Shown here piece after piece: positions 1-64,000 of a stretch of DNA of 64,000 nucleotides. Location of the stretch: contig NZ_JACONZ010000002.1 in the NCBI RefSeq assembly GCF_014287275.1, positions 310,001 to 374,000 of the forward strand, given 5' to 3'. This DNA comes from Anaerofilum hominis. GTDB taxonomy: Bacteria > Bacillota > Clostridia > Oscillospirales > Ruminococcaceae. The position numbers and the translations under genes are program-made. Below the pieces are notes generated by a model, which ran no database searches, was not told the origin of the DNA, and was given only the letters and a program-made list of their open reading frames with translations. Numbering within the stretch: the stretch's first letter is position 1; every line of letters begins with the position of its first letter.

Positions 1-760
1 CGGCCGCGTAGTCAAAGCAGATGCCGCCGCCGCTGGCCAGCGTTTCGTCCACATCGGGCAGAAAATTCTGCACCGACCCGCGGGAGGCGACCGCCGCCTT
101 GTCGTAGTCATAGTCCACATGCTCCATCACGTAGTTGTACACCCGGTCCACCACTTCAAGGTCGGTCTCGGCCCCCTGGGCCAGTTCGGCCGCAGTGGCC
201 ACCGCCCCGGTGTCCGCATCGTAGCGCACGAACTGATTGGGCCGCAGAAAGGTGGTGAACTCGTCTTTCACCGGCGCGCTGACGGTGACGCCGTAAAGCG
301 GATAATACTCGTTGCCGCCGGCGCTCTCGTAGACGTTGATCTGATAGCTGCCCGCCCCGGCCGACAGCGGGAACACCTCCCAGCCGCCGTTCAGGGCAAA
401 CTTGTACTGCACGCCGTCCGGGCCGTCCACCAGCATGCGCACCTTGGGGCTGGCGCCTGCATAGTTGGCCATAAAGTAACCGTCCGCCAGGTTGGAGCAA
501 TCGATGGTCACCGAGGCGTTGCCGTAGGCCTCGGTCCCGAGGGCGGAGGGTTCCAGCACCTGGGGGGTGCTGTCCCGCACGGGGGTGGGCTCCGGCGTCG
601 GGGCAGGGGTGGCGGTGGCCGCCGGGGGCTGGGCCGGGCTCGCCGCGCCCGGCACCGGCGAAGAGGACACCGGCACGGGGTCCCCGCCGCAGCCGTACAG
701 CGCCGAGGCGAGTAAAAGAGAGAGCAGCAGCGCCAGCGCGCGCCGCAGTGTTTCCCGCAC
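1..760 (-). CDS. Transglutaminase-like lipoprotein, 3' end cut by window
   Basis: Leftward gene running off the window edge; 253 residues are visible. A GTG start at 760 follows a good GGAGGTGG site. The N-terminus is a lipoprotein signal (Arg-rich, Leu-rich core, then LYGC, the probable lipobox), followed by a Pro/Thr/Ala-rich linker, a beta-rich stretch, and near the edge the motif GGGICFDYAA. In the transglutaminase-like fold this holds the catalytic Cys; the His and Asp lie outside the window. Probably a membrane-anchored extracellular protein acting on surface peptides or proteins. It reads in the same direction as the sortase behind it but is separated from it by about 350 bases with its own candidate promoter. 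The family is clear from the Cys motif; the substrate is not. Confidence 0.75.
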   Translation of the reverse strand, partial: MRETLRRALALLLSLLLASALYGCGGDPVPVSSSPVPGAASPAQPPAATATPAPTPEPTPVRDSTPQVLEPSALGTEAYGNASVTIDCSNLADGYFMANYAGASPKVRMLVDGPDGVQYKFALNGGWEVFPLSAGAGSYQINVYESAGGNEYYPLYGVTVSAPVKDEFTTFLRPNQFVRYDADTGAVATAAELAQGAETDLEVVDRVYNYVMEHVDYDYDKAAVASRGSVQNFLPDVDETLASGGGICFDYAA

Positions 761-815
761 GGACGCCACCTCCTTGCCGCGGGCCGAAAATTTTTGCAAC
801 ATCGTGTCTGCGCAG

Positions 816-850
816 CCCTTATCCGGCCTGGCCGGCCCGCCGGATAAGGG
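816..850. repeat. Stem-loop in the leader of the lipoprotein gene
   Basis: An 11-bp perfect inverted repeat (CCCTTATCCGG and CCGGATAAGGG) with a 13-base loop, followed by a second short hairpin near 860-878. No T-run follows on either strand, so it does not look like a simple terminator. It would lie in the 5' leader of the lipoprotein mRNA. Role unknown. Confidence 0.4.
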
Positions 851-941
851 CGGACCGGCCGGCGTAAAGCGCCGGGCAAAGGGCGGGGCCGCCCCGGCAG
901 GCGCGCCCCAAGGGCCCGCCCGCGGCGGCGATCTACTTTTT

Positions 942-969
942 AGTCTACATCAATTTTAAAAAATGGCAA
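942..969 (-). promoter_or_regulatory. Candidate promoter of the lipoprotein gene
   Basis: Reading leftward: TTGCCA, 16 bases, TAGACT, in the only AT-rich part of this gap. It predicts a leader of about 175 nt. Match to consensus is moderate. The rest of the gap 761-1112 holds only GC-rich hairpins. Confidence 0.35.
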
Positions 970-1112
970 CAAAAAAATCAAACCGTTTATCGATCTGTCA
1001 AAGAAAACCTGGACTTTATCTTCACGGACAATGCTGTTCTGGCCGCGGGAGACAGACCACCTGTGTTCCCCCCTGGGCGGTCGCCCGCGCCCGGTGCCGG
1101 CTTTGAAGCCGT

Positions 1113-1841
1113 TCAGCCCCCGGAAGAGCTGGAGGAAGAGGACGAGCCGTCGCCGTCCTCCGGCTCGAGCGGGTCGGCCCGCAGCAGCTTGCCGCGCACA
1201 CAGACCCGCTCGGTGTCCCCCTCCATCTGGCAGCTGGAAAGGGTGATGGCGCTGTAGTTGGTGCAGTACATCATGCTCCAGTCGTCTACCGGCACGGTCA
1301 CCGTCTCCATATACTGATAGGTGAACAGGTAGCCGTTGTATTCCAGATACAGCAGGTCGCCCTCCTGAAATTTATCGATGTTATAGAATTCGGCCCCATA
1401 GACGCCCCGGTGCCCGGCAATACAGACGTTGGGGTTGCCGTAGCTGGGCAAAGCGCTGTAGTTGTACAGCCCCACGCCGTATTTGAGCACCCCCTCGGTG
1501 GTGCCGCTCAGCACCTCGCCCTCATAGGCCAGCCGGGGCACCCGCAGCACCAGCTGCCCGTTTTTGTACGCCTTGCGCTCGTTGGTGAGAAAAAAGCTGT
1601 CGGTGGGATAGGTGTAGCGATTGTAGTTGTCCTCCACAAAACCGCTGTCTGCGGTCAGCGAAAGATCCTCCACCGTGGGCAGCGACATGTCCAGGTTCTC
1701 CCGGTAGGTCCACTCGCGGTACCATTTGGGCACCCAGTTGACCCCGACGTAATACAGCAGCAGCGCCGCGCCCGCCAGGATCAGCACAAGCGACAGCAGC
1801 CCGCGCGGGGTAAGGCGGTGTTTTTTTTGAGGATGTTCCAT
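1113..1841 (-). CDS. Sortase (class D-like)
   Basis: 242-residue membrane-anchored transpeptidase that would attach LPxT-type proteins to the cell wall. It has a basic N-terminus, one membrane segment (about residues 13-33), then the sortase beta-barrel. Catalytic residues are visible: His144 in AGHRG, Cys204 in TLSSC and Arg216 in VCVRG. The tail after the barrel is unusual: acidic, then a run of eight serines and two glycines. The two nearby large surface proteins end in LPxTSG signals and are the obvious substrates. It is divergent from the SARP regulator across a 300-base AT-rich gap. The sortase assignment is firm, the subclass less so. Confidence 0.9.
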   Translation of the reverse strand: MEHPQKKHRLTPRGLLSLVLILAGAALLLYYVGVNWVPKWYREWTYRENLDMSLPTVEDLSLTADSGFVEDNYNRYTYPTDSFFLTNERKAYKNGQLVLRVPRLAYEGEVLSGTTEGVLKYGVGLYNYSALPSYGNPNVCIAGHRGVYGAEFYNIDKFQEGDLLYLEYNGYLFTYQYMETVTVPVDDWSMMYCTNYSAITLSSCQMEGDTERVCVRGKLLRADPLEPEDGDGSSSSSSSSGG

Positions 1842-1903
1842 GCCCTGTCTCTCTGCCTCTTTCTGTTTAAAATTTCTCTGTCTTTGAAGTTCAAATTTGA
1901 AAA

Positions 1904-1932
1904 GTCATAAAATATCGGGTTGAATTTTGCAA
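1904..1932 (-). promoter_or_regulatory. Candidate promoter of the sortase gene
   Basis: Leftward TTGCAA, 17 bases, TATGAC, about 60 bases before the sortase start, inside the AT-rich divergent region. Confidence 0.35.
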
Positions 1933-2044
1933 AACAACAAAAAAGTGATGGAAAAGCAATTAGAATCAGGTAAAATGCACAAAAGAATAATTTTATTTTC
2001 ATCCAAACTTTGAAATAGTTGGCGCTTTCTATTTTACCGCCTAT

Positions 2045-2074
2045 TTGCTATACTTGTAAATAGCGAAATAAAAT
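2045..2074 (+). promoter_or_regulatory. Candidate promoter of the SARP regulator
   Basis: TTGCTA, 18 bases, TAAAAT. It overlaps a small inverted repeat (CTATTT and AAATAG). The remainder of 1842-2139 is AT-rich with no other gene. Confidence 0.4.
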
Positions 2075-2139
2075 CAGAGCAAAACCAAAATTTTCTGCAG
2101 ACCATTTTTTTGAGACCGACAGAAAGGGGGGTGGGACGG

Positions 2140-3345
2140 TTGCAGCAACCCTGTATCCATATCGCCATGCTGGGCGAGTTCCAGGTGAAAGTGGGAGACG
2201 CGGTCGTCAGCGGCGGCGGCGCCCGTGCCAACCAGATCTGGAACCTGCTGCAATACCTGGTCGCCTTCCGGCACAAGACCCTCTCGCAGGAGGAGATCAT
2301 CGACGCCATGTGGGAGGAGGGCACCGGGGACCCGGCCAGCGCGCTGAAAAACCGGGTCTACCGCATCCGCACCGCTTTTGCCAGGGCGGGCGCGCCTTAT
2401 GCCAAAGACGTCATCCGTCTGTCGGGCGGCGTTTATGCCTGGAACAACGACCTGCCCTGTCAGGTGGACACCGAGATCTTTGAGGACTGCTGTGCCCGCG
2501 CGGCCGCGCCCTCGCTGCCGCAGGCGCAGCGCATCGCCCTTTACCGCCAGGCGGTGGACCTGTACAAGGGCGATTTTCTGCCCGCCGCCTGTTTCATGTC
2601 CTGGGTCATCCCGCTGAGCAGGCATTATCACACGCTTTATTTCAAAAGCGTGCAGAGCCTGCTGGAGCTGTACGAGGCCACGGAGGATTATGAGGCCATG
2701 TACGAGGTGGCGAACAGCGCCGCGGGCATCGACAAATTTGAGGAGGCGCCCCACAAATACATATTGCTCAGCCTGATGGGGCAGGGCAAACAGGCGCAGG
2801 CGCTCAACTATTACAATTATGTCAGCGACCTGTTCTACCGGGAGATGGGGGTGGGCCTGTCGGAGGAGCTGAGGGCCCTGTACCAGCAGATCGCCAGGAC
2901 CGTCAAGACCGCCCGCACCGATCTTGACGTGCTGCGCGAGGATATGCGGGAGGACCCGGCCAGCATCAACGGCGCTTTCTACTGTGAGTACGAAGTTTTT
3001 AAAAACCTTTACCGCATCGAGGCGCGGGCGGCGGGCAGGCATGGGTCTTCCACCTATCTGGGCCTGCTGGGCCTGAGCGCGCCGGAGGGCGGCGAGCCTG
3101 CCCGGGACGTGCTGGAGCGCGGCATGGAGGCGCTTTACCGCTGCATCATGGACAGCCTGCGCCGCGGCGACGTGTTTTCCCGCTGCAGCGCCAGCCAGTA
3201 TGTGCTGCTGCTCTCGCCCATCACCTACGAGGACGGGCAGATCGTGCTCACCCGCATTGAAAAAAATTTCAAACGCGTCTACCACTCCCGCAAGGCGGCG
3301 CTGGTGCGCAACCTGCAGCCCCTTATCCCGGTGGACGAGTGGTGA
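2140..3345 (+). CDS. SARP/BTAD-type transcriptional regulator with degenerate GGDEF-like tail
   Basis: About 400 residues. The N-terminal 90 or so residues fit an OmpR-like winged helix of the SARP type (IAMLGEFQV opening, then LKNRVYRIR in the recognition-helix region). The middle is the bacterial transcriptional activator domain, all-helical and TPR-like (about 95-260). The last 120 residues resemble a GGDEF/nucleotide-cyclase fold, but the active-site loop reads SRCSASQYVLLL, so it should not make c-di-GMP. Start: TTG at 2140 follows AAAGGGGGG; an in-frame TTG at 2110 lacks a ribosome site. It is divergent from the sortase and just upstream of two surface-protein genes whose promoters share GGTGAC repeats, so it is the likely local activator (inference). 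Confidence 0.8.
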   Translation: MQQPCIHIAMLGEFQVKVGDAVVSGGGARANQIWNLLQYLVAFRHKTLSQEEIIDAMWEEGTGDPASALKNRVYRIRTAFARAGAPYAKDVIRLSGGVYAWNNDLPCQVDTEIFEDCCARAAAPSLPQAQRIALYRQAVDLYKGDFLPAACFMSWVIPLSRHYHTLYFKSVQSLLELYEATEDYEAMYEVANSAAGIDKFEEAPHKYILLSLMGQGKQAQALNYYNYVSDLFYREMGVGLSEELRALYQQIARTVKTARTDLDVLREDMREDPASINGAFYCEYEVFKNLYRIEARAAGRHGSSTYLGLLGLSAPEGGEPARDVLERGMEALYRCIMDSLRRGDVFSRCSASQYVLLLSPITYEDGQIVLTRIEKNFKRVYHSRKAALVRNLQPLIPVDEW

Positions 3346-3366
3346 GCCGGCGTGTAATGCGTCCCC

Positions 3367-3399
3367 AAAGGACGGGCACAAAAGTGCCCGTCCTTTTTT
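3367..3399 (+). terminator. Intrinsic terminator after the SARP gene
   Basis: GGACGGGCAC, loop AAAA, GTGCCCGTCC, then TTTTTT. Perfect 10-bp stem flanked by A and T runs. Confidence 0.92.
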
Positions 3400-3672
3400 G
3401 TGTTTTTGCAGACCGGGGAGAAAACGGTCTTAAAACAGGTCACAAAAATCTCGAAATATGATTTTTTAAGAAAGAAAGGGCGGGCCACGGGGGCGGAAAA
3501 CGCTGGACCTGCCTTTGAACCTGCGCCGCAGGGGAAGCTGAGGCGAAACAGGGCATTTGCCGCAGCCCGCCGCCGTCTGCGGGCTGCGTGTAAGCTGCCG
3601 CGCCGCGGCTTTTTTTCCCGCAGAGCCGCCAATAGGCCTCAGGTCGCGCGCGGGCGGAAGCGATTAAAAAAA

Positions 3673-3727
3673 TTGTGACAAAAAAACAAAAGACGGTGAC
3701 CGTTCGGTGACTGCCGGGTGAGATAAT
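3673..3727 (+). promoter_or_regulatory. Promoter with 11-bp-phased GGTGA repeats
   Basis: CGGTGAC at 3694-3700 and again at 3705-3711, exactly 11 bases apart, with a third GGGTGAG at 3716-3722 and an upstream TTGTGAC at 3673-3679. A -10 box GATAAT lies at 3722-3727; there is no good -35. Two or three direct heptamers at 11-bp spacing next to a -10 box is the known layout of SARP activator sites. The same GGTGAC-to-GATAAT distance recurs before the second adhesin. Apart from this site the gap 3400-3803 shows nothing recognisable. Confidence 0.55.
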
Positions 3728-3803
3728 GACAATGATAAAACCGGCCGGGTGGGCGCAGTGTCCTCTTTTGGCCGGCGATCCGATCACAGAACAGAAAGGC
3801 GGG

Positions 3804-4301
3804 ATGTGCATGGCGGGCACGGGCGGCAAGGCCCTCATCATACCCAACGGCGCCACCCGCGTGCTGATCTGTGTCGACGCCCTGCGGGATGAAGAGCTGG
3901 GCGGCAGATGGTACAATCCCTATCAGCCCCAGGCGGTGCGGTTTGAAAGCGTGCTGCAGCTGCTCGGCGGCATGGAAGAGCTCTACGACGATCTGTCCTT
4001 TCCGCAGCCCGCGTTCTGCTGCCGCAGCTGGCGGCAGGAAGAGCGCGGCCGGGACAGATACCGCAAACGGCAGAAAGAGGTGAAGAGGTACATGAGCGAC
4101 GAGATCTTCAAAGAAAAGCGGGGCGAAAAGGCCACTTTCGTGGTGCAGGTCCAGTTCCGGCAGAACGCCACCTGGCAGGGCACCGTGACCTGGGCCGAAA
4201 AAAACGAGACAAGGCATTTCCGCAGCACGCTGGAGCTGATCCGCCTCATGGACGAAAGCCTCAGCATGGATCAGGACACACCGGCCCAGGCCGCGCCCTG
4301 A
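3804..4301 (+). CDS. Unknown protein with two similar domains
   Basis: 165 residues, no signal peptide or membrane segment, family not recognised. The N-terminal part (from RVLICVDA) and the C-terminal part (from ATFVVQVQ) follow the same pattern: a beta-strand with alternating Val, a GR or GT turn, then F-x-S-x-L-x-L-L-x-x-M near a helix end. This suggests an internal duplication of a roughly 50-residue beta-helix unit joined by a highly charged Arg/Lys/Glu linker. ATG 3804 (or 3810) follows AAAGG; an upstream ATG at 3726 overlaps the predicted -10 box and is unlikely. It sits 88 bases before the giant adhesin gene and probably shares its promoter, so a cytoplasmic role in its expression or export is possible. 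Confidence 0.65.
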   Translation: MCMAGTGGKALIIPNGATRVLICVDALRDEELGGRWYNPYQPQAVRFESVLQLLGGMEELYDDLSFPQPAFCCRSWRQEERGRDRYRKRQKEVKRYMSDEIFKEKRGEKATFVVQVQFRQNATWQGTVTWAEKNETRHFRSTLELIRLMDESLSMDQDTPAQAAP

Positions 4302-4389
4302 AGCGGCAGACCCCCAGCATCCCCGGCCCGGAGGCCGGTTCAGATAGATCAACACCCTATATGAGTTAAGTGAGGAAAGGGTTGAAGAA

Positions 4390-7300
4390 ATGAAGAAAAA
4401 ATTTTTAAGTACGCTGTTGGCGCTTGTCATGCTGGCGACCTGCCTGCCGCTGAACCTGTTCAGCGCGGTCGCGCCAAACGACAGCGGTGAGGCTGCGGTG
4501 CCCGGTGTCTATAACGGCGCAAGCGTCACCAAAGACGGTATCACCCTGAGCAAGGACGCCGTGCAGGTGGGCCTTGACGAGTACGAGGTCACCCTTAAGC
4601 TCACCGGCGGCGGCACTGCGCTGCAGCGTGAGCCGATGGAGCTGGTCTTTGCCCTGGACGCCTCTGCCAGTATGTGGGAGCAGGTTACGGTCACCGCGCG
4701 CAGGGAGTGCGGCAAGACGATCCAGAGGTCGGTGAACACGACCACCTCGACAAAGACCGGCGACAACTATTGGGAGAGGGGCGCGCTGAAGCGCACTTTC
4801 ACCGAGACCGAGACCCAAAAGGTCACCTATCAGTGCGAGGACGGCCATGTGCAGAGCACCTACACCGCCACGCGCACCCGCAGCGGCACCCAGACTTATT
4901 GGGCTTTCGTAGGATGGGAAAACGACGGCAGCCCCAGCTGGAGCGGCTGGAGATGGTCGAGCCCGGACGTGAATATCGCGGGCCAGACCTGCAAGTTTGA
5001 AGTTGTAGGCACCGGACAAAGCAAAGTTGACCGCATCGTGCGCGCCCGCGCGGCAATGAAAGAGCTGCTGCGCAAGCTGTACGACAACAAAGTCGACGCG
5101 CGTATCCGCATCCTTCAATTTGCTGGTAATTCGCAGGAGCTGACTTCCGGCTGGGTCGATCTGATGAAAGAACAGGACGGCGAGCTGGTACAGGATCAGA
5201 CCGCGCTGAACACACTTCTCGGCCTCATTGATACGAGATGGTCCCCCTTGCCCAAAAGCGGCGGCAGCGACCGTCCGATTTATGGGAAAAGCGGCGGCAC
5301 CAACATCCAGCAGGCGCTGTCTCATGCCGATCGCCTGTTCACCGCAGACAATACTAAGCCGCAGAATCTGCTGCTCGTCAGCGACGGCGGCCCCACCACC
5401 TATAATAAAAACGGCACGATCGGTTATTGGTGTACAAAGCACAGCGATTATTGTTCAGACGCCGCTGATGCGGCGCTGAAACAGGCGGGGACGGTAAAGA
5501 ACGCCCACGCCGCGAATTCGAACTTCTCACTGTACGCGGTATCGGTGGATATCACGAACAGCAGTGCAAAAAAATTCTTCCCGCAGCTTGCCAGCCCGGG
5601 CTGTTCCGTAGAGGCCAGCAGTGAAGAGCTCAGCGGCGAGTTCATGAAATTCGTCTCCAAGATCACCCAGCTGGTGAACAACGGCGTCGTGACCGACCGG
5701 ATGGGTGAAGACGTGGACCTGGAAGAGCAGAGCGTAGCCATCAGCCCCTCCGTGTTGTACGGGGACGACGGCGAAGCGCTGCCCGCCGGCCAGCAGCCGT
5801 CGTACAGTTTCAAGGACGGTATTCTGGAATGGTATACCGGCTCCTATCTGAAAAAGGGCGAGGAGTACACCATCACTTACCGGGTAAAACTGAACAATCT
5901 TGACAAGGCCGGCCAGTATGTGCCCTTGAACGGCACCACAAGTTTGTCCTATAAAGATAAGGACGGCAAAAGTCACGATATAAACTTCAATGTGCCGCAG
6001 GTGGCCTATGCCACCGGCACCCTGCTGGTGACCGCCAGCGGCCTGCCGGATGGGGCGGTCTTGCATGAGCAGACCGATGGTCCCGCGCTTGTGGGCACAG
6101 GGGAATTCACCAACGAGTTCGACACGGTACGGTCTGCGGGAAAGATTGTAGACAATCTGCCCGCTGATTATGAGCTGAAGCAGGTGAACGTCACCCGCGG
6201 CGAAGGTGCGGACACACAGGAACTCACCCCGGAAGAATTTGAAGAGTGGTTGAAAGAAGCGTCTTCCAGCAAGGGGACGGGGATCCTGGACGTCGTAGCT
6301 GGCCAGACCAAGATCGAATATGTTTACGGCGTCAAGCGCGGCGGTTTCAGCTTTGCCAAGACATTGGCTGCCGGCCTGCCCGCGGACGGCGCGACGGCAT
6401 TTACGTTCAAGATAGAACTGGCCAACGAGAAGTATGACCTCAACGGTGAGACCATCAAGTATGTGGTGGGCGGCGCCGAGCACACGCAGGTGCTGAAAAG
6501 CTCTTTGCTGGGTGGGTACTCCTTTAAGGTGGAAGTCAAGGCGGGCCAGACCGTTCAGGTCGCTCAGGTGCCCGTGGGGACCCGCTATGTGGTCTCTGAG
6601 ACCGATACGGGAGATTATGCCGATTTGACTGAAACCATGGCCGGCACGGTCGTGGCGGGCGACGGCGCCCGCGGGACATTTACCAACAACAAAAATTTTG
6701 CACTGACCGTTGAACATGTGTATTTCGCCGCTGATGGCAGCGAGATGAAGGTAACTTCGAAAGATGCGGTAGAGACTCTGTTTGGAGCCGCTGTCCATGA
6801 GACCAAAGCAGACAAAGACGGTTATATCCTCACGAACATCGTCATGACGCCCTCCAATAAAACGGAGATCGTTGATAAAACAGCCGGCGTCATCACTGCA
6901 ACCATGCCTGCGCAGGACGCGGTCATTCGGTTTGAGTATACTCCCCGCACCGATCTGAGCTATACGGTGGAATACCGCGAGGACAGCGAGACCGGCTCGG
7001 TGCTGTACCCCTCCAAGACGGAAACGGGCAAGACATTCGGCAAGACCTATACCGAAAACGCGGTTGACATCAAGGGTTATAAGGTGGATCAGGAGACCAA
7101 AACCGTAACGATGGCGACCGGCGTCAATAAGATCGTCTTCATCTATACAAAAGACGACGGGCAGACGCAGAAAACGACCTACACTGTGAAACACACGATC
7201 GAGGGTGTGGAGCAGACCGCGGACACCAGAAACTACGAGGACACCGCGTGGATCAATGAAAAGAACCCGACCATCGTGGTCAAGGACGGTTCTCTGGCGC

Positions 7301-10300
7301 AGAAGACCTACACAGGCTACAAGTTCGAAAAGATGACCCCGGCGGCCAAAGAGGGGGATTCTGTCGCCAGCGGCACGGTTATTGTTCTGAACTATGTGAG
7401 GGACGATAAACAGACGCAGCCGACGAGCTATACGGTGCAGCACAAGGTGGAGGGCGAGATCCGCGATAGCCAGAAATATACCGGCACTGCGTGGATCAAC
7501 GAGGAGAACCCGACCATCGTGGTCAAGGCCGGTTCTCTGGCAGAGAAGACCTACACGGGCTACAAGTTCATCAGTATCGACACAGAGTCCAAAGAGGGCG
7601 ACAAAATTGCCAGCGGCACGGTCATCACTCTGACGTATGTAAAAGATGATGGCCAGACGCAGCCGACGAGCTACACGGTGCAGCACAAGGTGGAGGGCGA
7701 GATCCGCGATAGCCAGAAATATACCGGCACTGCGTGGATCAATGAAGAGAACCCGACCATTAAGATCGAGGCCGGCTCCCTGGCAGAGAAGACCTACACG
7801 GGCTACAAGTTCATCAGTATCGACACAGAGTCCAAAGAGGGCGACGAGATTGCCAGCGGCACGGTCATCACTCTGACGTATGTAAAAGACGATAAGCAGA
7901 CGCAGAAGACGACCTACACTGTGAAACACACGATCGAGGGTGTGGAGCAGACCGCGGACACCAGGAGCTACGAGGGCACTGCGTGGATCAACGAAAAGAA
8001 CCCGACCATTAAGATCGAGACCGGTTCTCTGGCGCAGAAGACCTACACGGGCTACAGGTTTGACAGCATGACCCCGGAGACCAAAGAGGGGGATTCTGTC
8101 GCCAGCGGCACGGTTATTGTTCTGAACTATGTGAGGGACGACAGCCAGACGCAGCCGACGACCTACACTGTGAAACACACGATCGAGGGTGCGGAGCAGA
8201 CCGCGGACACCAGAAACTACGAGGACACCGCGTGGATCAATGAAAAGAACCCGACTATCAGGGTTCAGGAGGGAACACTAACCCCCAACAAGTATCAGGG
8301 CTACAAGTTCGAAAAGATGACCCCGGAGACCAAAGAGGGGGATTCTGTAGCCAGCGGCGCGGTTATCGTTTTGAACTATGTGAGGGACGATAAGCAGACA
8401 CAGCCGACGAGCTATACGGTGCAGCACAAGGTGGAGGGTAAGATCCGCGATAGTCAGGACTATACCGGCACTGCGTGGATCAATGAAAAGAACCCGACCA
8501 TCGTGGTCAAGGACGGTTCTCTGGCGCAGAAGACCTACACGGGCTACAGGTTTGACAGCATGACCCCGGAGACCAAAGAGGGGGATTCTGTCGCCAGCGG
8601 CGCGGTTATCGTTTTGAACTATGTGAGGGACGATAAGCAGACGCAGAAGACGACCTACACTGTGAAACACACGATCGAGGGTGTGGAGCAGACCGCGGAC
8701 ACCAGGAACTACGAGGACACCGCGTGGATCAACGAAGAGAACCCGACCATCGTGGTCAAGGCCGGTTCTCTGGCAGAGAAGACCTACACGGGCTACAGGT
8801 TTGACAGCATGACCCCGGAGACCAAAGAGGGGGATTCTGTCGTCAGCGGTACGGTTATCGTTCTGAACTATGTAAGGGACGACGGGCAGACGCAGAAAAC
8901 AGCCTACACTGTAAAGCACACGATCGAGGGTGTGGAGCAGACCGCGGACACCAGGGGCTACGAGGGCACTGCGTGGATCAACGAAAAGAACCCGACCATC
9001 GTGGTCAAGGACGGTTCTCTGGCGCAGAAGACCTACACGGGCTACAAGTTCGAAAAGATGACCCCGGAGACCAAAGAGGGGGATTCTGTTGCCAGCGGCA
9101 CGGTTATCGTTCTGAACTATGTGAGGGACGATAAACAGACGCAGCCGACGAGCTATACGGTGCAGCACAAGGTGGAGGGCGAGATCCGCGATAGCCAGAA
9201 ATATACCGGCACTGCGTGGGTCAATGAGGAGAACCCGACCATTAAGATCGAGGCCGGTTCTCTGGCAGAGAAGACCTACACGGGCTACAAGTTCATCAGT
9301 ATCGACACAGAGTCCAAAGAGGGCGACAAGATTGCCAGCGGCACGGTCATCACTCTGACGTATGTAAAAGACGATGGCCAGACACAGCCGACGAGCTACA
9401 CGGTGCAGCACAAGGTGGAGGGCGAGATCCGCGATAGCCAGAAATATACCGGCACTGCGTGGATCAATGAAGAGAATCCGACCATTAAGATCGAGGCCGG
9501 TTCCCTGGCAGAGAAGACCTACACGGGCTACAAGTTCATCAGTATCGACACAGAGTCCAAAGAGGGCGACAAGATTGCCAGCGGCACGGTCATCACTCTG
9601 ACGTATGTAAAAGACGACAAGCAGACGCAGAAAACGGCCTACACTGTGAAGCACACGATCGAGGGTGTGGAGCAGACCGCAGACACCAGAAACTACGAGG
9701 GCACCGCGTGGATCAATGAAAAGAACCCGACTATCGTGGTCAAGGCCGGTTCTCTGGCAGAGAAGACCTACACGGGCTACAAGTTCGAAAAGATGACCCC
9801 GGAGGCCAAAGAGGGGGATTCTGTCGCCAGCGGCACGGTTATCGTTCTGAACTATGTGAGGGACGATGAGCAGACGCAGAAAACGGCCTACACTGTGAAA
9901 CACACGATCGAGGGTGTGGAGCAGACTGCGGACACCAGGGGCTACGAGGGCACCGCGTGGATCAACGATGAGAACCCGACTATCGTGGTCAAGGACGGTT
10001 CTTTGGCGCAGAAGACCTACACGGGCTACAGGTTTGACAGTATGACCCCGGAGACCAAAGAGGGGGATTCTGTCGCCAGCGGCGCGGTTATCGTTCTGAA
10101 CTATGTGAGGGACGATGAGCAGACAAAGACCGTGGGCTACACGGTTGAATATTACCAGGACGGCAGCCATGTGGTCGGAGATGACGTGGAGACTGAAAAG
10201 GCTGTGTGGGTAAACGGTAGTTTGCCTGTAAGTGTGAACATGCCCGGCGATAAATATGCCGGCTATAAGCTGGCAGACGCCCCCACAGATCCCGTGACAA

Positions 10301-12765
10301 TTCCCGCGAGCTATTCCAATGGCGGCAAGGGCGAGAACGTGATCAAGGTGTTCTATGTAGCCGACAACAGTCAGACACAGCCGACGAGCTACACGGTGCA
10401 GCACAAGGTGGAGGGCGAGATCCGCGATAGCCAGGAATATACCGGCACTGCGTGGATCAACGAGCAGAACCCGACCATTGAGATTGAGGCCGGTTCTCTG
10501 GCACAGAAAAACTATGATGGATATAAATTTGCCGGCATCGACTCAAGTGCGCAAGAAGGTGATCGGATCCCTAGCGGCACAGTCATCACCCTCACTTATA
10601 CCATCCGCACAGACCTCTCCTACAAAGTCGAGTACTACTACACCGGTACCAATACCCCCTTTGACACCTATCAGAGCGAGGCGAATGTTGTTTTTGGTAC
10701 CGAGGTCAATGATGTGGCGGACAGCAATGCGCTGAAGCCCGGTTATATGCGGGTGAGCACTGAAAACCTGCCCTTGAAAGTCGGTACCGATTTGGGCGCG
10801 AATGTCGTTAAGGTTTGGTATGGTCCGCAGACCGATATTACGGCTGGCCTGCACTACAACGTTGAGTTCTATGTGGATGAGGCGTTAAGAGACTCCGCGG
10901 CTGGTCTGGAAAAAACCATTTGGGCGGGTCAGTCCACGGCGAATATCACGCGTGAAGAAGTCGTTGTCCATCTGGCTGACGGCTCGGTAAAGGGCATCGA
11001 TGACTACTTGCAGTATTTGGGTACAGACCGGTATTACCTGACGGGTGAACCCTCGGCTTATCCCGTTGTGGTTTCTGAGGGAGATACCGTCAAGGTCTAC
11101 TACCGCAGTAAGGTTGCTCAGTCGGGTGATTTGAATGTCGCACACAGTTACACCAAGAACAACTATCACGACGATCAGCTGATCGGTACCGAGACCGGCG
11201 AGACCGGCCCGGGCAGTGAGATCAGAGCTTACGGCAATGTAGCGGTATCTGGTCTGTATCAGCAGACCTATAATGGCACAGGATACAATGTCACAGGCTA
11301 TAAGGTCTATCGCATGCAGAAAGAACTTGTTGAGGGCGATCTCACTGAGGAGCAGCTGCAGGCAAACCTGACGCAGGCACAAGAGGCCTATGAGCAGGCG
11401 GTCAAAAACTATGAAGCGGCCGTTGCAGCGGCAGGTATCACCTTGAACGAGGAAGGTGATATCGAGTCAAATACGGCGCAGGCAGATAAGGCGGCAGCCG
11501 AGAAAGAAGTCGAGGCACTGGTTCAGGAGCGTGAAGCGCTGGGTGAGCGTCCGGCCGATACCCCTGAGATCGAAGTATTGAAAGGTGCCATGGCAGAAGC
11601 TGAAACGGCATACAATGCAGCCAAGGCCAAGTATGATGCAGCCAAAGAGGCATATGATGCCTATCAGGCGCTGGCAAGTGAAAAAGCAGCCAATGATATC
11701 CGTTTGGCGGAACTTCCCGGTTTGATCGGGGCCGAGACGACCAAAAAAGTCGATGAAGCCCCTCTGCTGACCGAAGCGGAACGCGCGGGAAAAGCCTATC
11801 AGGATGCTTTGGCCGCACAGGCAAACCTGCCCGAGAGTGCGACGGAAGAAGAGCGAGATACGGCGCAGCAGGTGGTGGATGCCGCCTTGGCAGACAAAAA
11901 AGCGGCGGACGATACACTGACAAGCGCGCAGAACGCCAACCGGGCTGCTGATGAAGCAATCGCTGCATTCGAGAATGAAAAGGCGGCTTTGGAAAAACGC
12001 AATCAGGAGTTACAGGCGCAGATGTCTATTTCCTCCCCCGAGGAGCCCTCTGAGGAGGAGGCAAAAGCGGCAGAGCAGACTTATCTTGAAGCGAAAGCTG
12101 CTTTCCAGCAGAACCCGACCTATCAGGCACAAATGCTTTGGGATCAGGCGGATGTGAATCTGAATACAAGAACCGCTGATGCCAAGGCTCGTGTGAGCGC
12201 AGCCAGGCTCCTGCTGGATCAGTACAATACTGCGCTTGTCGCCCGCAATGAAGCCGAGACTGCTCTTGAGATGGCTCAGGCAGCAGTGAGCGGAGACAAA
12301 GTGGCGCTTGCTCGGGTTGCTATGCTGCTGAATAATGAGTTTAAAGCAGCGGAAGAAGAGGTTACCGTTAACAATGGGGCATTTAAGTATGAGGAGGGCT
12401 ACAGCTATCGTGTGGTGATCAGCTACTATGCTGAAGCAAGAACCTATACTCCGGTCGAAGAGCCTCCCACGTCGCCCTACATTCCCCCGGTGGTCATCCC
12501 CGACGACCGGGTGCCTGCAGGGCCCGGACCGAGCCGTCCGGTGACCATCATTGACGACGACGTGCCGATGGGCGCACTGCCGAAAGGCAAGAGCCGCACC
12601 AGAAGAGGCCTGTACACCATCCTGGACGACAACGTGCCCCTGGGCGCGCTGCCGAACACCAGCGGTTCCCGCGGCGCTGCCGTGGGCGGGCTGGGCGCAT
12701 TCCTGCTGGCTGCAGGTGCGGTTCTGGGTCTGACCAAAAAACGCAAAAAGGATGACGAGGAGTAA
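4390..12765 (+). CDS. Giant LPxT-anchored adhesin with VWA domain and MucBP-like repeats
   Basis: 2791 residues. In order: signal peptide (1-26); von Willebrand A domain (about 84-430) with an intact metal site, DASAS at 90-94 plus downstream GGTN and SDGG; Ig/SpaA-like beta domains (to about 840); MucBP-like domains; twelve near-identical 81-83-residue repeats (925-1910) and two divergent ones (to about 2074); more beta domains; an Ala/Glu-rich coiled coil (about 2315-2660); a Pro-rich linker; two DDxVPxGALP motifs; and LPNTSG at 2754-2759 followed by a hydrophobic segment and KKRKKDDEE. Most likely a long surface fibre binding mucin or host or bacterial ligands. The start follows GAGGAAAGGG. 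The repeats are nearly identical at DNA level, so copy number may vary and assembly may be collapsed. Confidence 0.93.
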   Translation: MKKKFLSTLLALVMLATCLPLNLFSAVAPNDSGEAAVPGVYNGASVTKDGITLSKDAVQVGLDEYEVTLKLTGGGTALQREPMELVFALDASASMWEQVTVTARRECGKTIQRSVNTTTSTKTGDNYWERGALKRTFTETETQKVTYQCEDGHVQSTYTATRTRSGTQTYWAFVGWENDGSPSWSGWRWSSPDVNIAGQTCKFEVVGTGQSKVDRIVRARAAMKELLRKLYDNKVDARIRILQFAGNSQELTSGWVDLMKEQDGELVQDQTALNTLLGLIDTRWSPLPKSGGSDRPIYGKSGGTNIQQALSHADRLFTADNTKPQNLLLVSDGGPTTYNKNGTIGYWCTKHSDYCSDAADAALKQAGTVKNAHAANSNFSLYAVSVDITNSSAKKFFPQLASPGCSVEASSEELSGEFMKFVSKITQLVNNGVVTDRMGEDVDLEEQSVAISPSVLYGDDGEALPAGQQPSYSFKDGILEWYTGSYLKKGEEYTITYRVKLNNLDKAGQYVPLNGTTSLSYKDKDGKSHDINFNVPQVAYATGTLLVTASGLPDGAVLHEQTDGPALVGTGEFTNEFDTVRSAGKIVDNLPADYELKQVNVTRGEGADTQELTPEEFEEWLKEASSSKGTGILDVVAGQTKIEYVYGVKRGGFSFAKTLAAGLPADGATAFTFKIELANEKYDLNGETIKYVVGGAEHTQVLKSSLLGGYSFKVEVKAGQTVQVAQVPVGTRYVVSETDTGDYADLTETMAGTVVAGDGARGTFTNNKNFALTVEHVYFAADGSEMKVTSKDAVETLFGAAVHETKADKDGYILTNIVMTPSNKTEIVDKTAGVITATMPAQDAVIRFEYTPRTDLSYTVEYREDSETGSVLYPSKTETGKTFGKTYTENAVDIKGYKVDQETKTVTMATGVNKIVFIYTKDDGQTQKTTYTVKHTIEGVEQTADTRNYEDTAWINEKNPTIVVKDGSLAQKTYTGYKFEKMTPAAKEGDSVASGTVIVLNYVRDDKQTQPTSYTVQHKVEGEIRDSQKYTGTAWINEENPTIVVKAGSLAEKTYTGYKFISIDTESKEGDKIASGTVITLTYVKDDGQTQPTSYTVQHKVEGEIRDSQKYTGTAWINEENPTIKIEAGSLAEKTYTGYKFISIDTESKEGDEIASGTVITLTYVKDDKQTQKTTYTVKHTIEGVEQTADTRSYEGTAWINEKNPTIKIETGSLAQKTYTGYRFDSMTPETKEGDSVASGTVIVLNYVRDDSQTQPTTYTVKHTIEGAEQTADTRNYEDTAWINEKNPTIRVQEGTLTPNKYQGYKFEKMTPETKEGDSVASGAVIVLNYVRDDKQTQPTSYTVQHKVEGKIRDSQDYTGTAWINEKNPTIVVKDGSLAQKTYTGYRFDSMTPETKEGDSVASGAVIVLNYVRDDKQTQKTTYTVKHTIEGVEQTADTRNYEDTAWINEENPTIVVKAGSLAEKTYTGYRFDSMTPETKEGDSVVSGTVIVLNYVRDDGQTQKTAYTVKHTIEGVEQTADTRGYEGTAWINEKNPTIVVKDGSLAQKTYTGYKFEKMTPETKEGDSVASGTVIVLNYVRDDKQTQPTSYTVQHKVEGEIRDSQKYTGTAWVNEENPTIKIEAGSLAEKTYTGYKFISIDTESKEGDKIASGTVITLTYVKDDGQTQPTSYTVQHKVEGEIRDSQKYTGTAWINEENPTIKIEAGSLAEKTYTGYKFISIDTESKEGDKIASGTVITLTYVKDDKQTQKTAYTVKHTIEGVEQTADTRNYEGTAWINEKNPTIVVKAGSLAEKTYTGYKFEKMTPEAKEGDSVASGTVIVLNYVRDDEQTQKTAYTVKHTIEGVEQTADTRGYEGTAWINDENPTIVVKDGSLAQKTYTGYRFDSMTPETKEGDSVASGAVIVLNYVRDDEQTKTVGYTVEYYQDGSHVVGDDVETEKAVWVNGSLPVSVNMPGDKYAGYKLADAPTDPVTIPASYSNGGKGENVIKVFYVADNSQTQPTSYTVQHKVEGEIRDSQEYTGTAWINEQNPTIEIEAGSLAQKNYDGYKFAGIDSSAQEGDRIPSGTVITLTYTIRTDLSYKVEYYYTGTNTPFDTYQSEANVVFGTEVNDVADSNALKPGYMRVSTENLPLKVGTDLGANVVKVWYGPQTDITAGLHYNVEFYVDEALRDSAAGLEKTIWAGQSTANITREEVVVHLADGSVKGIDDYLQYLGTDRYYLTGEPSAYPVVVSEGDTVKVYYRSKVAQSGDLNVAHSYTKNNYHDDQLIGTETGETGPGSEIRAYGNVAVSGLYQQTYNGTGYNVTGYKVYRMQKELVEGDLTEEQLQANLTQAQEAYEQAVKNYEAAVAAAGITLNEEGDIESNTAQADKAAAEKEVEALVQEREALGERPADTPEIEVLKGAMAEAETAYNAAKAKYDAAKEAYDAYQALASEKAANDIRLAELPGLIGAETTKKVDEAPLLTEAERAGKAYQDALAAQANLPESATEEERDTAQQVVDAALADKKAADDTLTSAQNANRAADEAIAAFENEKAALEKRNQELQAQMSISSPEEPSEEEAKAAEQTYLEAKAAFQQNPTYQAQMLWDQADVNLNTRTADAKARVSAARLLLDQYNTALVARNEAETALEMAQAAVSGDKVALARVAMLLNNEFKAAEEEVTVNNGAFKYEEGYSYRVVISYYAEARTYTPVEEPPTSPYIPPVVIPDDRVPAGPGPSRPVTIIDDDVPMGALPKGKSRTRRGLYTILDDNVPLGALPNTSGSRGAAVGGLGAFLLAAGAVLGLTKKRKKDDEE
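7162..10119 (+). repeat. Twelve tandem 243-249-bp repeats inside the giant adhesin
   Basis: Each unit begins QTQ(K/P)T and ends in Y-V-(R/K)-D-D. Two head types exist: KHTIEGVEQTADTR (A) and QHKVEGEIRDSQ (B); and two tail types: MTPETKEGDSV (a) and IDTESKEGDKI (b). In order the heads run A B B A A B A A B B A A. Heads and tails normally match, but unit 6 has a B head with an a tail. Units 13-14 (10120 to about 10611) are more divergent relatives. Confidence 0.95.
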
Positions 12766-12803
12766 GCTGCAAAGCGTATGCATCGCATCCCGGTAAGTTC
12801 CAA

Positions 12804-12838
12804 AAAAGAAAGACGCCTTCGGGCGTCTTTCTTTTTTA
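12804..12838 (+). terminator. Terminator after the giant adhesin gene
   Basis: AAGAAAGACGCC, UUCG-type tetraloop, GGCGTCTTTCTTTTTT. Long A/T-flanked stem, 39 bases past the stop codon. Confidence 0.95.
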
Positions 12839-13394
12839 TATTGGGGCAGCTTCAGCAAACGGAAGCCCCGGCCTTGCCGCAGGGGAAAAGCTTTGGCCCG
12901 GGGCTGTGCGCGAAGAAAACAGGCAAAAGGGCCGGCCTCTGCATGACGGGAGGGGAGGCCATAAAAGAGCTTCGCTGCTGGGTCGGCGGCAGGGCGGAGG
13001 AGGCGGACACCGGCGGCTCCGACAGGCCCAAAGATGCCTGACGGCAGCAGGGCTTTTATAGAAAACAGTCAAACTTATGCCTTGGCCAGGGATCTTGATG
13101 GGGCAGAGCCATACCCTTTGGCTTGACCGATGGGGCCCACAAAAGTTTTTCGGCGCCCCGCGCGGGGCGCAGCGGGCTGACCGGCATGCCGCTCGTTGTG
13201 CGGCGCGCCTGCCTGCCGATGTTGTGCAGGCCGATGCTGGCCCCAAAGCCCTGCATCCCCTGTTGTGCGGCGCGCCCGCCCACAGGGCTGCGCCTCTTTT
13301 TAAGAGCGCGCGGCCCTTTTGCGTCTTACACACCAGGGGCGGCGGTCACCATAAAGTAATAACTGGCGAAAAAATAAAAAAATTTGGCATGATT
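12839..13394. other. Non-coding stretch between the two adhesin genes
   Basis: About 550 GC-rich bases with no credible gene: open frames here have no ribosome site and Arg/Pro/Ala-biased composition. A short GC hairpin (GCGCCCCGCGCGGGGCGC region near 13154) is present. Otherwise I see nothing recognisable until the AT-rich promoter region. Confidence 0.4.
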
Positions 13395-13428
13395 TTGTTA
13401 CCAATTGGTGACCCGTTTATGCGATAAT
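13395..13428 (+). promoter_or_regulatory. Promoter of the second adhesin with GGTGAC site
   Basis: TTGTTAC at 13395-13401 and TGGTGAC at 13406-13412, 11 bases apart, then ten bases and GATAAT at 13423-13428. GGTGAC-N10-GATAAT has the same geometry as the promoter before the giant adhesin operon, and both follow A-rich tracts. GTTACCAATTGGTGAC is also nearly palindromic, so a dimeric repressor site is an alternative reading. Confidence 0.5.
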
Positions 13429-13516
13429 AAAAATCGGAAAGCAGCGCCCCTTTTTAAAAGGGGAATATCGATAGAAAAACGCGGGAGACAACGCGTCAAG
13501 AACGGGAGAAAAAACA

Positions 13517-16500
13517 ATGAAAAAGAAATTGCTCAGCCTTTTGGTGGCCTTGACAATGATCTTTTCCTGTCTGCCCTTTGCCGGGCTCAGTGCGGCCGCG
13601 GCAGAAGCCGACGGAAATCTGAAAAAGACCGTGCAGCTGGCGCAGCAGGTCGCAGAGGGCTTCAACGCCTGCACCACGGATGCGGAGCGCCGCCAGTATC
13701 TCGGCATCAGCAACAATAATATGTCCAACGACAGCTTCCGGGGGGTCTATGCACGCCTGACCGGCGATACCGCGCTGCAGCTGCGGGATGCGGAGGTGCT
13801 GTCAAACGAGCTGGTCCAGGCCGCCCTGCGCACCTCCAAGGCGCAGGCGTTCTATCTGCAGCCGTATTTTTTGCAGGATGAGCAGGGCAGGCGTACCTTT
13901 GTGGTCTACGCCTCTGTTACAGGCACCATCTCCCAAAGGAACTGGAACGCGTATCTGCTCTATGTGCCCGCGGGCGACGACGGCCTTTCCGGCTGCTGGT
14001 ACACCACCGGCGGCAAGGCGACGAGCATCGCTTATTTTAACGGCAAATCCTTTGCAGATGTGCGCGACGTCGAGGCGCACAACACCTCGGTCTGGACGCT
14101 GGTGGCGGACCGCAGTTCCGCGCGGGAACCAAAAGTTGCGGACCCCTATGAGGCCATCCGTTTTCTGGCCGGGCAGCTGGCTTCGCCGGGCAGCGTGGCG
14201 GAGGGCTATTTCAGCACCCGCGGCCAGGGGACATCTCTGGATGGGCGCGGCAAAAACTTTGCGCCGGACGTCAACGCCGCGCTGGCCGGTTCCGGCGTGA
14301 CGGATGAGGATTCCACCTATGCCTGGCGCATCTATAAATGTAAAGAGAGCACGGGGGAACAGGGCTATAATATTTTCTGGACCAATTCGGACCTGGACGC
14401 GGGCGGCAGGTTTCCCTGCCTGAAGTATAACACCGCCACCGGCGAATGGGTCGAGGGTACGGCCACGGCCCGTGAGAACACGGTGGAGGGCTTTACATTC
14501 CTCATCATCGACGGCGGTTCCTTTGTCCCCAATGAGAGCCAGCCTGAGGTCGAAAAATATACCCTTTCTTATGATGCGAACGGCGGCGACGGGGAAACGG
14601 TGCCCGCCGCAGTGCAGGCGGAAGAATACGAGATCGTGGCAGTGGATTTCAGCGTCGTCCCCGAGCGCGAGGGCTATCGCTTTCTCGGCTGGGATACGAT
14701 CCCTGATCCTGTCGGCCCGAAGTATAATCAGGACCCCCTGGGGGCCCGTGAACTGATCATGCCGGCGCACGATATGACCCTCTTTGCCATCTGGGCGCAG
14801 GAGCCGGCCCCGACGGTGACGCCGACCCCCACCCCGACGGTAGCGCCGACGGCAACGCCGACCCCGGTGCCCACCCCGACGGTAGCGCCGACGGCGACAC
14901 CGACCCCGGTACCCACCCCGACAGTCGCGCCGACAGCAACGCCGACGCCGACCCCCACCCCGACGGCCGCGCCGACAGCGACGCCGACCCCGGTGCCCAC
15001 TCCGACAGTCGCGCCAACGGCGACGCCGACCCCGGTGCCCACCCCGACAGTCGCGCCGACGGCGACGCCGACGCCGGTCCCGACCCCGACAGTCGCGCCG
15101 ACGGCAACGCCGGAGCCTGCAAAGTATCTGTTGTCCTATAACGCGAACGGCGGCAGCGGCAGCCAGCTTCCCGGCGCTGTCGAGGCAGAGGCGGGCGCTC
15201 CGATCCAGGTGGATCTCTCGGTCCAGCCCGTGCGTGCCGGGTATCTGTTCCTCGGCTGGGATGAGGACCCTGCTTCCAGCAGCGCGCGTTATCCCGCAGA
15301 GGGCGCGGCTTCTCTCGTGATGCCGGAACAGGACCTGACCCTTTATGCGGTGTGGAAGATCGACGAGACGCAGACCGCCTCCGCCGGTTATACCGTACAT
15401 TATTATATAGACGGCGCGCTGCAGCCGGATTGGACCGAGACTTATTCCAAAACCACCCTGGTCGCCGATGATCCGGCTCCCGCCTATGTGGTAAAGCAGG
15501 TCACAGATCATCTGGCCGGGCTTGGGGCGGATTATTACGCCGCTTCCCGTCCCGATCTGCCCGTCACCCTCAGCGGTGAGGACAACGTGCTGGAGGTCCA
15601 TTATGCGCACAAGCTGGTGGACATAGCGGGCACCGGCATCGAACTCTCCCACAATTACGTCTATACCCGGGTCATTGACGGACAGACGGATGTGAACAAC
15701 TTCTCAGCGGTTTCCGGGTTCTCTGGGGCCCAGCCGGGTTCGCTGCTGCGCCTGCAGGATCTGCAGCAGACCGTGGACCCCGAGGGCAATACCGGTTACC
15801 AGCCCACCGGGGCGGCGATCACCCGCACCCGGCTTCCGCTGATAGCGCCGGAAATGGAACATGAGGTCCAGGCCCCGGAGACCAGTGCCGGGCAGACAGC
15901 CGACGCGGCAGCGGCTTCCCTGGCGCAGGCCCAGATGGCGCGGGATGCCGCGCAGCAGGACAAAGCACTGGCGGACGAAGCGCTGATCGCCGCCCAGAAC
16001 AGCCTGGAGGCTGCCCGGACGGCTCTTGCAGAGGCCGAAGCCGCAGCGATCCCGGCGGCCCAGCAGCTGCAGGAGCTTGCCGCCCGCGAGGAACCGCTCG
16101 GTGAAGAGGAACTGGCGCTGCAGGCCCAGCTTCAGGGGATCGTGGAAGCCCCCGCTGCGGCGCAGACCGCGGTGACGCAGGCGGAAACGCTGGCAGCCCA
16201 GCGCGCCGAAGAAGCGCAGGCGGCTGCAAACGCGCTGATCGAAGCGGAAAACAGTCTGGCCCAGGCACAGGAGGCGGCGTCCGGCGCGCAGCAGGCGTTG
16301 GCGGCTGTGCAGGCCGCCGCGCTGAACGCGGCCGCGCAGACCCTGGCGGTGGGCGAGAGCGAGACCGTCGCGCTGGATGCGGACGGCGCTTTCCTCTATG
16401 AAGCGGGCTATACCTACCAGGTGCGTCTGGACTATGCCAAGACCTATGTCTACCAGACCCCGGCTGAGCCGGAACAGGAGATCGTCTCACCCGGGCCGAG

Positions 16501-16831
16501 CACCCCGGTGCAGCCCGCGCCGGGCCTCCCTGTCGTTTCGCCGGCAGAGCCCTCGGCGCCTCAGGCGGCCGCTCCGGCCGTCGCAGCGCCGCCGGCAGCC
16601 GGTACGGTCTCCATCTCTGACGACGACGTGCCCCTTGGGGCAACGGCCGGCCTGCGCGGCAAAAGCCGTGTACGCCGGGGCACCTATGTGATCCTGGACG
16701 ACAGCGCGCCTTTGGGCGCACTGCCCAAGACCAGTGGTTCTCTGGACGCCTCCTGGGGCGCGCTGGGCGCATTTCTGCTGGCTGCCGGCGCGGCGCTTGG
16801 TCTGAAAGGAAAGCGCAAGGAGCAGCAGTAA
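13517..16831 (+). CDS. Second LPxT-anchored surface protein
   Basis: 1104 residues. Signal peptide (1-30); an N-terminal domain of about 320 residues that I do not recognise; an InlB B-repeat/Flg_new-type domain (YDANGGDGE to LFAIW, about 350-430); a Pro/Thr linker of repeated [14 protein letters not shown] (about 431-534); a second Flg_new-type domain (about 536-616); a MucBP-like domain (about 622-700); an Ala-rich coiled coil (about 790-950); then [18 protein letters not shown] and the sorting signal LPKTSG at 1069-1074, a hydrophobic helix and KRKEQQ. The tail closely matches that of the giant adhesin, so both should use the same sortase. Probably a wall-anchored stalk protein; ligand unknown. 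The start follows AACGGGAGAA. Confidence 0.9.
14818..15117 (+). repeat. 42-bp tandem repeats encoding a Pro/Thr linker
   Basis: About seven copies of a 14-residue unit, [14 protein letters not shown], with small substitutions. It is an extended wall-spanning or glycosylatable spacer; slippage could change its length. Confidence 0.9.
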
Positions 16832-16966
16832 AGGGCTGCCGGCCCGCGTGGGCGGAAAACGGACGGCGGCACAGGGGGAAAGCGGCGCGGCAGTTTCCAG
16901 ATGCGCCCTTTCACAAAGAAAGCCGCTTTACGGCCGCGCTTTTTGCGGCCAGCAAACAAAAACGCA

Positions 16967-16995
16967 TTGAGAATTGCGGACAAAAAAGCTATAAT
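16967..16995 (+). promoter_or_regulatory. Strong sigma-70 promoter for the GGDEF-EAL gene
   Basis: TTGAGA, 17 bases, perfect TATAAT. Transcription from about 17002 gives a 150-nt leader. Confidence 0.75.
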
Positions 16996-17008
16996 AGACC
17001 TTAAGGAT

Positions 17009-17041
17009 GGCCGCGCGGCAGTAACAGCACTCCGCGCGGCC
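17009..17041 (+). promoter_or_regulatory. 5'-end hairpin in the leader of the GGDEF-EAL mRNA
   Basis: GGCCGCGCGG and CCGCGCGGCC, a perfect 10-bp stem with a 13-base loop a few bases after the predicted transcription start. More GC hairpins follow (for example GGGCGC AAA GCGCCC). I did not recognise a known riboswitch; mRNA stabilisation is plausible. Confidence 0.45.
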
Positions 17042-17149
17042 AAGCCGGTTATAGCCGGGCAGGGCGCAAAGCGCCCCGACGCCCCGGGACCGGCGTGTAG
17101 AGATAAAAAAGCCGGCGGCCCCAGAGCGCCGGTCAGGGAGGGACAGCAA

Positions 17150-18463
17150 ATGACCATCACACCGGAAAAAGAGATCACCCTGACGGCGCCCGACCGCGCC
17201 GCCTGTGCGGAGAAGCTCACGGGACTGCTGGCCGGGGGAGAGGCGAAAAACTCCGCCGTTTTCAAGCTGGCATTGGTGGACTTCAAAAATTTTAACGATA
17301 TTTTCGGCCGCCACTACGGTGATCTGCTGCTTGACCAGGTGAGCGCTTATCTCGCCGGGTTCGAGGGCGCGGAAGTGCTGCGCAGCGGCGGGGTGGAATT
17401 TGTACTGATCCTGCACGGCAGCGGCTATGCGCGGGCGGGCGAGGTCGGCGAGGAGATCTGCGACCGGTTCAACGAGACCTGGCGCATTGGAGATATGGAC
17501 TTTGTGTGCGCCATGTCGCTGGGCATCGTGCTGCCTCCCCTGGCGGCGGAAAAAGGCGAAATGCTGCTGGAGATGCTGGACAGCGCCGAACACGAGGCCT
17601 ATCTCAGCGGGCAAAACACCGCCGTCACCTACACCGAAGAGCTGCGCGAGAGCCTGCTGCGGACCAAAGCCATCGCTACCCGGCTGAAAAACGCCCTGGC
17701 CGTGCCGGACGACCCGGATCTGGAGGTCTGCTACCGCCCGACCGTGCTCTATGACGCGCACCGGTACACCCGGGCCGAGAGTTATGTGCGGCTTTTTTCC
17801 GACGCTTACGGGCTGGTCGGCGAGGCCACGCTGATCCCCATCGCTGAACAGAGCGGGCTGGCCTGCGCCTTGAATCTCTATGCGATCCGTCATACCTGCG
17901 CTCTGATCCGCAAACTGTTGGAAGAGGGCCGCTCGTTTGAGACCATCGCTGTGCCGATCTCCGCCGTGCAGTTCCTGCAGCCGGACTTTGACCGGGAGTT
18001 GGCAGGGCTGCTGGAAGAGTACGACATCCCCGCGGAAAAGCTGGCTCTCGAGATCACCGAAAGCACCCTGATCAACAGCTTTGTGCAGGTCAACTATATG
18101 ATGCAGCAGGTCGCCGAGATGGGCGTGGAACTGGTGCTCAGCGATTTTGGCACCGGTTACTCCGGCATCAATAATGTGCTTGACCTGCCGGTCAGCGTGC
18201 TCAAGCTGGACCGCCTCTTTGTGCTCCAGTTGGAAAATGATGAGCGCTGCGGCAGTGTGATCGAAGGCCTGATCTCAATCGCCCACAAGCTGGGCATGAA
18301 GATGATCGCCGAGGGCGTGGAGACCGACCATCAGCGCGAGCTGCTTGCCAGCTGGGGCTGCGATTATCAGCAGGGATTTTATTACAGCGCCACAGTGCAC
18401 GCGGACGAGCTGGTGGGGATGCTCTCGATGCCGCACCCGGAAGATCAGGTGGAAGAACTGTGA
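17150..18463 (+). CDS. Degenerate GGDEF-EAL protein (probable c-di-GMP effector, not enzyme)
   Basis: 437 residues, cytoplasmic; ATG 17150 follows GGGAGGGA. Residues 1-155 are GGDEF-like, with the signature loop reading SGGVEF. Residues 165-430 are EAL-like. Several catalytic positions look lost: the EAL motif reads RAESYVRL, the usual metal-binding Asn (vNvS) is Pro in VPISA, and the DDFG motif is SDFG. Conserved LEITES, LKLDR, AEGVET and QGFYYS remain. With an Asn and an Asp ligand missing it is unlikely to hydrolyse c-di-GMP; it may bind it or act through protein contacts. It lies between the adhesins and the spore-coat genes and could tie surface adhesion to c-di-GMP (inference). Confidence 0.85.
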   Translation: MTITPEKEITLTAPDRAACAEKLTGLLAGGEAKNSAVFKLALVDFKNFNDIFGRHYGDLLLDQVSAYLAGFEGAEVLRSGGVEFVLILHGSGYARAGEVGEEICDRFNETWRIGDMDFVCAMSLGIVLPPLAAEKGEMLLEMLDSAEHEAYLSGQNTAVTYTEELRESLLRTKAIATRLKNALAVPDDPDLEVCYRPTVLYDAHRYTRAESYVRLFSDAYGLVGEATLIPIAEQSGLACALNLYAIRHTCALIRKLLEEGRSFETIAVPISAVQFLQPDFDRELAGLLEEYDIPAEKLALEITESTLINSFVQVNYMMQQVAEMGVELVLSDFGTGYSGINNVLDLPVSVLKLDRLFVLQLENDERCGSVIEGLISIAHKLGMKMIAEGVETDHQRELLASWGCDYQQGFYYSATVHADELVGMLSMPHPEDQVEEL

Positions 18464-18585
18464 AGAACGGCTCTCCCCAGAGCGGAAAACAAAAATAAAG
18501 CCCCATGCCGGGCAAAAAACTGCAGGACCGCCGGAAGAGCAGGAGTTCGCGCGGTCTTGGGGACGGACAGCAACGGACAAGGGTA

Positions 18586-18618
18586 AAAGACAGCCGCAGC
18601 AATGCGGCTGTCTTTTTT
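18586..18618 (+). terminator. Terminator after the GGDEF-EAL gene
   Basis: AAAGACAGCCGC, six-base loop, GCGGCTGTCTTTTTT. Perfect stem with T-run. Confidence 0.92.
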
Positions 18619-18784
18619 GTTGCGGAACGCGACAGAACGCGGCAAAGGGCAAAGAAATGCCGGCGCGGTGTTTTGACGGCGGCCCAGCGATGGCGGCGCT
18701 GGGGCCTATTTCTGGCCGCTTTACGGCAAAAGCTTCTCCGGCCGCCTGCACCGCCGTCCCCCCGCAGCTGACGGAGCCGGGGAG

Positions 18785-18822
18785 CATCCAACACCGCCGG
18801 GGCGGTGTTGGATGATTTTTTG
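18785..18822 (+). terminator. Second strong terminator with no gene in front of it
   Basis: CATCCAACACCGCC, short GG loop, GGCGGTGTTGGATG, then ATTTTTT. No coding sequence lies between this and the terminator at 18586-18618, so it could end a small RNA or be a back-up terminator. The rest of 18619-19208 is GC-rich and contains nothing else I can name. Confidence 0.8.
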
Positions 18823-19208
18823 TTCTGCGCGGGGCCGCTGTGAGGTCTTTTGCCGAAAGCGGCAAAGGGGCATGCCCCGGGCCTGCACAGCACTGCCGCC
18901 CCAGCGCCTTTTGGGCATCCATCTGTTTTGGACTCTCAGCGCCGTCCGGCGGCGTTTTCAGGCCAATTTCTGCAGAGAAACAGGAGACCGGCTGCCGCCC
19001 CCAAAAAACAGGGAGAGCCTATTTTAAGAAGGGGGCCCCGCCCTGCGGCGGCGGGAGAGAAAGCTCCGTAAATTTTTTATTTGGCCTCTGTGGCCAGGGG
19101 GCCGCGTTTTTTTTACGCTGCGCGGGCTTTTTTGAAAGAAACAGGCAAAACCGCTTCGGAGCCAGGCTCATCGCTGTCTGTGCGCAGGGGCAGACAGAAG
19201 AGACGGGA

Positions 19209-19216
19209 CATAGAAT
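19209..19216 (+). promoter_or_regulatory. Possible mother-cell sigma (E/K-type) -10 box for cotJ
   Basis: CATAGAAT differs by one base from the sigma-E-type -10 CATACAAT and lies 49 bases before the cotJA start. I could not find a convincing -35. Confidence 0.25.
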
Positions 19217-19264
19217 GGCACGGGCAAACGCCCGCACATCTGTTTGGAAAGGAGCTTGAAAATT

Positions 19265-19450
19265 TTGCAAAACGATCTTCAACACGGCTGTCCGCAGCCG
19301 TACGGTCCGCTGCCGCTGGCCATCGCCACTGTGCCGATGCAGCGCTTCCGGCAGCTTTATGACCCGGCCACTGCGCTGAGCAGAGGCACGATATTCCGCG
19401 AGCTGGACCTGCCGTTTTATGGCAAACGAGGAGGTGGCTGCCATGAATGA
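19265..19450 (+). CDS. cotJA: Spore coat-associated protein CotJA
   Basis: About 61 residues; TTG start 10 bases after AAAGGAG. It contains the CotJA pattern YGPLPLAIATVPMQRF, then AL-x-x-GT-x-F-x-EL-x-x-P-F. It overlaps cotJB by 8 bases. The CotJ proteins are spore-coat components made in the mother cell; together with the next two genes this marks the organism as a spore former. Confidence 0.88.
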   Translation: MQNDLQHGCPQPYGPLPLAIATVPMQRFRQLYDPATALSRGTIFRELDLPFYGKRGGGCHE

Positions 19451-19694
19451 AGCCAACAGCCTGTTCGATTCTATCGTCAAAGTAAGCTTTGCCATGGACG
19501 AGATACGCCTGTTTCTCGACACTCATCCGCAGGATGAGGAGGCGCTTTCCGCCTACGACAAGCTGCGCGGGCAGCGGGAGGCACTGGTGCGCCGCTATAC
19601 CGAAAGCTGCGGCCCGATCAATTTTTATGACGCCGGGGGCAGCTGCGAATGGAACTGGGTCCAGCAGCCCTGGCCCTGGGAAAAGGAGGCATGA
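19443..19694 (+). CDS. cotJB: Spore coat protein CotJB
   Basis: 83 residues; ATG after GAGGAGGTGG. Typical CotJB: an N-terminal helix (DSIVKVSFAMDEIRLFLDTHP) and a C-terminal aromatic stretch with WNWVQQPWPWE. It lies between cotJA and cotJC with 3-8-base junctions, so the three are translated as one operon. Confidence 0.9.
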   Translation: MNEANSLFDSIVKVSFAMDEIRLFLDTHPQDEEALSAYDKLRGQREALVRRYTESCGPINFYDAGGSCEWNWVQQPWPWEKEA

Positions 19695-19697
19695 GCC

Positions 19698-20294
19698 ATG
19701 TGGAGTTATGAAAAGCGGCTGCAGTTCCCGATCAAGATCAAGCGCCCCAACGCGGCGGCGGCCAAAGTCATCATCAGCCAGTACGGCGGCCCGGACGGGG
19801 AACTGGGCGCCTCGATGCGCTATCTCTCTCAGCGCTATACCATGCCCTACCGCAATGTGGCGGGGCTGCTGACCGATATCGGCACCGAAGAACTGGCCCA
19901 TCTGGAGATGGTCAGTGCCATCGTGTACCAGCTCACCTGCGATCTCTCTGTCGATGAGATCAAAAAAGAGGGCTTTGACGCCTATTTTGTGGATCACACC
20001 ACCGGCGTCTGGCCGCAGGCCGCGGGCGGCGTTCCGTTTGACGCGCTGTGCTTTGCCAGTAAGGGCGACGCCATTACCGACCTGCACGAGGATATGGCTG
20101 CGGAACAAAAAGCGCGCACGACCTATGACAACATTATCCGGCTGGTAGACGACCCGGATGTGCTGGCGCCCATCGGCTTTTTGCGCGAGAGGGAGATCGT
20201 CCACTTCCAGCGCTTTGGCGAGGCGCTGGAAAAGGTGAAAGACCATCTGGACCACCGGAATTTCTACGCTTTTAACCCTGAATTTGATAAATGA
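19698..20294 (+). CDS. cotJC: Spore coat protein CotJC (manganese catalase fold)
   Basis: 198 residues, four-helix ferritin-like/manganese catalase family. Metal ligands expected of the family are visible: Glu and His in TEELAHLEM, Glu in HEDMAAEQKAR, and E-x-x-H in REREIVHF. Last gene of the cotJ operon. Catalase activity is known for relatives but not shown here. Confidence 0.92.
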   Translation: MWSYEKRLQFPIKIKRPNAAAAKVIISQYGGPDGELGASMRYLSQRYTMPYRNVAGLLTDIGTEELAHLEMVSAIVYQLTCDLSVDEIKKEGFDAYFVDHTTGVWPQAAGGVPFDALCFASKGDAITDLHEDMAAEQKARTTYDNIIRLVDDPDVLAPIGFLREREIVHFQRFGEALEKVKDHLDHRNFYAFNPEFDK

Positions 20295-20397
20295 GGCCCG
20301 GCCGGTAAGGCCTGACCTCGATATCAAAAAAATGAAATGACCCCCAAAGCTGTCCGTGCTGCGCTGCAGAGAGCGCCGCCCGCGGACAGCGGCCAGG

Positions 20398-20444
20398 CAG
20401 GGGCGCGAGGGACTCTCACGGGGAGGCTCTTGCGCCCCTGTTTT
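20398..20444 (+). terminator. Terminator after cotJC
   Basis: CAGGGGCGC and GCGCCCCTG pair across a 25-base loop that can itself pair in part, followed by TTTTGCGTTT. A further hairpin (CTGTCCG and CGGACAG) lies upstream at about 20350-20390. Confidence 0.6.
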
Positions 20445-20467
20445 GCGTTTACAGGAAAATATTACCT

Positions 20468-20496
20468 TTGTCTCCCCTAAAAAATATTGCTACCAT
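20468..20496 (+). promoter_or_regulatory. Candidate promoter of the recombinase gene
   Basis: TTGTCT, 17 bases, TACCAT, in a short AT-rich patch directly after the terminator; it predicts a leader of about 185 nt. Match is modest. The rest of 20295-20685 shows no gene. Confidence 0.35.
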
Positions 20497-20685
20497 TAAG
20501 TCCAGAAGCCGCATTTTCGGCCCGGAACACAGTGCGCGGGCGGTTTTCCGTCAAGCGGGGAGCGTGTCCGCCCCATTCCCGCCGGGGAGGGAAGCGGCGC
20601 GGCCCGGCGGAACATACCGTGCGGACCTGCGTCCCCGGCGGTGAACACGGCTTCTTCAAGTTGTGGAGGGAGGAAAAACGAACAT

Positions 20686-21534
20686 ATGCAGCAGCAGTAT
20701 TTGACGGGACGCCTGTTGAAACGCTATCAGGCATATCTCTGCGTGGAGGAAAAAAGCGAGGCCACGATACAAAAATATCTGCGGGATATCCGGGCCTTTT
20801 ATACCTATTTAAAAGGGGAGCCGATCACAGGGCGGGAGACCGTGATCGGCTATAAGCAATGGCTGGAAAACCGGGGTTATGCCGTGACCAGCATCAACTC
20901 CATGCTGGTGGCGGTAAACGGGCTGATGACCTTTTTGGGGCGGCCCGGCTGGCGCGTCCATCTGCTGCGGCAACAGCGGGACGCCTTTGGTCTTCGCGAC
21001 AGGGAGCTGACGCGGCAGGAATATCTGCGCCTGGTGCAGGCCGCTGCTGCCCGGGGGGACGAGCGGCTGGCGCTGCTTTTGCAGACGATCTGCGCCACCG
21101 GCATTCGCGTCAGCGAGCTGCGCTATATCACCGTGGCGTCGCTGCGGTCGGGGCAGGCACAGATCTCCTGCAAGGGCAAGGTGCGGCGCATCCTCATCCC
21201 CCAGACACTGTGCGTGCGTCTGCGGGATTATTGCCGCAGACGCGGGATCGGGGGCGGCAGCGTATTTGTCACCCGCAGCGGGGCCCCTATGGACCGCAGC
21301 AATATCTGGGCGCTGATGAAACGGCTCTGCCGCGCGGCGGGGGTGGCGGAGCACAAGGTCTTTCCGCACAATCTGCGCCATCTGTTCGCCCGCACTTTTT
21401 ATAAACAGTACAAGGATATCGTGCATCTGGCAGACGTGCTGGGCCACAGCAGCGTCAACACCACCCGCATTTATACCATGGTCAGCGCCGCAGAGCACCG
21501 GGGGCAGATCTCCCGCATGCATCTTTTGATCTGA
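20686..21534 (+). CDS. Tyrosine site-specific recombinase (likely invertase of the capsule promoter)
   Basis: 282 residues, start ATG 20686 after GGAGGGAGG. N-terminal SAM-like core-binding domain (about 1-95), C-terminal catalytic domain with the complete set: Arg141 (TGIRVSEL), Lys165 (CKGK), His228 and Arg231 (HNLRH), His254 (LGHSS) and nucleophile Tyr263 (RIYTM). Size and layout are those of XerC/D-like recombinases, not of a large phage integrase. It is immediately upstream of a pair of inverted palindromic sites flanking a promoter, and no phage or IS genes are nearby, so promoter inversion is its likely job (inference). Leftward transcription from the OFF-oriented promoter would be antisense to its 3' end if it passed the terminator between them. 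Confidence 0.92.
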   Translation: MQQQYLTGRLLKRYQAYLCVEEKSEATIQKYLRDIRAFYTYLKGEPITGRETVIGYKQWLENRGYAVTSINSMLVAVNGLMTFLGRPGWRVHLLRQQRDAFGLRDRELTRQEYLRLVQAAAARGDERLALLLQTICATGIRVSELRYITVASLRSGQAQISCKGKVRRILIPQTLCVRLRDYCRRRGIGGGSVFVTRSGAPMDRSNIWALMKRLCRAAGVAEHKVFPHNLRHLFARTFYKQYKDIVHLADVLGHSSVNTTRIYTMVSAAEHRGQISRMHLLI

Positions 21535-21669
21535 GATCATCGGGATGAGGTGTTTTTTCGGCCAGTGCCCCGGTTGTCCCGGAGGGACGAGGGGCAGGAT
21601 ATCAAGATAAACTGTTTTTTAGTAGCCATGCGGCCTGTCCCCAGGCCGCGGCAGATCGAAATACAAAAA

Positions 21670-21697
21670 CAGCCGTTCCGCCCAAGCGGAACAGCTG
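21670..21697 (-). terminator. Leftward terminator between recombinase and invertible promoter
   Basis: On the minus strand: CAGCTGTTCCGC, TTGG loop, GCGGAACGGCTG, then TTTTTGT. It lies about 75 bases downstream of the leftward promoter inside the invertible segment, so it would end transcription in the OFF orientation before it reaches the recombinase gene. Two more hairpins follow at about 21631-21650 and 21570-21600. Confidence 0.75.
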
Positions 21698-21713
21698 AAA
21701 ATCGAAAGTCTCG

Positions 21714-21745
21714 ATCTACTACATAATTTGCATTATGTAGTAGAT
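21714..21745. repeat. Left recombination site (IRL) of the invertible promoter
   Basis: A 32-bp palindrome: 14-base arms around a 4-base TTGC centre. Its inner 18 bp, ACATAATTTGCATTATGT (21721-21738), occur exactly in reverse complement at the right site. Two recombinase-binding arms around a short asymmetric spacer is the usual structure of a tyrosine-recombinase core site; the asymmetric centre sets its direction. Confidence 0.88.
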
Positions 21746-21997
21746 GACAAAAATCCACAAATTTTACATATCTATTGTATGATAACTCATTGTTTTTTGC
21801 GCGTCAAGACCGCAGGGACAAAGGCAGAGGATGATAGATAGTAATGGCTAAAATTGAAGTATGAAAAAGTTCTGATTCAGTAAAAAGGGACAAGAGCAAG
21901 AAATACAAAACTTTTTCATCGCTTGTATTTCCTGATGCTTTTTTTACTTTCGTGGAGTTTTCAAAACAGGAAAACAGGGGCAAAAATCACAGTCACC
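21739..21997. other. Invertible promoter segment (about 260 bp)
   Basis: AT-rich non-coding DNA between the two inverted sites, next to a complete tyrosine recombinase and directly before the capsule operon. It holds one strong promoter, currently leftward, and an internal 11-bp inverted repeat (ATGAAAAAGTT at 21861-21871 and AACTTTTTCAT at 21909-21919) that could bind a regulator. I see no strong rightward promoter in the given orientation. Confidence 0.8.
21779..21807 (-). promoter_or_regulatory. Capsule promoter in OFF orientation
   Basis: Leftward TTGACG (21807-21802), 17 bases, TATCAT (21784-21779): five of six matches at both boxes with ideal spacing. If the segment is inverted, the boxes fall at 21929-21934 and 21952-21957 on the + strand, giving a leader of about 88 nt to the wzz-like gene at 22052. 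Confidence 0.8.
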
Positions 21998-22022
21998 ACA
22001 TAATGCAAATTATGTGGTGACT
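21991..22022. repeat. Right recombination site (IRR) of the invertible promoter
   Basis: A 32-bp palindrome, 14-base arms around GCAA. Core ACATAATGCAAATTATGT (21998-22015) is the exact reverse complement of the left core; the outer arm bases differ between the two sites. It is followed outside the segment by ATTTTTTATG, so as RNA it is also a hairpin followed by a U-run and might reduce read-through from the left. Confidence 0.88.
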
Positions 22023-22051
22023 ATTTTTTATGTCAACGGAGGAATCGTGTT

Positions 22052-22744
22052 TTGGAACAGGAATATGAAACGATAGACCTGCGGGAGATTTTTTCCCTGC
22101 TGAGAAAAAATCTTCTGCCGGTCTTTCTGGCGGCCGTGGCGCTGGCTGTCGCGGGGTTTCTGGTCACCGCCCTGCTGATCACTCCCAAGTACGAGGCAAG
22201 CGCCACCCTGATCGTCAATTCCCGCGAGGAGCAGCAGGCGCAGACCGCTGTCACCAACGATCAGATCAACTCGGCAAAGCAGCTGGTCAGCACCTATGCG
22301 GTGATCCTCAAAAGCGACACCGTCTTGGACAGGACCATTCAGGACCTGGGGCTGAAGATGAACTATGAGACCCTGGCCAAAAAAGTATCCATCGAGGCGG
22401 TCGACTCCACCCAGATCATGAAGATCACCGTGCGGGACCCTGACCCGGAGCTGGCAAAGAACATCGTGAACAGCATTGTGGAACAGGCGCCCGAGATCAT
22501 CATCTCCACGGTAAAGGCGGGCAGTGTGGAGGTCATCTCTTATCCCAAGGCCGGCGAAAAGCCGGTCTCGCCCAGCAAGATGAAAAACACCCTGCTGGCG
22601 GGCCTTGCCGGCGGCGTGCTGGCTGTGGGGATCGTCTTTCTGCGCAGCCTGCTCAACAATACCTTTATGACCGACGACGACATCACAAAACATCTGGGGC
22701 TCACGGTGCTGGGCGTGATCCCGGATATTGAGATCAAAGAGTAG
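22052..22744 (+). CDS. Capsule chain-length regulator / kinase adaptor (Wzz, CpsC/CapA type)
   Basis: 230 residues; TTG start 9 bases after CGGAGG. Wzz-type layout: cytoplasmic N-terminus, TM1 (about 24-44), an extracellular domain, TM2 (about 183-202) and a short cytoplasmic tail. In Gram-positives this protein activates the separate tyrosine kinase and sets polymer length. First gene of the exopolysaccharide operon, directly behind the invertible promoter; the kinase gene follows after 15 bases. Confidence 0.9.
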   Translation: MEQEYETIDLREIFSLLRKNLLPVFLAAVALAVAGFLVTALLITPKYEASATLIVNSREEQQAQTAVTNDQINSAKQLVSTYAVILKSDTVLDRTIQDLGLKMNYETLAKKVSIEAVDSTQIMKITVRDPDPELAKNIVNSIVEQAPEIIISTVKAGSVEVISYPKAGEKPVSPSKMKNTLLAGLAGGVLAVGIVFLRSLLNNTFMTDDDITKHLGLTVLGVIPDIEIKE

Positions 22745-22759
22745 AAAGGGTGTGCCGGC

Positions 22760-23488
22760 ATGAAAAAAGATCAGAAAAAGAAAAAGAAGTCGGGGCGCAG
22801 CTTTCTGCTGGTGGGCAAGGAGGCTCCCTTTCAATACCAGGAGGCTTTTAAAAGCCTGCGCACCAACCTGAAATTCGTGGCGCTGGACAAGGCCTGCAAA
22901 AAGATCATCATCACCAGCGCCATCCCGGGCGAGGGCAAAAGCAGCGTCGCCATCAATCTGGCGGTGTCGCTGGCGCAGGCGGGCAGCAAGGTGCTTCTGA
23001 TCGACTGCGACCTGCGCAAGCCCATCATCCACAAATACATGAAGATCAGCCGCACCGCCTGCAAGGGCATCACCAACGTGCTGTCCGGCAGTTCCATGAC
23101 CGAGTCGGTCGTCAACATGCAAAGCCTGGGCCTGCACGTGATGATCGCCGACGCCATTCCGCCCAACCCCGCCGAGCTGCTGGGCAGCGCGAGGATGAAA
23201 GCGGTTATAGACGAAATGGGCCGGCACTACGACTATATCATCTTCGACACCCCGCCGGTGTCGGTGGTCACCGACGCCGCGGTCTTGAGCCAGTATACCG
23301 ACGGCGTCATCCTGGTAATCCGGCAGAACCTTTCCACCTTTGACCAGGTCGCGCTGGCAAAGAAAAATCTGGACGCGGTCGGGGCGAATATCCTCGGCGC
23401 CGTGCTCAATGATTTTGACGCCAAAAGCGCGGATAAGGAGAGCGGCTATTATTACAGCTATAACTATGACTATTCCAGCAACGACTAG
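22760..23488 (+). CDS. Capsule tyrosine kinase (BY-kinase, CpsD/CapB type)
   Basis: 242 residues. Walker A at 53-62 (SAIPGEGKSS), Walker A' IDCDLRKP at 81-88, Walker B IIFDTPP, and a C-terminal tyrosine cluster (YYYSYNYDYSSND) that is the autophosphorylation tail of this family. Works with the preceding adaptor and is reset by the phosphatase that follows; controls polymer assembly. Confidence 0.94.
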   Translation: MKKDQKKKKKSGRSFLLVGKEAPFQYQEAFKSLRTNLKFVALDKACKKIIITSAIPGEGKSSVAINLAVSLAQAGSKVLLIDCDLRKPIIHKYMKISRTACKGITNVLSGSSMTESVVNMQSLGLHVMIADAIPPNPAELLGSARMKAVIDEMGRHYDYIIFDTPPVSVVTDAAVLSQYTDGVILVIRQNLSTFDQVALAKKNLDAVGANILGAVLNDFDAKSADKESGYYYSYNYDYSSND

Positions 23489-23500
23489 GAGCGTGGCCCC

Positions 23501-24256
23501 ATGACGGATCTTCACTGCCACATTCTGCCCGGGCTCGACGACGGAGCCAAAGACCTGGACGTGTCGGGGGAACTGCTGCGCCGCCAGTGTGCGGCAGGCG
23601 TGCAGCGGGTCGCCTTTACCCCTCATTTTCATTTTGAACGTCAGGATGTGGACCAGTTCTGCCGGCGGCGTGACGCTGCTGCGGCAGAACTGGTCCAGTG
23701 CTATCCGGAGCTGGCGTCACAGCTTGAGCTGAAAAAGGGGGCCGAGGTGTTTTTTTCACCCGCCTTGCTGGAGAGCGACCCGCAGCCGCTCTGCCTGGAG
23801 GGGACCGGCCTGATGCTGGTGGAGCTGCCGGTGACCTATCGGCCACAGTGGACGGTGGAGGTGCTGTATCAGCTGGGGACGCTGGGGATCACCCCGCTCA
23901 TCGCCCATGTGGAGCGGTACCCCTATGTGATGGAGGACCCCAACCTGCTGATAGACTGGATCGAGGCCGGGGCCTATACGCATGTGAACGCCTCCAGCCT
24001 GGTGCTGCACAAGCGGCGCAGGGCGCAGATCTTGAAGATGATCCGGCACGGTCTGGTGCATCTTGTCTGCACCGACGCACATTCGCCGGACAAGAGGCCG
24101 CCCCTGCTGGGACAGGCCATGGAGCTGGTGCGCCGCCGGTGCGGCGGGCAAAAAGCCCAGGAGATGGAAGCGCTCAGCCTGGGACTTTGGCGCGGGGAAC
24201 AGCCGGAGCCGCCGGCCGCCGCGCCCATGCGGCGGCTGCTGGGGCGGCTGGTTTAA
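23501..24256 (+). CDS. Tyrosine-protein phosphatase (CpsB/YwqE, PHP fold)
   Basis: 251 residues. PHP metal motifs: DLHCHILPGLDDG at the N-terminus, AFTPHFH, EVFFSP, PLIAHVERYPY and CTDAHS. Mn-dependent family that dephosphorylates the CpsD-type kinase. Start ATG 12 bases after the kinase stop. The last 30 residues are Pro/Arg-rich and poorly conserved. Confidence 0.92.
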   Translation: MTDLHCHILPGLDDGAKDLDVSGELLRRQCAAGVQRVAFTPHFHFERQDVDQFCRRRDAAAAELVQCYPELASQLELKKGAEVFFSPALLESDPQPLCLEGTGLMLVELPVTYRPQWTVEVLYQLGTLGITPLIAHVERYPYVMEDPNLLIDWIEAGAYTHVNASSLVLHKRRRAQILKMIRHGLVHLVCTDAHSPDKRPPLLGQAMELVRRRCGGQKAQEMEALSLGLWRGEQPEPPAAAPMRRLLGRLV

Positions 24257-24280
24257 AAAAGAGAGAGGACGGCACAGCGG

Positions 24281-25321
24281 ATGGAGAAGAAAAAGAAGGG
24301 GCGCAAAGGCCTGATCGCGCTGGCGGTGGCACTGGCGCTGATCCTGCTGCTGGGCCTGTGCGCCTGGATCTATTACGAGGGCAAGTTGGGGCTGATCCGA
24401 TATGACGACGGCAGCCGGGAACTCGACATCAGCGCCAGCGTGCCGGCGGACGATCTGGACCTGCCCGATATGGGCGAAGCGCCGCAGGACGCGGAGGAGC
24501 GCGGCAAACTGCCGCAGGGGGAAGCGGCCTTTGACAGCGACGTGGTAAATATCCTGCTGCTGGGCACCGACGAGCGCAGTGAGGAATTCAGCGACAACGC
24601 CCGTGCGGACAGCATCCTGCTGCTCAGCCTGAATACCCGGCTGCACACCATCAAGCTGGTGAGCATCGAGCGGGGCATCGGCGTGCCGGTGCCCGGGCGC
24701 AATGATGACTGGATCACCCACACTTTCCGCTATGGGGGCGCGGCATTGACGCTGCAGACGGTGCGCGATTGCTTTAAGGTGGATGTGGACCGGTATGTGC
24801 GGGTAAATTTCAGCGCTTTTGAAAAGGCGATCGATGTGGTCGGCGGGGTGGATATTGTGCTGACCCCGGCGGAGGCGGCGTACATCAACAAAGAAAAAGA
24901 CCACGGCGGAGACAGCGGCGTGCAGTCGGTGAGGGCGGGCAGCGCGCATTTGAATGGAAAGACCGCCCTGATCTATGCCCGCGCCCGGGAGATCGACAGC
25001 GACTGGCAGCGGATCGAGCGGCAGCGGAATGTGATCCAGGCGACTGTGAATGAGGTGAAAGGGGAGGACGTTTTCACCCTCAACCGGCTGGCGGACGAGA
25101 TCCTGCCCATGGTGCAGACCAACCTGACCAAAGGGGAGATCACCTCCCTGCTTTTGGAGGCGCCGGGATTTATCAGCCAGGGGGCGCAGATAGAACAGAT
25201 GACGATCCCCACCTATGAGACCTGCTGGAACAGCGTGGGCGTGGACGGCAGAAAGCTGATCGGCGTGGACTTTGCGGCAAATGCAGAGATCCTGCAGCGG
25301 TTTTTCTACGAGGGGGAATAG
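24281..25321 (+). CDS. LytR-CpsA-Psr (LCP) family protein
   Basis: 346 residues. One N-terminal membrane segment (about 10-31), then the extracellular LCP domain beginning NILLLGTDER, with ADSILLLSLN, the region LVSIERGIGVPVPG (the usual RDT is replaced by ERG), INFSAF-like VNFSAF, VGGVDI, LNGKTALIYARAR and an R-x-x-RQRNVI helix. LCP enzymes transfer undecaprenyl-linked polymers to peptidoglycan, so this is the likely attachment step for the capsule. The altered RDT motif deserves notice, but the other Arg residues are kept. Confidence 0.9.
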   Translation: MEKKKKGRKGLIALAVALALILLLGLCAWIYYEGKLGLIRYDDGSRELDISASVPADDLDLPDMGEAPQDAEERGKLPQGEAAFDSDVVNILLLGTDERSEEFSDNARADSILLLSLNTRLHTIKLVSIERGIGVPVPGRNDDWITHTFRYGGAALTLQTVRDCFKVDVDRYVRVNFSAFEKAIDVVGGVDIVLTPAEAAYINKEKDHGGDSGVQSVRAGSAHLNGKTALIYARAREIDSDWQRIERQRNVIQATVNEVKGEDVFTLNRLADEILPMVQTNLTKGEITSLLLEAPGFISQGAQIEQMTIPTYETCWNSVGVDGRKLIGVDFAANAEILQRFFYEGE

Positions 25322-25501
25322 AGCGGGCAAAGCCCCGCGGGAAAGCGCCGGACGGATGCTTTGGAGCATGCGGACAAAAAGAGGAAAAGCGGATGCGGCT
25401 TGCACAAGCGCTTTGCTTGGTCAAAGCCCTGCCGTATGGGATGTGAAACGCACGCGCGCCGCGATTCGACGCGCGCGGCAGAACAAAGGAAAGGGAACAG
25501 C

Positions 25502-26917
25502 ATGAGCGCAAAAATGCGGAGCGCCTCGCAGGACAGGACGATCACCAACACCGCCAATGTGATCATGACGCTGGTCGCAATGGCGAGCACCTGCGCCGTC
25601 TGGTTTGGCTATTACAACGATTTTGTCTTTCGCACCTATCGCATGGCGGGCGGTGTGGTCTCGATGGCGATCTATCTGGCGGTTTATCTTCTGTTCGCCA
25701 GAGTGTACCGGGCTTTCAAGATCGCCTCGTTCCCCATCATGGAGACGGGTTTTTCACAGTGCCTTGCGCTGGGGATCGCGGATGTATTCATCTATGTAGA
25801 GGGCTGCCTTATTTATCGCCAGTATATCAACATTTTGCCCGGAGCCGTTACGGCAGCGGTCCAATTTGTCCTGGCTTTCGTTTGGGCTACGCTTGTAAAA
25901 CAATACTTTTTAAAGCATGTGCAGCCGCAGGAATGCGTCATGGTCTACCATACGGCGAAGTACAGCCGCGGCGCGGCGGAACTGTTCGTCAAAAAGATCG
26001 AGGCCAAATATGGGCATCTGTTCCGCATCGATAAAAGCCTGCCGGCGGAGGCGCTGAAAGAGCTGGACGCCGCGCTGCGTCCGTATCCGGTCCTGTTCCT
26101 GTTCGGCGTCGAGGGCACCCAGCGGAGCCGCATTTTCAATTATGCGTCCAGTACGGGGAAAAAGCTGTACATGGTGCCCACGATCGAAGATGTGCTCGCG
26201 CGCGGGTTTCAGGTAAAGCATTTGATCGACACCCCGCTTTTTGCATACGAGAGCCACGGCGACAGACCCGCGTCCTATCCTGGCAAACGGCTGATCGATA
26301 TCGTTTTGAGCCTGCTGATGCTTTTGGTCACCTTTCCCATCATGCTGGTCACTGCCCTGTGCATCAAGCTGGAAGATCACGGGGACGTTTTCTTTAGACA
26401 AAAGCGTTATACGGCCGGCGGCAAGGTGTTTGAGATCCTGAAATTCCGCAGTATGGTGATGGACGCCGAGACAGACGGAAAACCGCGCCCCTGCACGGCG
26501 GGGGACAGCAGGGTCACAAAAGTGGGGAAGATCATCCGCGCGACCAGGATCGACGAGCTGCCTCAGATCTTCAATATATTGTCGGGCGATATGAGCTGGG
26601 TCGGGCCAAGGCCTGAAAGGATAGAGCATGTGGATCTGTTTGCCAGGGACCTGCCTGAATTCAACTACCGGCTGCGGGTGAGGGCCGGGCTGACGGGCTA
26701 CGCGCAGATCTACGGAAAATATAACACCACGGCGCGCGACAAGCTGCTTTTGGACCTGCTGTATATAGAGCAGCAGAGTTTCGTGCTGGATGTAAAAATA
26801 TTTTTTATGACGATCAAAACCATGTTCACGCCGGAAGCGGCCGAGGGCTTTGATGAGGCGAGGGCGAAAGCGATCAACGCAAGGGCGGCCGAGGAAAAAG
26901 AAATCGTAAACGCATGA
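25502..26917 (+). CDS. Priming sugar-phosphate transferase (polyprenyl-phosphate, WcaJ/EpsE type)
   Basis: 471 residues with start ATG 25502 after AAAGGAAAGGG. Four N-terminal membrane segments, a middle domain, then a membrane helix and the bacterial sugar transferase domain: KRLIDIVLS, FFRQKRYTAGGKVFEILKFRSM, DELPQIFNILSGDMSWVGPRPER. Transfers the first sugar phosphate to undecaprenyl phosphate to start the repeat unit. It follows a 180-base gap after the LCP gene without a clear terminator. Confidence 0.9.
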   Translation: MSAKMRSASQDRTITNTANVIMTLVAMASTCAVWFGYYNDFVFRTYRMAGGVVSMAIYLAVYLLFARVYRAFKIASFPIMETGFSQCLALGIADVFIYVEGCLIYRQYINILPGAVTAAVQFVLAFVWATLVKQYFLKHVQPQECVMVYHTAKYSRGAAELFVKKIEAKYGHLFRIDKSLPAEALKELDAALRPYPVLFLFGVEGTQRSRIFNYASSTGKKLYMVPTIEDVLARGFQVKHLIDTPLFAYESHGDRPASYPGKRLIDIVLSLLMLLVTFPIMLVTALCIKLEDHGDVFFRQKRYTAGGKVFEILKFRSMVMDAETDGKPRPCTAGDSRVTKVGKIIRATRIDELPQIFNILSGDMSWVGPRPERIEHVDLFARDLPEFNYRLRVRAGLTGYAQIYGKYNTTARDKLLLDLLYIEQQSFVLDVKIFFMTIKTMFTPEAAEGFDEARAKAINARAAEEKEIVNA

Positions 26918-26926
26918 GGGCAAGGT

Positions 26927-28156
26927 ATGAGAATCCTGGTGATATGTCAGCACTATTGGCCCGAGCCATATCCGCTTGCGGATATTTGTGAGGAACTGGC
27001 GCAGCGCGGTCATTTTGTGCATCTGGTGACGGATGTTCCCAACTATCCGATGGGGGAGATCTATCCCGGGTACCGAAAGGGCCGCAGGCGGGAAGAAGAG
27101 CACAACGGCGTAAAGATCACAAGGACCTTTACGATCGCCAGACGCCGCAGCGCGCTGTTCCGCCTGCTGAATTATTACAGCTATGCGATCTCCTCCTCGC
27201 TTTATGCAGGGAGCCTGAAACAAGACTACGACGTGGTCTTTGCCAACCAGACCTCGCCCGTCATGATGAGTTCCGCGGCCTTTGCCTATGCCCGCAAACA
27301 CCAGAAAAAGGTGGTGCTGTACTGCATGGACCTGTGGCCGGCCTGTCTGGCGGCGGGCGGGATCTCGGAACATTCCCCTGTTTACAGGTTCTTCGACTGG
27401 GAATCCAAAAGGCTGTACAGAAAGCCGGACAGCATCCTGATCACCTCCCGGATGTTTCGCGGATATCTGGTGCAGCGGCATGGCGTCGAAGACGCCAGGA
27501 TCACCTATCTGCCCCAATATGCGGCGGCGCAGTTTGAGACGGAGCAGGAGCCTCCGCTTCCAAAGGACACCGTGGATCTGATGTTCGCCGGCAATATCGG
27601 CGCTGCGCAAAGCCTTGCGACGGTGATCCGGGCGGCGGAGATCTTAAAAGAGCAGCCACAGCTGCGCTGGCATATCGTGGGCGACGGTTCGGAGCTGGAA
27701 AACCTGAAAAGGCTGGCGGCGGAGAAAGGCCTGACAAGCGTTTTGTTCCATGGCCGCCGCCCGCCGGAGGAAATGCCTCAGTACTATGCCATGGCCGACG
27801 CAATGCTGGTGACCCTGACGGCGGACCCCGCGATCTCGCTGACGCTTCCCGGCAAAATGCAGACGTATATGGCGGCCGCAAAGCCGATCATCGGCGCGGC
27901 GGACGGCGAGATCCCAAAGGTCATCGAGGCGGCGGGATGCGGTTTTTGCGCCGGGGCGGAGGATGCGCCGGGGCTGGCAAACGCGGTCCAACGCTATTTG
28001 GAGTGCAAAAATAAGCGGCAGCTTGGGCAGAACGCCCGCAGCTATTATGAGACCCATTTCACGCGGCGGCATTTTATGGACACGCTGGAAAAGACGCTGA
28101 AACGGTATGCGGCTGCGGAGAACGCAGTGGAGGAAAAAGCAAATGTCGGCATTTGA
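26927..28156 (+). CDS. Glycosyltransferase family 4
   Basis: 409 residues, GT-B fold. N-terminal MRILVICQHYWPEPYP with WbuB/WcaI-like features, C-terminal nucleotide-sugar domain with FAGNIGAAQSL, HIVGDG and LPGKMQTYMAAAKPI. Adds an early sugar of the repeat unit; donor unknown. It begins 9 bases after the sugar-transferase gene and overlaps the next gene by 14 bases. Confidence 0.88.
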   Translation: MRILVICQHYWPEPYPLADICEELAQRGHFVHLVTDVPNYPMGEIYPGYRKGRRREEEHNGVKITRTFTIARRRSALFRLLNYYSYAISSSLYAGSLKQDYDVVFANQTSPVMMSSAAFAYARKHQKKVVLYCMDLWPACLAAGGISEHSPVYRFFDWESKRLYRKPDSILITSRMFRGYLVQRHGVEDARITYLPQYAAAQFETEQEPPLPKDTVDLMFAGNIGAAQSLATVIRAAEILKEQPQLRWHIVGDGSELENLKRLAAEKGLTSVLFHGRRPPEEMPQYYAMADAMLVTLTADPAISLTLPGKMQTYMAAAKPIIGAADGEIPKVIEAAGCGFCAGAEDAPGLANAVQRYLECKNKRQLGQNARSYYETHFTRRHFMDTLEKTLKRYAAAENAVEEKANVGI

Positions 28157-29192
28157 TGATAAGACGCTTCTGATCACCGGCGGCACCGGTTCTTTTGGAC
28201 ACACGGTCCTCAAACACTTTTTGACCGGCGATATCGCGGAGATCCGCATCTTCTCCCGCGACGAGAAAAAGCAGGACGATATGCGCCATGAACTGCAGGC
28301 GCAGTACCCGCAATACGCTTCCAGGGTCAAATTCTACATAGGCGACGTCCGCGACCTGCAGAGCCTGCGCGACGCCACGTGGGGGGCGGATTACGTGTTT
28401 CATGCGGCGGCGCTCAAAGAGGTGCCGAGCTGCGAGTTCTTCCCCATGGAGGCGGTGCGCTCCAACATTATCGGCACCGATAATGTGATCCGCGCGGCTG
28501 TCGAGAGCCGCGTAAAAAATGTGGTGTGCCTGTCCACCGATAAGGCGGCTTACCCGATCAACGCTATGGGGATCTCCAAAGCGATGATGGAGCATGTCGT
28601 ATATGCCAGCGCCAGAGCCGCTGCCGAGCACGGCACCACCCTGTGCTGTACACGGTACGGCAACGTGATGTGCAGCCGTGGCAGCGTGATACCGCTGTTT
28701 ATCGACCAGATCAGGGCGGGCGTGCCCATTACCGTAACCGACCCGGAAATGACCCGCTTTTTGATGAACCTGGATGAAGCCGTAGAACTGGTGCTGTTTG
28801 CGTTTCAACATGCAAACCCGGGCGATCTGTTTATTCAAAAAGCCGACGCCTCCACCATTGGCGATCTGGCCAGGGCGGTACAGCAGCTTTTTGGCGATAC
28901 GGGCATCCGCAGGATCGGCACCCGCCACGGTGAAAAACTGTATGAGACCCTCATGACCCGTGAAGAGCGCCTGCGCAGCGAGGATATGGGCCGGTACTAC
29001 CGCGTCGCCGCCGACAGCCGCGATTTGAATTATGACAAGTTTGTTGTCAGCGGGCAGGTGCGCACGATGGCCGACGAGGCCTACACCAGCCATAACACCC
29101 ACCGCCTGGACACAGCGGCGACAGTGGAGAAGATCATGACGGCGGAATATGTGCAGGAGAGGCTGAAAGAAAAGGAAAAAACAAGCGATTAG
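28143..29192 (+). CDS. UDP-GlcNAc 4,6-dehydratase family protein (CapE/FnlA-like)
   Basis: 349 residues; ATG inside the end of the previous gene, after GGAGGAAAAA. Extended SDR: TGGTGSFG at the NAD site, DVRD, HAAALKEVP, STDKAAYPINAMGISK. In place of the Tyr of YxxxK there is Met, as in the 4,6-dehydratase group, with TDKA nearby. Expected to make a 4-keto-6-deoxy UDP sugar. The partner enzymes that finish UDP-FucNAc in other loci (CapF/CapG) are not in this window. Confidence 0.87.
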   Translation: MSAFDDKTLLITGGTGSFGHTVLKHFLTGDIAEIRIFSRDEKKQDDMRHELQAQYPQYASRVKFYIGDVRDLQSLRDATWGADYVFHAAALKEVPSCEFFPMEAVRSNIIGTDNVIRAAVESRVKNVVCLSTDKAAYPINAMGISKAMMEHVVYASARAAAEHGTTLCCTRYGNVMCSRGSVIPLFIDQIRAGVPITVTDPEMTRFLMNLDEAVELVLFAFQHANPGDLFIQKADASTIGDLARAVQQLFGDTGIRRIGTRHGEKLYETLMTREERLRSEDMGRYYRVAADSRDLNYDKFVVSGQVRTMADEAYTSHNTHRLDTAATVEKIMTAEYVQERLKEKEKTSD

Positions 29193-29210
29193 AGAAAGCG
29201 GAGGGAATAG

Positions 29211-30368
29211 ATGTCTGAAAAGAAAATGACCGTTAAGAAAAGACCCTACCAGATCTGCACCAACTGCGTTATGGACACATCGGATTCAAAGATCGTTTTT
29301 GATGAAAACGGGCGATGCGACTTCTGCGGAGATTTTTATGAAAATATCCGACCCAATTGGAAAACGGGGGCCGCTGGGGAAAAAGCATTAGAGGAGATCT
29401 CCGCCAAAATCAAAAAAAGCGGTAAGGGAAAAAAATACGACTGCATTATTGGCATGAGCGGCGGGGTGGACAGCTCTTATCTGTGCTACGTCGCAAAAGA
29501 GCTGATGGGGCTCCGGCCGCTGATCTATTGCGTCGACACCGGCTGGAACCTTGATATAGCGGTTCAGAATATCGAGCGGATCATAAAAGCGCTGGAGCTG
29601 GATCTGTACACCGAGGTCATCAACTGGGAGGAAATGCGCGATCTGCAGCTGGCATTTTTCAGGTCCCAGGTCCCCTATCAGGACCTTCCGCAGGACCACG
29701 CCATTTTTGCAGGCCTGTACAATTATGCCGTCAAAAACGGCATCAAGTATGTGCTCACCGGCGCCAACAACGCGACCGAGTGCATCCGTCCGCCGATCGA
29801 GTGGGTGTATCAAAACGACATCACTCTTATTAAGGATATCCATCGAAAATTCGGGAAAACGCCTCTTGCGACCTTTCCCATGTGCGGGCTGCTGAAGTCA
29901 CGTTTGTATTACCGCTATCTGCGCGGCATGAAACGGGTCGCTCCGCTGAATATGATCGACTATGACAAACAAAAGGCGCAGGCGTTTTTGTACGAGCGCT
30001 TTGGCTGGGAGCGCTATGAGAACAAGCACTATGAAAATGTCTTCACGCGGTTTTATGAGGGCTATTACCTGCCGCACAAATTTGGTTATGACAAGCGCCG
30101 CTGCTATTTTTCAAATGAGATCCTCACAGGGACGATGATGCGGGAACAGGCGCTTGAAGCTTTGAAAGACCTGCCCTATGACGAGGGGCAGATGCAGAAA
30201 GACAAGGAGTATATCGCTCAAAAACTCGGTGTCTCGCTCAAAGAATTTGATGAGATCATTGCGGGCGAGAATAAGACCTTTGCCGATTACAAAAATTCAT
30301 GGTGGCTGATTCAGCTGGGGACCATCGCACTTCGGGCGATCGGGGCGGAAAACAAGAAATATCGCTGA
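29211..30368 (+). CDS. N-acetyl sugar amidotransferase (WbpG/PseA-like)
   Basis: 385 residues. Zn-type Cys cluster near the N-terminus (CTNCVMDTSD and CDFCGDF), then a PP-loop ATP site (GMSGGVDSSY) of the adenine-nucleotide alpha-hydrolase fold, LTGANNATEC and FPMCG. Relatives turn an N-acetyl group into an acetamidino group, using ammonia from a HisH/HisF-like pair. No such pair is encoded here, so the ammonia source would have to be elsewhere. Confidence 0.87.
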   Translation: MSEKKMTVKKRPYQICTNCVMDTSDSKIVFDENGRCDFCGDFYENIRPNWKTGAAGEKALEEISAKIKKSGKGKKYDCIIGMSGGVDSSYLCYVAKELMGLRPLIYCVDTGWNLDIAVQNIERIIKALELDLYTEVINWEEMRDLQLAFFRSQVPYQDLPQDHAIFAGLYNYAVKNGIKYVLTGANNATECIRPPIEWVYQNDITLIKDIHRKFGKTPLATFPMCGLLKSRLYYRYLRGMKRVAPLNMIDYDKQKAQAFLYERFGWERYENKHYENVFTRFYEGYYLPHKFGYDKRRCYFSNEILTGTMMREQALEALKDLPYDEGQMQKDKEYIAQKLGVSLKEFDEIIAGENKTFADYKNSWWLIQLGTIALRAIGAENKKYR

Positions 30369-30612
30369 CAAAGCCGATGACACAAGGATACCGTTGTTTT
30401 GAATGAGGGAGATCTATCAAACAGGGAAAAAACAGCGGTAGTCACCTGCGGCGGCACAAGCGGGAGAGTTAAGCGGATATGAAAAAGGACTGTGGCCGTA
30501 CCGCGGCTGCGAGTGCTTTTGGCCCGCTGCGGGCAGGAAGCGCCATTTTGCGTGTCCCGCAGGCGGAAAAAGAATCGTCAGAGGCGGAAATTTATATAGA
30601 GGTATATACGAC

Positions 30613-31788
30613 TTGAAAATCCTGTTGATTGATGTGAATTACAAATTTAGCAGTACTGGAAAAATTGTTTACAATTTATATAAATCGATAAATGAGAGTG
30701 GTGACATTGCAGGGGTTTGTTATGGCCGCGGCCCCAAGAGCGATGACGTCAATGTGTTTCGGTTTTCGCCGCCTTGGGAAGTTTATCTTCACGCAGCTCT
30801 GACTCGTCTTACTGGATTCACAGGATGTTTTTCGGTGATAGGCACTTACAAACTGATCCAATACATAGAAAAATTTCAGCCGGACGTTGTCCATATCCAT
30901 GAACTTCATGCGTATTTTGTCAATATAAAACAGCTTGTCCAGTATTTAAAAAGAAAACAGATTAAAACGATATGGACCTTTCACTGCGACTTTATGTTTA
31001 CAGGAAAATGTGGAAAGAGTGCTGAATGTGAACGGTGGAAAACGGGATGCGGGCACTGTCCAAGGCTGAAAGCCTATGTCTCGACTGCCTGCTTTGACTT
31101 TACAAGTATGATGTGGAAACAAAAGCAAAAACTGATGCAGCAGTGGCCGGAATTGACGATCGTTACGCCGTCGGAATGGCTTGCAGATAGGGTGAGGCAA
31201 TCATTTTGCGGTGGAAATGAAGTGCGGGTCATTCACAACGGAGTGGATGATACGATTTATTATCCGCGGGATATAACAGAACTTCGTGAAAAGCTTAGCC
31301 TGCAAGACAAAAAAGTGATTCTTTCTGTCGCTCCAGATATCATGTCCGACATGAAAGGCGGGAGATGGATACTGCAGCTTTCAGAGAGGATGCAAAAGCA
31401 ACCCTATGTATTTGTATTGATAGGTTTAAATCCCGGCGAGGCAAAACACATTTCCCATGGGGATAATGTCATCCTCTTAGAGAAAACTTCAAGCCAAAAT
31501 GAGCTTGCCGAGTATTATTCGTTGGCGGATGTTTTTGTCATTTGCAGTAAAGCAGAAAATTTTCCGACAACCTGTTTGGAGGCATTGGCATGTGGAACAC
31601 CTGTTTGTGGGTTTGATGTGGGCGGAACAAAAGAAACGTGGCCAGAACATGAAATGAATTTTGTGGAATATGGAAACTTGGAAATGCTTCAAGCGCTAAT
31701 AAATATAAATATGCGTATGGATGTAAATAATCAAGATTATACCATCGCACAAATGACTGAAAATTATTATGAGTTATATAAAAAATAA
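30613..31788 (+). CDS. Glycosyltransferase family 4, AT-rich gene
   Basis: 391 residues; TTG start after AGAGG. GT-B fold: MKILLIDVNYKFSSTGKIVYNLY, VHIHELHAYF, a Cys-containing loop (GKCGKSAECERWKTGCGHCP) also seen in WcaC-like transferases, VIHNGVD, and C-terminal AENFPTTCLEALACGTPVCGFDVGG, the family 4 donor-binding region. Base composition drops sharply from the previous gene, marking the start of the AT-rich part of the locus. Confidence 0.87.
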   Translation: MKILLIDVNYKFSSTGKIVYNLYKSINESGDIAGVCYGRGPKSDDVNVFRFSPPWEVYLHAALTRLTGFTGCFSVIGTYKLIQYIEKFQPDVVHIHELHAYFVNIKQLVQYLKRKQIKTIWTFHCDFMFTGKCGKSAECERWKTGCGHCPRLKAYVSTACFDFTSMMWKQKQKLMQQWPELTIVTPSEWLADRVRQSFCGGNEVRVIHNGVDDTIYYPRDITELREKLSLQDKKVILSVAPDIMSDMKGGRWILQLSERMQKQPYVFVLIGLNPGEAKHISHGDNVILLEKTSSQNELAEYYSLADVFVICSKAENFPTTCLEALACGTPVCGFDVGGTKETWPEHEMNFVEYGNLEMLQALININMRMDVNNQDYTIAQMTENYYELYKK

Positions 31789-31820
31789 TATCTGGCGTAA
31801 AAAACGGTGGAGCGAGTTTA

Positions 31821-32978
31821 ATGAGAATAGTACATATTCAATTTGCAGGCCCCTATACTAGCGGAATGAACTATCAGGAAAATTTGCTTCCAAAAGAACA
31901 TGTGCGTTTAGGTCACGCAGTGACTTTACTGACCTGCTGCTATGCTTGGGTGAATGGAACTATCCAATATGTTCCTGAGGAAAGTTGCATTTTACCGGAC
32001 GGTGTTCATTTAAGGAGAATTGATTTCCGGGGGCTTGGAACAGAGTTTTTTACAAGGAAAATGCGGTGGGTAAAAGGCCTGGATAAAGTCTTGCAGGAAG
32101 AAACTCCGAATTTCATTATGCTTCATGATTTTCAGAGTGTAAGTACTTTAGCCGTTTGCCGTTTTATCAAGAAGCATACGGCAGTTCACTTGGTAGTAGA
32201 TTGCCATACAGACTTTCACAACAGCGCTCAAAATTGGCTGTCAAAATATATTTTGCATGGTGTGATATATAAGCGTTTTGCTCAAGAGGCGGGGAAAAGA
32301 GCAGATAAATTATATTATCTCTCAGAAGAAACAAAAGATTTTATGCTTGAAAGGTATCATCTTCCAAAAGAAAAACTGGAGTATCTGCCTTTAGGAGGGA
32401 TTCTGTTTTCGGATGAGGAATATGAACAGAAACGCAGCCGCCGCAGAAAAGAGTTAGGAATAAAAGATGAAGACATTCTTGTTGTTCATTCGGGAAAAAT
32501 GTCAAAAGAGAAGCGCACGGTTGAGTTGATGAAAGCCTTTACCGCAACTGCTGCCCATCATATGTTTCTTGCAATTATTGGAACAGCGGAACCCGACGTG
32601 CAAAACGAAATTGAAACAGCCTGCAAAAATAACCAGCACCTCACCTATTTGGGATGGAAAAGCGGAGAAGATCTTCTGGATTATCTCTGCGCCGCAGATG
32701 TTTATGCACAGCCGGGAACCCAGTCTGCAACTCTGCAGAACGCTATCTGCGCCAGATGTGCGATCATGGTCTATCCGTATTCCAGCCACAGAACAATGAT
32801 GCAGGGGAACGGATATTATATTGAAAACGAGCGGCAAATCCAAGATGCTTTAACCGACATGGCCTGCCATCCGGAAAAAGTGGAGCAAATGAAATTGAAC
32901 TCTTTGAAAGTCGGAAAAGAACTTTTGGATTATAAGCGGCAGGCAGAAAAGATCATTGAAGTGTGTGAAGATGTTTAA
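31821..32978 (+). CDS. Glycosyltransferase family 4
   Basis: 385 residues, start after GGTGGAG. GT-B pattern: MRIVHIQFAGPYTSGMNYQENLLPKE-like N-terminus, LPLGG linker, VVHSGKMSKEKRT donor-domain start and ADVYAQPGTQSATLQNAIC in place of the common E-x7-E loop. AT-rich. Adds an internal sugar; specificity unknown. Confidence 0.82.
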   Translation: MRIVHIQFAGPYTSGMNYQENLLPKEHVRLGHAVTLLTCCYAWVNGTIQYVPEESCILPDGVHLRRIDFRGLGTEFFTRKMRWVKGLDKVLQEETPNFIMLHDFQSVSTLAVCRFIKKHTAVHLVVDCHTDFHNSAQNWLSKYILHGVIYKRFAQEAGKRADKLYYLSEETKDFMLERYHLPKEKLEYLPLGGILFSDEEYEQKRSRRRKELGIKDEDILVVHSGKMSKEKRTVELMKAFTATAAHHMFLAIIGTAEPDVQNEIETACKNNQHLTYLGWKSGEDLLDYLCAADVYAQPGTQSATLQNAICARCAIMVYPYSSHRTMMQGNGYYIENERQIQDALTDMACHPEKVEQMKLNSLKVGKELLDYKRQAEKIIEVCEDV

Positions 32979-33106
32979 ATCGATTATGTAGTTAATGAAA
33001 TATCATAGTTACAAGATGTGAGACAGGCTGTAGCAATAATGAGAGAAATTCTACGGGTTTAGTGGGCCCCAGACAGCACTATTGCTGATTTATGAGGACG
33101 AGCTAG

Positions 33107-34522
33107 ATGGCATTAAATTTTAAAATGGGAACAACAAGTAAAAACATTGCAATTGTCTTCAGTAATAACGTTATTTCTTTGCTGAGGGGTGTTTTGGTAT
33201 CGTTATTAATACCACGCTTTTTATCTGTTGAGGGATATGCGGATTATAAATTGTTTACGTTGTATGCATCTTATATGGGGTTGCTGCATTTTGGCTTTGT
33301 GGATGGAATATGTGTGAAATGTGCAGGAAAAAGTATTAAGGAAATAGGGGAAGCAAGAATCCGATTATACACGAGATTGCTAATGGGACTGGAGCTGATT
33401 TGCTCGGTATTACTTCTTTGTATAATTTGTATACCAATATTTTCTGCATATAAAAATATTCTATTTTTTTTGGCAATCGATATTTTTATCCATAATATGA
33501 CCTCGTATTTTAATTCATTATTTCAGATTTCAATGCAATTTAAAAAGTATACAGCTGTTGGTATTGCGATGAATTTGTTTCAAATTTTATCTGTTGCTTT
33601 TTTATTTATTGCATATCAGCATAATTGCGCAACAAGTACTTTGTATATTAGCTTATTTGTGACATGTGAACTGTTTTCTCTCGGGCTTTGCTTTTTGTTA
33701 GAACCTAAAGCGATCTTTGGAAAAACCGAAAAAGTAAAAAATCAAAAAGATGAGATCATAGAAATATTTTTTAAAGGGATTCCGCTGCTAGTTTCCGGAA
33801 TTATTTCAACGCTAGTGCTGAATATGGATCGGCAATTTGTCTCGGTATTATTTACTAAAATAGATTATGCAATATACTCTTTTGCTTACACCATAATGAG
33901 TTTGTTAACAACACTGATATCTTCGGTTTCTATTGTTCTTTACCCTGCTTTAAAACGCAGCGGTGCGGAAAGAATGTCTGCAAATTACAATAAATTATGT
34001 GACAGCGTGGTAGTGCTGGTTTTTGCCGTATTGATTGGAGTGCTTCCGCTGTGCCGTTTTGTTCGGTGGATTTTACCTGCCTATGAGCGCTCTTTGTCGA
34101 TACTGGTTTGTGTATTTCCATCTATTGTGATGATTAGTTTACTCCAAATAGTAATGGTAAATTACTATAAGGCGACTGAACAAACAAGTCAATATTTTAG
34201 GATCTCCATTTTAGCTTTAGGGTTATCTTTTATATTGAATCTCCTTTTTTATCAGGCGTTTCACAATATGTTTGCGATTTCAATTGCTACAGTTATTTCT
34301 TGCTTTCTTTGGTTTATGGTTTGTAATGATTCTATTTCAAAATTATTAAATATAAAGTCAAAAAATATTCTATGGTATGTAACATATATGTTACTTGCCT
34401 ACTATATTGCATATTTTGGACTTTTCTCCCAAACAGATATTAGAGGAATGACATTATATGGTGTTCTTTTCTGCATTGGAACTGTATTTTTTGTAAGAAT
34501 TGAAAAAAGAAAATTAAATTAA
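33107..34522 (+). CDS. Repeat-unit flippase (Wzx-like)
   Basis: 471 residues, almost entirely hydrophobic with about 14 membrane helices, of the MATE/Wzx polysaccharide transporter superfamily (opening NVISLLRGVLVSLLIPRFL). Would flip undecaprenyl-linked repeat units across the membrane. Very AT-rich, with codon use unlike the flanking GC-rich genes. Its position beside the polymerase supports the call. Confidence 0.85.
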   Translation: MALNFKMGTTSKNIAIVFSNNVISLLRGVLVSLLIPRFLSVEGYADYKLFTLYASYMGLLHFGFVDGICVKCAGKSIKEIGEARIRLYTRLLMGLELICSVLLLCIICIPIFSAYKNILFFLAIDIFIHNMTSYFNSLFQISMQFKKYTAVGIAMNLFQILSVAFLFIAYQHNCATSTLYISLFVTCELFSLGLCFLLEPKAIFGKTEKVKNQKDEIIEIFFKGIPLLVSGIISTLVLNMDRQFVSVLFTKIDYAIYSFAYTIMSLLTTLISSVSIVLYPALKRSGAERMSANYNKLCDSVVVLVFAVLIGVLPLCRFVRWILPAYERSLSILVCVFPSIVMISLLQIVMVNYYKATEQTSQYFRISILALGLSFILNLLFYQAFHNMFAISIATVISCFLWFMVCNDSISKLLNIKSKNILWYVTYMLLAYYIAYFGLFSQTDIRGMTLYGVLFCIGTVFFVRIEKRKLN

Positions 34523-34542
34523 GTGATGAAGAGGAATATGCA

Positions 34543-35628
34543 ATGTACAATTTGCCCACCCCACTATCCAATGGGAAAAGAGTCATACGAATAAAAAAAA
34601 TGAAAAGCTTTTCTATCAGAAAAAGCATGATTTTATCCCTGATATTGTTGGGGACACTTATTGTCATCACATCACAATACTGCGACATGACAGACTATGA
34701 GTGTTATTACCGTGAATATAACAGCATCATGCACACAGGAAAAGTTGGCTTGACTCATATATTCGAACCTGGTTACGTAGCTCTTAGCTATATTGGGGCT
34801 AGTTTAGGCATTCCTTTTGAAGTGTTTTATGCAGTTTATATGTCGATAACTTTGTTGCTATTGTTTGACTTTTACCGCAAGCAGGTAAAATCCCCTTTCT
34901 TTCCCTTGCTGTTATTTATCATCTTTCCCTATATTAATTATGTCCAGCAGATAAGAAGTGCGTTAGGTACCGCAATTGTTTTGCAAGGATTAGACGGCCT
35001 TATTGCAAATCGAGAAAATGCGAAGAGGAAATACTTGATTTTAGTGTGTATTGCAACACTGCTTCAAATATCTAACGTCGTGCTAGTCGGATTTATTTTA
35101 CTTGACAAAATCAGTTGTAAAATGCTTGAGAAAGTTGTTGGTCTGATTTTGATCATAGGGCCGATCGCATACCAACCACTTACAAAGCTGATAGTATTCA
35201 TTTTAACTGAGGTACCATTTTTAAATCGCTTATTGCACAACATTAATAGTGACTTGAAAGTATCTAAATTTTCTCTAGTGAATATTGTTCTGTTTTTTCT
35301 GCTCTATCTGCTGCTGATGGTACTTAGGCATACCTCATCCAATTTGAGTATAAAAACAGTAAACTTATACAAACTGTCTTTGATGTCGGTGTCAACGATT
35401 TTTTTTGTGGTGGTGACAGCAAATGCGTATCGCATTGCAGTAATGCTGCTGCCTATTATTTATATTACACTCATAAAGCTTTCCTCTAAACAGCATGGTC
35501 TGGTTCGTATAGCCATAAATACAGGCGTTTTGTTATTTGGAGGTGTAATGCTGTACGTATATTGGGGACCTCATAATACAGAGATGCATTACATCCTTAC
35601 ACAAGTTATGTGGAAAGTCCATCCCTGA
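34543..35628 (+). CDS. Polysaccharide polymerase (Wzy/EpsG-like)
   Basis: 361 residues with about ten membrane segments. Motifs typical of the EpsG group: YECYYREYN, EPGYVALSYIG, FFPLLLFIIFPYINYVQQIRSALG. Would join flipped repeat units outside the membrane. An internal ATG at 34600 is an alternative start, since the first 19 residues are not membrane-like. Confidence 0.82.
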   Translation: MYNLPTPLSNGKRVIRIKKMKSFSIRKSMILSLILLGTLIVITSQYCDMTDYECYYREYNSIMHTGKVGLTHIFEPGYVALSYIGASLGIPFEVFYAVYMSITLLLLFDFYRKQVKSPFFPLLLFIIFPYINYVQQIRSALGTAIVLQGLDGLIANRENAKRKYLILVCIATLLQISNVVLVGFILLDKISCKMLEKVVGLILIIGPIAYQPLTKLIVFILTEVPFLNRLLHNINSDLKVSKFSLVNIVLFFLLYLLLMVLRHTSSNLSIKTVNLYKLSLMSVSTIFFVVVTANAYRIAVMLLPIIYITLIKLSSKQHGLVRIAINTGVLLFGGVMLYVYWGPHNTEMHYILTQVMWKVHP

Positions 35629-35637
35629 GGAGGTTAT

Positions 35638-36723
35638 ATGATTCAACCTAAGTTAAGTATATGTATTGCCGTATATAACCAGATAAATTTAGTTAAGCAA
35701 TGCATAGAATCTATTTTAAAATATCAAGGTAACAATATTGAAATTATTGTCGGAGATGATTGCTCTACAGATAATATCCAAGAAATGCTGGAGTTGTTTT
35801 CGGATATGCGAATAAAATATTACAGAAATGATGCAAATTTGGGACACGACATGAACATTCTGGAGATGCTTCGAAAATGCACAACTCCGTATGCTTTTCT
35901 TTTGCGAAGCAGAGATAAATTATTTGGAAAAGAAATTCCCCATATTTTGTCATATATAGAAAAATACCCTAAAGCATCTTATTTTGCATTTTCTGCAGTA
36001 GATGAATTAGGGAACCCCGTCTTAAAATTTAGCGATAGGGAATACGCAGCCGGAGAGGACGCAGCACAAGCGCATACAAAAATATTTGTTCATCCGAGTG
36101 GTAATCTTTATTCTTTAAAAGGCCTGGATTTTAATAAGCTTCAAGAATACTTGTCGCAATATTTTCAAAATCATTATGCATTTGTAGTACATGATTTAAT
36201 TCGGATGCAATTAATAGACAAGGGGACTTTTGTAACATCTCAAGAGGTCGTTTGGCAATACACACAAAGAAAATTAGATGTTGCGGTGAACTCTGCACCT
36301 CATAAAATATCGGTATACGCCCCCCAATATCAATACCCTCGCTACCGATGTGAAATCTTTTTTTCTATAAAAGAATTAGCAGGAAAAAGTCAGAAAATTG
36401 TTCAAAGATATTTAGTGAAACGTTTTTATAAAAGTATTTCTTTTGATTTTTTCTATGAAAATCAGGATCCCAAAACTCGATATCACTATAATTATGATCC
36501 TATTGCTTTTTCAAAAAGAAAAGAACGAAAAAATTTTCAACAAGTATCTAATAAAATTTTTAGTGCCGCACTCGCCCCTTCACGAAGAAGAGAACTTAAA
36601 TGTTTGATGTGCTTAGAGACGATATTACAGATGAGTTGGTATCCGCTAAAACGAAAATTGATAGCAATTTGTGGTTCAAGCGGGAAAATGGCTACTTTAG
36701 TAAAAATAGTCAAAGATATGTGA
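35638..36723 (+). CDS. Glycosyltransferase family 2
   Basis: 361 residues; ATG after GGAGG. GT-A fold: SICIAVYNQINLVKQCIESIL, IIVGDDCSTD, and a DxD-like region altered to LLRSRDKLF. The C-terminal half is basic and less conserved. Last of the strongly AT-rich genes. Confidence 0.85.
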   Translation: MIQPKLSICIAVYNQINLVKQCIESILKYQGNNIEIIVGDDCSTDNIQEMLELFSDMRIKYYRNDANLGHDMNILEMLRKCTTPYAFLLRSRDKLFGKEIPHILSYIEKYPKASYFAFSAVDELGNPVLKFSDREYAAGEDAAQAHTKIFVHPSGNLYSLKGLDFNKLQEYLSQYFQNHYAFVVHDLIRMQLIDKGTFVTSQEVVWQYTQRKLDVAVNSAPHKISVYAPQYQYPRYRCEIFFSIKELAGKSQKIVQRYLVKRFYKSISFDFFYENQDPKTRYHYNYDPIAFSKRKERKNFQQVSNKIFSAALAPSRRRELKCLMCLETILQMSWYPLKRKLIAICGSSGKMATLVKIVKDM

Positions 36724-36747
36724 GCTTATTTTGGAAGGACTCAAAAG

Positions 36748-38064
36748 ATGAAAAAGACGCTTTTACAAAAAATAGAAACCCGCACTCTGGTCGCCGGCGT
36801 AGTTGGCCTTGGCTATGTGGGGCTGCCGCTGGCTGTGGAAAAGGCAAAGGCCGGGTTTCGGACGGTCGGGTTTGATATTCAGGCCGCTAAAGTGGAAATG
36901 GTGAACGCGGGGCAAAACTATATCGGGGATGTGGTGGACACCGATCTGGCAACACTGGTGCAGGAGGGCAGGCTTTCCGCCACCACGGAGTTCAGCTTTA
37001 TCAAAGAGGTGGATTTTGTCGCCATCTGTGTGCCCACCCCGCTGGACAAGCATCAGGAGCCGGATATAAGCTATGTGCGGGACTCTGCCGCGGCCATAGC
37101 GCAGTATCTAAAAAAGGGGACCATGGTCGTGCTGGAATCCACCACCTATCCCGGTACGACGGAGGAGTTGATCCGGCCTATTCTGGAACAGGGCAGCGGC
37201 CTTGTCTGCGGCAGGGATTTCTATTTGGGGTTCAGCCCGGAGCGCGTCGACCCGGGCAATCTGATTTATAAAACCAAAAACACCCCCAAGGTGATCGGGG
37301 CGATCGGGCCGGACGCCGCCGAGGTGATCTCGGCCATGTACCGCGCGGTGCTGGAGGGCGAGGTGTACACCGTTTCCAGCCCTGCAGTGGCGGAGATGGA
37401 GAAGATCCTTGAAAATACATATCGCAACATCAATATCGGCCTTGTCAACGAGCTTGGCCGCCTGTGTGAGAAAATGGGGATCTCCATCTGGGAAGTTATT
37501 GATGCAGCCAAAACAAAGCCCTATGGATTTCAGGCGTTTTATCCCGGCCCGGGCCTTGGGGGGCACTGCATTCCGCTGGACCCTTACTATCTCACCTGGA
37601 AAGCCCGCGAGTACGGGTTCCACACGACCCTGATCGAAAACAGCATGGTCATCAACGACAGCCAGCCGGAATACTGCGTTGATCGCGCCATGCACGTTTT
37701 GAACGCCCAGAAAAAGGCCGTCAATGGGGCCCGGATCCTCGTGCTGGGCGTAGCCTACAAACAGGATATCGACGACTGCCGCGAGAGCCCCGCTATCCGT
37801 GTCATCAAAGAACTGAAAAAGGTGGGCGCAGATGTGGCCTATTATGACCCGTGGGTGACCGAATTTCACAACATGTACGGCGAGAGCGGCAAGAGCATCC
37901 CCGAGCTGACCCCAGAGGTGGTTGCAGCCTATGATCTCGTGATGATCACCTGCGCGCACACCAATGTGGATTACGCCATGGTCCAGGCAAATGCAAAGGC
38001 TGTCTTTGACACCAAAAACGTGATGAAACATATCACCCGGCGTGACAATATCGAGGTGCTGTAA
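36748..38064 (+). CDS. wbpA: UDP-N-acetylglucosamine 6-dehydrogenase (WbpA-like)
   Basis: 438 residues. NAD site GVVGLGYVGLPLA, sugar-binding and catalytic stretches ESTTYPGTTEE, FSPERVDPG, KILENTYRNINI and GPGLGGHCIPLDP with the catalytic Cys. Oxidises UDP-GlcNAc to UDP-GlcNAcA, first step of the WbpA-B-E-D pathway whose other enzymes follow. Base composition returns to the GC-rich host type here. Confidence 0.9.
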   Translation: MKKTLLQKIETRTLVAGVVGLGYVGLPLAVEKAKAGFRTVGFDIQAAKVEMVNAGQNYIGDVVDTDLATLVQEGRLSATTEFSFIKEVDFVAICVPTPLDKHQEPDISYVRDSAAAIAQYLKKGTMVVLESTTYPGTTEELIRPILEQGSGLVCGRDFYLGFSPERVDPGNLIYKTKNTPKVIGAIGPDAAEVISAMYRAVLEGEVYTVSSPAVAEMEKILENTYRNINIGLVNELGRLCEKMGISIWEVIDAAKTKPYGFQAFYPGPGLGGHCIPLDPYYLTWKAREYGFHTTLIENSMVINDSQPEYCVDRAMHVLNAQKKAVNGARILVLGVAYKQDIDDCRESPAIRVIKELKKVGADVAYYDPWVTEFHNMYGESGKSIPELTPEVVAAYDLVMITCAHTNVDYAMVQANAKAVFDTKNVMKHITRRDNIEVL

Positions 38065-38817
38065 ATGCAGTTTACTTATCAGGGGTATGCCGCTTTGATC
38101 GAGCGTTTGCGTGGGCACTCTTATCAATTTGCAAACTATTTTGACTGGCAGAATTATTCTAAATGTGTGATCCTGCGTCACGATATTGATACCTCCATCG
38201 ATAAAGCGGTAGAATTGGCTAAATATGAAAATATGGTAAAAAATGGAATTGGAGACGGCGTAAAAAGTACTTATTACGTCTTACTGACCAGCAATTTTTA
38301 TAATGTGTTTTCCGCAGATAATCTCTGTAAGCTGAAACAGATCGTATCCTACGGTCACACGTTGGGGCTTCATTTTGATGAGATGGCCTACAAAGATGAA
38401 GTGGGGGATCCTTTAGCGATCAGAGAAAAAATCGAAAAGGAATGCAGCGTCCTCACAGATGCGCTGGATCTTCCCATAAAAACATTTTCTTTCCATCGTC
38501 CGAGCAAAGAGATTCTGGATGCGCAGATCGAGATCGAGGGGCTTGTAAATTCTTACGCTTCCACTTTTTTTAAGGATTTTAAGTATTTGTCCGATTCTCG
38601 CCGCCGTTGGCGGGAGCCGGTGGATGAGATCATTGAGAGTGAACAATACCCACGGCTCCACATCCTCACCCATGCGTTCTGGTATCAGCAGCGGGAAGAA
38701 GATATTGGTCAGACGATTTCCAATTTTGTCAATGCGGCCGGTTCACAGAGATATGCGGCCTTGAAAGAGAATATCACGGACCTGAGTTCGATCATGGAAG
38801 AAAGCGAGGTGAGGTAA
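38065..38817 (+). CDS. Polysaccharide deacetylase-like protein
   Basis: 250 residues, starting directly after the wbpA stop codon. A divergent NodB-type fold: motif 1 LRHDID, motif 2 GHTLGLHFDE, and FSFHRPS later. These supply the Asp/His metal ligands in this subgroup. Likely acts on a sugar or sugar nucleotide in the cytoplasm, since there is no signal peptide. Activity untested; some relatives are annotated only as hypothetical. Confidence 0.65.
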   Translation: MQFTYQGYAALIERLRGHSYQFANYFDWQNYSKCVILRHDIDTSIDKAVELAKYENMVKNGIGDGVKSTYYVLLTSNFYNVFSADNLCKLKQIVSYGHTLGLHFDEMAYKDEVGDPLAIREKIEKECSVLTDALDLPIKTFSFHRPSKEILDAQIEIEGLVNSYASTFFKDFKYLSDSRRRWREPVDEIIESEQYPRLHILTHAFWYQQREEDIGQTISNFVNAAGSQRYAALKENITDLSSIMEESEVR

Positions 38818-38818
38818 G

Positions 38819-39736
38819 ATGTCAGTGCACTGCGCGGAAATTGTTGAGTATGCGAAAGGAATTTCAGCAGCCGTAAAAGTGGTCGGAGAAACAGATCGGG
38901 TCATCGACGGCTTTTGTTCGCTCAATGTGCCGAAATCAAACGCGATCACCTGGATCAAGCACCCGGAGGAGCACAGCCTGGATGGATTTGCCGGGAAAGA
39001 AGGTCTGTTGATCGTTTCCCCCCATGTGATCGATTCTCCGGCAGAGCACACTTCCTTTTTACTCACAGACACGCCGAAAGCTCTTTTTTTCAGCATCCTG
39101 CATCATTTTTGGGCGCAGGAGCCGCCCCGGGGAATTGCCGGGACGGCGACTGTAAACTCCCGATCCATCGCTCAAGGCGTCTCAATAGGAGAGTATTGTT
39201 ACATCGGGCCGGAAGTGGTGATAGGAGAAAATACTATCATTGAACACAATGTTTCACTGCGCGGCAAAGTGATAATCGGTGCAAATTGTATCATTCATTC
39301 CGGCGCTGTTATTGGCAGCGATGGATTCGGCTATTTTATCAATGAAAATGGCCGGCCTGAAAAGGTAGAGCATTTCGGCGGGGTCATGATCGGCGAGGAT
39401 GTAGAAGTCGGCGCCAATACGTGTATTGACCGCGGTACGATCGATGACACCGTAATTGGCGCCCACACGAAAATTGATAATCTGTGTCATATTGCACACA
39501 ATGTGCGCATTGGAGAATCCTGTATGATCATCGCACAAAGTTTGATTGCAGGGAGCGTCCAATTGGGGAAAGGCAGCTATATTGCACCGGGAGCGATCGT
39601 TAAGAATCAACTGACGGTGGGGGAAAACGCTTTTGTCGGTATGGGAGCTGTTGTGGTGAATAATGTGGAGCCGGATATGGTCGTTGCGGGGGTTCCGGCA
39701 AGGGTGATCCGCAAAGTGGGCCCCAGTGACAAATAA
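38819..39736 (+). CDS. LpxD-like sugar N-acyltransferase
   Basis: 305 residues. An N-terminal uridine-binding-type domain, then about ten left-handed beta-helix hexapeptide repeats, including stretches very close to lipid A enzyme LpxD: IGSDGFGY, EHFGGVMIGEDVEVGANTCIDRGTI and NLCHIAHNVRIG with the catalytic His. A lipid A enzyme makes no sense in this Gram-positive context; it probably acylates a UDP-amino sugar of the capsule. Confidence 0.82.
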   Translation: MSVHCAEIVEYAKGISAAVKVVGETDRVIDGFCSLNVPKSNAITWIKHPEEHSLDGFAGKEGLLIVSPHVIDSPAEHTSFLLTDTPKALFFSILHHFWAQEPPRGIAGTATVNSRSIAQGVSIGEYCYIGPEVVIGENTIIEHNVSLRGKVIIGANCIIHSGAVIGSDGFGYFINENGRPEKVEHFGGVMIGEDVEVGANTCIDRGTIDDTVIGAHTKIDNLCHIAHNVRIGESCMIIAQSLIAGSVQLGKGSYIAPGAIVKNQLTVGENAFVGMGAVVVNNVEPDMVVAGVPARVIRKVGPSDK

Positions 39737-39749
39737 GGGAGGACATCGT

Positions 39750-40826
39750 ATGAAATACGCGCTGATCGGCTGCGGGAGGATCGCGACGAATCATGTAAAG
39801 GCCGTGCAGAATAACGGCCTGCAATTCGTCGCAGCCTGTGACGTTGAACCGCAGAATATCGAGACATTGCTGGCAAAGCATGAATTGGAAAAAGACGGCT
39901 CCATCGCGCGGTATGCGGATTACAGACAGATGATCGACGAACATCCGGAGCTGGAGCTGGCCGCGATCGCCACCCCCAGCGGCCTGCATGCGCAGATCGC
40001 CCTTTACTGTATCGACCACGGCGTCAACGTCATCATCGAAAAACCCATGGCCATGAGCATGGCGGACGCAGACGAGATCATCCGGCGCAGCGCGGAAAAA
40101 GGCGTGACGGTAGGGGTCTGCCACCAAAACCGCTTTAATACGGCAGTTCAGAAGACCCGGCAGGCCCTGGAAAACGGGCGTTTCGGCAGGCTTTCACACG
40201 GGAGCATCCATGTCCGCTGGAACCGCGATCAGGACTATTACACGCAGGCGCCCTGGCGCGGCACATGGGCCGAGGACGGCGGCTGCCTGATGAATCAGTG
40301 TATCCACGGCATCGACCTGCTGCGCTGGATGATGGGGGACGAGGTGGAGTCCGTATACGGCGTGACCCGGCAGAGGTTCCATCTCTATCTGGAAGCAGAG
40401 GACATCGGTGTGGGTGTGCTTCAGTTCAAAAACGGCGCGGTTGCCACGGTGGAGGGCACGACCAATGTGTATCCCCGCAATTTGGAGGAAACGCTTTATC
40501 TGTTCGGAGAAAAAGGCACAGTAAAGATCGGCGGAAAATCGACCAATAACCTTGATGTGTGGGATTTTTCAGACGAGACTGAGGCAGATCGGGCCAATAA
40601 AGGGCTGGAAGAGCAGACCAGCAATGTCTACGGCAACGGACACACCAGCCTGTATGCGGACGTGATCGACGCCGTGAAGCACCGCCGCCAGCCTTATGTG
40701 GACGCCGCTGCCGGAAGAAACGCTCTGGAAATCGTGCTGGCGCTGTATAAGAGCATGAAAACCGGCCGGGCGGTGAAGCTGCCGCTGACGGATTTTGCCA
40801 GCATCGATATGACAGGAGAGTTTTAA
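39750..40826 (+). CDS. wbpB: UDP-sugar 3-dehydrogenase, Gfo/Idh/MocA family (WbpB-like)
   Basis: 358 residues; ATG 39750 after GGGAGGA. Rossmann start [24 protein letters not shown] (Lys of the EKP motif), and [20 protein letters not shown] with the catalytic His. Relatives oxidise the C3 of UDP-GlcNAcA for the aminotransferase WbpE. It follows the LpxD-like gene and precedes wbpD by two bases. Confidence 0.87.
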
Positions 40827-40828
40827 AA

Positions 40829-41410
40829 ATGGAGGACTATTATGTCCACCCGACCAGCATTGTAGACGCAGGGGCGAGCATTGGGCGGGGAACAAAAATC
40901 TGGCATTTTTGCCACATCCAATCCGGTGCAAAAATTGGGGACGGCTGCAGCTTTGGACAAAACATCAACGTTGCGAATAATGTTGTCATCGGAAACGGTG
41001 TAAAGGTACAAAATAATGTTTCTCTCTATGAGGGGGTCGAACTAGAGGACTATGTCTTTTGCGGCCCCTCGATGGTATTTACCAACGATCTGACCCCGCG
41101 TGCACGCTATCCAAAGGGCCATATGGGATATAAAAAAACGCTGGTCCGGCACGATGCCACCATCGGCGCGAACGCAACGGTCGTCTGCGGACACACACTG
41201 GGCGAGTTCTGCACCATCGCCGCAGGGGCGGTTGTGACAAAGGACGTACTGCCCCATGCCCTGATGGCCGGCGTTCCCGCCCGGCAGATTGGCTGGGTGT
41301 GCAAATGCGGACAGGTACTGGACAAAAATCTGCACTGCCCGGACTGCGGAACGCAATACCTGTTTGTTGATGAAAAAGCAGGAATATGTAAATGCGGGGG
41401 AGGGGAGTAG
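40829..41410 (+). CDS. wbpD: UDP-3-amino-uronate N-acetyltransferase (WbpD-like)
   Basis: 193 residues, left-handed beta-helix. [31 protein letters not shown] is characteristic of the WbpD group, as is the C-terminal Cys pair pattern WVCKCG...CPDCG. Acetylates the 3-amino group to give UDP-2,3-diacetamido uronic acid. Confidence 0.9.
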
Positions 41411-41907
41411 GTCCATAAGCACATTCTGGACGTTATGCCCATCTGTATGGGATATGCGCAGGAGATATCATGCTGATGGATGCTCCCCCAACAGCTTTTT
41501 GGAATGAGATTTCGCATGGCGGTATACCGCGAAAGAACACGGCGCCGTTCATCACCGAAAAGGCCTCATCTCTGACCGCCATGCTGGACCAGAGGCAGGG
41601 AGATCCAATTTGGGGCGGAGAAGTCATGAAGCGCCCGCCAAGAGGTATTGGTCCGATAAAAGATACCGTTATATAGAATTTCTCATAAACAGATGGGTTG
41701 GTGCATGTGGGACACAAGGCCTGTAGGAAGAATACCGAGAGCCCAACGGGCGGTCTCATCGAAAGAGATGGGGTAATTGGAGAGAATCGCTTTAGGGGCC
41801 TCAAGTCTATGCCGCGCGATCTTATCATGCCCGAAAAGTCGCTGCATCGTCGCGGCGAACACGACGGTAGCTGGAAACCCGGCCAGATTATTTGAAAAGA
41901 AGGAAAA
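41411..41907. other. Non-coding gap between wbpD and wbpE
   Basis: About 500 bases inside an otherwise tightly packed operon. Only short open frames without ribosome sites occur on either strand. I did not recognise a transposase, repeat or RNA gene; it may be a decayed insertion. Confidence 0.4.
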
Positions 41908-43053
41908 ATGATGGAGTTTCGGGATCTGAAAACGCAATATCAGGTATTAAAGCCCAAAATCGACGCGGCGCTGGCCGAGGTCTGTTCCAGCGCCGATTTT
42001 ATCTCCGGCGCGCAGGTCGGCGCGCTGGAGCGGCGTCTGGCGGAATATGTGGGCGTAAAGCACTGCATCACCTGCGCCAACGGGACGGACGCCCTTTCGC
42101 TGGTTTTGATGGCTTGGGGCATCGGCCCGGGAGATGCCGTGCTCGTGCCGGATTTCACCTTTTTTGCCAGCGGCGAGACGGTCGCTTCTGCCGGCGCGAC
42201 GCCGCTGTTTGTGGATGTGGACCCGCGCACGTTTAACCTTGACCCGGCCAGGCTGGAAGAAAAGATCGCCGAGGTCCGCAGCAGGGGGAAATATCGTCTG
42301 CGGGCGGTGGTCGCGGTGGACCTGTTTGGACAAGCGGCAGATTACCCCAAAATTGAGGAGATCTGCAAAAGGCACGGCCTGCTGTTGCTGGAAGACGGCG
42401 CGCAGGGCTTCGGCGGCAGCATCCATGGCCGCAGAGTGTGCAGTTTTGGGGATGCGGCCACCACCAGCTTTTTTCCGGCAAAACCCCTGGGATGCTATGG
42501 CGACGGGGGCGCGATCTTCACCAACGACGATGAATGCGATGCTCTTCTGCGCTCGCTGGCGGTACACGGCAAGGGAAGCATGAAATATGATAATATACGC
42601 CTGGGCGTCAACAGCCGCCTGGACACGGTGCAGGCAGCGGTTCTGCAGGTGAAGCTGGACGCTTTCTGCGCCTATGAGCTTGACGCCGTGCAGCAGACAG
42701 CGGCCTGGTACGGCGAGACGCTCAGGGGCAGCGGCCTGAAATTGCCCGTTGTGGCGCAGGGGTTTGCCAGCAGCTGGGCACAATATACTGTGCAGCTGCC
42801 TGAAAAGACTGATCGTGCGCTGCTGCAGGAGCGCCTGCGGCAGCGGGAGATCCCCACGATGATCTATTACCCCAAACCCATGCATGCGCAGCAGGCTTTT
42901 GCGGGACAGGACGGCGCGGCTTCGGACTGTCCTGTCACCGAAGCTCTCTGCGCGGCGGTGCTCAGCCTGCCGCTTCATCCGTATATGACAAAGGAAATGA
43001 CACAGACCGTCGCGCAGGAATTGCTTGCAGCGTTGGAAGAAGCTGCCCGGTAG
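41908..43053 (+). CDS. wbpE: DegT/DnrJ/EryC1 aminotransferase (WbpE-like)
   Basis: 381 residues. PLP enzyme: FRDLKTQYQ start, CANGTDALSLVL, PDFTFFASGE, EDGAQGFG, SFFPAKPLGCYGDGGA with the PLP Lys, and GVNSRLD. Adds an amino group to the 3-keto sugar made by WbpB. Last gene of the polysaccharide cluster. Confidence 0.9.
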   Translation: MMEFRDLKTQYQVLKPKIDAALAEVCSSADFISGAQVGALERRLAEYVGVKHCITCANGTDALSLVLMAWGIGPGDAVLVPDFTFFASGETVASAGATPLFVDVDPRTFNLDPARLEEKIAEVRSRGKYRLRAVVAVDLFGQAADYPKIEEICKRHGLLLLEDGAQGFGGSIHGRRVCSFGDAATTSFFPAKPLGCYGDGGAIFTNDDECDALLRSLAVHGKGSMKYDNIRLGVNSRLDTVQAAVLQVKLDAFCAYELDAVQQTAAWYGETLRGSGLKLPVVAQGFASSWAQYTVQLPEKTDRALLQERLRQREIPTMIYYPKPMHAQQAFAGQDGAASDCPVTEALCAAVLSLPLHPYMTKEMTQTVAQELLAALEEAAR

Positions 43054-43158
43054 CGCCTCAAAGGCGCGGGCGAAAAACGCTTTGCCGTTTGTCCCCCCAA
43101 AAGCGCGTGCCGCCGGCCGTGCCCGGCGCACGGCCCCACAGGGGTCTTGGCAGGGCGT

Positions 43159-43180
43159 AAAAAAGCCGCCTTTCGGCGGC
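43159..43180 (-). terminator. Terminator of sfsA
   Basis: On the minus strand GCCGCC, GAAA, GGCGGC, TTTTTT. No + strand T-run, so it serves the leftward gene; the capsule operon lacks a clear terminator of its own nearby. Confidence 0.8.
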
Positions 43181-43287
43181 AGGTATGTTGCCCAAAAGCG
43201 GCGCAGAAAGAGGGGAAGCGCGTGTTCCGGCCTCGGGCTGTGCAGAACGGCCCCGCCAACCCGCTGTGCCGCAGAGGGGGAAAGGGC

Positions 43288-43980
43288 TCACAGCTCCACC
43301 GGCACCGCGGCGTCGATGTGCAGGGAGGCGGGGGCGACAAGGCAGTCGCGGGCCAACACCTCCACCCCGGCGTTCGCCGCCGCCTGCAGCGCGTCGGCAA
43401 AAGCGGGCTGAACGGCGCGGTTCGGGGCGAAGCGGCGCGCCCCTTTCATGGGAAGAACAAAAAGCACGCAGCAGCGCCAGCCCTGCGCTGCCAGGGCGGT
43501 CAGTTCCCGCACATGCCGCAGCCCCCGCAGGGTGGGCGCGTCGGGGAAAAGCGCCGCTCCCTCCCGCTCCAGCGTGCAGCCTTTGACCTCCACCAGCAGG
43601 GGACGTCCGCGCTGCTCGGCATAAAAGTCAAAGCGGGAACCGCCGAGCGCATACTCGGGGCGGAGCCCCTCCAATGCACCCAGGCCGCCGGAGGACAGCC
43701 ACTCTGCCGCCACGGCATTGGGCGCGGCGGAATCGATATTGACGAGCAGCGGCGGCAGGCCGGGCCGTTCCTTTTCCACGGCGACGAGGTCACAGGGGGT
43801 CCTGCGGGCCGGGTTCGGGCTGTATTCAAGATACGCTTTGGCGCCGGGCAGCAGCAGCTCGGCACAGCGGCCGGTGTTTTTTATGTGGGCCGTGACGATC
43901 CGGCCGTCCTGTTCCATATGGGCGATAAAGCGGTTGGGGCGGCTGAGAAAACGCGCGGGCCGCACATCGAGATAGTTCAA
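43288..43980 (-). CDS. sfsA: SfsA family DNA/RNA nuclease
   Basis: 230 residues. TTG 43980 after GGGAGG gives LNYLDVRPARFLSRPNRFIA, which aligns with family N-termini; a GTG at 43989 overlaps the ribosome site. Family motifs NTGRCAELL, SRFDFY, LVEVKGCTLE and FPDAPTLRGLRH. The core is a restriction-endonuclease-like fold; the biological role is poorly defined. Convergent with the capsule operon. Confidence 0.92.
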   Translation of the reverse strand: MNYLDVRPARFLSRPNRFIAHMEQDGRIVTAHIKNTGRCAELLLPGAKAYLEYSPNPARRTPCDLVAVEKERPGLPPLLVNIDSAAPNAVAAEWLSSGGLGALEGLRPEYALGGSRFDFYAEQRGRPLLVEVKGCTLEREGAALFPDAPTLRGLRHVRELTALAAQGWRCCVLFVLPMKGARRFAPNRAVQPAFADALQAAANAGVEVLARDCLVAPASLHIDAAVPVEL

Positions 43981-44048
43981 AACGGGCACCTCCCACGGAA
44001 AAAAGTTGAGGTCGGACCTGCCGTGGCCCCCTCATTTTGAGAGCAAGG

Positions 44049-44077
44049 CTGCCGTCCGCAAGCGGGCGGCAGTTTTT
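44049..44077 (+). terminator. Rightward terminator upstream of sfsA
   Basis: CTGCCGTCCGC and GCGGGCGGCAG, then TTTTTG. No gene reads into it directly; it may stop read-through from the capsule operon. Apart from this and a small AT-rich patch near 44410-44460, the region 43981-44571 shows nothing I can name. Confidence 0.55.
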
Positions 44078-44571
44078 GTTTACAGCATACGGACCGGCCG
44101 CAGCGGCGGCCCCCGGAAAGCGCTGGGCGCAAGTGTCCGGCAAATCGGAAAAGAATAAGCCGCGTCCCCCAAAACAGCCCAAAAACAGAAGCAGGCGCTG
44201 GGGACGCGCAGTGCGTCTGCGGACGGTGGGGAGAAGAATGCAGGAGAGGGATATTTCAACGTGCCCCCAAAACACTTGTCGGATAAGGCCCTCTTACAAG
44301 GCCGGGCCAATCCACCTGCAGCTGCTGGAACAGCCTGCGACAGCGTGAGCCGCCTGCCGCTGCAGGGCCCCGGAGGGCAGGCCGGCCGGGGCGGTCTGCG
44401 CGGCCCGCGCGTCTGGTATGCACAACTATGCTATCACATTTTAAAGCGGGAACAAAGATATAAATGTCCTCCGCGCTGAACGGGAACTACACGGCCCCCC
44501 AGTAAAAGCCGCAAGATTCCCGCCGCGGCAGCGGACGGACGCGCCCTGCCCTGGCAGGGGGGCGCTTGCTC

Positions 44572-44608
44572 AAAAAAAGGCCGCGCTACAGAGCGCAGCC
44601 TTTTTTGA
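44572..44608 (-). terminator. Terminator of the feo operon (bidirectional)
   Basis: GGCTGCGCT and AGCGCGGCC (one mismatch) between A and T runs of six or more on both sides; it follows the last feo gene by about 75 bases. Confidence 0.85.
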
Positions 44609-44681
44609 GGGGGACGGCGGATAGAACACGTTTTTCCCCATCACATCCTGGGGATGCTTTTGGAAGAGACGGCCGCTGCCG

Positions 44682-44837
44682 TCAGCGTTTCTGCGGGTGA
44701 CAGATCCCGGCGCTGGGGCAGCCGGAACAGCCGCAGCCGCATCCGCCGCCTTTCTTCTTTCTGCGCACCATGCTCGCCACGGCAGCGGCTACGGCGGCCA
44801 GCACGATAAGACCGATCACGATGGTGGGAAGATTCAT
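44682..44837 (-). CDS. FeoB-associated Cys-rich membrane protein
   Basis: 51 residues; ATG after GGAAAGGAATGG. One membrane helix (about 5-24), a basic patch VRRKKK, then GGGCGCGCSGCPSAGIC with five cysteines. This is the usual small Cys-rich partner encoded behind feoB in Firmicutes, thought to help iron delivery or complex assembly. It ends the operon. Confidence 0.92.
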   Translation of the reverse strand: MNLPTIVIGLIVLAAVAAAVASMVRRKKKGGGCGCGCSGCPSAGICHPQKR

Positions 44838-44933
44838 AAATATCCATTCCTTTCCCTGAGGGCGGTCCCTCAGATGCGGAGTCCCCGGCGATCTGGACGG
44901 CGGGTCTGGGGCACGGAGCTGGGACTTTGTGCC

Positions 44934-47117
44934 TCAGGCCCTGGCCTTGTCCTTTCGGTCGAGGGAGGACGCAGTGCTGCGCCTGTGATCCGAGTCGTAC
45001 CTGTTGGGGCGGAAGATCAGGAAGAGCAGCAAGGCGAGCACCGCGAGCGCCGCCGCCGTGCCTGCGCCAAAGTTCACCTGGCCGGTGATGAGGCCGCCCA
45101 GCTGGTAGACGATCAGGGCCGCCGCATAGGCGAAGCCGCACATATAGCCGATGGCGGCCGCCGTCCATCTCGCGTTGTTCATCTCGCGCCGGATGGCGCC
45201 CATCGCCGCAAAACAGGGGGCGCAGAGCAGGTTGAAGATCATAAAGCTGTAAGCGGACAGCTGGGTGTAATGGAGCGCCACGGCGGACCACAGCGCGGGA
45301 TCGTCCTCCCCGATCTCCTCCCCCACATGGAACAGCACGCCGAAGGTGGAGACCACGTTTTCTTTGGCGATCAGGCCGGTAAAGGTCGCCACGGCGGACT
45401 GCCAGTCCCCGAAACCCAGCGGCGCGAAGAGGAAAGCCGCGGCGCTGCCGATCGCGGCAAGCAGGCTGGAATTGTTGTCCTCCACCATACCGAAAACGCC
45501 GTCCGCGAAGCCGAAGCCTTGCAAAAACCACAGGATGACCGAAGAGGCGAGGATGACGGTGCCGGCGCGCTTGATGAAGCTCCAGCCCCGCTCCCAGGTG
45601 GCGCGGAACACATTTTTGCCGCTGGGCAGATGGTAGGCGGGCAGTTCCATGACAAAGGGCGCGGGTTCACCGGCAAAGGGGCGGGTCTTTTTCAGCAGGA
45701 CGCCGCTGAGGACGATGGCGGCCACGCCGATGAAGTAGGCGCTGACGGCGACCAGGCCGCTGCCGTCGAACAGGGCCCCGGCAAACAGGCCGATGATGGG
45801 CATTTTCGCGCCGCAGGGCACAAAACAGGTGGTCATGATGGTCATCTTGCGGTCGCGGTCATTCTCGATGGTGCGGCTGGCCAGCACGCCCGGCACACCA
45901 CAGCCCGACCCGATCAGCATCGGGATAAAGCTTTTGCCCGAGAGGCCGAACTTGCGGAAGATGCGGTCCATGATAAAGGCCACGCGGGCCATATAGCCCA
46001 CGTCCTCCAGCACGGCAAGCATCAAAAACAGCACCAGCATCTGCGGCACAAAGCCCAGCACCGCCCCCACGCCGCCGATGATGCCGTCGGAGACCAGGCC
46101 GGTCAGCCAGCCGGCCACGCCCCAGCCCTCCAGCAAAGCGCGGGAACCGGCCTGGAGCCATTCGGCGGCGAACACGTCGTTGGTCCAATCGGTGAGAAAG
46201 GTGCCGAACGGCCCCATCGCCAGCCAGTAAACGAGAAACATGACGGCCGCAAAGATCGGCAGCGCCAGCACGCGGTTGGTGACGACGCGGTCGACCCGGT
46301 CCGAGGGGGACAGGCTGTGCCGGGGGGCCTTTTTCTTCACGCAGCGGTCCACGATCTTGCTGATATAGGCATAGCGCTGGTTGGTGATGATGCTCTCGGC
46401 ATCGTCGTCCAGCTCTGTTTCGCAGTCCTGGATATGGGTCTCCAGATGGTCGATGAGCGCTTGGTCCAGGGCCAGCTCTGCAAGGACCTTTTCATCGCGC
46501 TCGAACAGCTTGATGGCATACCAGCGCAGTTTTTCTGCCTCCACCCTGCCGCTGATCGACTCCTCGATATGGGCCAGCGCATGCTCCACACTGCCGGTGA
46601 AAACATGCGGGTGCTCGCCTGCCCTGGGGGCCGCGGCGGCCTTGATGGCCTTTTCCGCCGCCGTCATGCTGCCCTCGCCGCGCAGGGCGCTGGTCTCGAC
46701 CACCGCGCAGCCCAGTTCCTCCCCCAGCCTGGCAAGGTCGATCCTGTCGCCGTTTTTGCGCACGATGTCGATCATGTTCATGGCGATGACCACCGGGATG
46801 CCAAGCTCGATGAGCTGCGTGGTCAGATAAAGGTTGCGCTCCACATTGGTGCCGTCCACGATGTTGATGATGGCGTCCGGCTTTTCCCGCACCAGGTAGC
46901 CGCGGGCCACGACCTCCTCCAGCGTGTAGGGAGAGAGGGAATAGATGCCCGGCAGGTCCTGGATGGTCACGTCTTTGTGGCCTTTCAGGGCGCCCTCCTT
47001 TTTTTCCACCGTGACGCCGGGCCAGTTGCCGACGTACTGGTTGGAGCCGGTCAGATCGTTGAACATGGTGGTCTTGCCGCAGTTGGGGTTGCCGGCAAGT
47101 GCGATGGTACATTTCAT
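44934..47117 (-). CDS. feoB: Ferrous iron transporter FeoB
   Basis: 727 residues; ATG after GGAGGAGG. N-terminal G domain: GNPNCGKTT (G1), LPGIYSLSPY (G3), NMID (G4); a helical spacer; then a membrane domain of about eight to ten helices, with the family GCGVPG (preceding ASRTI) and FVPCGAKMP motifs. Imports Fe(II). Preceded by a perfect GTTAG/CTAAC box that should give iron control. Confidence 0.96.
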   Translation of the reverse strand: MKCTIALAGNPNCGKTTMFNDLTGSNQYVGNWPGVTVEKKEGALKGHKDVTIQDLPGIYSLSPYTLEEVVARGYLVREKPDAIINIVDGTNVERNLYLTTQLIELGIPVVIAMNMIDIVRKNGDRIDLARLGEELGCAVVETSALRGEGSMTAAEKAIKAAAAPRAGEHPHVFTGSVEHALAHIEESISGRVEAEKLRWYAIKLFERDEKVLAELALDQALIDHLETHIQDCETELDDDAESIITNQRYAYISKIVDRCVKKKAPRHSLSPSDRVDRVVTNRVLALPIFAAVMFLVYWLAMGPFGTFLTDWTNDVFAAEWLQAGSRALLEGWGVAGWLTGLVSDGIIGGVGAVLGFVPQMLVLFLMLAVLEDVGYMARVAFIMDRIFRKFGLSGKSFIPMLIGSGCGVPGVLASRTIENDRDRKMTIMTTCFVPCGAKMPIIGLFAGALFDGSGLVAVSAYFIGVAAIVLSGVLLKKTRPFAGEPAPFVMELPAYHLPSGKNVFRATWERGWSFIKRAGTVILASSVILWFLQGFGFADGVFGMVEDNNSSLLAAIGSAAAFLFAPLGFGDWQSAVATFTGLIAKENVVSTFGVLFHVGEEIGEDDPALWSAVALHYTQLSAYSFMIFNLLCAPCFAAMGAIRREMNNARWTAAAIGYMCGFAYAAALIVYQLGGLITGQVNFGAGTAAALAVLALLLFLIFRPNRYDSDHRRSTASSLDRKDKARA

Positions 47118-47150
47118 GCGTTTGCCTCCTCCTGTCAGGTCCGCCCGCAG

Positions 47151-47170
47151 TGGTTAGAAATAACTAACCA
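47151..47170 (-). promoter_or_regulatory. DtxR/IdeR-like iron box before feoB
   Basis: TGGTTAG-AAATAA-CTAACCA, perfect 7-bp arms, ending 34 bases before the feoB start. Same half-sites as the boxes in front of feoA. Confidence 0.75.
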
Positions 47171-47190
47171 AACGGGCGAAAAAAATAAAC

Positions 47191-47412
47191 TCATTCGACC
47201 TCGATCATCGCCGCGTCGGCTTTGCGCACACTCAGCTCATAGCCGCGCACGTTCAGCTCCATCGGGTCGCCCAAGGGCGCCACCTTGCGCACCTGCAGTT
47301 CCGTCCCGCGGGTGATGCCCATATCCATGATGCGGCGCTTGAGCGGCCCCTCACCGTGCAGGCGGCGCACCGTCACGGTCTCGCCCACCCTGGTATCTTT
47401 CAGTGTTTTCAT
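47191..47412 (-). CDS. feoA: FeoA, second copy in the operon
   Basis: 73 residues, ATG 47412 after AAAGGAGGAG. SH3-like beta-barrel: TVRRLHGEGPLKRRIMDMGITRGTELQVRKVAPLGDPMELNVRGYELSVRK, matching the family pattern including LGDP and a Y-E-L-S-x-R ending. Small cytoplasmic partner of FeoB. Confidence 0.93.
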   Translation of the reverse strand: MKTLKDTRVGETVTVRRLHGEGPLKRRIMDMGITRGTELQVRKVAPLGDPMELNVRGYELSVRKADAAMIEVE

Positions 47413-47455
47413 AGCTCTGCTCCTCCTTTTTTTGCGCATTGGGCCTGCCGGTTTT

Positions 47456-47665
47456 TTAAAACAGGACCCGGTTTGCCAGCGTCCGGTCCAGGGCGACCCG
47501 GCTCTCCTTGACCTGCAGGATCAAATTGCCCGCGATCTCACTCACCACGGTCACCGTGCCGTCCACCACAAATCCCAGTTCCGCCAGATGCCGGCGCACC
47601 TCGTCCCTGCCGGTGACCTTGCGGATGGTCACGGTCTCGCCCGGCCTTGCCATTGTCAAAGGCAT
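47456..47665 (-). CDS. feoA: FeoA, first gene of the operon
   Basis: 69 residues; ATG 47665 (a GTG at 47668 is possible) after GGAGGG. FeoA/SH3-like fold: PGETVTIRKVTGRDEVRRHLAELGFVVDGTVTVVSE. More divergent than the second copy and lacking the LGDP motif. Two feoA genes in front of feoB are common in Clostridia. Confidence 0.9.
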   Translation of the reverse strand: MPLTMARPGETVTIRKVTGRDEVRRHLAELGFVVDGTVTVVSEIAGNLILQVKESRVALDRTLANRVLF

Positions 47666-47712
47666 CACGGCCTTGCCTCCCTCCGCTGCGGCGTCAGACG
47701 CCGCAAAGATAA

Positions 47713-47764
47713 AGTTAGAATGAACTAACTGCTTTCAACGCTGCAAAGTTTAACACAACTAACC
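47713..47764. promoter_or_regulatory. Two DtxR/IdeR-like boxes between feoA and the regulator gene
   Basis: Box 1, AGTTAG-AATGAA-CTAACT at 47713-47730, is a perfect 6-bp-arm palindrome. Box 2, AGTTTA-ACACAA-CTAACC at 47747-47764, has one good half. They lie in the divergent region between the feo operon and the DtxR-family gene, so they can control both. Confidence 0.7.
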
Positions 47765-47944
47765 GCGGATGTCAAGGGCCCGGACAAAAATCGTTCGCTT
47801 TTTGCCGCGCTTGATAAAAGCGCCTGATTATGTTACCCTTACAGCAGACAGGACAGAAGATCCGCGCCCCCCTGCACGGCGCCGCCAGCGCGCGCCGGAG
47901 GGGAGATCGGGGCGCGGGGCGCTTGTGTTGAAGGAGGTCATGGC

Positions 47945-48328
47945 TTGCAGATCCATCAGTCCGCGGAAGATTATCTTGAAACGATCCTCATATTGAAAGA
48001 GCGCAAGGGCATGGTGCGCTCTATCGACATTGCCAATGAACTGCAGTTCACCAAGGCAAGCGTCAGCGTCGCGATGAAAAAGCTGCGGGAAAACGGCTAT
48101 GCCGAGATGGACCCTGAGGGCTTTATCACCTTGACCGAGGCGGGCCTGAAAGTCGCCAGCCGCATCTACGACCGCCACAAGCTGCTGACCGAGTTTTTTG
48201 TGCGGCTGGGAGTCAACGAAAAGACGGCTGCAGAGGACGCCTGCCGCATCGAGCACGACATCAGTGAGGAGACCTTTGAAAAGCTGTTGGCCCATGCCCG
48301 CGGGAACGGGACGCAGAAAAGGGGATAG
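47945..48328 (+). CDS. DtxR/MntR-family metal-dependent repressor
   Basis: 127 residues; TTG start 7 bases after AAGGAGG. N-terminal winged helix (SAEDYLETILIL, then TKASVSVAMKKLRENGY as recognition helix) and a helical dimer/metal domain with RHKLLTEFF and EDACRIEHDIS, whose Glu/His residues are the expected ligands. There is no C-terminal SH3 domain, as in MntR-type members. It is divergent from the feo operon, which has matching boxes, so iron is the likely co-repressor. Confidence 0.9.
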   Translation: MQIHQSAEDYLETILILKERKGMVRSIDIANELQFTKASVSVAMKKLRENGYAEMDPEGFITLTEAGLKVASRIYDRHKLLTEFFVRLGVNEKTAAEDACRIEHDISEETFEKLLAHARGNGTQKRG

Positions 48329-48405
48329 GGACCCGCAGAAAAGCCGGGGCGCGCCGTTTGATGCCTGCATCCGTCCCCGGCACGCGGGACCATAAGCGGA
48401 AGAAA

Positions 48406-48454
48406 GCCGGAGCGGCGGCGCGCATTCAAAATGCGCGCCGCCGCTCCGGCTTTT
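48406..48454 (+). terminator. Long terminator hairpin after the DtxR-family gene
   Basis: A perfect 21-bp stem (48406-48426 with 48430-48450), loop CAA, then TTTT. Convergent position: it may also limit leftward read-through from the operon ending at 48490. Confidence 0.85.
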
Positions 48455-48489
48455 GCATGGGTCTGAAAAAAGCGCAGGCCCCGAGATCT

Positions 48490-49158
48490 TCACAGATGCA
48501 TGCGCCGGCTGATCTCCCCGATCAGCTCGCGCCCCTGAAAGACCAGCACGGCGGAGAGGGAGAGCGCGCTGATGCACACGCAGATCAGTGAGGGGAACAA
48601 GACGCCGTCCAGCGCCCCGGTGAGGTAAAAGACCACCGGCAGGCTGCCGAACAGGATGTCGATGGCAAGGTAGAACAGGTAGTCGGACAGCCGCAGCCGC
48701 AGCAGGCGCGGCAGGATCATCAGCGCCAGCATGGCCCCGCTGCACAGGATGGGGATGACATAGCTGAACCCCCAGCCGTGCCAGCCGGTGCAGCGGTCCC
48801 AGAACAGCCCCAGCAGCCCGCCCAGGACCACCAGCCAGAGGATGGTCTTGGGGATGTTGTGGCGCTTGCGCAGCGCGATGACGACGAGCAGCCAGACGCT
48901 GGCCAGCCCCGCGGTGACAAAGCCCGCCCACCAGACCTCGGTGGGAAACATGAAGTTGACGGCCAGGCAGATCAGGGCCGCGGCGATGGTGCCGAAAGCC
49001 CCCAGGCGCAGAAAGAGCCGCAGCTGGTGACGCTGCTCCGCCAGCACGGGGAAGACGTCCTCCTGTGGGGCGGGCTCGCCGGTAAGCGGCCCCTGGCACA
49101 GCGGGCAGCGCCGGTGGCTGCCCGCCACCGACACGCGGCAGTGTTCACAGAACTGCAT
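48490..49158 (-). CDS. Zinc-ribbon membrane protein, DUF6320-like
   Basis: 222 residues. N-terminal zinc ribbon (FCEHCRVSV and RRCPLCQGPL) followed by about six membrane helices. Last of a three-gene operon; its ATG overlaps the stop of the acyltransferase-like gene. The family has no established function. The constant neighbourhood of a lipase and an acyltransferase suggests a role in making or exporting an acylated product (inference). Confidence 0.75.
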   Translation of the reverse strand: MQFCEHCRVSVAGSHRRCPLCQGPLTGEPAPQEDVFPVLAEQRHQLRLFLRLGAFGTIAAALICLAVNFMFPTEVWWAGFVTAGLASVWLLVVIALRKRHNIPKTILWLVVLGGLLGLFWDRCTGWHGWGFSYVIPILCSGAMLALMILPRLLRLRLSDYLFYLAIDILFGSLPVVFYLTGALDGVLFPSLICVCISALSLSAVLVFQGRELIGEISRRMHL

Positions 49159-50450
49159 CAGTCCACCTCCTCAAATTCCGCCAGATTGGTGGTGACCGTG
49201 ACCTCCAGCCCCATCCCGGTGAGGATGCGGAAAAAGCTGCGCTGCACATCGGTGGACACCAGCGGGGTGGTGAAGGTGATGACAAAGTTGTCGCCAAAAG
49301 AGGACATGCAGGCCTGCAGCCGCTTTGTGGAGAGGAATACGTCCACAAGACGGATGTGCTTTTGCATGGCGGCGGGCATCTCCACCTTGCCGATGTTGGA
49401 AAACGAGACCGTCACCTCCCGCTCGGTGATCCAGTTGGAAAATTTCAGCACCGGGATCTTGAGAAAGAGGGGGATCACCCTGATCAGCATGGTGTGCTCG
49501 AGATTGGCCAGCCGGTTCATGCGCCGGGCCAGCTTGTCGGCGGTGAGCTCGGCCTCCAGCCCGCGGGCCACCTCTGAGATGATATCCTCAAACGCACCGC
49601 TGCGGCGGGAAAAGTCATACCCCACGTTGACGACGCTGAAAAAGTTGCGCGCGGTGGCGGAGGGGAAATAGTTGCGCAGGTTGACCGGCACGGTCACCAC
49701 CACGGGGCGGCGCTCGTCCCGCAGCGACATCTGGCTGTGGATCGCCTGGATGAGCGCCGAGGCGAGAAAGACGGTCAGCGTGGTGCCGTACTCATGCGCC
49801 TTTGCCAGCAGGGCCTGCACCGAAAAGCAGCCCTCCACGATGGAGAGGCGAAAATCCGGCAGGCGGCTGCCGCACAGCTGGTAGGCGGAGGGGTTGAGTT
49901 CGGGCGGGGCCTTTTTGTCTCTTGAATAGTATTTGAGAAAGCTGTCGTCAAATTTTTGCGTGGCCGAAGCGTCATAGTCGATGGGCGGCGGCCCGTCGGG
50001 AAAGTCCGCGGCGTGCACCAGGGCCAGATAGTGGTAGACCAGCACCCGCAGAAAGTGCAGCGCGCCGGTGCCGTCGGCCAGGGCGTGGTAGACCTCCAGA
50101 TTGATGCGGCGGCGGTAGTAGGTGACCCGGAACAGCGGGTCGCGGCCGTCGCCGCGATAGAGCATACTGCAGGGCGGCTCGTCCTCCGCTCTCACCTTTA
50201 CGGGCTGGTCGCTGCCCTCCAGGTAATACCAGAACAAGCCCTTTTTCAGGGAAGAGCGGTAAAAGGGAAACTGGACCAGCGTCTGGTCCAGCGCTTTTTG
50301 CAGGGCGTCCGGCTCCACCGGCTCGGCCAGCTCGCAGGCAAAGCGAAAGACCTTTGCGTCGCGCGCCGTACTGGTGGGGGGGAAGATCTTGGCCGCGTTG
50401 TCAAGGCGGGTCCACTGAAAAGTTCTCTGGCGTTTCAACTGCCGGGTCAC
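49158..50450 (-). CDS. Condensation/acyltransferase-like protein (alcohol acetyltransferase type)
   Basis: 430 residues. The motif HALADGTGA is the HxxxDG active site of the chloramphenicol acetyltransferase/condensation superfamily, near residue 120, and a second half-domain contains VTVPVNLRNYFPS. A GTG start at 50450 overlaps the lipase stop by 4 bases (GTGA), suggesting coupling; TTG 50438 after GAGGTGA is an alternative. Would transfer an acyl group to an alcohol or amine; substrate unknown. Confidence 0.75.
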   Translation of the reverse strand: MTRQLKRQRTFQWTRLDNAAKIFPPTSTARDAKVFRFACELAEPVEPDALQKALDQTLVQFPFYRSSLKKGLFWYYLEGSDQPVKVRAEDEPPCSMLYRGDGRDPLFRVTYYRRRINLEVYHALADGTGALHFLRVLVYHYLALVHAADFPDGPPPIDYDASATQKFDDSFLKYYSRDKKAPPELNPSAYQLCGSRLPDFRLSIVEGCFSVQALLAKAHEYGTTLTVFLASALIQAIHSQMSLRDERRPVVVTVPVNLRNYFPSATARNFFSVVNVGYDFSRRSGAFEDIISEVARGLEAELTADKLARRMNRLANLEHTMLIRVIPLFLKIPVLKFSNWITEREVTVSFSNIGKVEMPAAMQKHIRLVDVFLSTKRLQACMSSFGDNFVITFTTPLVSTDVQRSFFRILTGMGLEVTVTTNLAEFEEVD

Positions 50451-51370
50451 CTCGCTAGGAATTCGTTGATGATCTCATAGGTCCGCTTTACCTGCACGTA
50501 GCGGGGCGGCAGCATGAAATAGCCGTGCAGCGCGTCCCGCACCCGCACGATGCGCACGCGGTTGCCCGCTTCCAGCAGGCGGCGGCCGTAGGCCTCGCCC
50601 TCGTCCCGCAGCGGGCAGTATTCGGCGGTAAAGATCAGGGTATCCGGCTGCCGCGACAGGTCCCCGGCCAGCAGCGGGGCAAAATACGGGTCCTGTCTGT
50701 CCTCGGGCCGGGACATATACAGCTCCATATACTCATTGACCCGCTTGGCGGTCAGCAGGTAATCGCTGCCGTTGCTGCGCACGGAGGGGAACGGCGAAGC
50801 ATCGGTGTGGTCGTTGTAGGTGGCCGGATAGATCAGCACCTGCTGGCGCGGCAGAAACTCGCCCCGATCCCTTGCCAGCAGCGAGACGGCTGCGGCCAGG
50901 TTGCCGCCCGCAGAGTCGCCCACCAGGGTGATCTCATCGGCGTGGGTGCCCAGCAGCGTGTCGTCGAGAAAGATCTCGCGGGCCACCGCATAGCAGTCCT
51001 CTAACCCGGCGGGAAACGGGTGCTCGGGCGCGAGCCGGTAATCCACCGAGACCACCGTGCGGCCGGTCTTGTTCGCCATCACATGGCAGGTCTTGTCATA
51101 GCTGTCGATGTTGCCGGTGACCCAGCCGCCGCCGTGAAAAAACAGCAGGATCTTGGGCTGCGGCAGGCTGTCCCTGGGGGCGAAAATGCGCACCGGGACC
51201 TCGTGGTCGCCGCAGGGCACCGCGTGGTCCCAGGCCTTGTAAAACAGCTTGTTGGCGGGCGGGTGGGAGACGTTTTCCGCTACCCGCACCAGCTTGTAGT
51301 TTTTCTTCAGGTCGATGTCGGGGTAGGACAGCGCCTTGAGCGCCGCGCGCATCGCTTTGTTGATGGCCAT
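50447..51370 (-). CDS. Alpha/beta hydrolase (acetyl esterase/lipase, HSL family)
   Basis: 307 residues; ATG after AAAAGGAGG. HGGGWV oxyanion motif, GDSAGGN nucleophile elbow, late Asp and His (RVRDALHGYF). Typical of family IV esterases. First gene of the operon with the acyltransferase-like and zinc-ribbon proteins. Confidence 0.88.
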   Translation of the reverse strand: MAINKAMRAALKALSYPDIDLKKNYKLVRVAENVSHPPANKLFYKAWDHAVPCGDHEVPVRIFAPRDSLPQPKILLFFHGGGWVTGNIDSYDKTCHVMANKTGRTVVSVDYRLAPEHPFPAGLEDCYAVAREIFLDDTLLGTHADEITLVGDSAGGNLAAAVSLLARDRGEFLPRQQVLIYPATYNDHTDASPFPSVRSNGSDYLLTAKRVNEYMELYMSRPEDRQDPYFAPLLAGDLSRQPDTLIFTAEYCPLRDEGEAYGRRLLEAGNRVRIVRVRDALHGYFMLPPRYVQVKRTYEIINEFLAR

Positions 51371-51428
51371 GAAGGCCTCCTTTTCCGCAGAGGGGAAACG
51401 GGCTCCCGGTGGGATATCCTATCAGCTT

Positions 51429-51457
51429 AGTATAGCACATGACGGGGCGGTTGAAAA
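51429..51457 (-). promoter_or_regulatory. Promoter of the esterase operon
   Basis: Leftward TTTTCA, 17 bases, TATACT, with a TG-containing extension upstream of the -10. Confidence 0.5.
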
Positions 51458-52137
51458 GCGTCGGAGCGATGGGGGAGCGCTTTCATAGACGGAGACCTCT
51501 TTGAGCCCGGCGGCACGCAGCATGGGGCATTGGCGCAGTTTGTCCAGTGTGGAAAAATGATCGCTTCCCGACTATCCCTCAAGTTCGCTGCTCGCCGCCT
51601 GCAAAAAGTTTCAGATGCTTTTTGCCTCAGTCGTTTTTCAGCCTGAAGCTTTTCCAGCTGATGTTTGATGTGCTCTTTTCTCTTCACATCGTTCTTCCAC
51701 GCCGTGTCTATGCAGCATGAGCCGCAGCGCCCAATTTTCCTATTTTAACACGTCCACTTCGACCCGGGGAACTTCTTCCAAATCATCAGGCTGATGTTCC
51801 TTTCAAGTGTTTCAAAAAACAGGATATCGCGATCTCGGAGGGAAGTAGTCAGCCTGTGTATCTGGTCTGCCCCCCCCTTTTTGCCTCAATATTTCAGTGA
51901 CACGGCATCTCCGCATTCCGCTGGTTCTCCTGCGTACCCCTCTATAAAATGCCCTCATTTGATATAGAGGTATCCAGCCCAGGGGGAGGATCGCGGTCAC
52001 ATGTCGTATAGGGCGAGCGGTTCCCGTCTTCTTTTTGTGCAGTTGGATGACCGAACTTTTATTTCAGCAAGGGAGGCGCTGTGATAACCGCCGGACTGCT
52101 TTTGAACTGCTTGCGCGGCAAGCGGCTTGCTGAATGC
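51458..52137. other. Non-coding gap between the esterase operon and the catabolic operon
   Basis: About 680 bases. Short open frames on both strands lack ribosome sites and family features. No repeat, RNA or insertion sequence recognised; it may be an eroded gene. Confidence 0.35.
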
Positions 52138-52164
52138 AAAAAGGCCGCGGCCAAAGGCCGCGGC
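52138..52164 (-). terminator. Terminator of the 12-gene catabolic operon
   Basis: On the minus strand GCCGCGGCC, TTT, GGCCGCGGC, then CTTTTTGC. It lies 30 bases after the SDR stop codon. Confidence 0.88.
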
Positions 52165-52193
52165 AGGAGAAAGAATAGGAAAAAGTAAGCAGT

Positions 52194-52961
52194 TTAAAGG
52201 CAGCAATAAGCGCCGTCCACCAGTACGTCGCTGCCGGAAGTATAGCCGGAGGCGTCACTGGCCAGATACAGCACTGCAGGGACAAGCTCTTCCGGTTTGC
52301 CCATGCGGTGCATTGGGATCAGCGGCATCCAGGCGTCTTTCAGCTCCTGCGGGGTGTCCACCGACATGGGAGTGGCAATGTAGCCCGGGCTCAGGCTGTT
52401 GACCCTGATGCCGTAGTCGGCCCACTCGGCCGCGAGGGAGCGAGTGAGGTGGATCACGCCGGCTTTAGAGGCGTTGTACGAGCACTGCCACTGCGGGGTG
52501 TTGACGATAGAGCCGGACATGGAGGCCATATTGATGATGCTGCCGTGCAGGTGCCGCTCCATCATGGCCCTGCCCGCGGCGCGGGCGACAATGAATTCGC
52601 CCGTCAGGTTGACGTCCACCACCTGGCGGAAATCCGCCGGCGTCATCTCCATCGTGGACTGGTGCATGCAGATGCCCGCGTTATTGAAGACGACGTCGAG
52701 CCGGCCGCAGCGAGACAGGATCTGCGCCACGGCGCGGTCCACCTCCTCCTCACTGGTGACGTCGGCGGCAATGTAAAAAGCTTTGCCGCCGTCGCCCGCG
52801 ATGAGGGAGAGGGTCTCCTCGGCGCCGGAGCGGCACACGATCGCGACCTCGGCGCCGGCCTTTGCCAGCCCACGAGCTACCACCTGGCCGATGCCGCGGC
52901 CGCCGCCCGTGACGAGGGCGACCTTGCCGGTCAGGCCGAACAATTCTTCCAGATAAGACAT
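52194..52961 (-). CDS. SDR family dehydrogenase
   Basis: 255 residues. TGGGRGIG at the cofactor site, DVTSEEEVD, NNAG, catalytic Ser (MASMSGS), Tyr and Lys in YNASK, and PGYIATPM. Close in pattern to sugar-alcohol and gluconate 5-dehydrogenases. Last gene of the operon; probably oxidises or reduces the carbon skeleton released by the upstream enzymes. Confidence 0.9.
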   Translation of the reverse strand: MSYLEELFGLTGKVALVTGGGRGIGQVVARGLAKAGAEVAIVCRSGAEETLSLIAGDGGKAFYIAADVTSEEEVDRAVAQILSRCGRLDVVFNNAGICMHQSTMEMTPADFRQVVDVNLTGEFIVARAAGRAMMERHLHGSIINMASMSGSIVNTPQWQCSYNASKAGVIHLTRSLAAEWADYGIRVNSLSPGYIATPMSVDTPQELKDAWMPLIPMHRMGKPEELVPAVLYLASDASGYTSGSDVLVDGAYCCL

Positions 52962-53034
52962 AGCGGTTTCCTTTCTCTGCGTCCGGCGCCTGCAGGGCGC
53001 CCGCGGCGGCCCTGTGCGCCGGACATTTTTTTGG

Positions 53035-53784
53035 TCACAGGCCGAGGGCCTGCAGGCCCTCCAGGCTCAGACGCGCGCTCTCCAGCACGTCGATCTGGCT
53101 GTTGTCCTGCTCCACGACCACCCAGCCGAGGGCGAGGTCCCGCGCCTGCCGCACCACGGGGACGTTTTCCATTTTGCCGGTGCCGATGGCGCAGAACACC
53201 GGCGGCTGGACGGTGCGGTCCAGATAGTCCTTGACGTGGATGATCGCGAGGCGGCCGCTGTACTCTTTCATACAGGCTACCGGGTCGCGGCCGGCATACA
53301 TGGCCCAGAAGGTGTCAAGCTCCAGCCTGACGCGCGCGTCGACTGCCAGCAGGGTGTCGAGCAGGATGCCGCCGTCCCAGGGGGCAAACTCGAAGTCATG
53401 ATTGTGGTAGCCCACGGTAAGGCCTGCCGCCTCACACCGGTCCGCATAACCCGGCAGCTCGGCTGCGAGGCGCGCGTAGGTCGTGGCGTTTCGCAGCTCC
53501 GGCGCGATGTAGGGTACCGTCAGCATTGGGATGCCCGCCTCCACAGCGTAGGCGATCTCCGCGTCGAGATCGTTCTGCCAGCGGTCCAGCGAGACGTGGG
53601 AATTAAAGCCCTCCAGCCCGGCCTCCCGCAGAGCGGCGCGCAGCTGTGCCGCCGGCACGCCCGCATAGTCGAAGAATTCCACGCCGTCATAGCCCATCTC
53701 GCCGATCCGGCGGATGGTGTCCAGCAGGCCCTCGGCGCTCTGGCAAAGCTCAAGCGCTGAAAAGAGCTGATATCCTTTTTTCAT
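53035..53784 (-). CDS. Sugar phosphate isomerase/epimerase-like TIM barrel
   Basis: 249 residues, AP-endonuclease-2/xylose-isomerase-like barrel. Candidate metal-site stretches VGYHNHDFEF, LELDTFWA, IIHVKDY and VVVEQDN. Relatives include isomerases and epimerases such as IolE/IolH types; specificity cannot be read from sequence. Sits between the VOC genes and the SDR gene. Confidence 0.85.
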   Translation of the reverse strand: MKKGYQLFSALELCQSAEGLLDTIRRIGEMGYDGVEFFDYAGVPAAQLRAALREAGLEGFNSHVSLDRWQNDLDAEIAYAVEAGIPMLTVPYIAPELRNATTYARLAAELPGYADRCEAAGLTVGYHNHDFEFAPWDGGILLDTLLAVDARVRLELDTFWAMYAGRDPVACMKEYSGRLAIIHVKDYLDRTVQPPVFCAIGTGKMENVPVVRQARDLALGWVVVEQDNSQIDVLESARLSLEGLQALGL

Positions 53785-53796
53785 CTACACGCCTCC

Positions 53797-54315
53797 TCAG
53801 TCGTGGTCGTTCAGCACCTGAAGGCTGTTTTCGGTGTACTGCATGACCTCGATCTCGTTGCCCTCCGGGTCCTGGATGTAAAAGGCGATGGAACCGCACT
53901 GGCCCACCTCGGTGCCGTCAAAGGGCTCGGTGAACGGGTTGTTCATCCAGCGGGGGCCGCGCCACAGAGTCACGCCTTTGCCCTCCAGCTCCCGCGCGGC
54001 GGCAACGACGTCCTCCACCATCAGGCAGACGTGATGAAAACCCTCGTTTTGAGTGTCGTTTTTGCCGTTGTAGGGCACGTTGAACAACTCGATAAACTCG
54101 CGCGGGGCGACCTTGTAATAGCTGAGCCACTCCTCGCCCACTTTGCCGTCAAAATCATCGTAGCCACGGGTTTTGAAGTCGTCGATGGTCTTCTGATCAT
54201 AGTCGATGCCGAACAGCTTTTTGAGGCCCAACACCTCGCCGTAAAAGTGCTGTGTGGCCGCGTAATCCCTGCACACGAAAGTGCAGTGGGTGATGCGCTT
54301 GATGTAATCCTGCAT
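53797..54315 (-). CDS. VOC-fold protein, type A (fourth of four)
   Basis: 172 residues; two babbb modules of the vicinal oxygen chelate fold. Metal-type ligands: His in THCTFVCRDY, Glu in EFIELFN, His in FHHVCLM, Glu in GNEIEVMQY. Longer than its sisters by an acidic insertion after the first helix. Its ending (SLQVLNDHD) matches the type A copy at 54843-55307. Confidence 0.85.
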   Translation of the reverse strand: MQDYIKRITHCTFVCRDYAATQHFYGEVLGLKKLFGIDYDQKTIDDFKTRGYDDFDGKVGEEWLSYYKVAPREFIELFNVPYNGKNDTQNEGFHHVCLMVEDVVAAARELEGKGVTLWRGPRWMNNPFTEPFDGTEVGQCGSIAFYIQDPEGNEIEVMQYTENSLQVLNDHD

Positions 54316-54330
54316 ATCGATGAGCCTCCC

Positions 54331-54789
54331 TCACGCTTTTTCGTCGTCGCAGACCAGCTGCAAACTGTTTTCGGTGAACTCCATCAGTTCCCACTCGTTG
54401 CCCTCAGGGTCATGGACGAACTGGCAGTAGCTGCGGCACAGGCCCACCGTGTCGTCGGGGGTGCGTCCCACGGGCAGCCCTTTTTCGCCCTCCAGGTCCG
54501 CGATCATGCGGCGGCGGTCGTCGATCTCGAAACAGGCGTGAAAATGTGAGCGGTCGATCTGCGCGTTGTCGCCGGTGTAGTGGTCGTTGGGGCAAGACTT
54601 GACGCCCGGGAACAGCTCTATGTATTGGCCGGGAGCCACGCGGAAATAGGTGATCCAGGCCTCGTTGTTCTCGTCGATGAGGTCGAATGCCTTTTTGAAG
54701 CCCATGGTTTCAGTGTAGAATTTTTCCATCGCCGCGTAGTCCTTGCAGCGCAGTGCGATGTGACCGATACCGGTGAATTTGATTGCCAT
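54331..54789 (-). CDS. VOC-fold protein, type B (third of four)
   Basis: 152 residues. GHIALRCKDYAAMEKFYTE start, YIELFPG, SHFHACFEIDD, GNEWELMEF. These supply the four expected metal ligands (His, Glu, His, Glu). Most like the type B copy at 55322-55783. Confidence 0.85.
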   Translation of the reverse strand: MAIKFTGIGHIALRCKDYAAMEKFYTETMGFKKAFDLIDENNEAWITYFRVAPGQYIELFPGVKSCPNDHYTGDNAQIDRSHFHACFEIDDRRRMIADLEGEKGLPVGRTPDDTVGLCRSYCQFVHDPEGNEWELMEFTENSLQLVCDDEKA

Positions 54790-54842
54790 GACAAACCCTC
54801 TTTTCTGTGAGTTGGTGATACGGGGGATCCGGCTGCGCCGGG

Positions 54843-55307
54843 TCAGTCGTGGTCGTTGACGACCTGCAGGCTCTCGTCGGTGTACTGCATAAACTCGATC
54901 TCGTTGCCCTCGGGGTCATGGACAAAGAAGCCGTAGGAATTGCACTTGCCGCGGGAATGGTCGATCTCATAGGGGATGCGGTAGGGCGGGTTCTCCATGA
55001 TCGGGCCGTGGCAGATCATCACACCTTTGGCCTCCAGGCTGCGGGCGGCCTCAACGATATCTTCCACCATCAGGCAGATGTGCTGGTGGGCGCGGTTGCG
55101 CCAGTTGTTGTCGCCGGTGTACCGCTCGTTGAACAGCTCAATGAACTCGCGCGGGGCGATTTTCAGGTATTCGATCCAGACGCTGCCGTCCTCGTTGCGC
55201 AGCGTGAACAGGTGCGGCAGCTCCAGAATGTCTCGATAGAAGTGCACCATCTCGTCAAAGTGGTTGGTGCGGAAGCTGCAGTGGGTCAATCCGTTGATTT
55301 TAGCCAT
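54843..55307 (-). CDS. VOC-fold protein, type A (second of four)
   Basis: 154 residues; start after GAGGGAGGAG. LTHCSFRTNHFDEMVHFY, EFIELFNERYTG, AHQHICLMVEDIV, GNEIEFMQY and the NDHD terminus shared with the other type A copy. Ligand set complete. Confidence 0.85.
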   Translation of the reverse strand: MAKINGLTHCSFRTNHFDEMVHFYRDILELPHLFTLRNEDGSVWIEYLKIAPREFIELFNERYTGDNNWRNRAHQHICLMVEDIVEAARSLEAKGVMICHGPIMENPPYRIPYEIDHSRGKCNSYGFFVHDPEGNEIEFMQYTDESLQVVNDHD

Positions 55308-55321
55308 CGTGTTCTCCTCCC

Positions 55322-55783
55322 TCAGCGGTCACAGATCAGCTGCATGCTGGCGTCTGTGAACTGCATGATCTCGATGTCGTTGCCTTCCGGGTCCTGAATG
55401 AACGCGCACAGGGAACCGCACATGCCGCGCGCACGATCCTCCGGTTCGCCGGCCATCACGGGGTGGGTGTTGGCCGGGCCGTCGTAGACAGTGACCCCGC
55501 GCTCGCGCAGCTGGCGCACAAAGCCGGCAAAATCGTCCACCTCAAAGCAGAAGTGGTGGGGCGACTGCTTGAGCGCGTCGTTGTCGCCGGGGTAGTCCTC
55601 GGGGAACAGCTCGACGAACTGTCCTTTCGCCGTGCGCACATAGGTCAGCCAGAGGCTGCCGTCGTCGTTGTCCAGATGGAACAGCTCCTCGCAGCCCAAT
55701 TTTTTTACATAAAAGTCGAGCATCTTCTGATAGTCTCTGCAGCGCAGGGCCACATGGCCCAGAGCCGTGTAGTTGATCGCCAT
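55322..55783 (-). CDS. VOC-fold protein, type B (first of four)
   Basis: 153 residues. GHVALRCRDYQKMLDFY, QFVELFPEDYPG, PHHFCFEVDDFAG, GNDIEIMQF. Ligand set complete. First of the four VOC genes in transcription order, directly after the larger TIM-barrel gene. Confidence 0.85.
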   Translation of the reverse strand: MAINYTALGHVALRCRDYQKMLDFYVKKLGCEELFHLDNDDGSLWLTYVRTAKGQFVELFPEDYPGDNDALKQSPHHFCFEVDDFAGFVRQLRERGVTVYDGPANTHPVMAGEPEDRARGMCGSLCAFIQDPEGNDIEIMQFTDASMQLICDR

Positions 55784-55816
55784 TTTTGTATCTCCCTTCC
55801 AGATAAAAACCGATTG

Positions 55817-56779
55817 TCAGGCCCACCACATGGCGGCGGGCTTCTCACTGATCATAACGTCCTGTAAAAAGGTGATCGCCTTTTCCAGGCCCTCGCGCAC
55901 CGACATCAGGCTGTCCTCGTGCTCAATGCTCACTGCACCGTCGTACCCCACCATCCGCAGGGCGGAGATGATGTCTTTCCAGGTCTGGACATCATGGCCG
56001 TAGCCCACGGTGCGGAACACCCAGCTGCGGTGGATCTCGTCGCTGTAGTGCAGCAGGTCCAGCACCCCTTTTCTGGCGGTGTTGGCTGGGTCGATGCGGC
56101 AGTCCTTGGCGTGCACGTGATAGATCGCATCCCCGAGCTCGCGAATGGAGGCAATGGCATCCATTCCCTGCCAGAACAGGTGGCTCGGATCGTAGTTCGC
56201 GCCCAGCGCGGGGCCCACCTGGCCGCGGATCTTCAGCATGCTGGCGGTGTTGTACACGCAAAAGCCCGGGTGCATCTCAAACGCGATGCGCACCCCGTGT
56301 TCGGCCGCAAAGGCCGCGGTTTTGTGCCAATAGGGCAGCAGGCAGTCGTTCCACTGGTAGTCCAGCACCTTGCCGAAATCGTCCGGCCAGGGGCAGGTGA
56401 CCCAGTTGGGGTAGCGGCTGTCCGGGCAGTCGCCAGGACAGCCGGAAAAGGTATTGACCAGTCCCACGCCCGTTTCGCTCGCCATCAGGATGGCGTTTTT
56501 CAGGTCGCGGTCCGCCTCGGCGGCGATCTCCCGGTCCGGATGCACCGGGTTGTTGTGCGTGCTGAAAGCGCTGATCTCAAGGCCCGAGGTGCGCACAGTA
56601 TCCTTGAACTTTTTCATCTCGGCCGTGTCGTGCAGCAGCACATCGGGATCACAGTGTGCCTTGCCCGGGTTGCCCCCGCAGCCGATCTCGACGGTCTCAA
56701 CGCCGAGGCCTTTCAGATAGGTCAGCGCTTCGCCCAGCGGCATCCCGCTCAGCGGCACAGTGAGTACGCCAACTTTCAT
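55817..56779 (-). CDS. Xylose-isomerase-like TIM barrel protein
   Basis: 320 residues; ATG 56779 after GAGGGAGTG and overlapping the end of the upstream oxidoreductase gene. MKVGVLTVPL, ETVEIGCGG, ISAFSTHNNPVHPD, IAFEMHPGF, LGANYDPSHLFWQG, IYHVHAKDCRID and VSIEHED: conserved Glu, Asp, His and Glu of a metal-dependent isomerase site. Similar proteins pair with Gfo/Idh/MocA enzymes in inositol and keto-sugar pathways. Confidence 0.88.
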   Translation of the reverse strand: MKVGVLTVPLSGMPLGEALTYLKGLGVETVEIGCGGNPGKAHCDPDVLLHDTAEMKKFKDTVRTSGLEISAFSTHNNPVHPDREIAAEADRDLKNAILMASETGVGLVNTFSGCPGDCPDSRYPNWVTCPWPDDFGKVLDYQWNDCLLPYWHKTAAFAAEHGVRIAFEMHPGFCVYNTASMLKIRGQVGPALGANYDPSHLFWQGMDAIASIRELGDAIYHVHAKDCRIDPANTARKGVLDLLHYSDEIHRSWVFRTVGYGHDVQTWKDIISALRMVGYDGAVSIEHEDSLMSVREGLEKAITFLQDVMISEKPAAMWWA

Positions 56780-56780
56780 C

Positions 56781-57950
56781 TCACAAACACTCCCTCTTTG
56801 ACGAATTGAGCTCCACCCACTGACCGCTCTCGCTGCTGGCAAGGCAGGCCTCTACCAGCCTCATGATGCAAAGGCCGTCCGCGAAGGTGGCGAAAGGCTG
56901 CCCCTCCTGTGAGAAGCTGCCTCCGCGCAGAGCGTGGTAAAAGGCTCCCACACTGTTGCGCAGCGCGTCGCTCCAGGCGACGGGGTGTCCGCCCGGCAGC
57001 GTAGCGTAGGCGGCCGCGCTGCCGTGCAGGGTGTCGGGGGCCGCCCGCAGGATCTGTGTTCCCGCCTCCCGCGTGCCCACTCGCAGCTGGTCCGGGCTCT
57101 CCTGCTGCCACTCCAGCGCGCAGCGCTCGCCGGCGATCTCGAGCCGCAGATCATTTTTATGCCCGCCGCTCACCTGTGAGAGCACTACCTGGCCGAGGGT
57201 GCCGTCCTCAAACCGGACCAGAATGAACCCCGCGTCCTCGGAGGTGATGGGGATAAGCTCGTAGTCGTCGGTATTCGCAGCGGCGAAAGTCTGCACCTCC
57301 ACGGCCGGCTTTTTACGGTTTTGGTGTACGGTGAGCAGTTCTGCCCGCACAGCGGTGATCCGGCGGCCGGTGGCCCATTGGGCAGTGTCAAACCAATGGG
57401 AACCGATGTCTGCCACAGCACGGCTGCGGCCGCCCTGGTCGTCGGTGAGCCGCCAGTTATAGTCCGTGTCGTACATCATCCAGTCCTGCACATACTGGCC
57501 GGTGACGAGAAACAGCCGTCCGACCTCGCCGCTCAGCACCCGCTGGCGCATCTCCTGCACCACGGCATTGTGGCGGTAATTGAAGTTGACCGCGCACAGC
57601 ACCCCGGAGGTGCGCGCGAGGGCCGTCAGTTCCTCGGCCTGCTCCAGCGTGACGGCCAGCGGCTTTTCGCAGTAAACATGTACGCCGTGCTCGATACAGT
57701 ATTTGTTGATTTCGTAGTGCATGCCGTTGGGGGTGCAGTTGTGCACGGCGTCCGGCTGCACGGTCTCGATCATCTGCCGGTAATCGGTAAAGGTCTGTTC
57801 GATGCCCAACTTTTCGGCAACCCCGGCCAGGGCGGCGGGGTTGGGGTCGGCCAGAGCAACCACCTCCGTGCCCGGGATGCGCCGCACAGCCTCAATGTGC
57901 TGCTGGCCCATCATACCGCAGGCGATGATCGCAACGCGCAGTTTTTTCAT
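56781..57950 (-). CDS. Gfo/Idh/MocA family oxidoreductase
   Basis: 389 residues; ATG 57950 after GAGGAGA. Rossmann fold MKKLRVAIIACGMMGQQH, EKPLAVTLEQA with the catalytic Lys, and GSHWFDTAQWATG with the His. NAD(P)-dependent sugar or cyclitol dehydrogenase; second of two such enzymes in the operon. Confidence 0.92.
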   Translation of the reverse strand: MKKLRVAIIACGMMGQQHIEAVRRIPGTEVVALADPNPAALAGVAEKLGIEQTFTDYRQMIETVQPDAVHNCTPNGMHYEINKYCIEHGVHVYCEKPLAVTLEQAEELTALARTSGVLCAVNFNYRHNAVVQEMRQRVLSGEVGRLFLVTGQYVQDWMMYDTDYNWRLTDDQGGRSRAVADIGSHWFDTAQWATGRRITAVRAELLTVHQNRKKPAVEVQTFAAANTDDYELIPITSEDAGFILVRFEDGTLGQVVLSQVSGGHKNDLRLEIAGERCALEWQQESPDQLRVGTREAGTQILRAAPDTLHGSAAAYATLPGGHPVAWSDALRNSVGAFYHALRGGSFSQEGQPFATFADGLCIMRLVEACLASSESGQWVELNSSKRECL

Positions 57951-57978
57951 GGTTGTTTCTCCTCTGTGAGCGGTGAAT

Positions 57979-58977
57979 TTATTTTGCTGCGGCCTCTTTT
58001 TTCTTGGCCATGTTGGCATACATCTTGGTCCACACGACGTCCAGAATGATGGCGAAGAGGATCAGAACGCCCTTGGCGATGATCTGCCAGTTGGAGTCGG
58101 CGCCCAGCAGGTTGAGGCTGTTGTTGACCACGCCGACGATAAGGCAGCCGACCAGCGTGCCCAGCACGTTTGCACTGCCGCCGGAGAGCGGGGTGCCGCC
58201 GATGACGACAGCCGCGATGGCATCCATCTCGGTGTTTTGGCCGGCCGCGATCTGCGCAGAAGCAGAGCGGGCGGTGAGGATGACCGAGGCAATGGCGACA
58301 TAGACGCCCATTGTCATGTAGACGCCCAGACGCACTTTTTTAGTGTCGATGCCGGACACGCGCGTCGCTTCGGCGTTACCGCCCATCGCGATGGCATGAC
58401 GGCCAAACATGGTGCGGGTGAGCAGGATATACATGACGAGCACCATCAGGGCCATGATGTAGATCGGCACCGGGATGGGGCCGATATAGCCCTGCCCGAG
58501 GAACACAAAGCTGGAGGGCAGGTTGGAGATAGGCACCATTTTGGTGATGAGGTAAGTGCTGCCCTTGTACACCGACATGGTGGCCAGCGTGACGATGAAG
58601 GGGGGCAGGTCAAACAGGGTGATGACCGAGGCGTTCAGCGCGCCGCACAGCGAGCCGGCGATGATGCCCACCAGGATGGCCACCGGCACCGGCAGGCCGG
58701 ACTCCATGGCTTTGCCCATGATGACGCCCACAAAGCCCACCATGCAGCCGATGGACAGATCCATGTGGCCGGAGCCCAGCACCAGCGTGAAGCCGGCGCC
58801 CATGACCGCGCTGTAGGCGACTTGGCGCACCACGTTGAGCAGGTTGTCGGAGGTGAAGAAAACGGGGGAGGCGAATGCCATGATCAGGATCAGCGCCAGC
58901 AGGATGAAGAGAGCCTTATTGCCCATCAGCAGCTGGCTGATCAGGCTGCTTTCGGATTTTTTTACCTTTGTGTTCAT
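57979..58977 (-). CDS. Sugar ABC transporter permease (RbsC type)
   Basis: 332 residues; ATG 58977 after AAAGGAAAG. About nine to ten membrane helices, LGSGHMDLSIGCMVGF and GGNAEATRVSGI, hallmarks of ribose/galactose-type permeases. Works with the ATPase and binding protein upstream. Confidence 0.93.
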   Translation of the reverse strand: MNTKVKKSESSLISQLLMGNKALFILLALILIMAFASPVFFTSDNLLNVVRQVAYSAVMGAGFTLVLGSGHMDLSIGCMVGFVGVIMGKAMESGLPVPVAILVGIIAGSLCGALNASVITLFDLPPFIVTLATMSVYKGSTYLITKMVPISNLPSSFVFLGQGYIGPIPVPIYIMALMVLVMYILLTRTMFGRHAIAMGGNAEATRVSGIDTKKVRLGVYMTMGVYVAIASVILTARSASAQIAAGQNTEMDAIAAVVIGGTPLSGGSANVLGTLVGCLIVGVVNNSLNLLGADSNWQIIAKGVLILFAIILDVVWTKMYANMAKKKEAAAK

Positions 58978-58999
58978 GATGCTCTTTCCTTTCAAGACT

Positions 59000-60502
59000 T
59001 TAGTTTGCCTGCGCGCCGAACGCATAGGTGATCAGACCCTCCTGCGTGGCGTCTTCGCGCATGCACTCGTGGACGATTTTTCCGTGCCGGACCACGAGGA
59101 TGCGATCGCTCATCCCAATGATCTCCGGCATTTCAGAAGAGATCATGATGATCGCCATGCCCTGCGCGGCGAGACCACTGATCAGACGGTGGATTTCAGA
59201 TTTAGAGCCCACATCGATGCCGCGGGTCGGCTCGTCAAGGATCAATACTTTCGGGTTGGTCAGCAGCCAGCGGCCGATGATGACCTTTTGCTGGTTGCCG
59301 CCCGACAGCTGGCTGATCTTCTGCTTATGGGAGGAACATTTGACCGAAAGAGTATCCCGGATGGAACTGAACGCTTGCATCTCGTTCGATCTCCGATAGA
59401 ACCCCAGCTTGTTGCAGATAGCATAGAAATGAGCGATGGTGGTGTTGGCCATGACCGACAGCGCATAGATGGCGCCCATCCGCAGCCGGTCTTCCGTCAC
59501 CATGCCAAGACCGCAGCGCACCGCATCCTTTGGTTTTTTGATGCGCACCTCTTTGCCATCCATCACGATCTTTCCGCTGTCGTGTGGGTCGATGCCGAAG
59601 ATGGATCTCATGATCTCGGTACGGCCGGCGCCCATCAGGCCGCAGAAGCCCAGGATCTCGCCCCGGTGCACCTCAAAGCTGACGTCGTCGAAGACACCGG
59701 CACTGGACAGATGCTCCACGCGCAGCACGGTGTCCCCGATCGCCACTTCCTGCTTGGGGAACAGGTTGTTCATCTCGCGGCCCACGATCATATTGATGAG
59801 CTCAGGCTGGGTGATCTCGTCGCAGTTGTGAGTGCCGATGTAGTGGCCGTCACGGTAGACCGAGACGCGGTTGCACACCTCGAACAGCTCTTCGATTTTG
59901 TGGGAGATGAAGATGATCGACACGCCGCGGGCGGACAGGTCGCGGATGATGCGATAGAGCAGCTGGATCTCCACATCGGTCAAGGCCGAGGTGGGCTCAT
60001 CCATGATGATCACGTCCGCGTCATAGGAGGTGGCCCGGGCGATCTCAATCAGCTGCATCTGGGCAATGCTCAGGTTTTTGACGATGGCGTGGGAGTCCAG
60101 GTGAATGTCGAGCTTTTCCAGAAGCTCTTCCGTGGCCTGATAGCGGGCTTTGCGATCGATCAGGCGTCCTTTCAGAAAACGCTTTTCACGCCCCAGCCAG
60201 ATGTTCTCGGCCACGTCCATCGTGGGGATGAGGCTGATTTCCTGATGGATCATCGCGATGCCGTGGGAGAGCGCCTCGAGGGGGCTGGTATAGCGCACCG
60301 GTTCGCCCTTATACACGATGGTGCCCTCATCGGCGATGTAGATGCCCAGTAAAATTTTCATCAGGGTGGATTTACCGGCGCCGTTTTCACCGATGACCGC
60401 GTGGACTTCGCCCTTGCGCAGCTCCAGCTGTACATTGTCCAGCGCACGCACGCCGGGAAACAGCTTGGTGATCCCCTCCATTTTTAAGATAACGTCTTCC
60501 AT
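59000..60502 (-). CDS. Sugar ABC transporter ATPase (RbsA/MglA type)
   Basis: 500 residues with two fused ATPase domains. First Walker A GENGAGKS with a signature altered to LSIAQMQ and DEPTSALTD; the second has GLMGAGRTE in the degenerate Walker A and LSGGNQQK signature with DEPTRGIDVGSK. Typical asymmetry of the carbohydrate uptake CUT2 family. Confidence 0.95.
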   Translation of the reverse strand: MEDVILKMEGITKLFPGVRALDNVQLELRKGEVHAVIGENGAGKSTLMKILLGIYIADEGTIVYKGEPVRYTSPLEALSHGIAMIHQEISLIPTMDVAENIWLGREKRFLKGRLIDRKARYQATEELLEKLDIHLDSHAIVKNLSIAQMQLIEIARATSYDADVIIMDEPTSALTDVEIQLLYRIIRDLSARGVSIIFISHKIEELFEVCNRVSVYRDGHYIGTHNCDEITQPELINMIVGREMNNLFPKQEVAIGDTVLRVEHLSSAGVFDDVSFEVHRGEILGFCGLMGAGRTEIMRSIFGIDPHDSGKIVMDGKEVRIKKPKDAVRCGLGMVTEDRLRMGAIYALSVMANTTIAHFYAICNKLGFYRRSNEMQAFSSIRDTLSVKCSSHKQKISQLSGGNQQKVIIGRWLLTNPKVLILDEPTRGIDVGSKSEIHRLISGLAAQGMAIIMISSEMPEIIGMSDRILVVRHGKIVHECMREDATQEGLITYAFGAQAN

Positions 60503-60545
60503 GTGATATCCCCTTTGCTCAATCATGCGACACCTTACGGGAAAT

Positions 60546-60567
60546 AGAGGACGAAGTTACGTCCTCT
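60546..60567 (-). promoter_or_regulatory. Stem-loop between binding-protein and ATPase genes
   Basis: AGAGGACG, six-base loop, CGTCCTCT, without a strong T-run. Such intercistronic hairpins often protect the upstream binding-protein mRNA so that it is made in excess. Confidence 0.5.
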
Positions 60568-60585
60568 ACTTCCGGCGGAATTTTT

Positions 60586-61626
60586 TCAGTTGACGTCTTT
60601 GTACTGGGACACGTTAGTGGAATCCACAGTGGCCAGCGCGTCGGTGCCCGGCGTGTAGTAGTCGTCGTTGAAAGTGCCCTCGACAGCTTCAATGGCGATA
60701 TCGACCCACTGGCTGTACGCCTTATCCTGCAGGGCCTTGACCGTCATGTCGAGCTTGCCTTCCTCGACCAGCTGGCAGCCGATCTTGGTCCCGTCGACCG
60801 CAAGAGTAAGGAAGTCGTCCACTTTGCCCGCAGAGGTCAGTGCATTGATCGCGCCCAGGATCATGTCGTCGGAGGCGGCGGAAATGGCGTTCATCTCGGG
60901 GTAGCGCTGCATCCAGTCCTCGGTGATGGCCATGGCCTCCTGGGTGCTCCAGTTGGCGTACTTCTCGTCCAGGATCTTAACGCGATCGGGCATCTCGTCT
61001 GCCAGTTCCTTGATATCGTCGTTGCGGATGAGCTGCAGCACCTGCGCGGGCAGGCCGTACAGCAGGCCAAAGTTCAGCACTACGTCGGGATTGGCCTCCA
61101 GGTAATCGACGACCCACTGCTTCTTCATATCCTTGATGGTGTTTTCATCCATACCCTGGAACTGATAGGAGATGCTGTCGTCTTTCATACCGCGATCGTC
61201 CACGCAGATGATACCTGCATTGGCGACGGCCTGTGCGGCGGGGACTGAACCGACAAGGTCCACGGCGCTGACCTGGATGAGGTCGGGCTTCTGGGCGATC
61301 ATGGATTCCACGTCCGCCAGCTGTTTGTCAACGCTGGATTGGCCGTCGGTGTAAATGAACTTTACTTCGATGTCGTCGCGCTCTGCATTGACCTCTGCGA
61401 TGCGCTTTTCGATCGCATCCATCGTGCGCTTATTGTTTTCATCCATGTTTGCGTAGGCATAACCCAGGGTGATGACACGCTTTTGCCCGTCTGCAGCGGC
61501 GGAACCGCCGGTGCCGGCCGAACTGCCAGTGCTGCTGACAGCGGAAGAACTGCCCCCGTTGCCGCCGCAGGCAGCCAAAGAGAACACGAGGGAAAGAGCC
61601 AGTGCCAATGCCAAGATCTTTTTCAT
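60586..61626 (-). CDS. Sugar-binding lipoprotein of ABC transporter
   Basis: 346 residues; ATG 61626 after GGAGGAGT. Lipoprotein signal (LVFSLAACGG), Ser/Gly linker, then a periplasmic-binding-protein fold of the ribose type (type 1): DGQSSVDKQLADVESMIAQKPDLIQVSAVD and AISAASDDMILGAI. The ligand is the unknown substrate of the operon. Confidence 0.93.
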   Translation of the reverse strand: MKKILALALALSLVFSLAACGGNGGSSSAVSSTGSSAGTGGSAAADGQKRVITLGYAYANMDENNKRTMDAIEKRIAEVNAERDDIEVKFIYTDGQSSVDKQLADVESMIAQKPDLIQVSAVDLVGSVPAAQAVANAGIICVDDRGMKDDSISYQFQGMDENTIKDMKKQWVVDYLEANPDVVLNFGLLYGLPAQVLQLIRNDDIKELADEMPDRVKILDEKYANWSTQEAMAITEDWMQRYPEMNAISAASDDMILGAINALTSAGKVDDFLTLAVDGTKIGCQLVEEGKLDMTVKALQDKAYSQWVDIAIEAVEGTFNDDYYTPGTDALATVDSTNVSQYKDVN

Positions 61627-61672
61627 TTCTACTCCTCCAATTTTTTTGTTGTAGTGCAAGCGATCGTTTTAT

Positions 61673-62686
61673 TCAACGGCGGTCTGCCGTCAGAACCGTG
61701 TTCTGTTCCTCCCCGGGAAACAGGTACCCCGCTGCAAAGCGGCAGGCGTCCATCGTGCGCATCACACGCAGTGTGCAGTCCAGTGGGAAGATGTAACTCT
61801 CAGCCTCCCCCTCCAACACACAGCGCGCAAAGTGTTCCAGTTGATAGGCATATCGATACCTGTTGCCGGAAAAGTCGTAGTAGCGTGTCCGGCCGTTCTG
61901 AGTTACAATAAGCTGCTGCGCCTGGACAAAGCTGTCCAACGCCAGGCTGCCGCGCCCGCCCTCAAGAAGAAGGGTAGTGGGCCGCTCTTCCTCGCAGGTC
62001 ACCAGAATATCCGCCCGCACGCCGCTGCTGTAGACCAGCGTCAACTCATCCCGGATGTCCACCCCGCTGGCAGGGTCCCGGCTCATGCGATTGATGACCC
62101 GGGCCGGCGTCTGGCTGACCAGCATCTCCAGAATGCTCAGAGCATAGACGCCGATGTCCACCAGCGCCCCGCCGCCGCGTGACAGATCGTACACGCGCCC
62201 ATTTTTTTCCGGTGTGAGCACGCAGCCCGTCTGCATATGGATGGCGCTGAGGTTGCCGAACATGCCCGAGCGGACGAGCTCGGCCGCCATCAGCATGCCG
62301 GGGATAAAACGGCTCCACATGGCTTCCATCACAAAGACACCCTGACGGCGCGCCGCGTCCACCAGTTGGCGGGCCTCTTTATAATTTAAGGTAAAGGGCT
62401 TTTCCACCAGCACCGGCTTACCGGCCTCTACCGCCTGTAAAGCCAAGGAGAGATGCGTCTCGTTGGTGGTGGCGATGTAAACTGCGTCCACTGTGTCGCT
62501 GCGCAGCATTTCGTCTAGATTGTCGGTACAGGCGGGCAGATGATACCGGGCTGCGAACTCCTGCGCAGCCGATAATCTTCTTGCATAAACCATCTCCGCC
62601 TGAAGATGATCCGTCTCGGCGATCCCTTCGCAGCACATCCCGGCCATCCAGCCGGCGCCGATAATTCCCAGCCTGAGCTTTCTCAT
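61673..62686 (-). CDS. Gfo/Idh/MocA family oxidoreductase, first gene of the operon
   Basis: 337 residues. LGIIGAGWMAGM, EKPFTLNYKEA with catalytic Lys, GGGALVDIGVYALS; resembles dihydrodiol/sugar dehydrogenases. Distinct from the second Gfo enzyme downstream, so two different oxidation steps or an oxidation-reduction pair are likely. Confidence 0.9.
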   Translation of the reverse strand: MRKLRLGIIGAGWMAGMCCEGIAETDHLQAEMVYARRLSAAQEFAARYHLPACTDNLDEMLRSDTVDAVYIATTNETHLSLALQAVEAGKPVLVEKPFTLNYKEARQLVDAARRQGVFVMEAMWSRFIPGMLMAAELVRSGMFGNLSAIHMQTGCVLTPEKNGRVYDLSRGGGALVDIGVYALSILEMLVSQTPARVINRMSRDPASGVDIRDELTLVYSSGVRADILVTCEEERPTTLLLEGGRGSLALDSFVQAQQLIVTQNGRTRYYDFSGNRYRYAYQLEHFARCVLEGEAESYIFPLDCTLRVMRTMDACRFAAGYLFPGEEQNTVLTADRR

Positions 62687-62710
62687 CTTTTTGATGTTCC
62701 CTTCGCTGTG

Positions 62711-62741
62711 TTTCTGAAAATATTATATCTATTTTCAGAAA
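62711..62741. promoter_or_regulatory. Palindromic operator of the catabolic operon
   Basis: TTTCTGAAAATA, 7 bases, TATTTTCAGAAA: perfect 12-bp arms covering the -10 box of the leftward promoter. Best candidate for binding by the divergent LacI-family regulator, although it lacks the central CG usual for that family. Confidence 0.6.
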
Positions 62742-62750
62742 TAATTACAA
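62722..62750 (-). promoter_or_regulatory. Promoter of the catabolic operon
   Basis: Leftward TTGTAA, 17 bases, perfect TATAAT; start codon about 30 bases downstream. Confidence 0.8.
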
Positions 62751-62861
62751 GTGTTTCATGACGTTTACAGTCAGATTTCCTGTATTCAATAAACAAAAAG
62801 ACAACTGTTCGGCAATTTTTTAAAGTAAACAGGAAAAATAAAACATTTTTTCTGAAAAACG

Positions 62862-62890
62862 TATACACTTTCATGAATAAATGTTATACT
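62862..62890 (+). promoter_or_regulatory. Promoter of the LacI-family gene
   Basis: TATACA, 17 bases, TATACT, about 45 bases before the ATG. Confidence 0.5.
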
Positions 62891-62935
62891 AAATCTAAAC
62901 AAGTAGCGAGAGAATTAAAAAAGGAAGGGACCTAG

Positions 62936-63940
62936 ATGCCAAAGAACAGCAAAGCGGCAACGGTCGCCGAGATTGCCGCGATGGCAGGGGTGTCGTCCGC
63001 CACCGTGTCCCGGGTACTCAACCACAAGGGCATTGTTAAAGGGGACACCTATGATAGAGTAGTAGCGGCAGTGCACGAGTTGGGCGGCAGCTTTAGTGAG
63101 CGAACGGAGGTGGAGCCGTCGGGAGGGCTGTTGATTTTTAATCTGCCCTCGCTGGATAACCCTTTTTACAGCGAGATCGTGCGCGGGGCAAAGACCTCGG
63201 CTACCCGGCACGGCTACCACCTGCTTATTAATGAGGAACATATCAACCGCAATACGATGCCCCGCGTGCTCAAGCTGCTGCACAAGACGCGGGCGGTGGG
63301 TATGGTGACCACCAACCACATCTCGCCAGACATCCTGCAAAAGCTCGCCTCCACCGTGGCATTGGTACAGTGCTGCGAATACGATGAGGAGCTGGACTTG
63401 CCCTATGTTTCGATCGACGATCTCTCGGCCAGCAAAAACATCGTCGAACATCTGCTGGCGATGGGACGCAGGCGCATTGCTTTCATCAGCGGACCCGCCC
63501 GGTACAAATATGCCCGGCATCGGCTGCAGGGATATCGCACCGCACTGCAGGAAGCGGGACTGGAGGAAGACCCCCGCCTGATCGTGCAGCTGCCGGAGAT
63601 CAGCTATGACCTGTCCATCAGCAGCGCCATGCAGCTGCTGAACGCCGATAACCCGCCGGATGCTTTTTTTACTGCTTCGGACGTCTACGCCGCAGCGGTG
63701 GTGCGGGCTGCCTATCTGGCGGGATATCGGGTGCCCCAGGATCTGATGGTGGCGGGCTTTGACAACATCGAATTCTCGTCTATGGCCATCCCCTCCATCA
63801 CCACAGTCAGCCAACCGCGCACCCAGCTGGGATTCATGGCATGCGAACTGCTGCTGGAAAAAATCATGGACCCTGATATCCCGAACAAAAAAATCGTGTT
63901 GGAGACCGAGCTGATCGTGCGTGAGTCCACGGCTATCTGA
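62936..63940 (+). CDS. LacI-family transcriptional regulator
   Basis: 334 residues; ATG after AAGGAAGGGA. N-terminal LacI headpiece TVAEIAAMAGVSSATVSRVLNHKG, then a sugar-binding domain with SIDDLSASKNIVEHLLAMGRRRIAFISG and VAGFDNIEFSSMAIPSITTVSQP. Divergent from the catabolic operon and therefore its likely regulator; the inducer should be the operon's substrate or a metabolite. Confidence 0.94.
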   Translation: MPKNSKAATVAEIAAMAGVSSATVSRVLNHKGIVKGDTYDRVVAAVHELGGSFSERTEVEPSGGLLIFNLPSLDNPFYSEIVRGAKTSATRHGYHLLINEEHINRNTMPRVLKLLHKTRAVGMVTTNHISPDILQKLASTVALVQCCEYDEELDLPYVSIDDLSASKNIVEHLLAMGRRRIAFISGPARYKYARHRLQGYRTALQEAGLEEDPRLIVQLPEISYDLSISSAMQLLNADNPPDAFFTASDVYAAAVVRAAYLAGYRVPQDLMVAGFDNIEFSSMAIPSITTVSQPRTQLGFMACELLLEKIMDPDIPNKKIVLETELIVRESTAI

Positions 63941-64000
63941 GCGGACGGCCCGGAGGCGAGGGAAGAACGCTTGCTTTTCAAACGGATAGGGGGCATCCTC

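Follow-up and report, generated by a model that had tools for sequence, protein, structure and literature searches.

Two palindromes lie between a tyrosine recombinase gene and a capsule operon in the window (the whole 64-kb stretch of DNA that was analysed), and the question raised by this locus is whether they bound a segment whose inversion switches the operon on and off. A sequence-only reading had proposed an invertible promoter with its own adjacent tyrosine recombinase ahead of a capsule operon, and our comparison of related loci supports this proposal. We consider it very probable that the locus is a reversible on/off promoter switch for the capsule operon, inverted by the adjacent Xer-type recombinase. 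This assignment draws on sequence and comparison, namely on the site architecture, the matched and asymmetric centres, the promoter direction, the occurrence of both orientations, the lack of tree signal in orientation and the terminator-like sequence. The recombinase, the two sites and the segment between them are as follows.

20686-21534, plus strand: Xer-type tyrosine recombinase P0001, 282 aa; a GTG at 20641 may be an earlier start
21714-21745, plus strand: putative recombination site 1, a 32-bp palindrome with 14-bp perfect arms round TTGC; core 21721-21738, with the four central bases (N4) TTGC at 21728-21731
21746-21990: inner part of the putative invertible segment, 245 bp, between site 1 and site 2
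21991-22022, plus strand: putative recombination site 2, a 32-bp palindrome with 14-bp perfect arms round GCAA, also a 14-bp hairpin; core 21998-22015, with N4 GCAA at 22005-22008

The two 32-bp palindromes with an inverted, shared 18-bp core had already been described from the sequence, and we confirmed that the arms are perfect and that the cores, ACATAAT-TTGC-ATTATGT and ACATAAT-GCAA-ATTATGT, are exact reverse complements. When the 64-kb window was scanned with the site pattern at up to two mismatches, sites 1 and 2 were the sole matches, while shuffled windows gave a mean of 0.09 matches and reached two matches in 2 of 100 shuffles. The flanked stretch is non-coding, as had been stated, and measures 245 bp rather than the approximately 260 bp given before. 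The window thus has the layout by which an inverton is recognised, with inverted repeats flanking an intergenic segment that adjoins the regulated gene, and strand exchange would be expected within both centres, at about 21728-22008. Each site had been read as two arms round an asymmetric 4-bp centre; the asymmetry of N4 holds, and the analogy with dif sites suggests that the exchanged centre is better read as the hexamer T-N4-A than as the bare 4 bp. Rfam and tRNA scans of the window gave no match.

We found that P0001 carries the Pfam domains Phage_integrase (1.4e-24) and Phage_int_SAM_1, and that it matches the structure chains of XerA (4a8e, E 3.6e-22) and XerD (1a0p, E 5.1e-17). The residues R141, K163 or K165, H228, R231, H254 and Y263, which we take to be catalytic, are invariant across 23 aligned relatives and fall within the aligned XerA/XerD motifs, so that the upstream tyrosine recombinase with all catalytic residues, noted earlier and ending at 21534, was borne out. 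No serine recombinase domain of the Hin or Mpi type was identified in P0001, for which Pfam gives Phage_integrase and SAM-like domains only. P0001 scored under the curated NCBIfam cut-offs for XerA (133 versus 220 bits), XerD (121 versus 330) and XerC (105 versus 335), and likewise under those of the Fim-type invertases PRK09871 (25 versus 222) and PRK09870 (23 versus 221). Sequences 99, 86 and 67% identical to P0001 exist in the protein database, and the nearest related locus compared at the DNA level (L129) carries a recombinase 62% identical. No recombinase more than 57% identical was found in 250 genomes of one family, and in 394 genomes of one order the best FeoB match was 79% (G317). The search of viral_contigs for close P0001 homologues returned one distant match only (29%), and the exact window core had no match in viral_contigs.

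Downstream of site 2 lies the capsule operon, whose position just after the sites had been noted correctly: the TTG start of its first gene at 22052 is 29 bp past site 2.

22052-22744, plus strand: Wzz/CspC-type chain-length protein, first capsule gene; TTG start, Pfam Wzz 1.8e-18
22760-23488, plus strand: CpsD-type tyrosine autokinase; TIGR01007 192.8 bits, cut-off 108
23501-24256, plus strand: CpsB/CapC-type phosphatase; Pfam CpsB_CapC 9.7e-44
24281-25321, plus strand: LytR-CpsA-Psr glycopolymer transferase; Pfam LytR_cpsA_psr 1.6e-33
25361-26917, plus strand: initiating sugar transferase; Pfam Bac_transf 1.8e-62, TIGR03025 302 bits, cut-off 295.6; the true start may be internal
26927-43053, plus strand: remaining apparent capsule cluster, same-strand ORFs with functions judged by eye from translations

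The first of these proteins scored 154 bits for TIGR01006, under the curated cut-off of 296. The remaining cluster apparently encodes glycosyltransferases, flippase- and polymerase-like membrane proteins, sugar-nucleotide enzymes, an acyltransferase and an aminotransferase. Upstream of the capsule region, the window also holds a sortase ORF (1113-1841, minus strand), a 2791-residue ORF (4390-12765, plus strand) and a repeat-rich surface-type protein with an LPKTS-like motif and a C-terminal hydrophobic stretch (13517-16831, plus strand). A GGDEF-EAL protein is encoded at 16901-18463 (plus strand), 2.2 kb ahead of the recombinase, and c-di-GMP turnover beside a surface switch may be of interest.

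The sequence-only reading had not recognised the site pair and its recombinase as known ones. A profile from the 23 aligned relatives was scanned over genome contigs, from which the best 80 of 580 loci were taken, and further loci came from genome searches, for example from 107 of the 394 genomes of one order at E <=1e-70. Among 145 loci with the recombinase, 112 were distinct and had room, and 15 were left out for want of room. A site pair, defined by at most four arm mismatches and by matching centres, was identified within 1.2 kb 3′ of the recombinase gene in 101 of the 112 loci, while the same definition identified none in the control regions (0/90 upstream and 0/62 far downstream). Eleven loci were without a pair so defined, among them L062, which has a pair with a 5-base centre. 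On this comparison the site pair and recombinase of the window belong to a large family found mainly among Clostridia. Outside this class, a Collinsella tanakaei contig (L077) carries a relative of the module together with its site pair. The segment spacing in the family ranges from 169 to 534, with a median of 260.

We then looked at the centres with a centre-free pattern, ACATAAT-NNNN-ATTATGT, in 42 genomes, 40 of which were known to carry the recombinase. It identified 94 sites in 25 of the 42 genomes, compared with 3 for the reversed control pattern, and the 94 sites formed 38 clusters of two or three plus 11 lone sites. At least one pair with reverse-complementary centres was present in 37 of the 38 clusters, while two random loci agree in their centres in 1.8% of cases. 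The exception, G010, differs by one base; its pair on contig C54 (5153-5423) has the centres CCAC and CCGC and offers a natural test of the matched-centre rule. Self-complementary centres were absent from the 101 pairs (5.5 expected, P 0.0035). Centres that are matched yet asymmetric are as a strand-exchange region demands, with identity between the partners and an asymmetry that fixes the direction. The centres are also polar (P 7e-6): their innermost base is C in 50 sites, and their outermost base is G in 14. Position 7 of the site is T in 94 of the 101 and position 12 is A in 90, giving two conserved inner half-sites round a 6-bp centre. Up to 14 exact sites were found per genome, as close inverted pairs, unlike the single site per chromosome, at the terminus, of chromosome dimer resolution. 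Several genomes hold several family copies with identical arms, and several have 3 to 6 pairs with mostly different centres. Selection for private centres as an active force was considered and rejected: in 51 comparisons of loci within one genome the centre was common to both in 3, no less often than the 1.8% seen between loci.

The transcription signals around the window segment are as follows.

21807 to 21779, minus strand: sigma-70-like promoter TTGACG-17-TATCAT, 10 of 12 consensus matches, pointing to the recombinase
21670-21697, minus strand: intrinsic-terminator-like hairpin between site 1 and the recombinase, 12-pair stem with 8 G-C, then TTTTTGTATT
22023-22031, plus strand: T-rich tract ATTTTTTAT, 7 T of 9, directly after the site-2 hairpin; a terminator-like site

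The strong sigma-70 promoter described earlier between the sites is present; as a minus-strand element, it is directed away from the capsule genes. Known solely as a consensus match on one strand, it scored 12.7 bits; the plus strand gave 6.3 at best, and shuffles gave 8.4. Since the best sigma-70 match faces the recombinase, the window appears to show the capsule-OFF orientation. On the minus strand at 22036-22009 we also observed a second candidate promoter, TTGACA-16-CATAAT (11/12), with its -35 box outside site 2 and its -10 box formed by the site arm, which would fire into the segment in either orientation.

We scored promoters in 100 of the 101 segments and called a promoter clear where one strand exceeded 9 bits and led the other by 3 bits or more. 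The score exceeded that of the segment's own shuffle mean in 93 of the 100; one clearly stronger promoter was called in 75, of which 58 face the recombinase and 17 the operon, and 25 were without a clear single promoter. The median distance from the -10 element to the exit centre was 44 bp for recombinase-facing and 54 bp for operon-facing promoters, indicating that the promoter geometry is alike in both directions. Twenty-five segment pairs, overlapping in membership and hence not independent, could be aligned over at least 100 bp; with the better strand taken as the call and no threshold applied, 9 were inverted with opposite promoter calls, 15 were direct with equal calls and 1 was discordant. 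All 9 inverted pairs were collinear on the recombinase side over about 670 to 708 bp, and the operon side was conserved in one of them, L058/L098, which are paralogous polysaccharide loci of one genome. The cleanest inverted case is that of two viral contigs, L158 and L162, in which both flanks are collinear and segment positions 1-238 align to 238-1 at 70.5%. Homologous inverted segments in related loci have the two sites as their boundaries. For the capsule type of the window, both orientations are represented by the window and L129 only. L129, on a Subdoligranulum plasmid record, is the nearest capsule relative, with a Wzz 65% identical and the same TTGC centre, and its stronger promoter faces the capsule operon, an ON-like orientation opposite to that of the window. 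The sequence-only reading would have been refuted by relatives with one orientation only and no palindromes; we found site pairs and both orientations. L129 also carries a second copy of the distal site about 55 bp later (5299-5371), and the interval holds a terminator-like hairpin and a T run; doubled sites were found in further loci, and more than two switch states may therefore be possible.

We next mapped these characters on a quick tree of the 101 recombinases, in which 39 of 98 inner branches are weakly supported. Arm type changed 7 times, compared with 13.3 in shuffles (0/300 as low), and each centre position was clustered as well (0 to 3 of 300 shuffles as low), while promoter orientation changed 16 times, compared with 15.5 in shuffles (235/300 as low). 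Arms and centres are therefore, on this tree, inherited with the recombinase and orientation is not, as expected of a reversible switch. These data also bear on the possibility that another recombinase, host XerC/XerD or the recombinase of a paralogous switch, inverts the segment by acting on the same arms. The arms do match dif half-sites, and the several family copies with identical arms in one genome would provide such an enzyme; however, 101 of the 112 loci have the pair next to a recombinase of their own, and arm types are distributed in keeping with the recombinase tree, and we consider inversion by another enzyme quite unlikely.

Hairpin signals at the sites were compared across the family as well. 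A T-rich tract was found outward of site 1 in 37 of 101 loci; outward of site 2 there were 6 such tracts in 101, and the inner sides of the sites had 9 in 202. The outward tract at site 1 held on average 4.26 T and 1.81 A in 9 positions, indicating that it is not mere A+T richness, and the outward OFF transcript may end at site 1 in the family. The window differs: a separate terminator-like hairpin stands in the interval from the recombinase to site 1, and a T tract adjoins the outer side of site 2. The hairpin at 21670-21697 folds in the predicted RNA of 21660-21752 (minus strand), and it would stop OFF-direction transcripts short of an antisense run into the recombinase gene. The site-2 RNA hairpin as sequenced is predicted to be a perfect 14-bp stem of -21.3 kcal/mol (z -7.2), and together with its T tract it is a possible terminator or attenuator ahead of the capsule operon. 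After computed inversion its energy is -11.6 kcal/mol: inversion swaps half-stems between the sites, and the stem is perfect only in the sequenced orientation.

Such signals would also be seen if the palindromes were fixed terminators or attenuators of convergent genes that never recombine, and the hairpin with T tract at site 2 and the gene-ward T-rich tract after site 1 in 37 of 101 loci fit that view. Fixed hairpins would not predict the 18-bp identity between the sites, the reverse-complementary centres of 37 of 38 clusters or the inverted segment between conserved flanks in L158/L162, which makes this explanation very improbable.

We asked whether the exchange of half-stems is common to the family. 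Of 75 loci, 41 have the stronger site-2 hairpin in the OFF arrangement and 23 in the ON arrangement (P 0.018, or 0.027 without the window). Taken singly, neither class of orientation shows a significant bias (P 0.12 and 0.097), and as a rule for the family the exchange of half-stems is weakly suggested. The pairing difference of the window is the largest, and its energy difference the fourth largest, in the family. It is a tentative proposal, more doubtful than the switch itself, that the flip does two jobs, turning the promoter to the capsule genes and breaking the 14-bp terminator hairpin between promoter and operon, so that the capsule would be doubly locked in the OFF state, and that the shared arms, with a matched overlap private to each locus, form in Clostridia a natural set of lox-like sites whose different spacers make them distinguishable in one cell.

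The same palindromes raise the possibility that the switch of the window worked in the past and has since become fixed, or almost fixed, in OFF. Outside the core, site 1 and site 2 each self-pair at 7 of 7 positions as sequenced and at 3 of 7 after computed inversion, the largest drop among the 101 loci, as though these private 7-bp extensions fitted the present orientation only; the unlikeness of the two sites outside the core could be a sign that the segment flips only rarely. Site 1 lies 179 bp past the recombinase end (21534), and in the family comparison the gene-to-site gap of the window is 190 bp against a median of 22. A locked switch is nonetheless unlikely, given that the catalytic residues are intact, that cores and centres match exactly and that L129, with the same centre, stands in the opposite orientation.

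For the reversible switch we propose the following mechanism, in which catalysis by P0001, the tetramer, the exchange point, transcription and the capsule phenotype are what we infer from these comparisons. A single Xer-derived recombinase would bind the two dif-like inverted sites as a homotetramer, with strand exchange taking place within the hexamer T-N4-A at the centre of each. Because the arms are palindromic, the alignment of the sites would be fixed by the asymmetric N4 alone, whose bases agree between the two sites on reading inwards, and the product would be an inversion. The spacer of loxP likewise decides site alignment. Inversion would turn the single strong promoter from the recombinase (OFF, as in the window) to the capsule operon (ON), and in the OFF state the outward transcript would end at the terminator that separates site 1 from the recombinase gene.

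The genes downstream of the family's switches are varied. We scanned 93 of 98 first downstream ORFs with Pfam, the long ones cut to 520 aa, and found 7 LRR_5, 4 collagen repeats, 4 DUF4379, 4 helicase-associated repeats, 3 SPFH/Band 7, 3 SLH, 3 Wzz and 2 Polysacc_synt_2; polysaccharide-type cargo accounts for 5 of the 93, the window included. In L005, L006, L034 and L068 the switch precedes helicases with helicase-associated repeats, and L005 and L006 gave weak PADLOC matches to restriction-type models (best 2.7e-16), so this cargo is possibly a phase-variable defence gene. In L158 (951-3776) and L162, from IMG/VR, the switch lies, as judged by eye, between an endonuclease/exonuclease-reverse transcriptase-like fusion ORF and ParB-like ORFs. 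Between L149 and L150, the 4.2 kb leading to site 1 are shared at 88% and the segment is inverted, and no homology was found past site 2 in the available sequence. Similarly, L147 and L148 match through the segment and are unlike beyond it until the match resumes, 4.6 and 8.1 kb downstream. Judging by these two pairs, in which recombinase and segment are shared and the genes past site 2 are unrelated, the switch apparently occupies places of exchange for the genes under its control.

The 4.2 kb of shared DNA that holds the module in L149 and L150 contains an integrase-like ORF. Together with the Xer-like protein and the dif-like sites, this would suit a system for mobile-element integration or chromosome-dimer resolution rather than a switch. 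We regard that explanation as extremely improbable in view of the close inverted pairs round a promoter, several per genome, and of a protein well under the curated XerC, XerD and XerA cut-offs.

If the switch operates as proposed, it would explain a capsule made in only part of a gut Clostridia population. It would also provide a sequence rule, an ACATAAT-N4-ATTATGT pair with a matched asymmetric centre, one internal promoter and an adjacent recombinase, by which switches and their present state could be read from a genome. The rule predicts that pairs with mismatched centres are locked, that recombination could occur between loci of one genome whose centres are equal, and that a changed centre common to both sites still flips. 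Genomes with 3 to 6 pairs would then hold orthogonal recombination sites, if their recombinases act on each other's arms.

Phase-variable capsule promoters, with an invertible promoter ahead of a capsule operon, are known from the gut bacteria Bacteroides and Akkermansia. These are of different phyla from the window, and the likeness is one of description. Invertible promoters were reportedly surveyed by Jiang and others in 2019. Our literature search, with most subscription papers outside its scope, found no description of the ACATAAT-N4-ATTATGT site motif. The closest candidate comes from the hCom2 gut community, where the available text reports inverton group 139 with invertase group 35, comprising 33 invertons, 32 of them in Clostridia, nearly all with a nearby tyrosine-type recombinase and with reads that show orientation changing over passages (PMC11892184). 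Two examples in that text start 231 and 241 bp apart, compared with 169 to 534 (median 260) in the window family; the Clostridia, the adjacent tyrosine recombinase and the spacing are consistent with the window family but not specific to it, and the portion available makes no mention of matched centres, dif-like arms or capsule (PMC11892184). Group 139, likened by taxa, recombinase and spacing, is probably the window family.

The fold family and catalytic motifs of P0001 are shared with the Xer/dif systems (XerC/XerD-dif, XerH-difH and XerS-difSL), and dif sites have the half-sites CATAA and TTATG round a 6-bp centre, as do the window sites; the tabulated dif of Dechloromonas aromatica has 17 of the 18 bases of the window core (PMC2731167). 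The window family differs from Xer/dif in having two inverted sites rather than one per chromosome, palindromic arms and several pairs per genome, and in what would be promoter inversion instead of dimer resolution. The XerC of Ureaplasma parvum is described as an Xer-type recombinase that binds short inverted repeats and inverts DNA, giving surface variation at the surface-antigen locus mba (PMC3599477); it is likened here by description. In Clostridioides difficile, the surface gene cwpV follows a 195-bp segment between 21-bp inverted repeats, and inversion of this segment is proposed to create or abolish an intrinsic terminator within the 5′ leader (PMC2784873). The cwpV promoter lies outside the segment, whereas that of the window lies inside, and the likeness is again one of description; cwpV (PMC2784873) is a precedent for a terminator made or broken by inversion, as proposed at site 2 of the window. 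The switch mechanism is of a kind already known.
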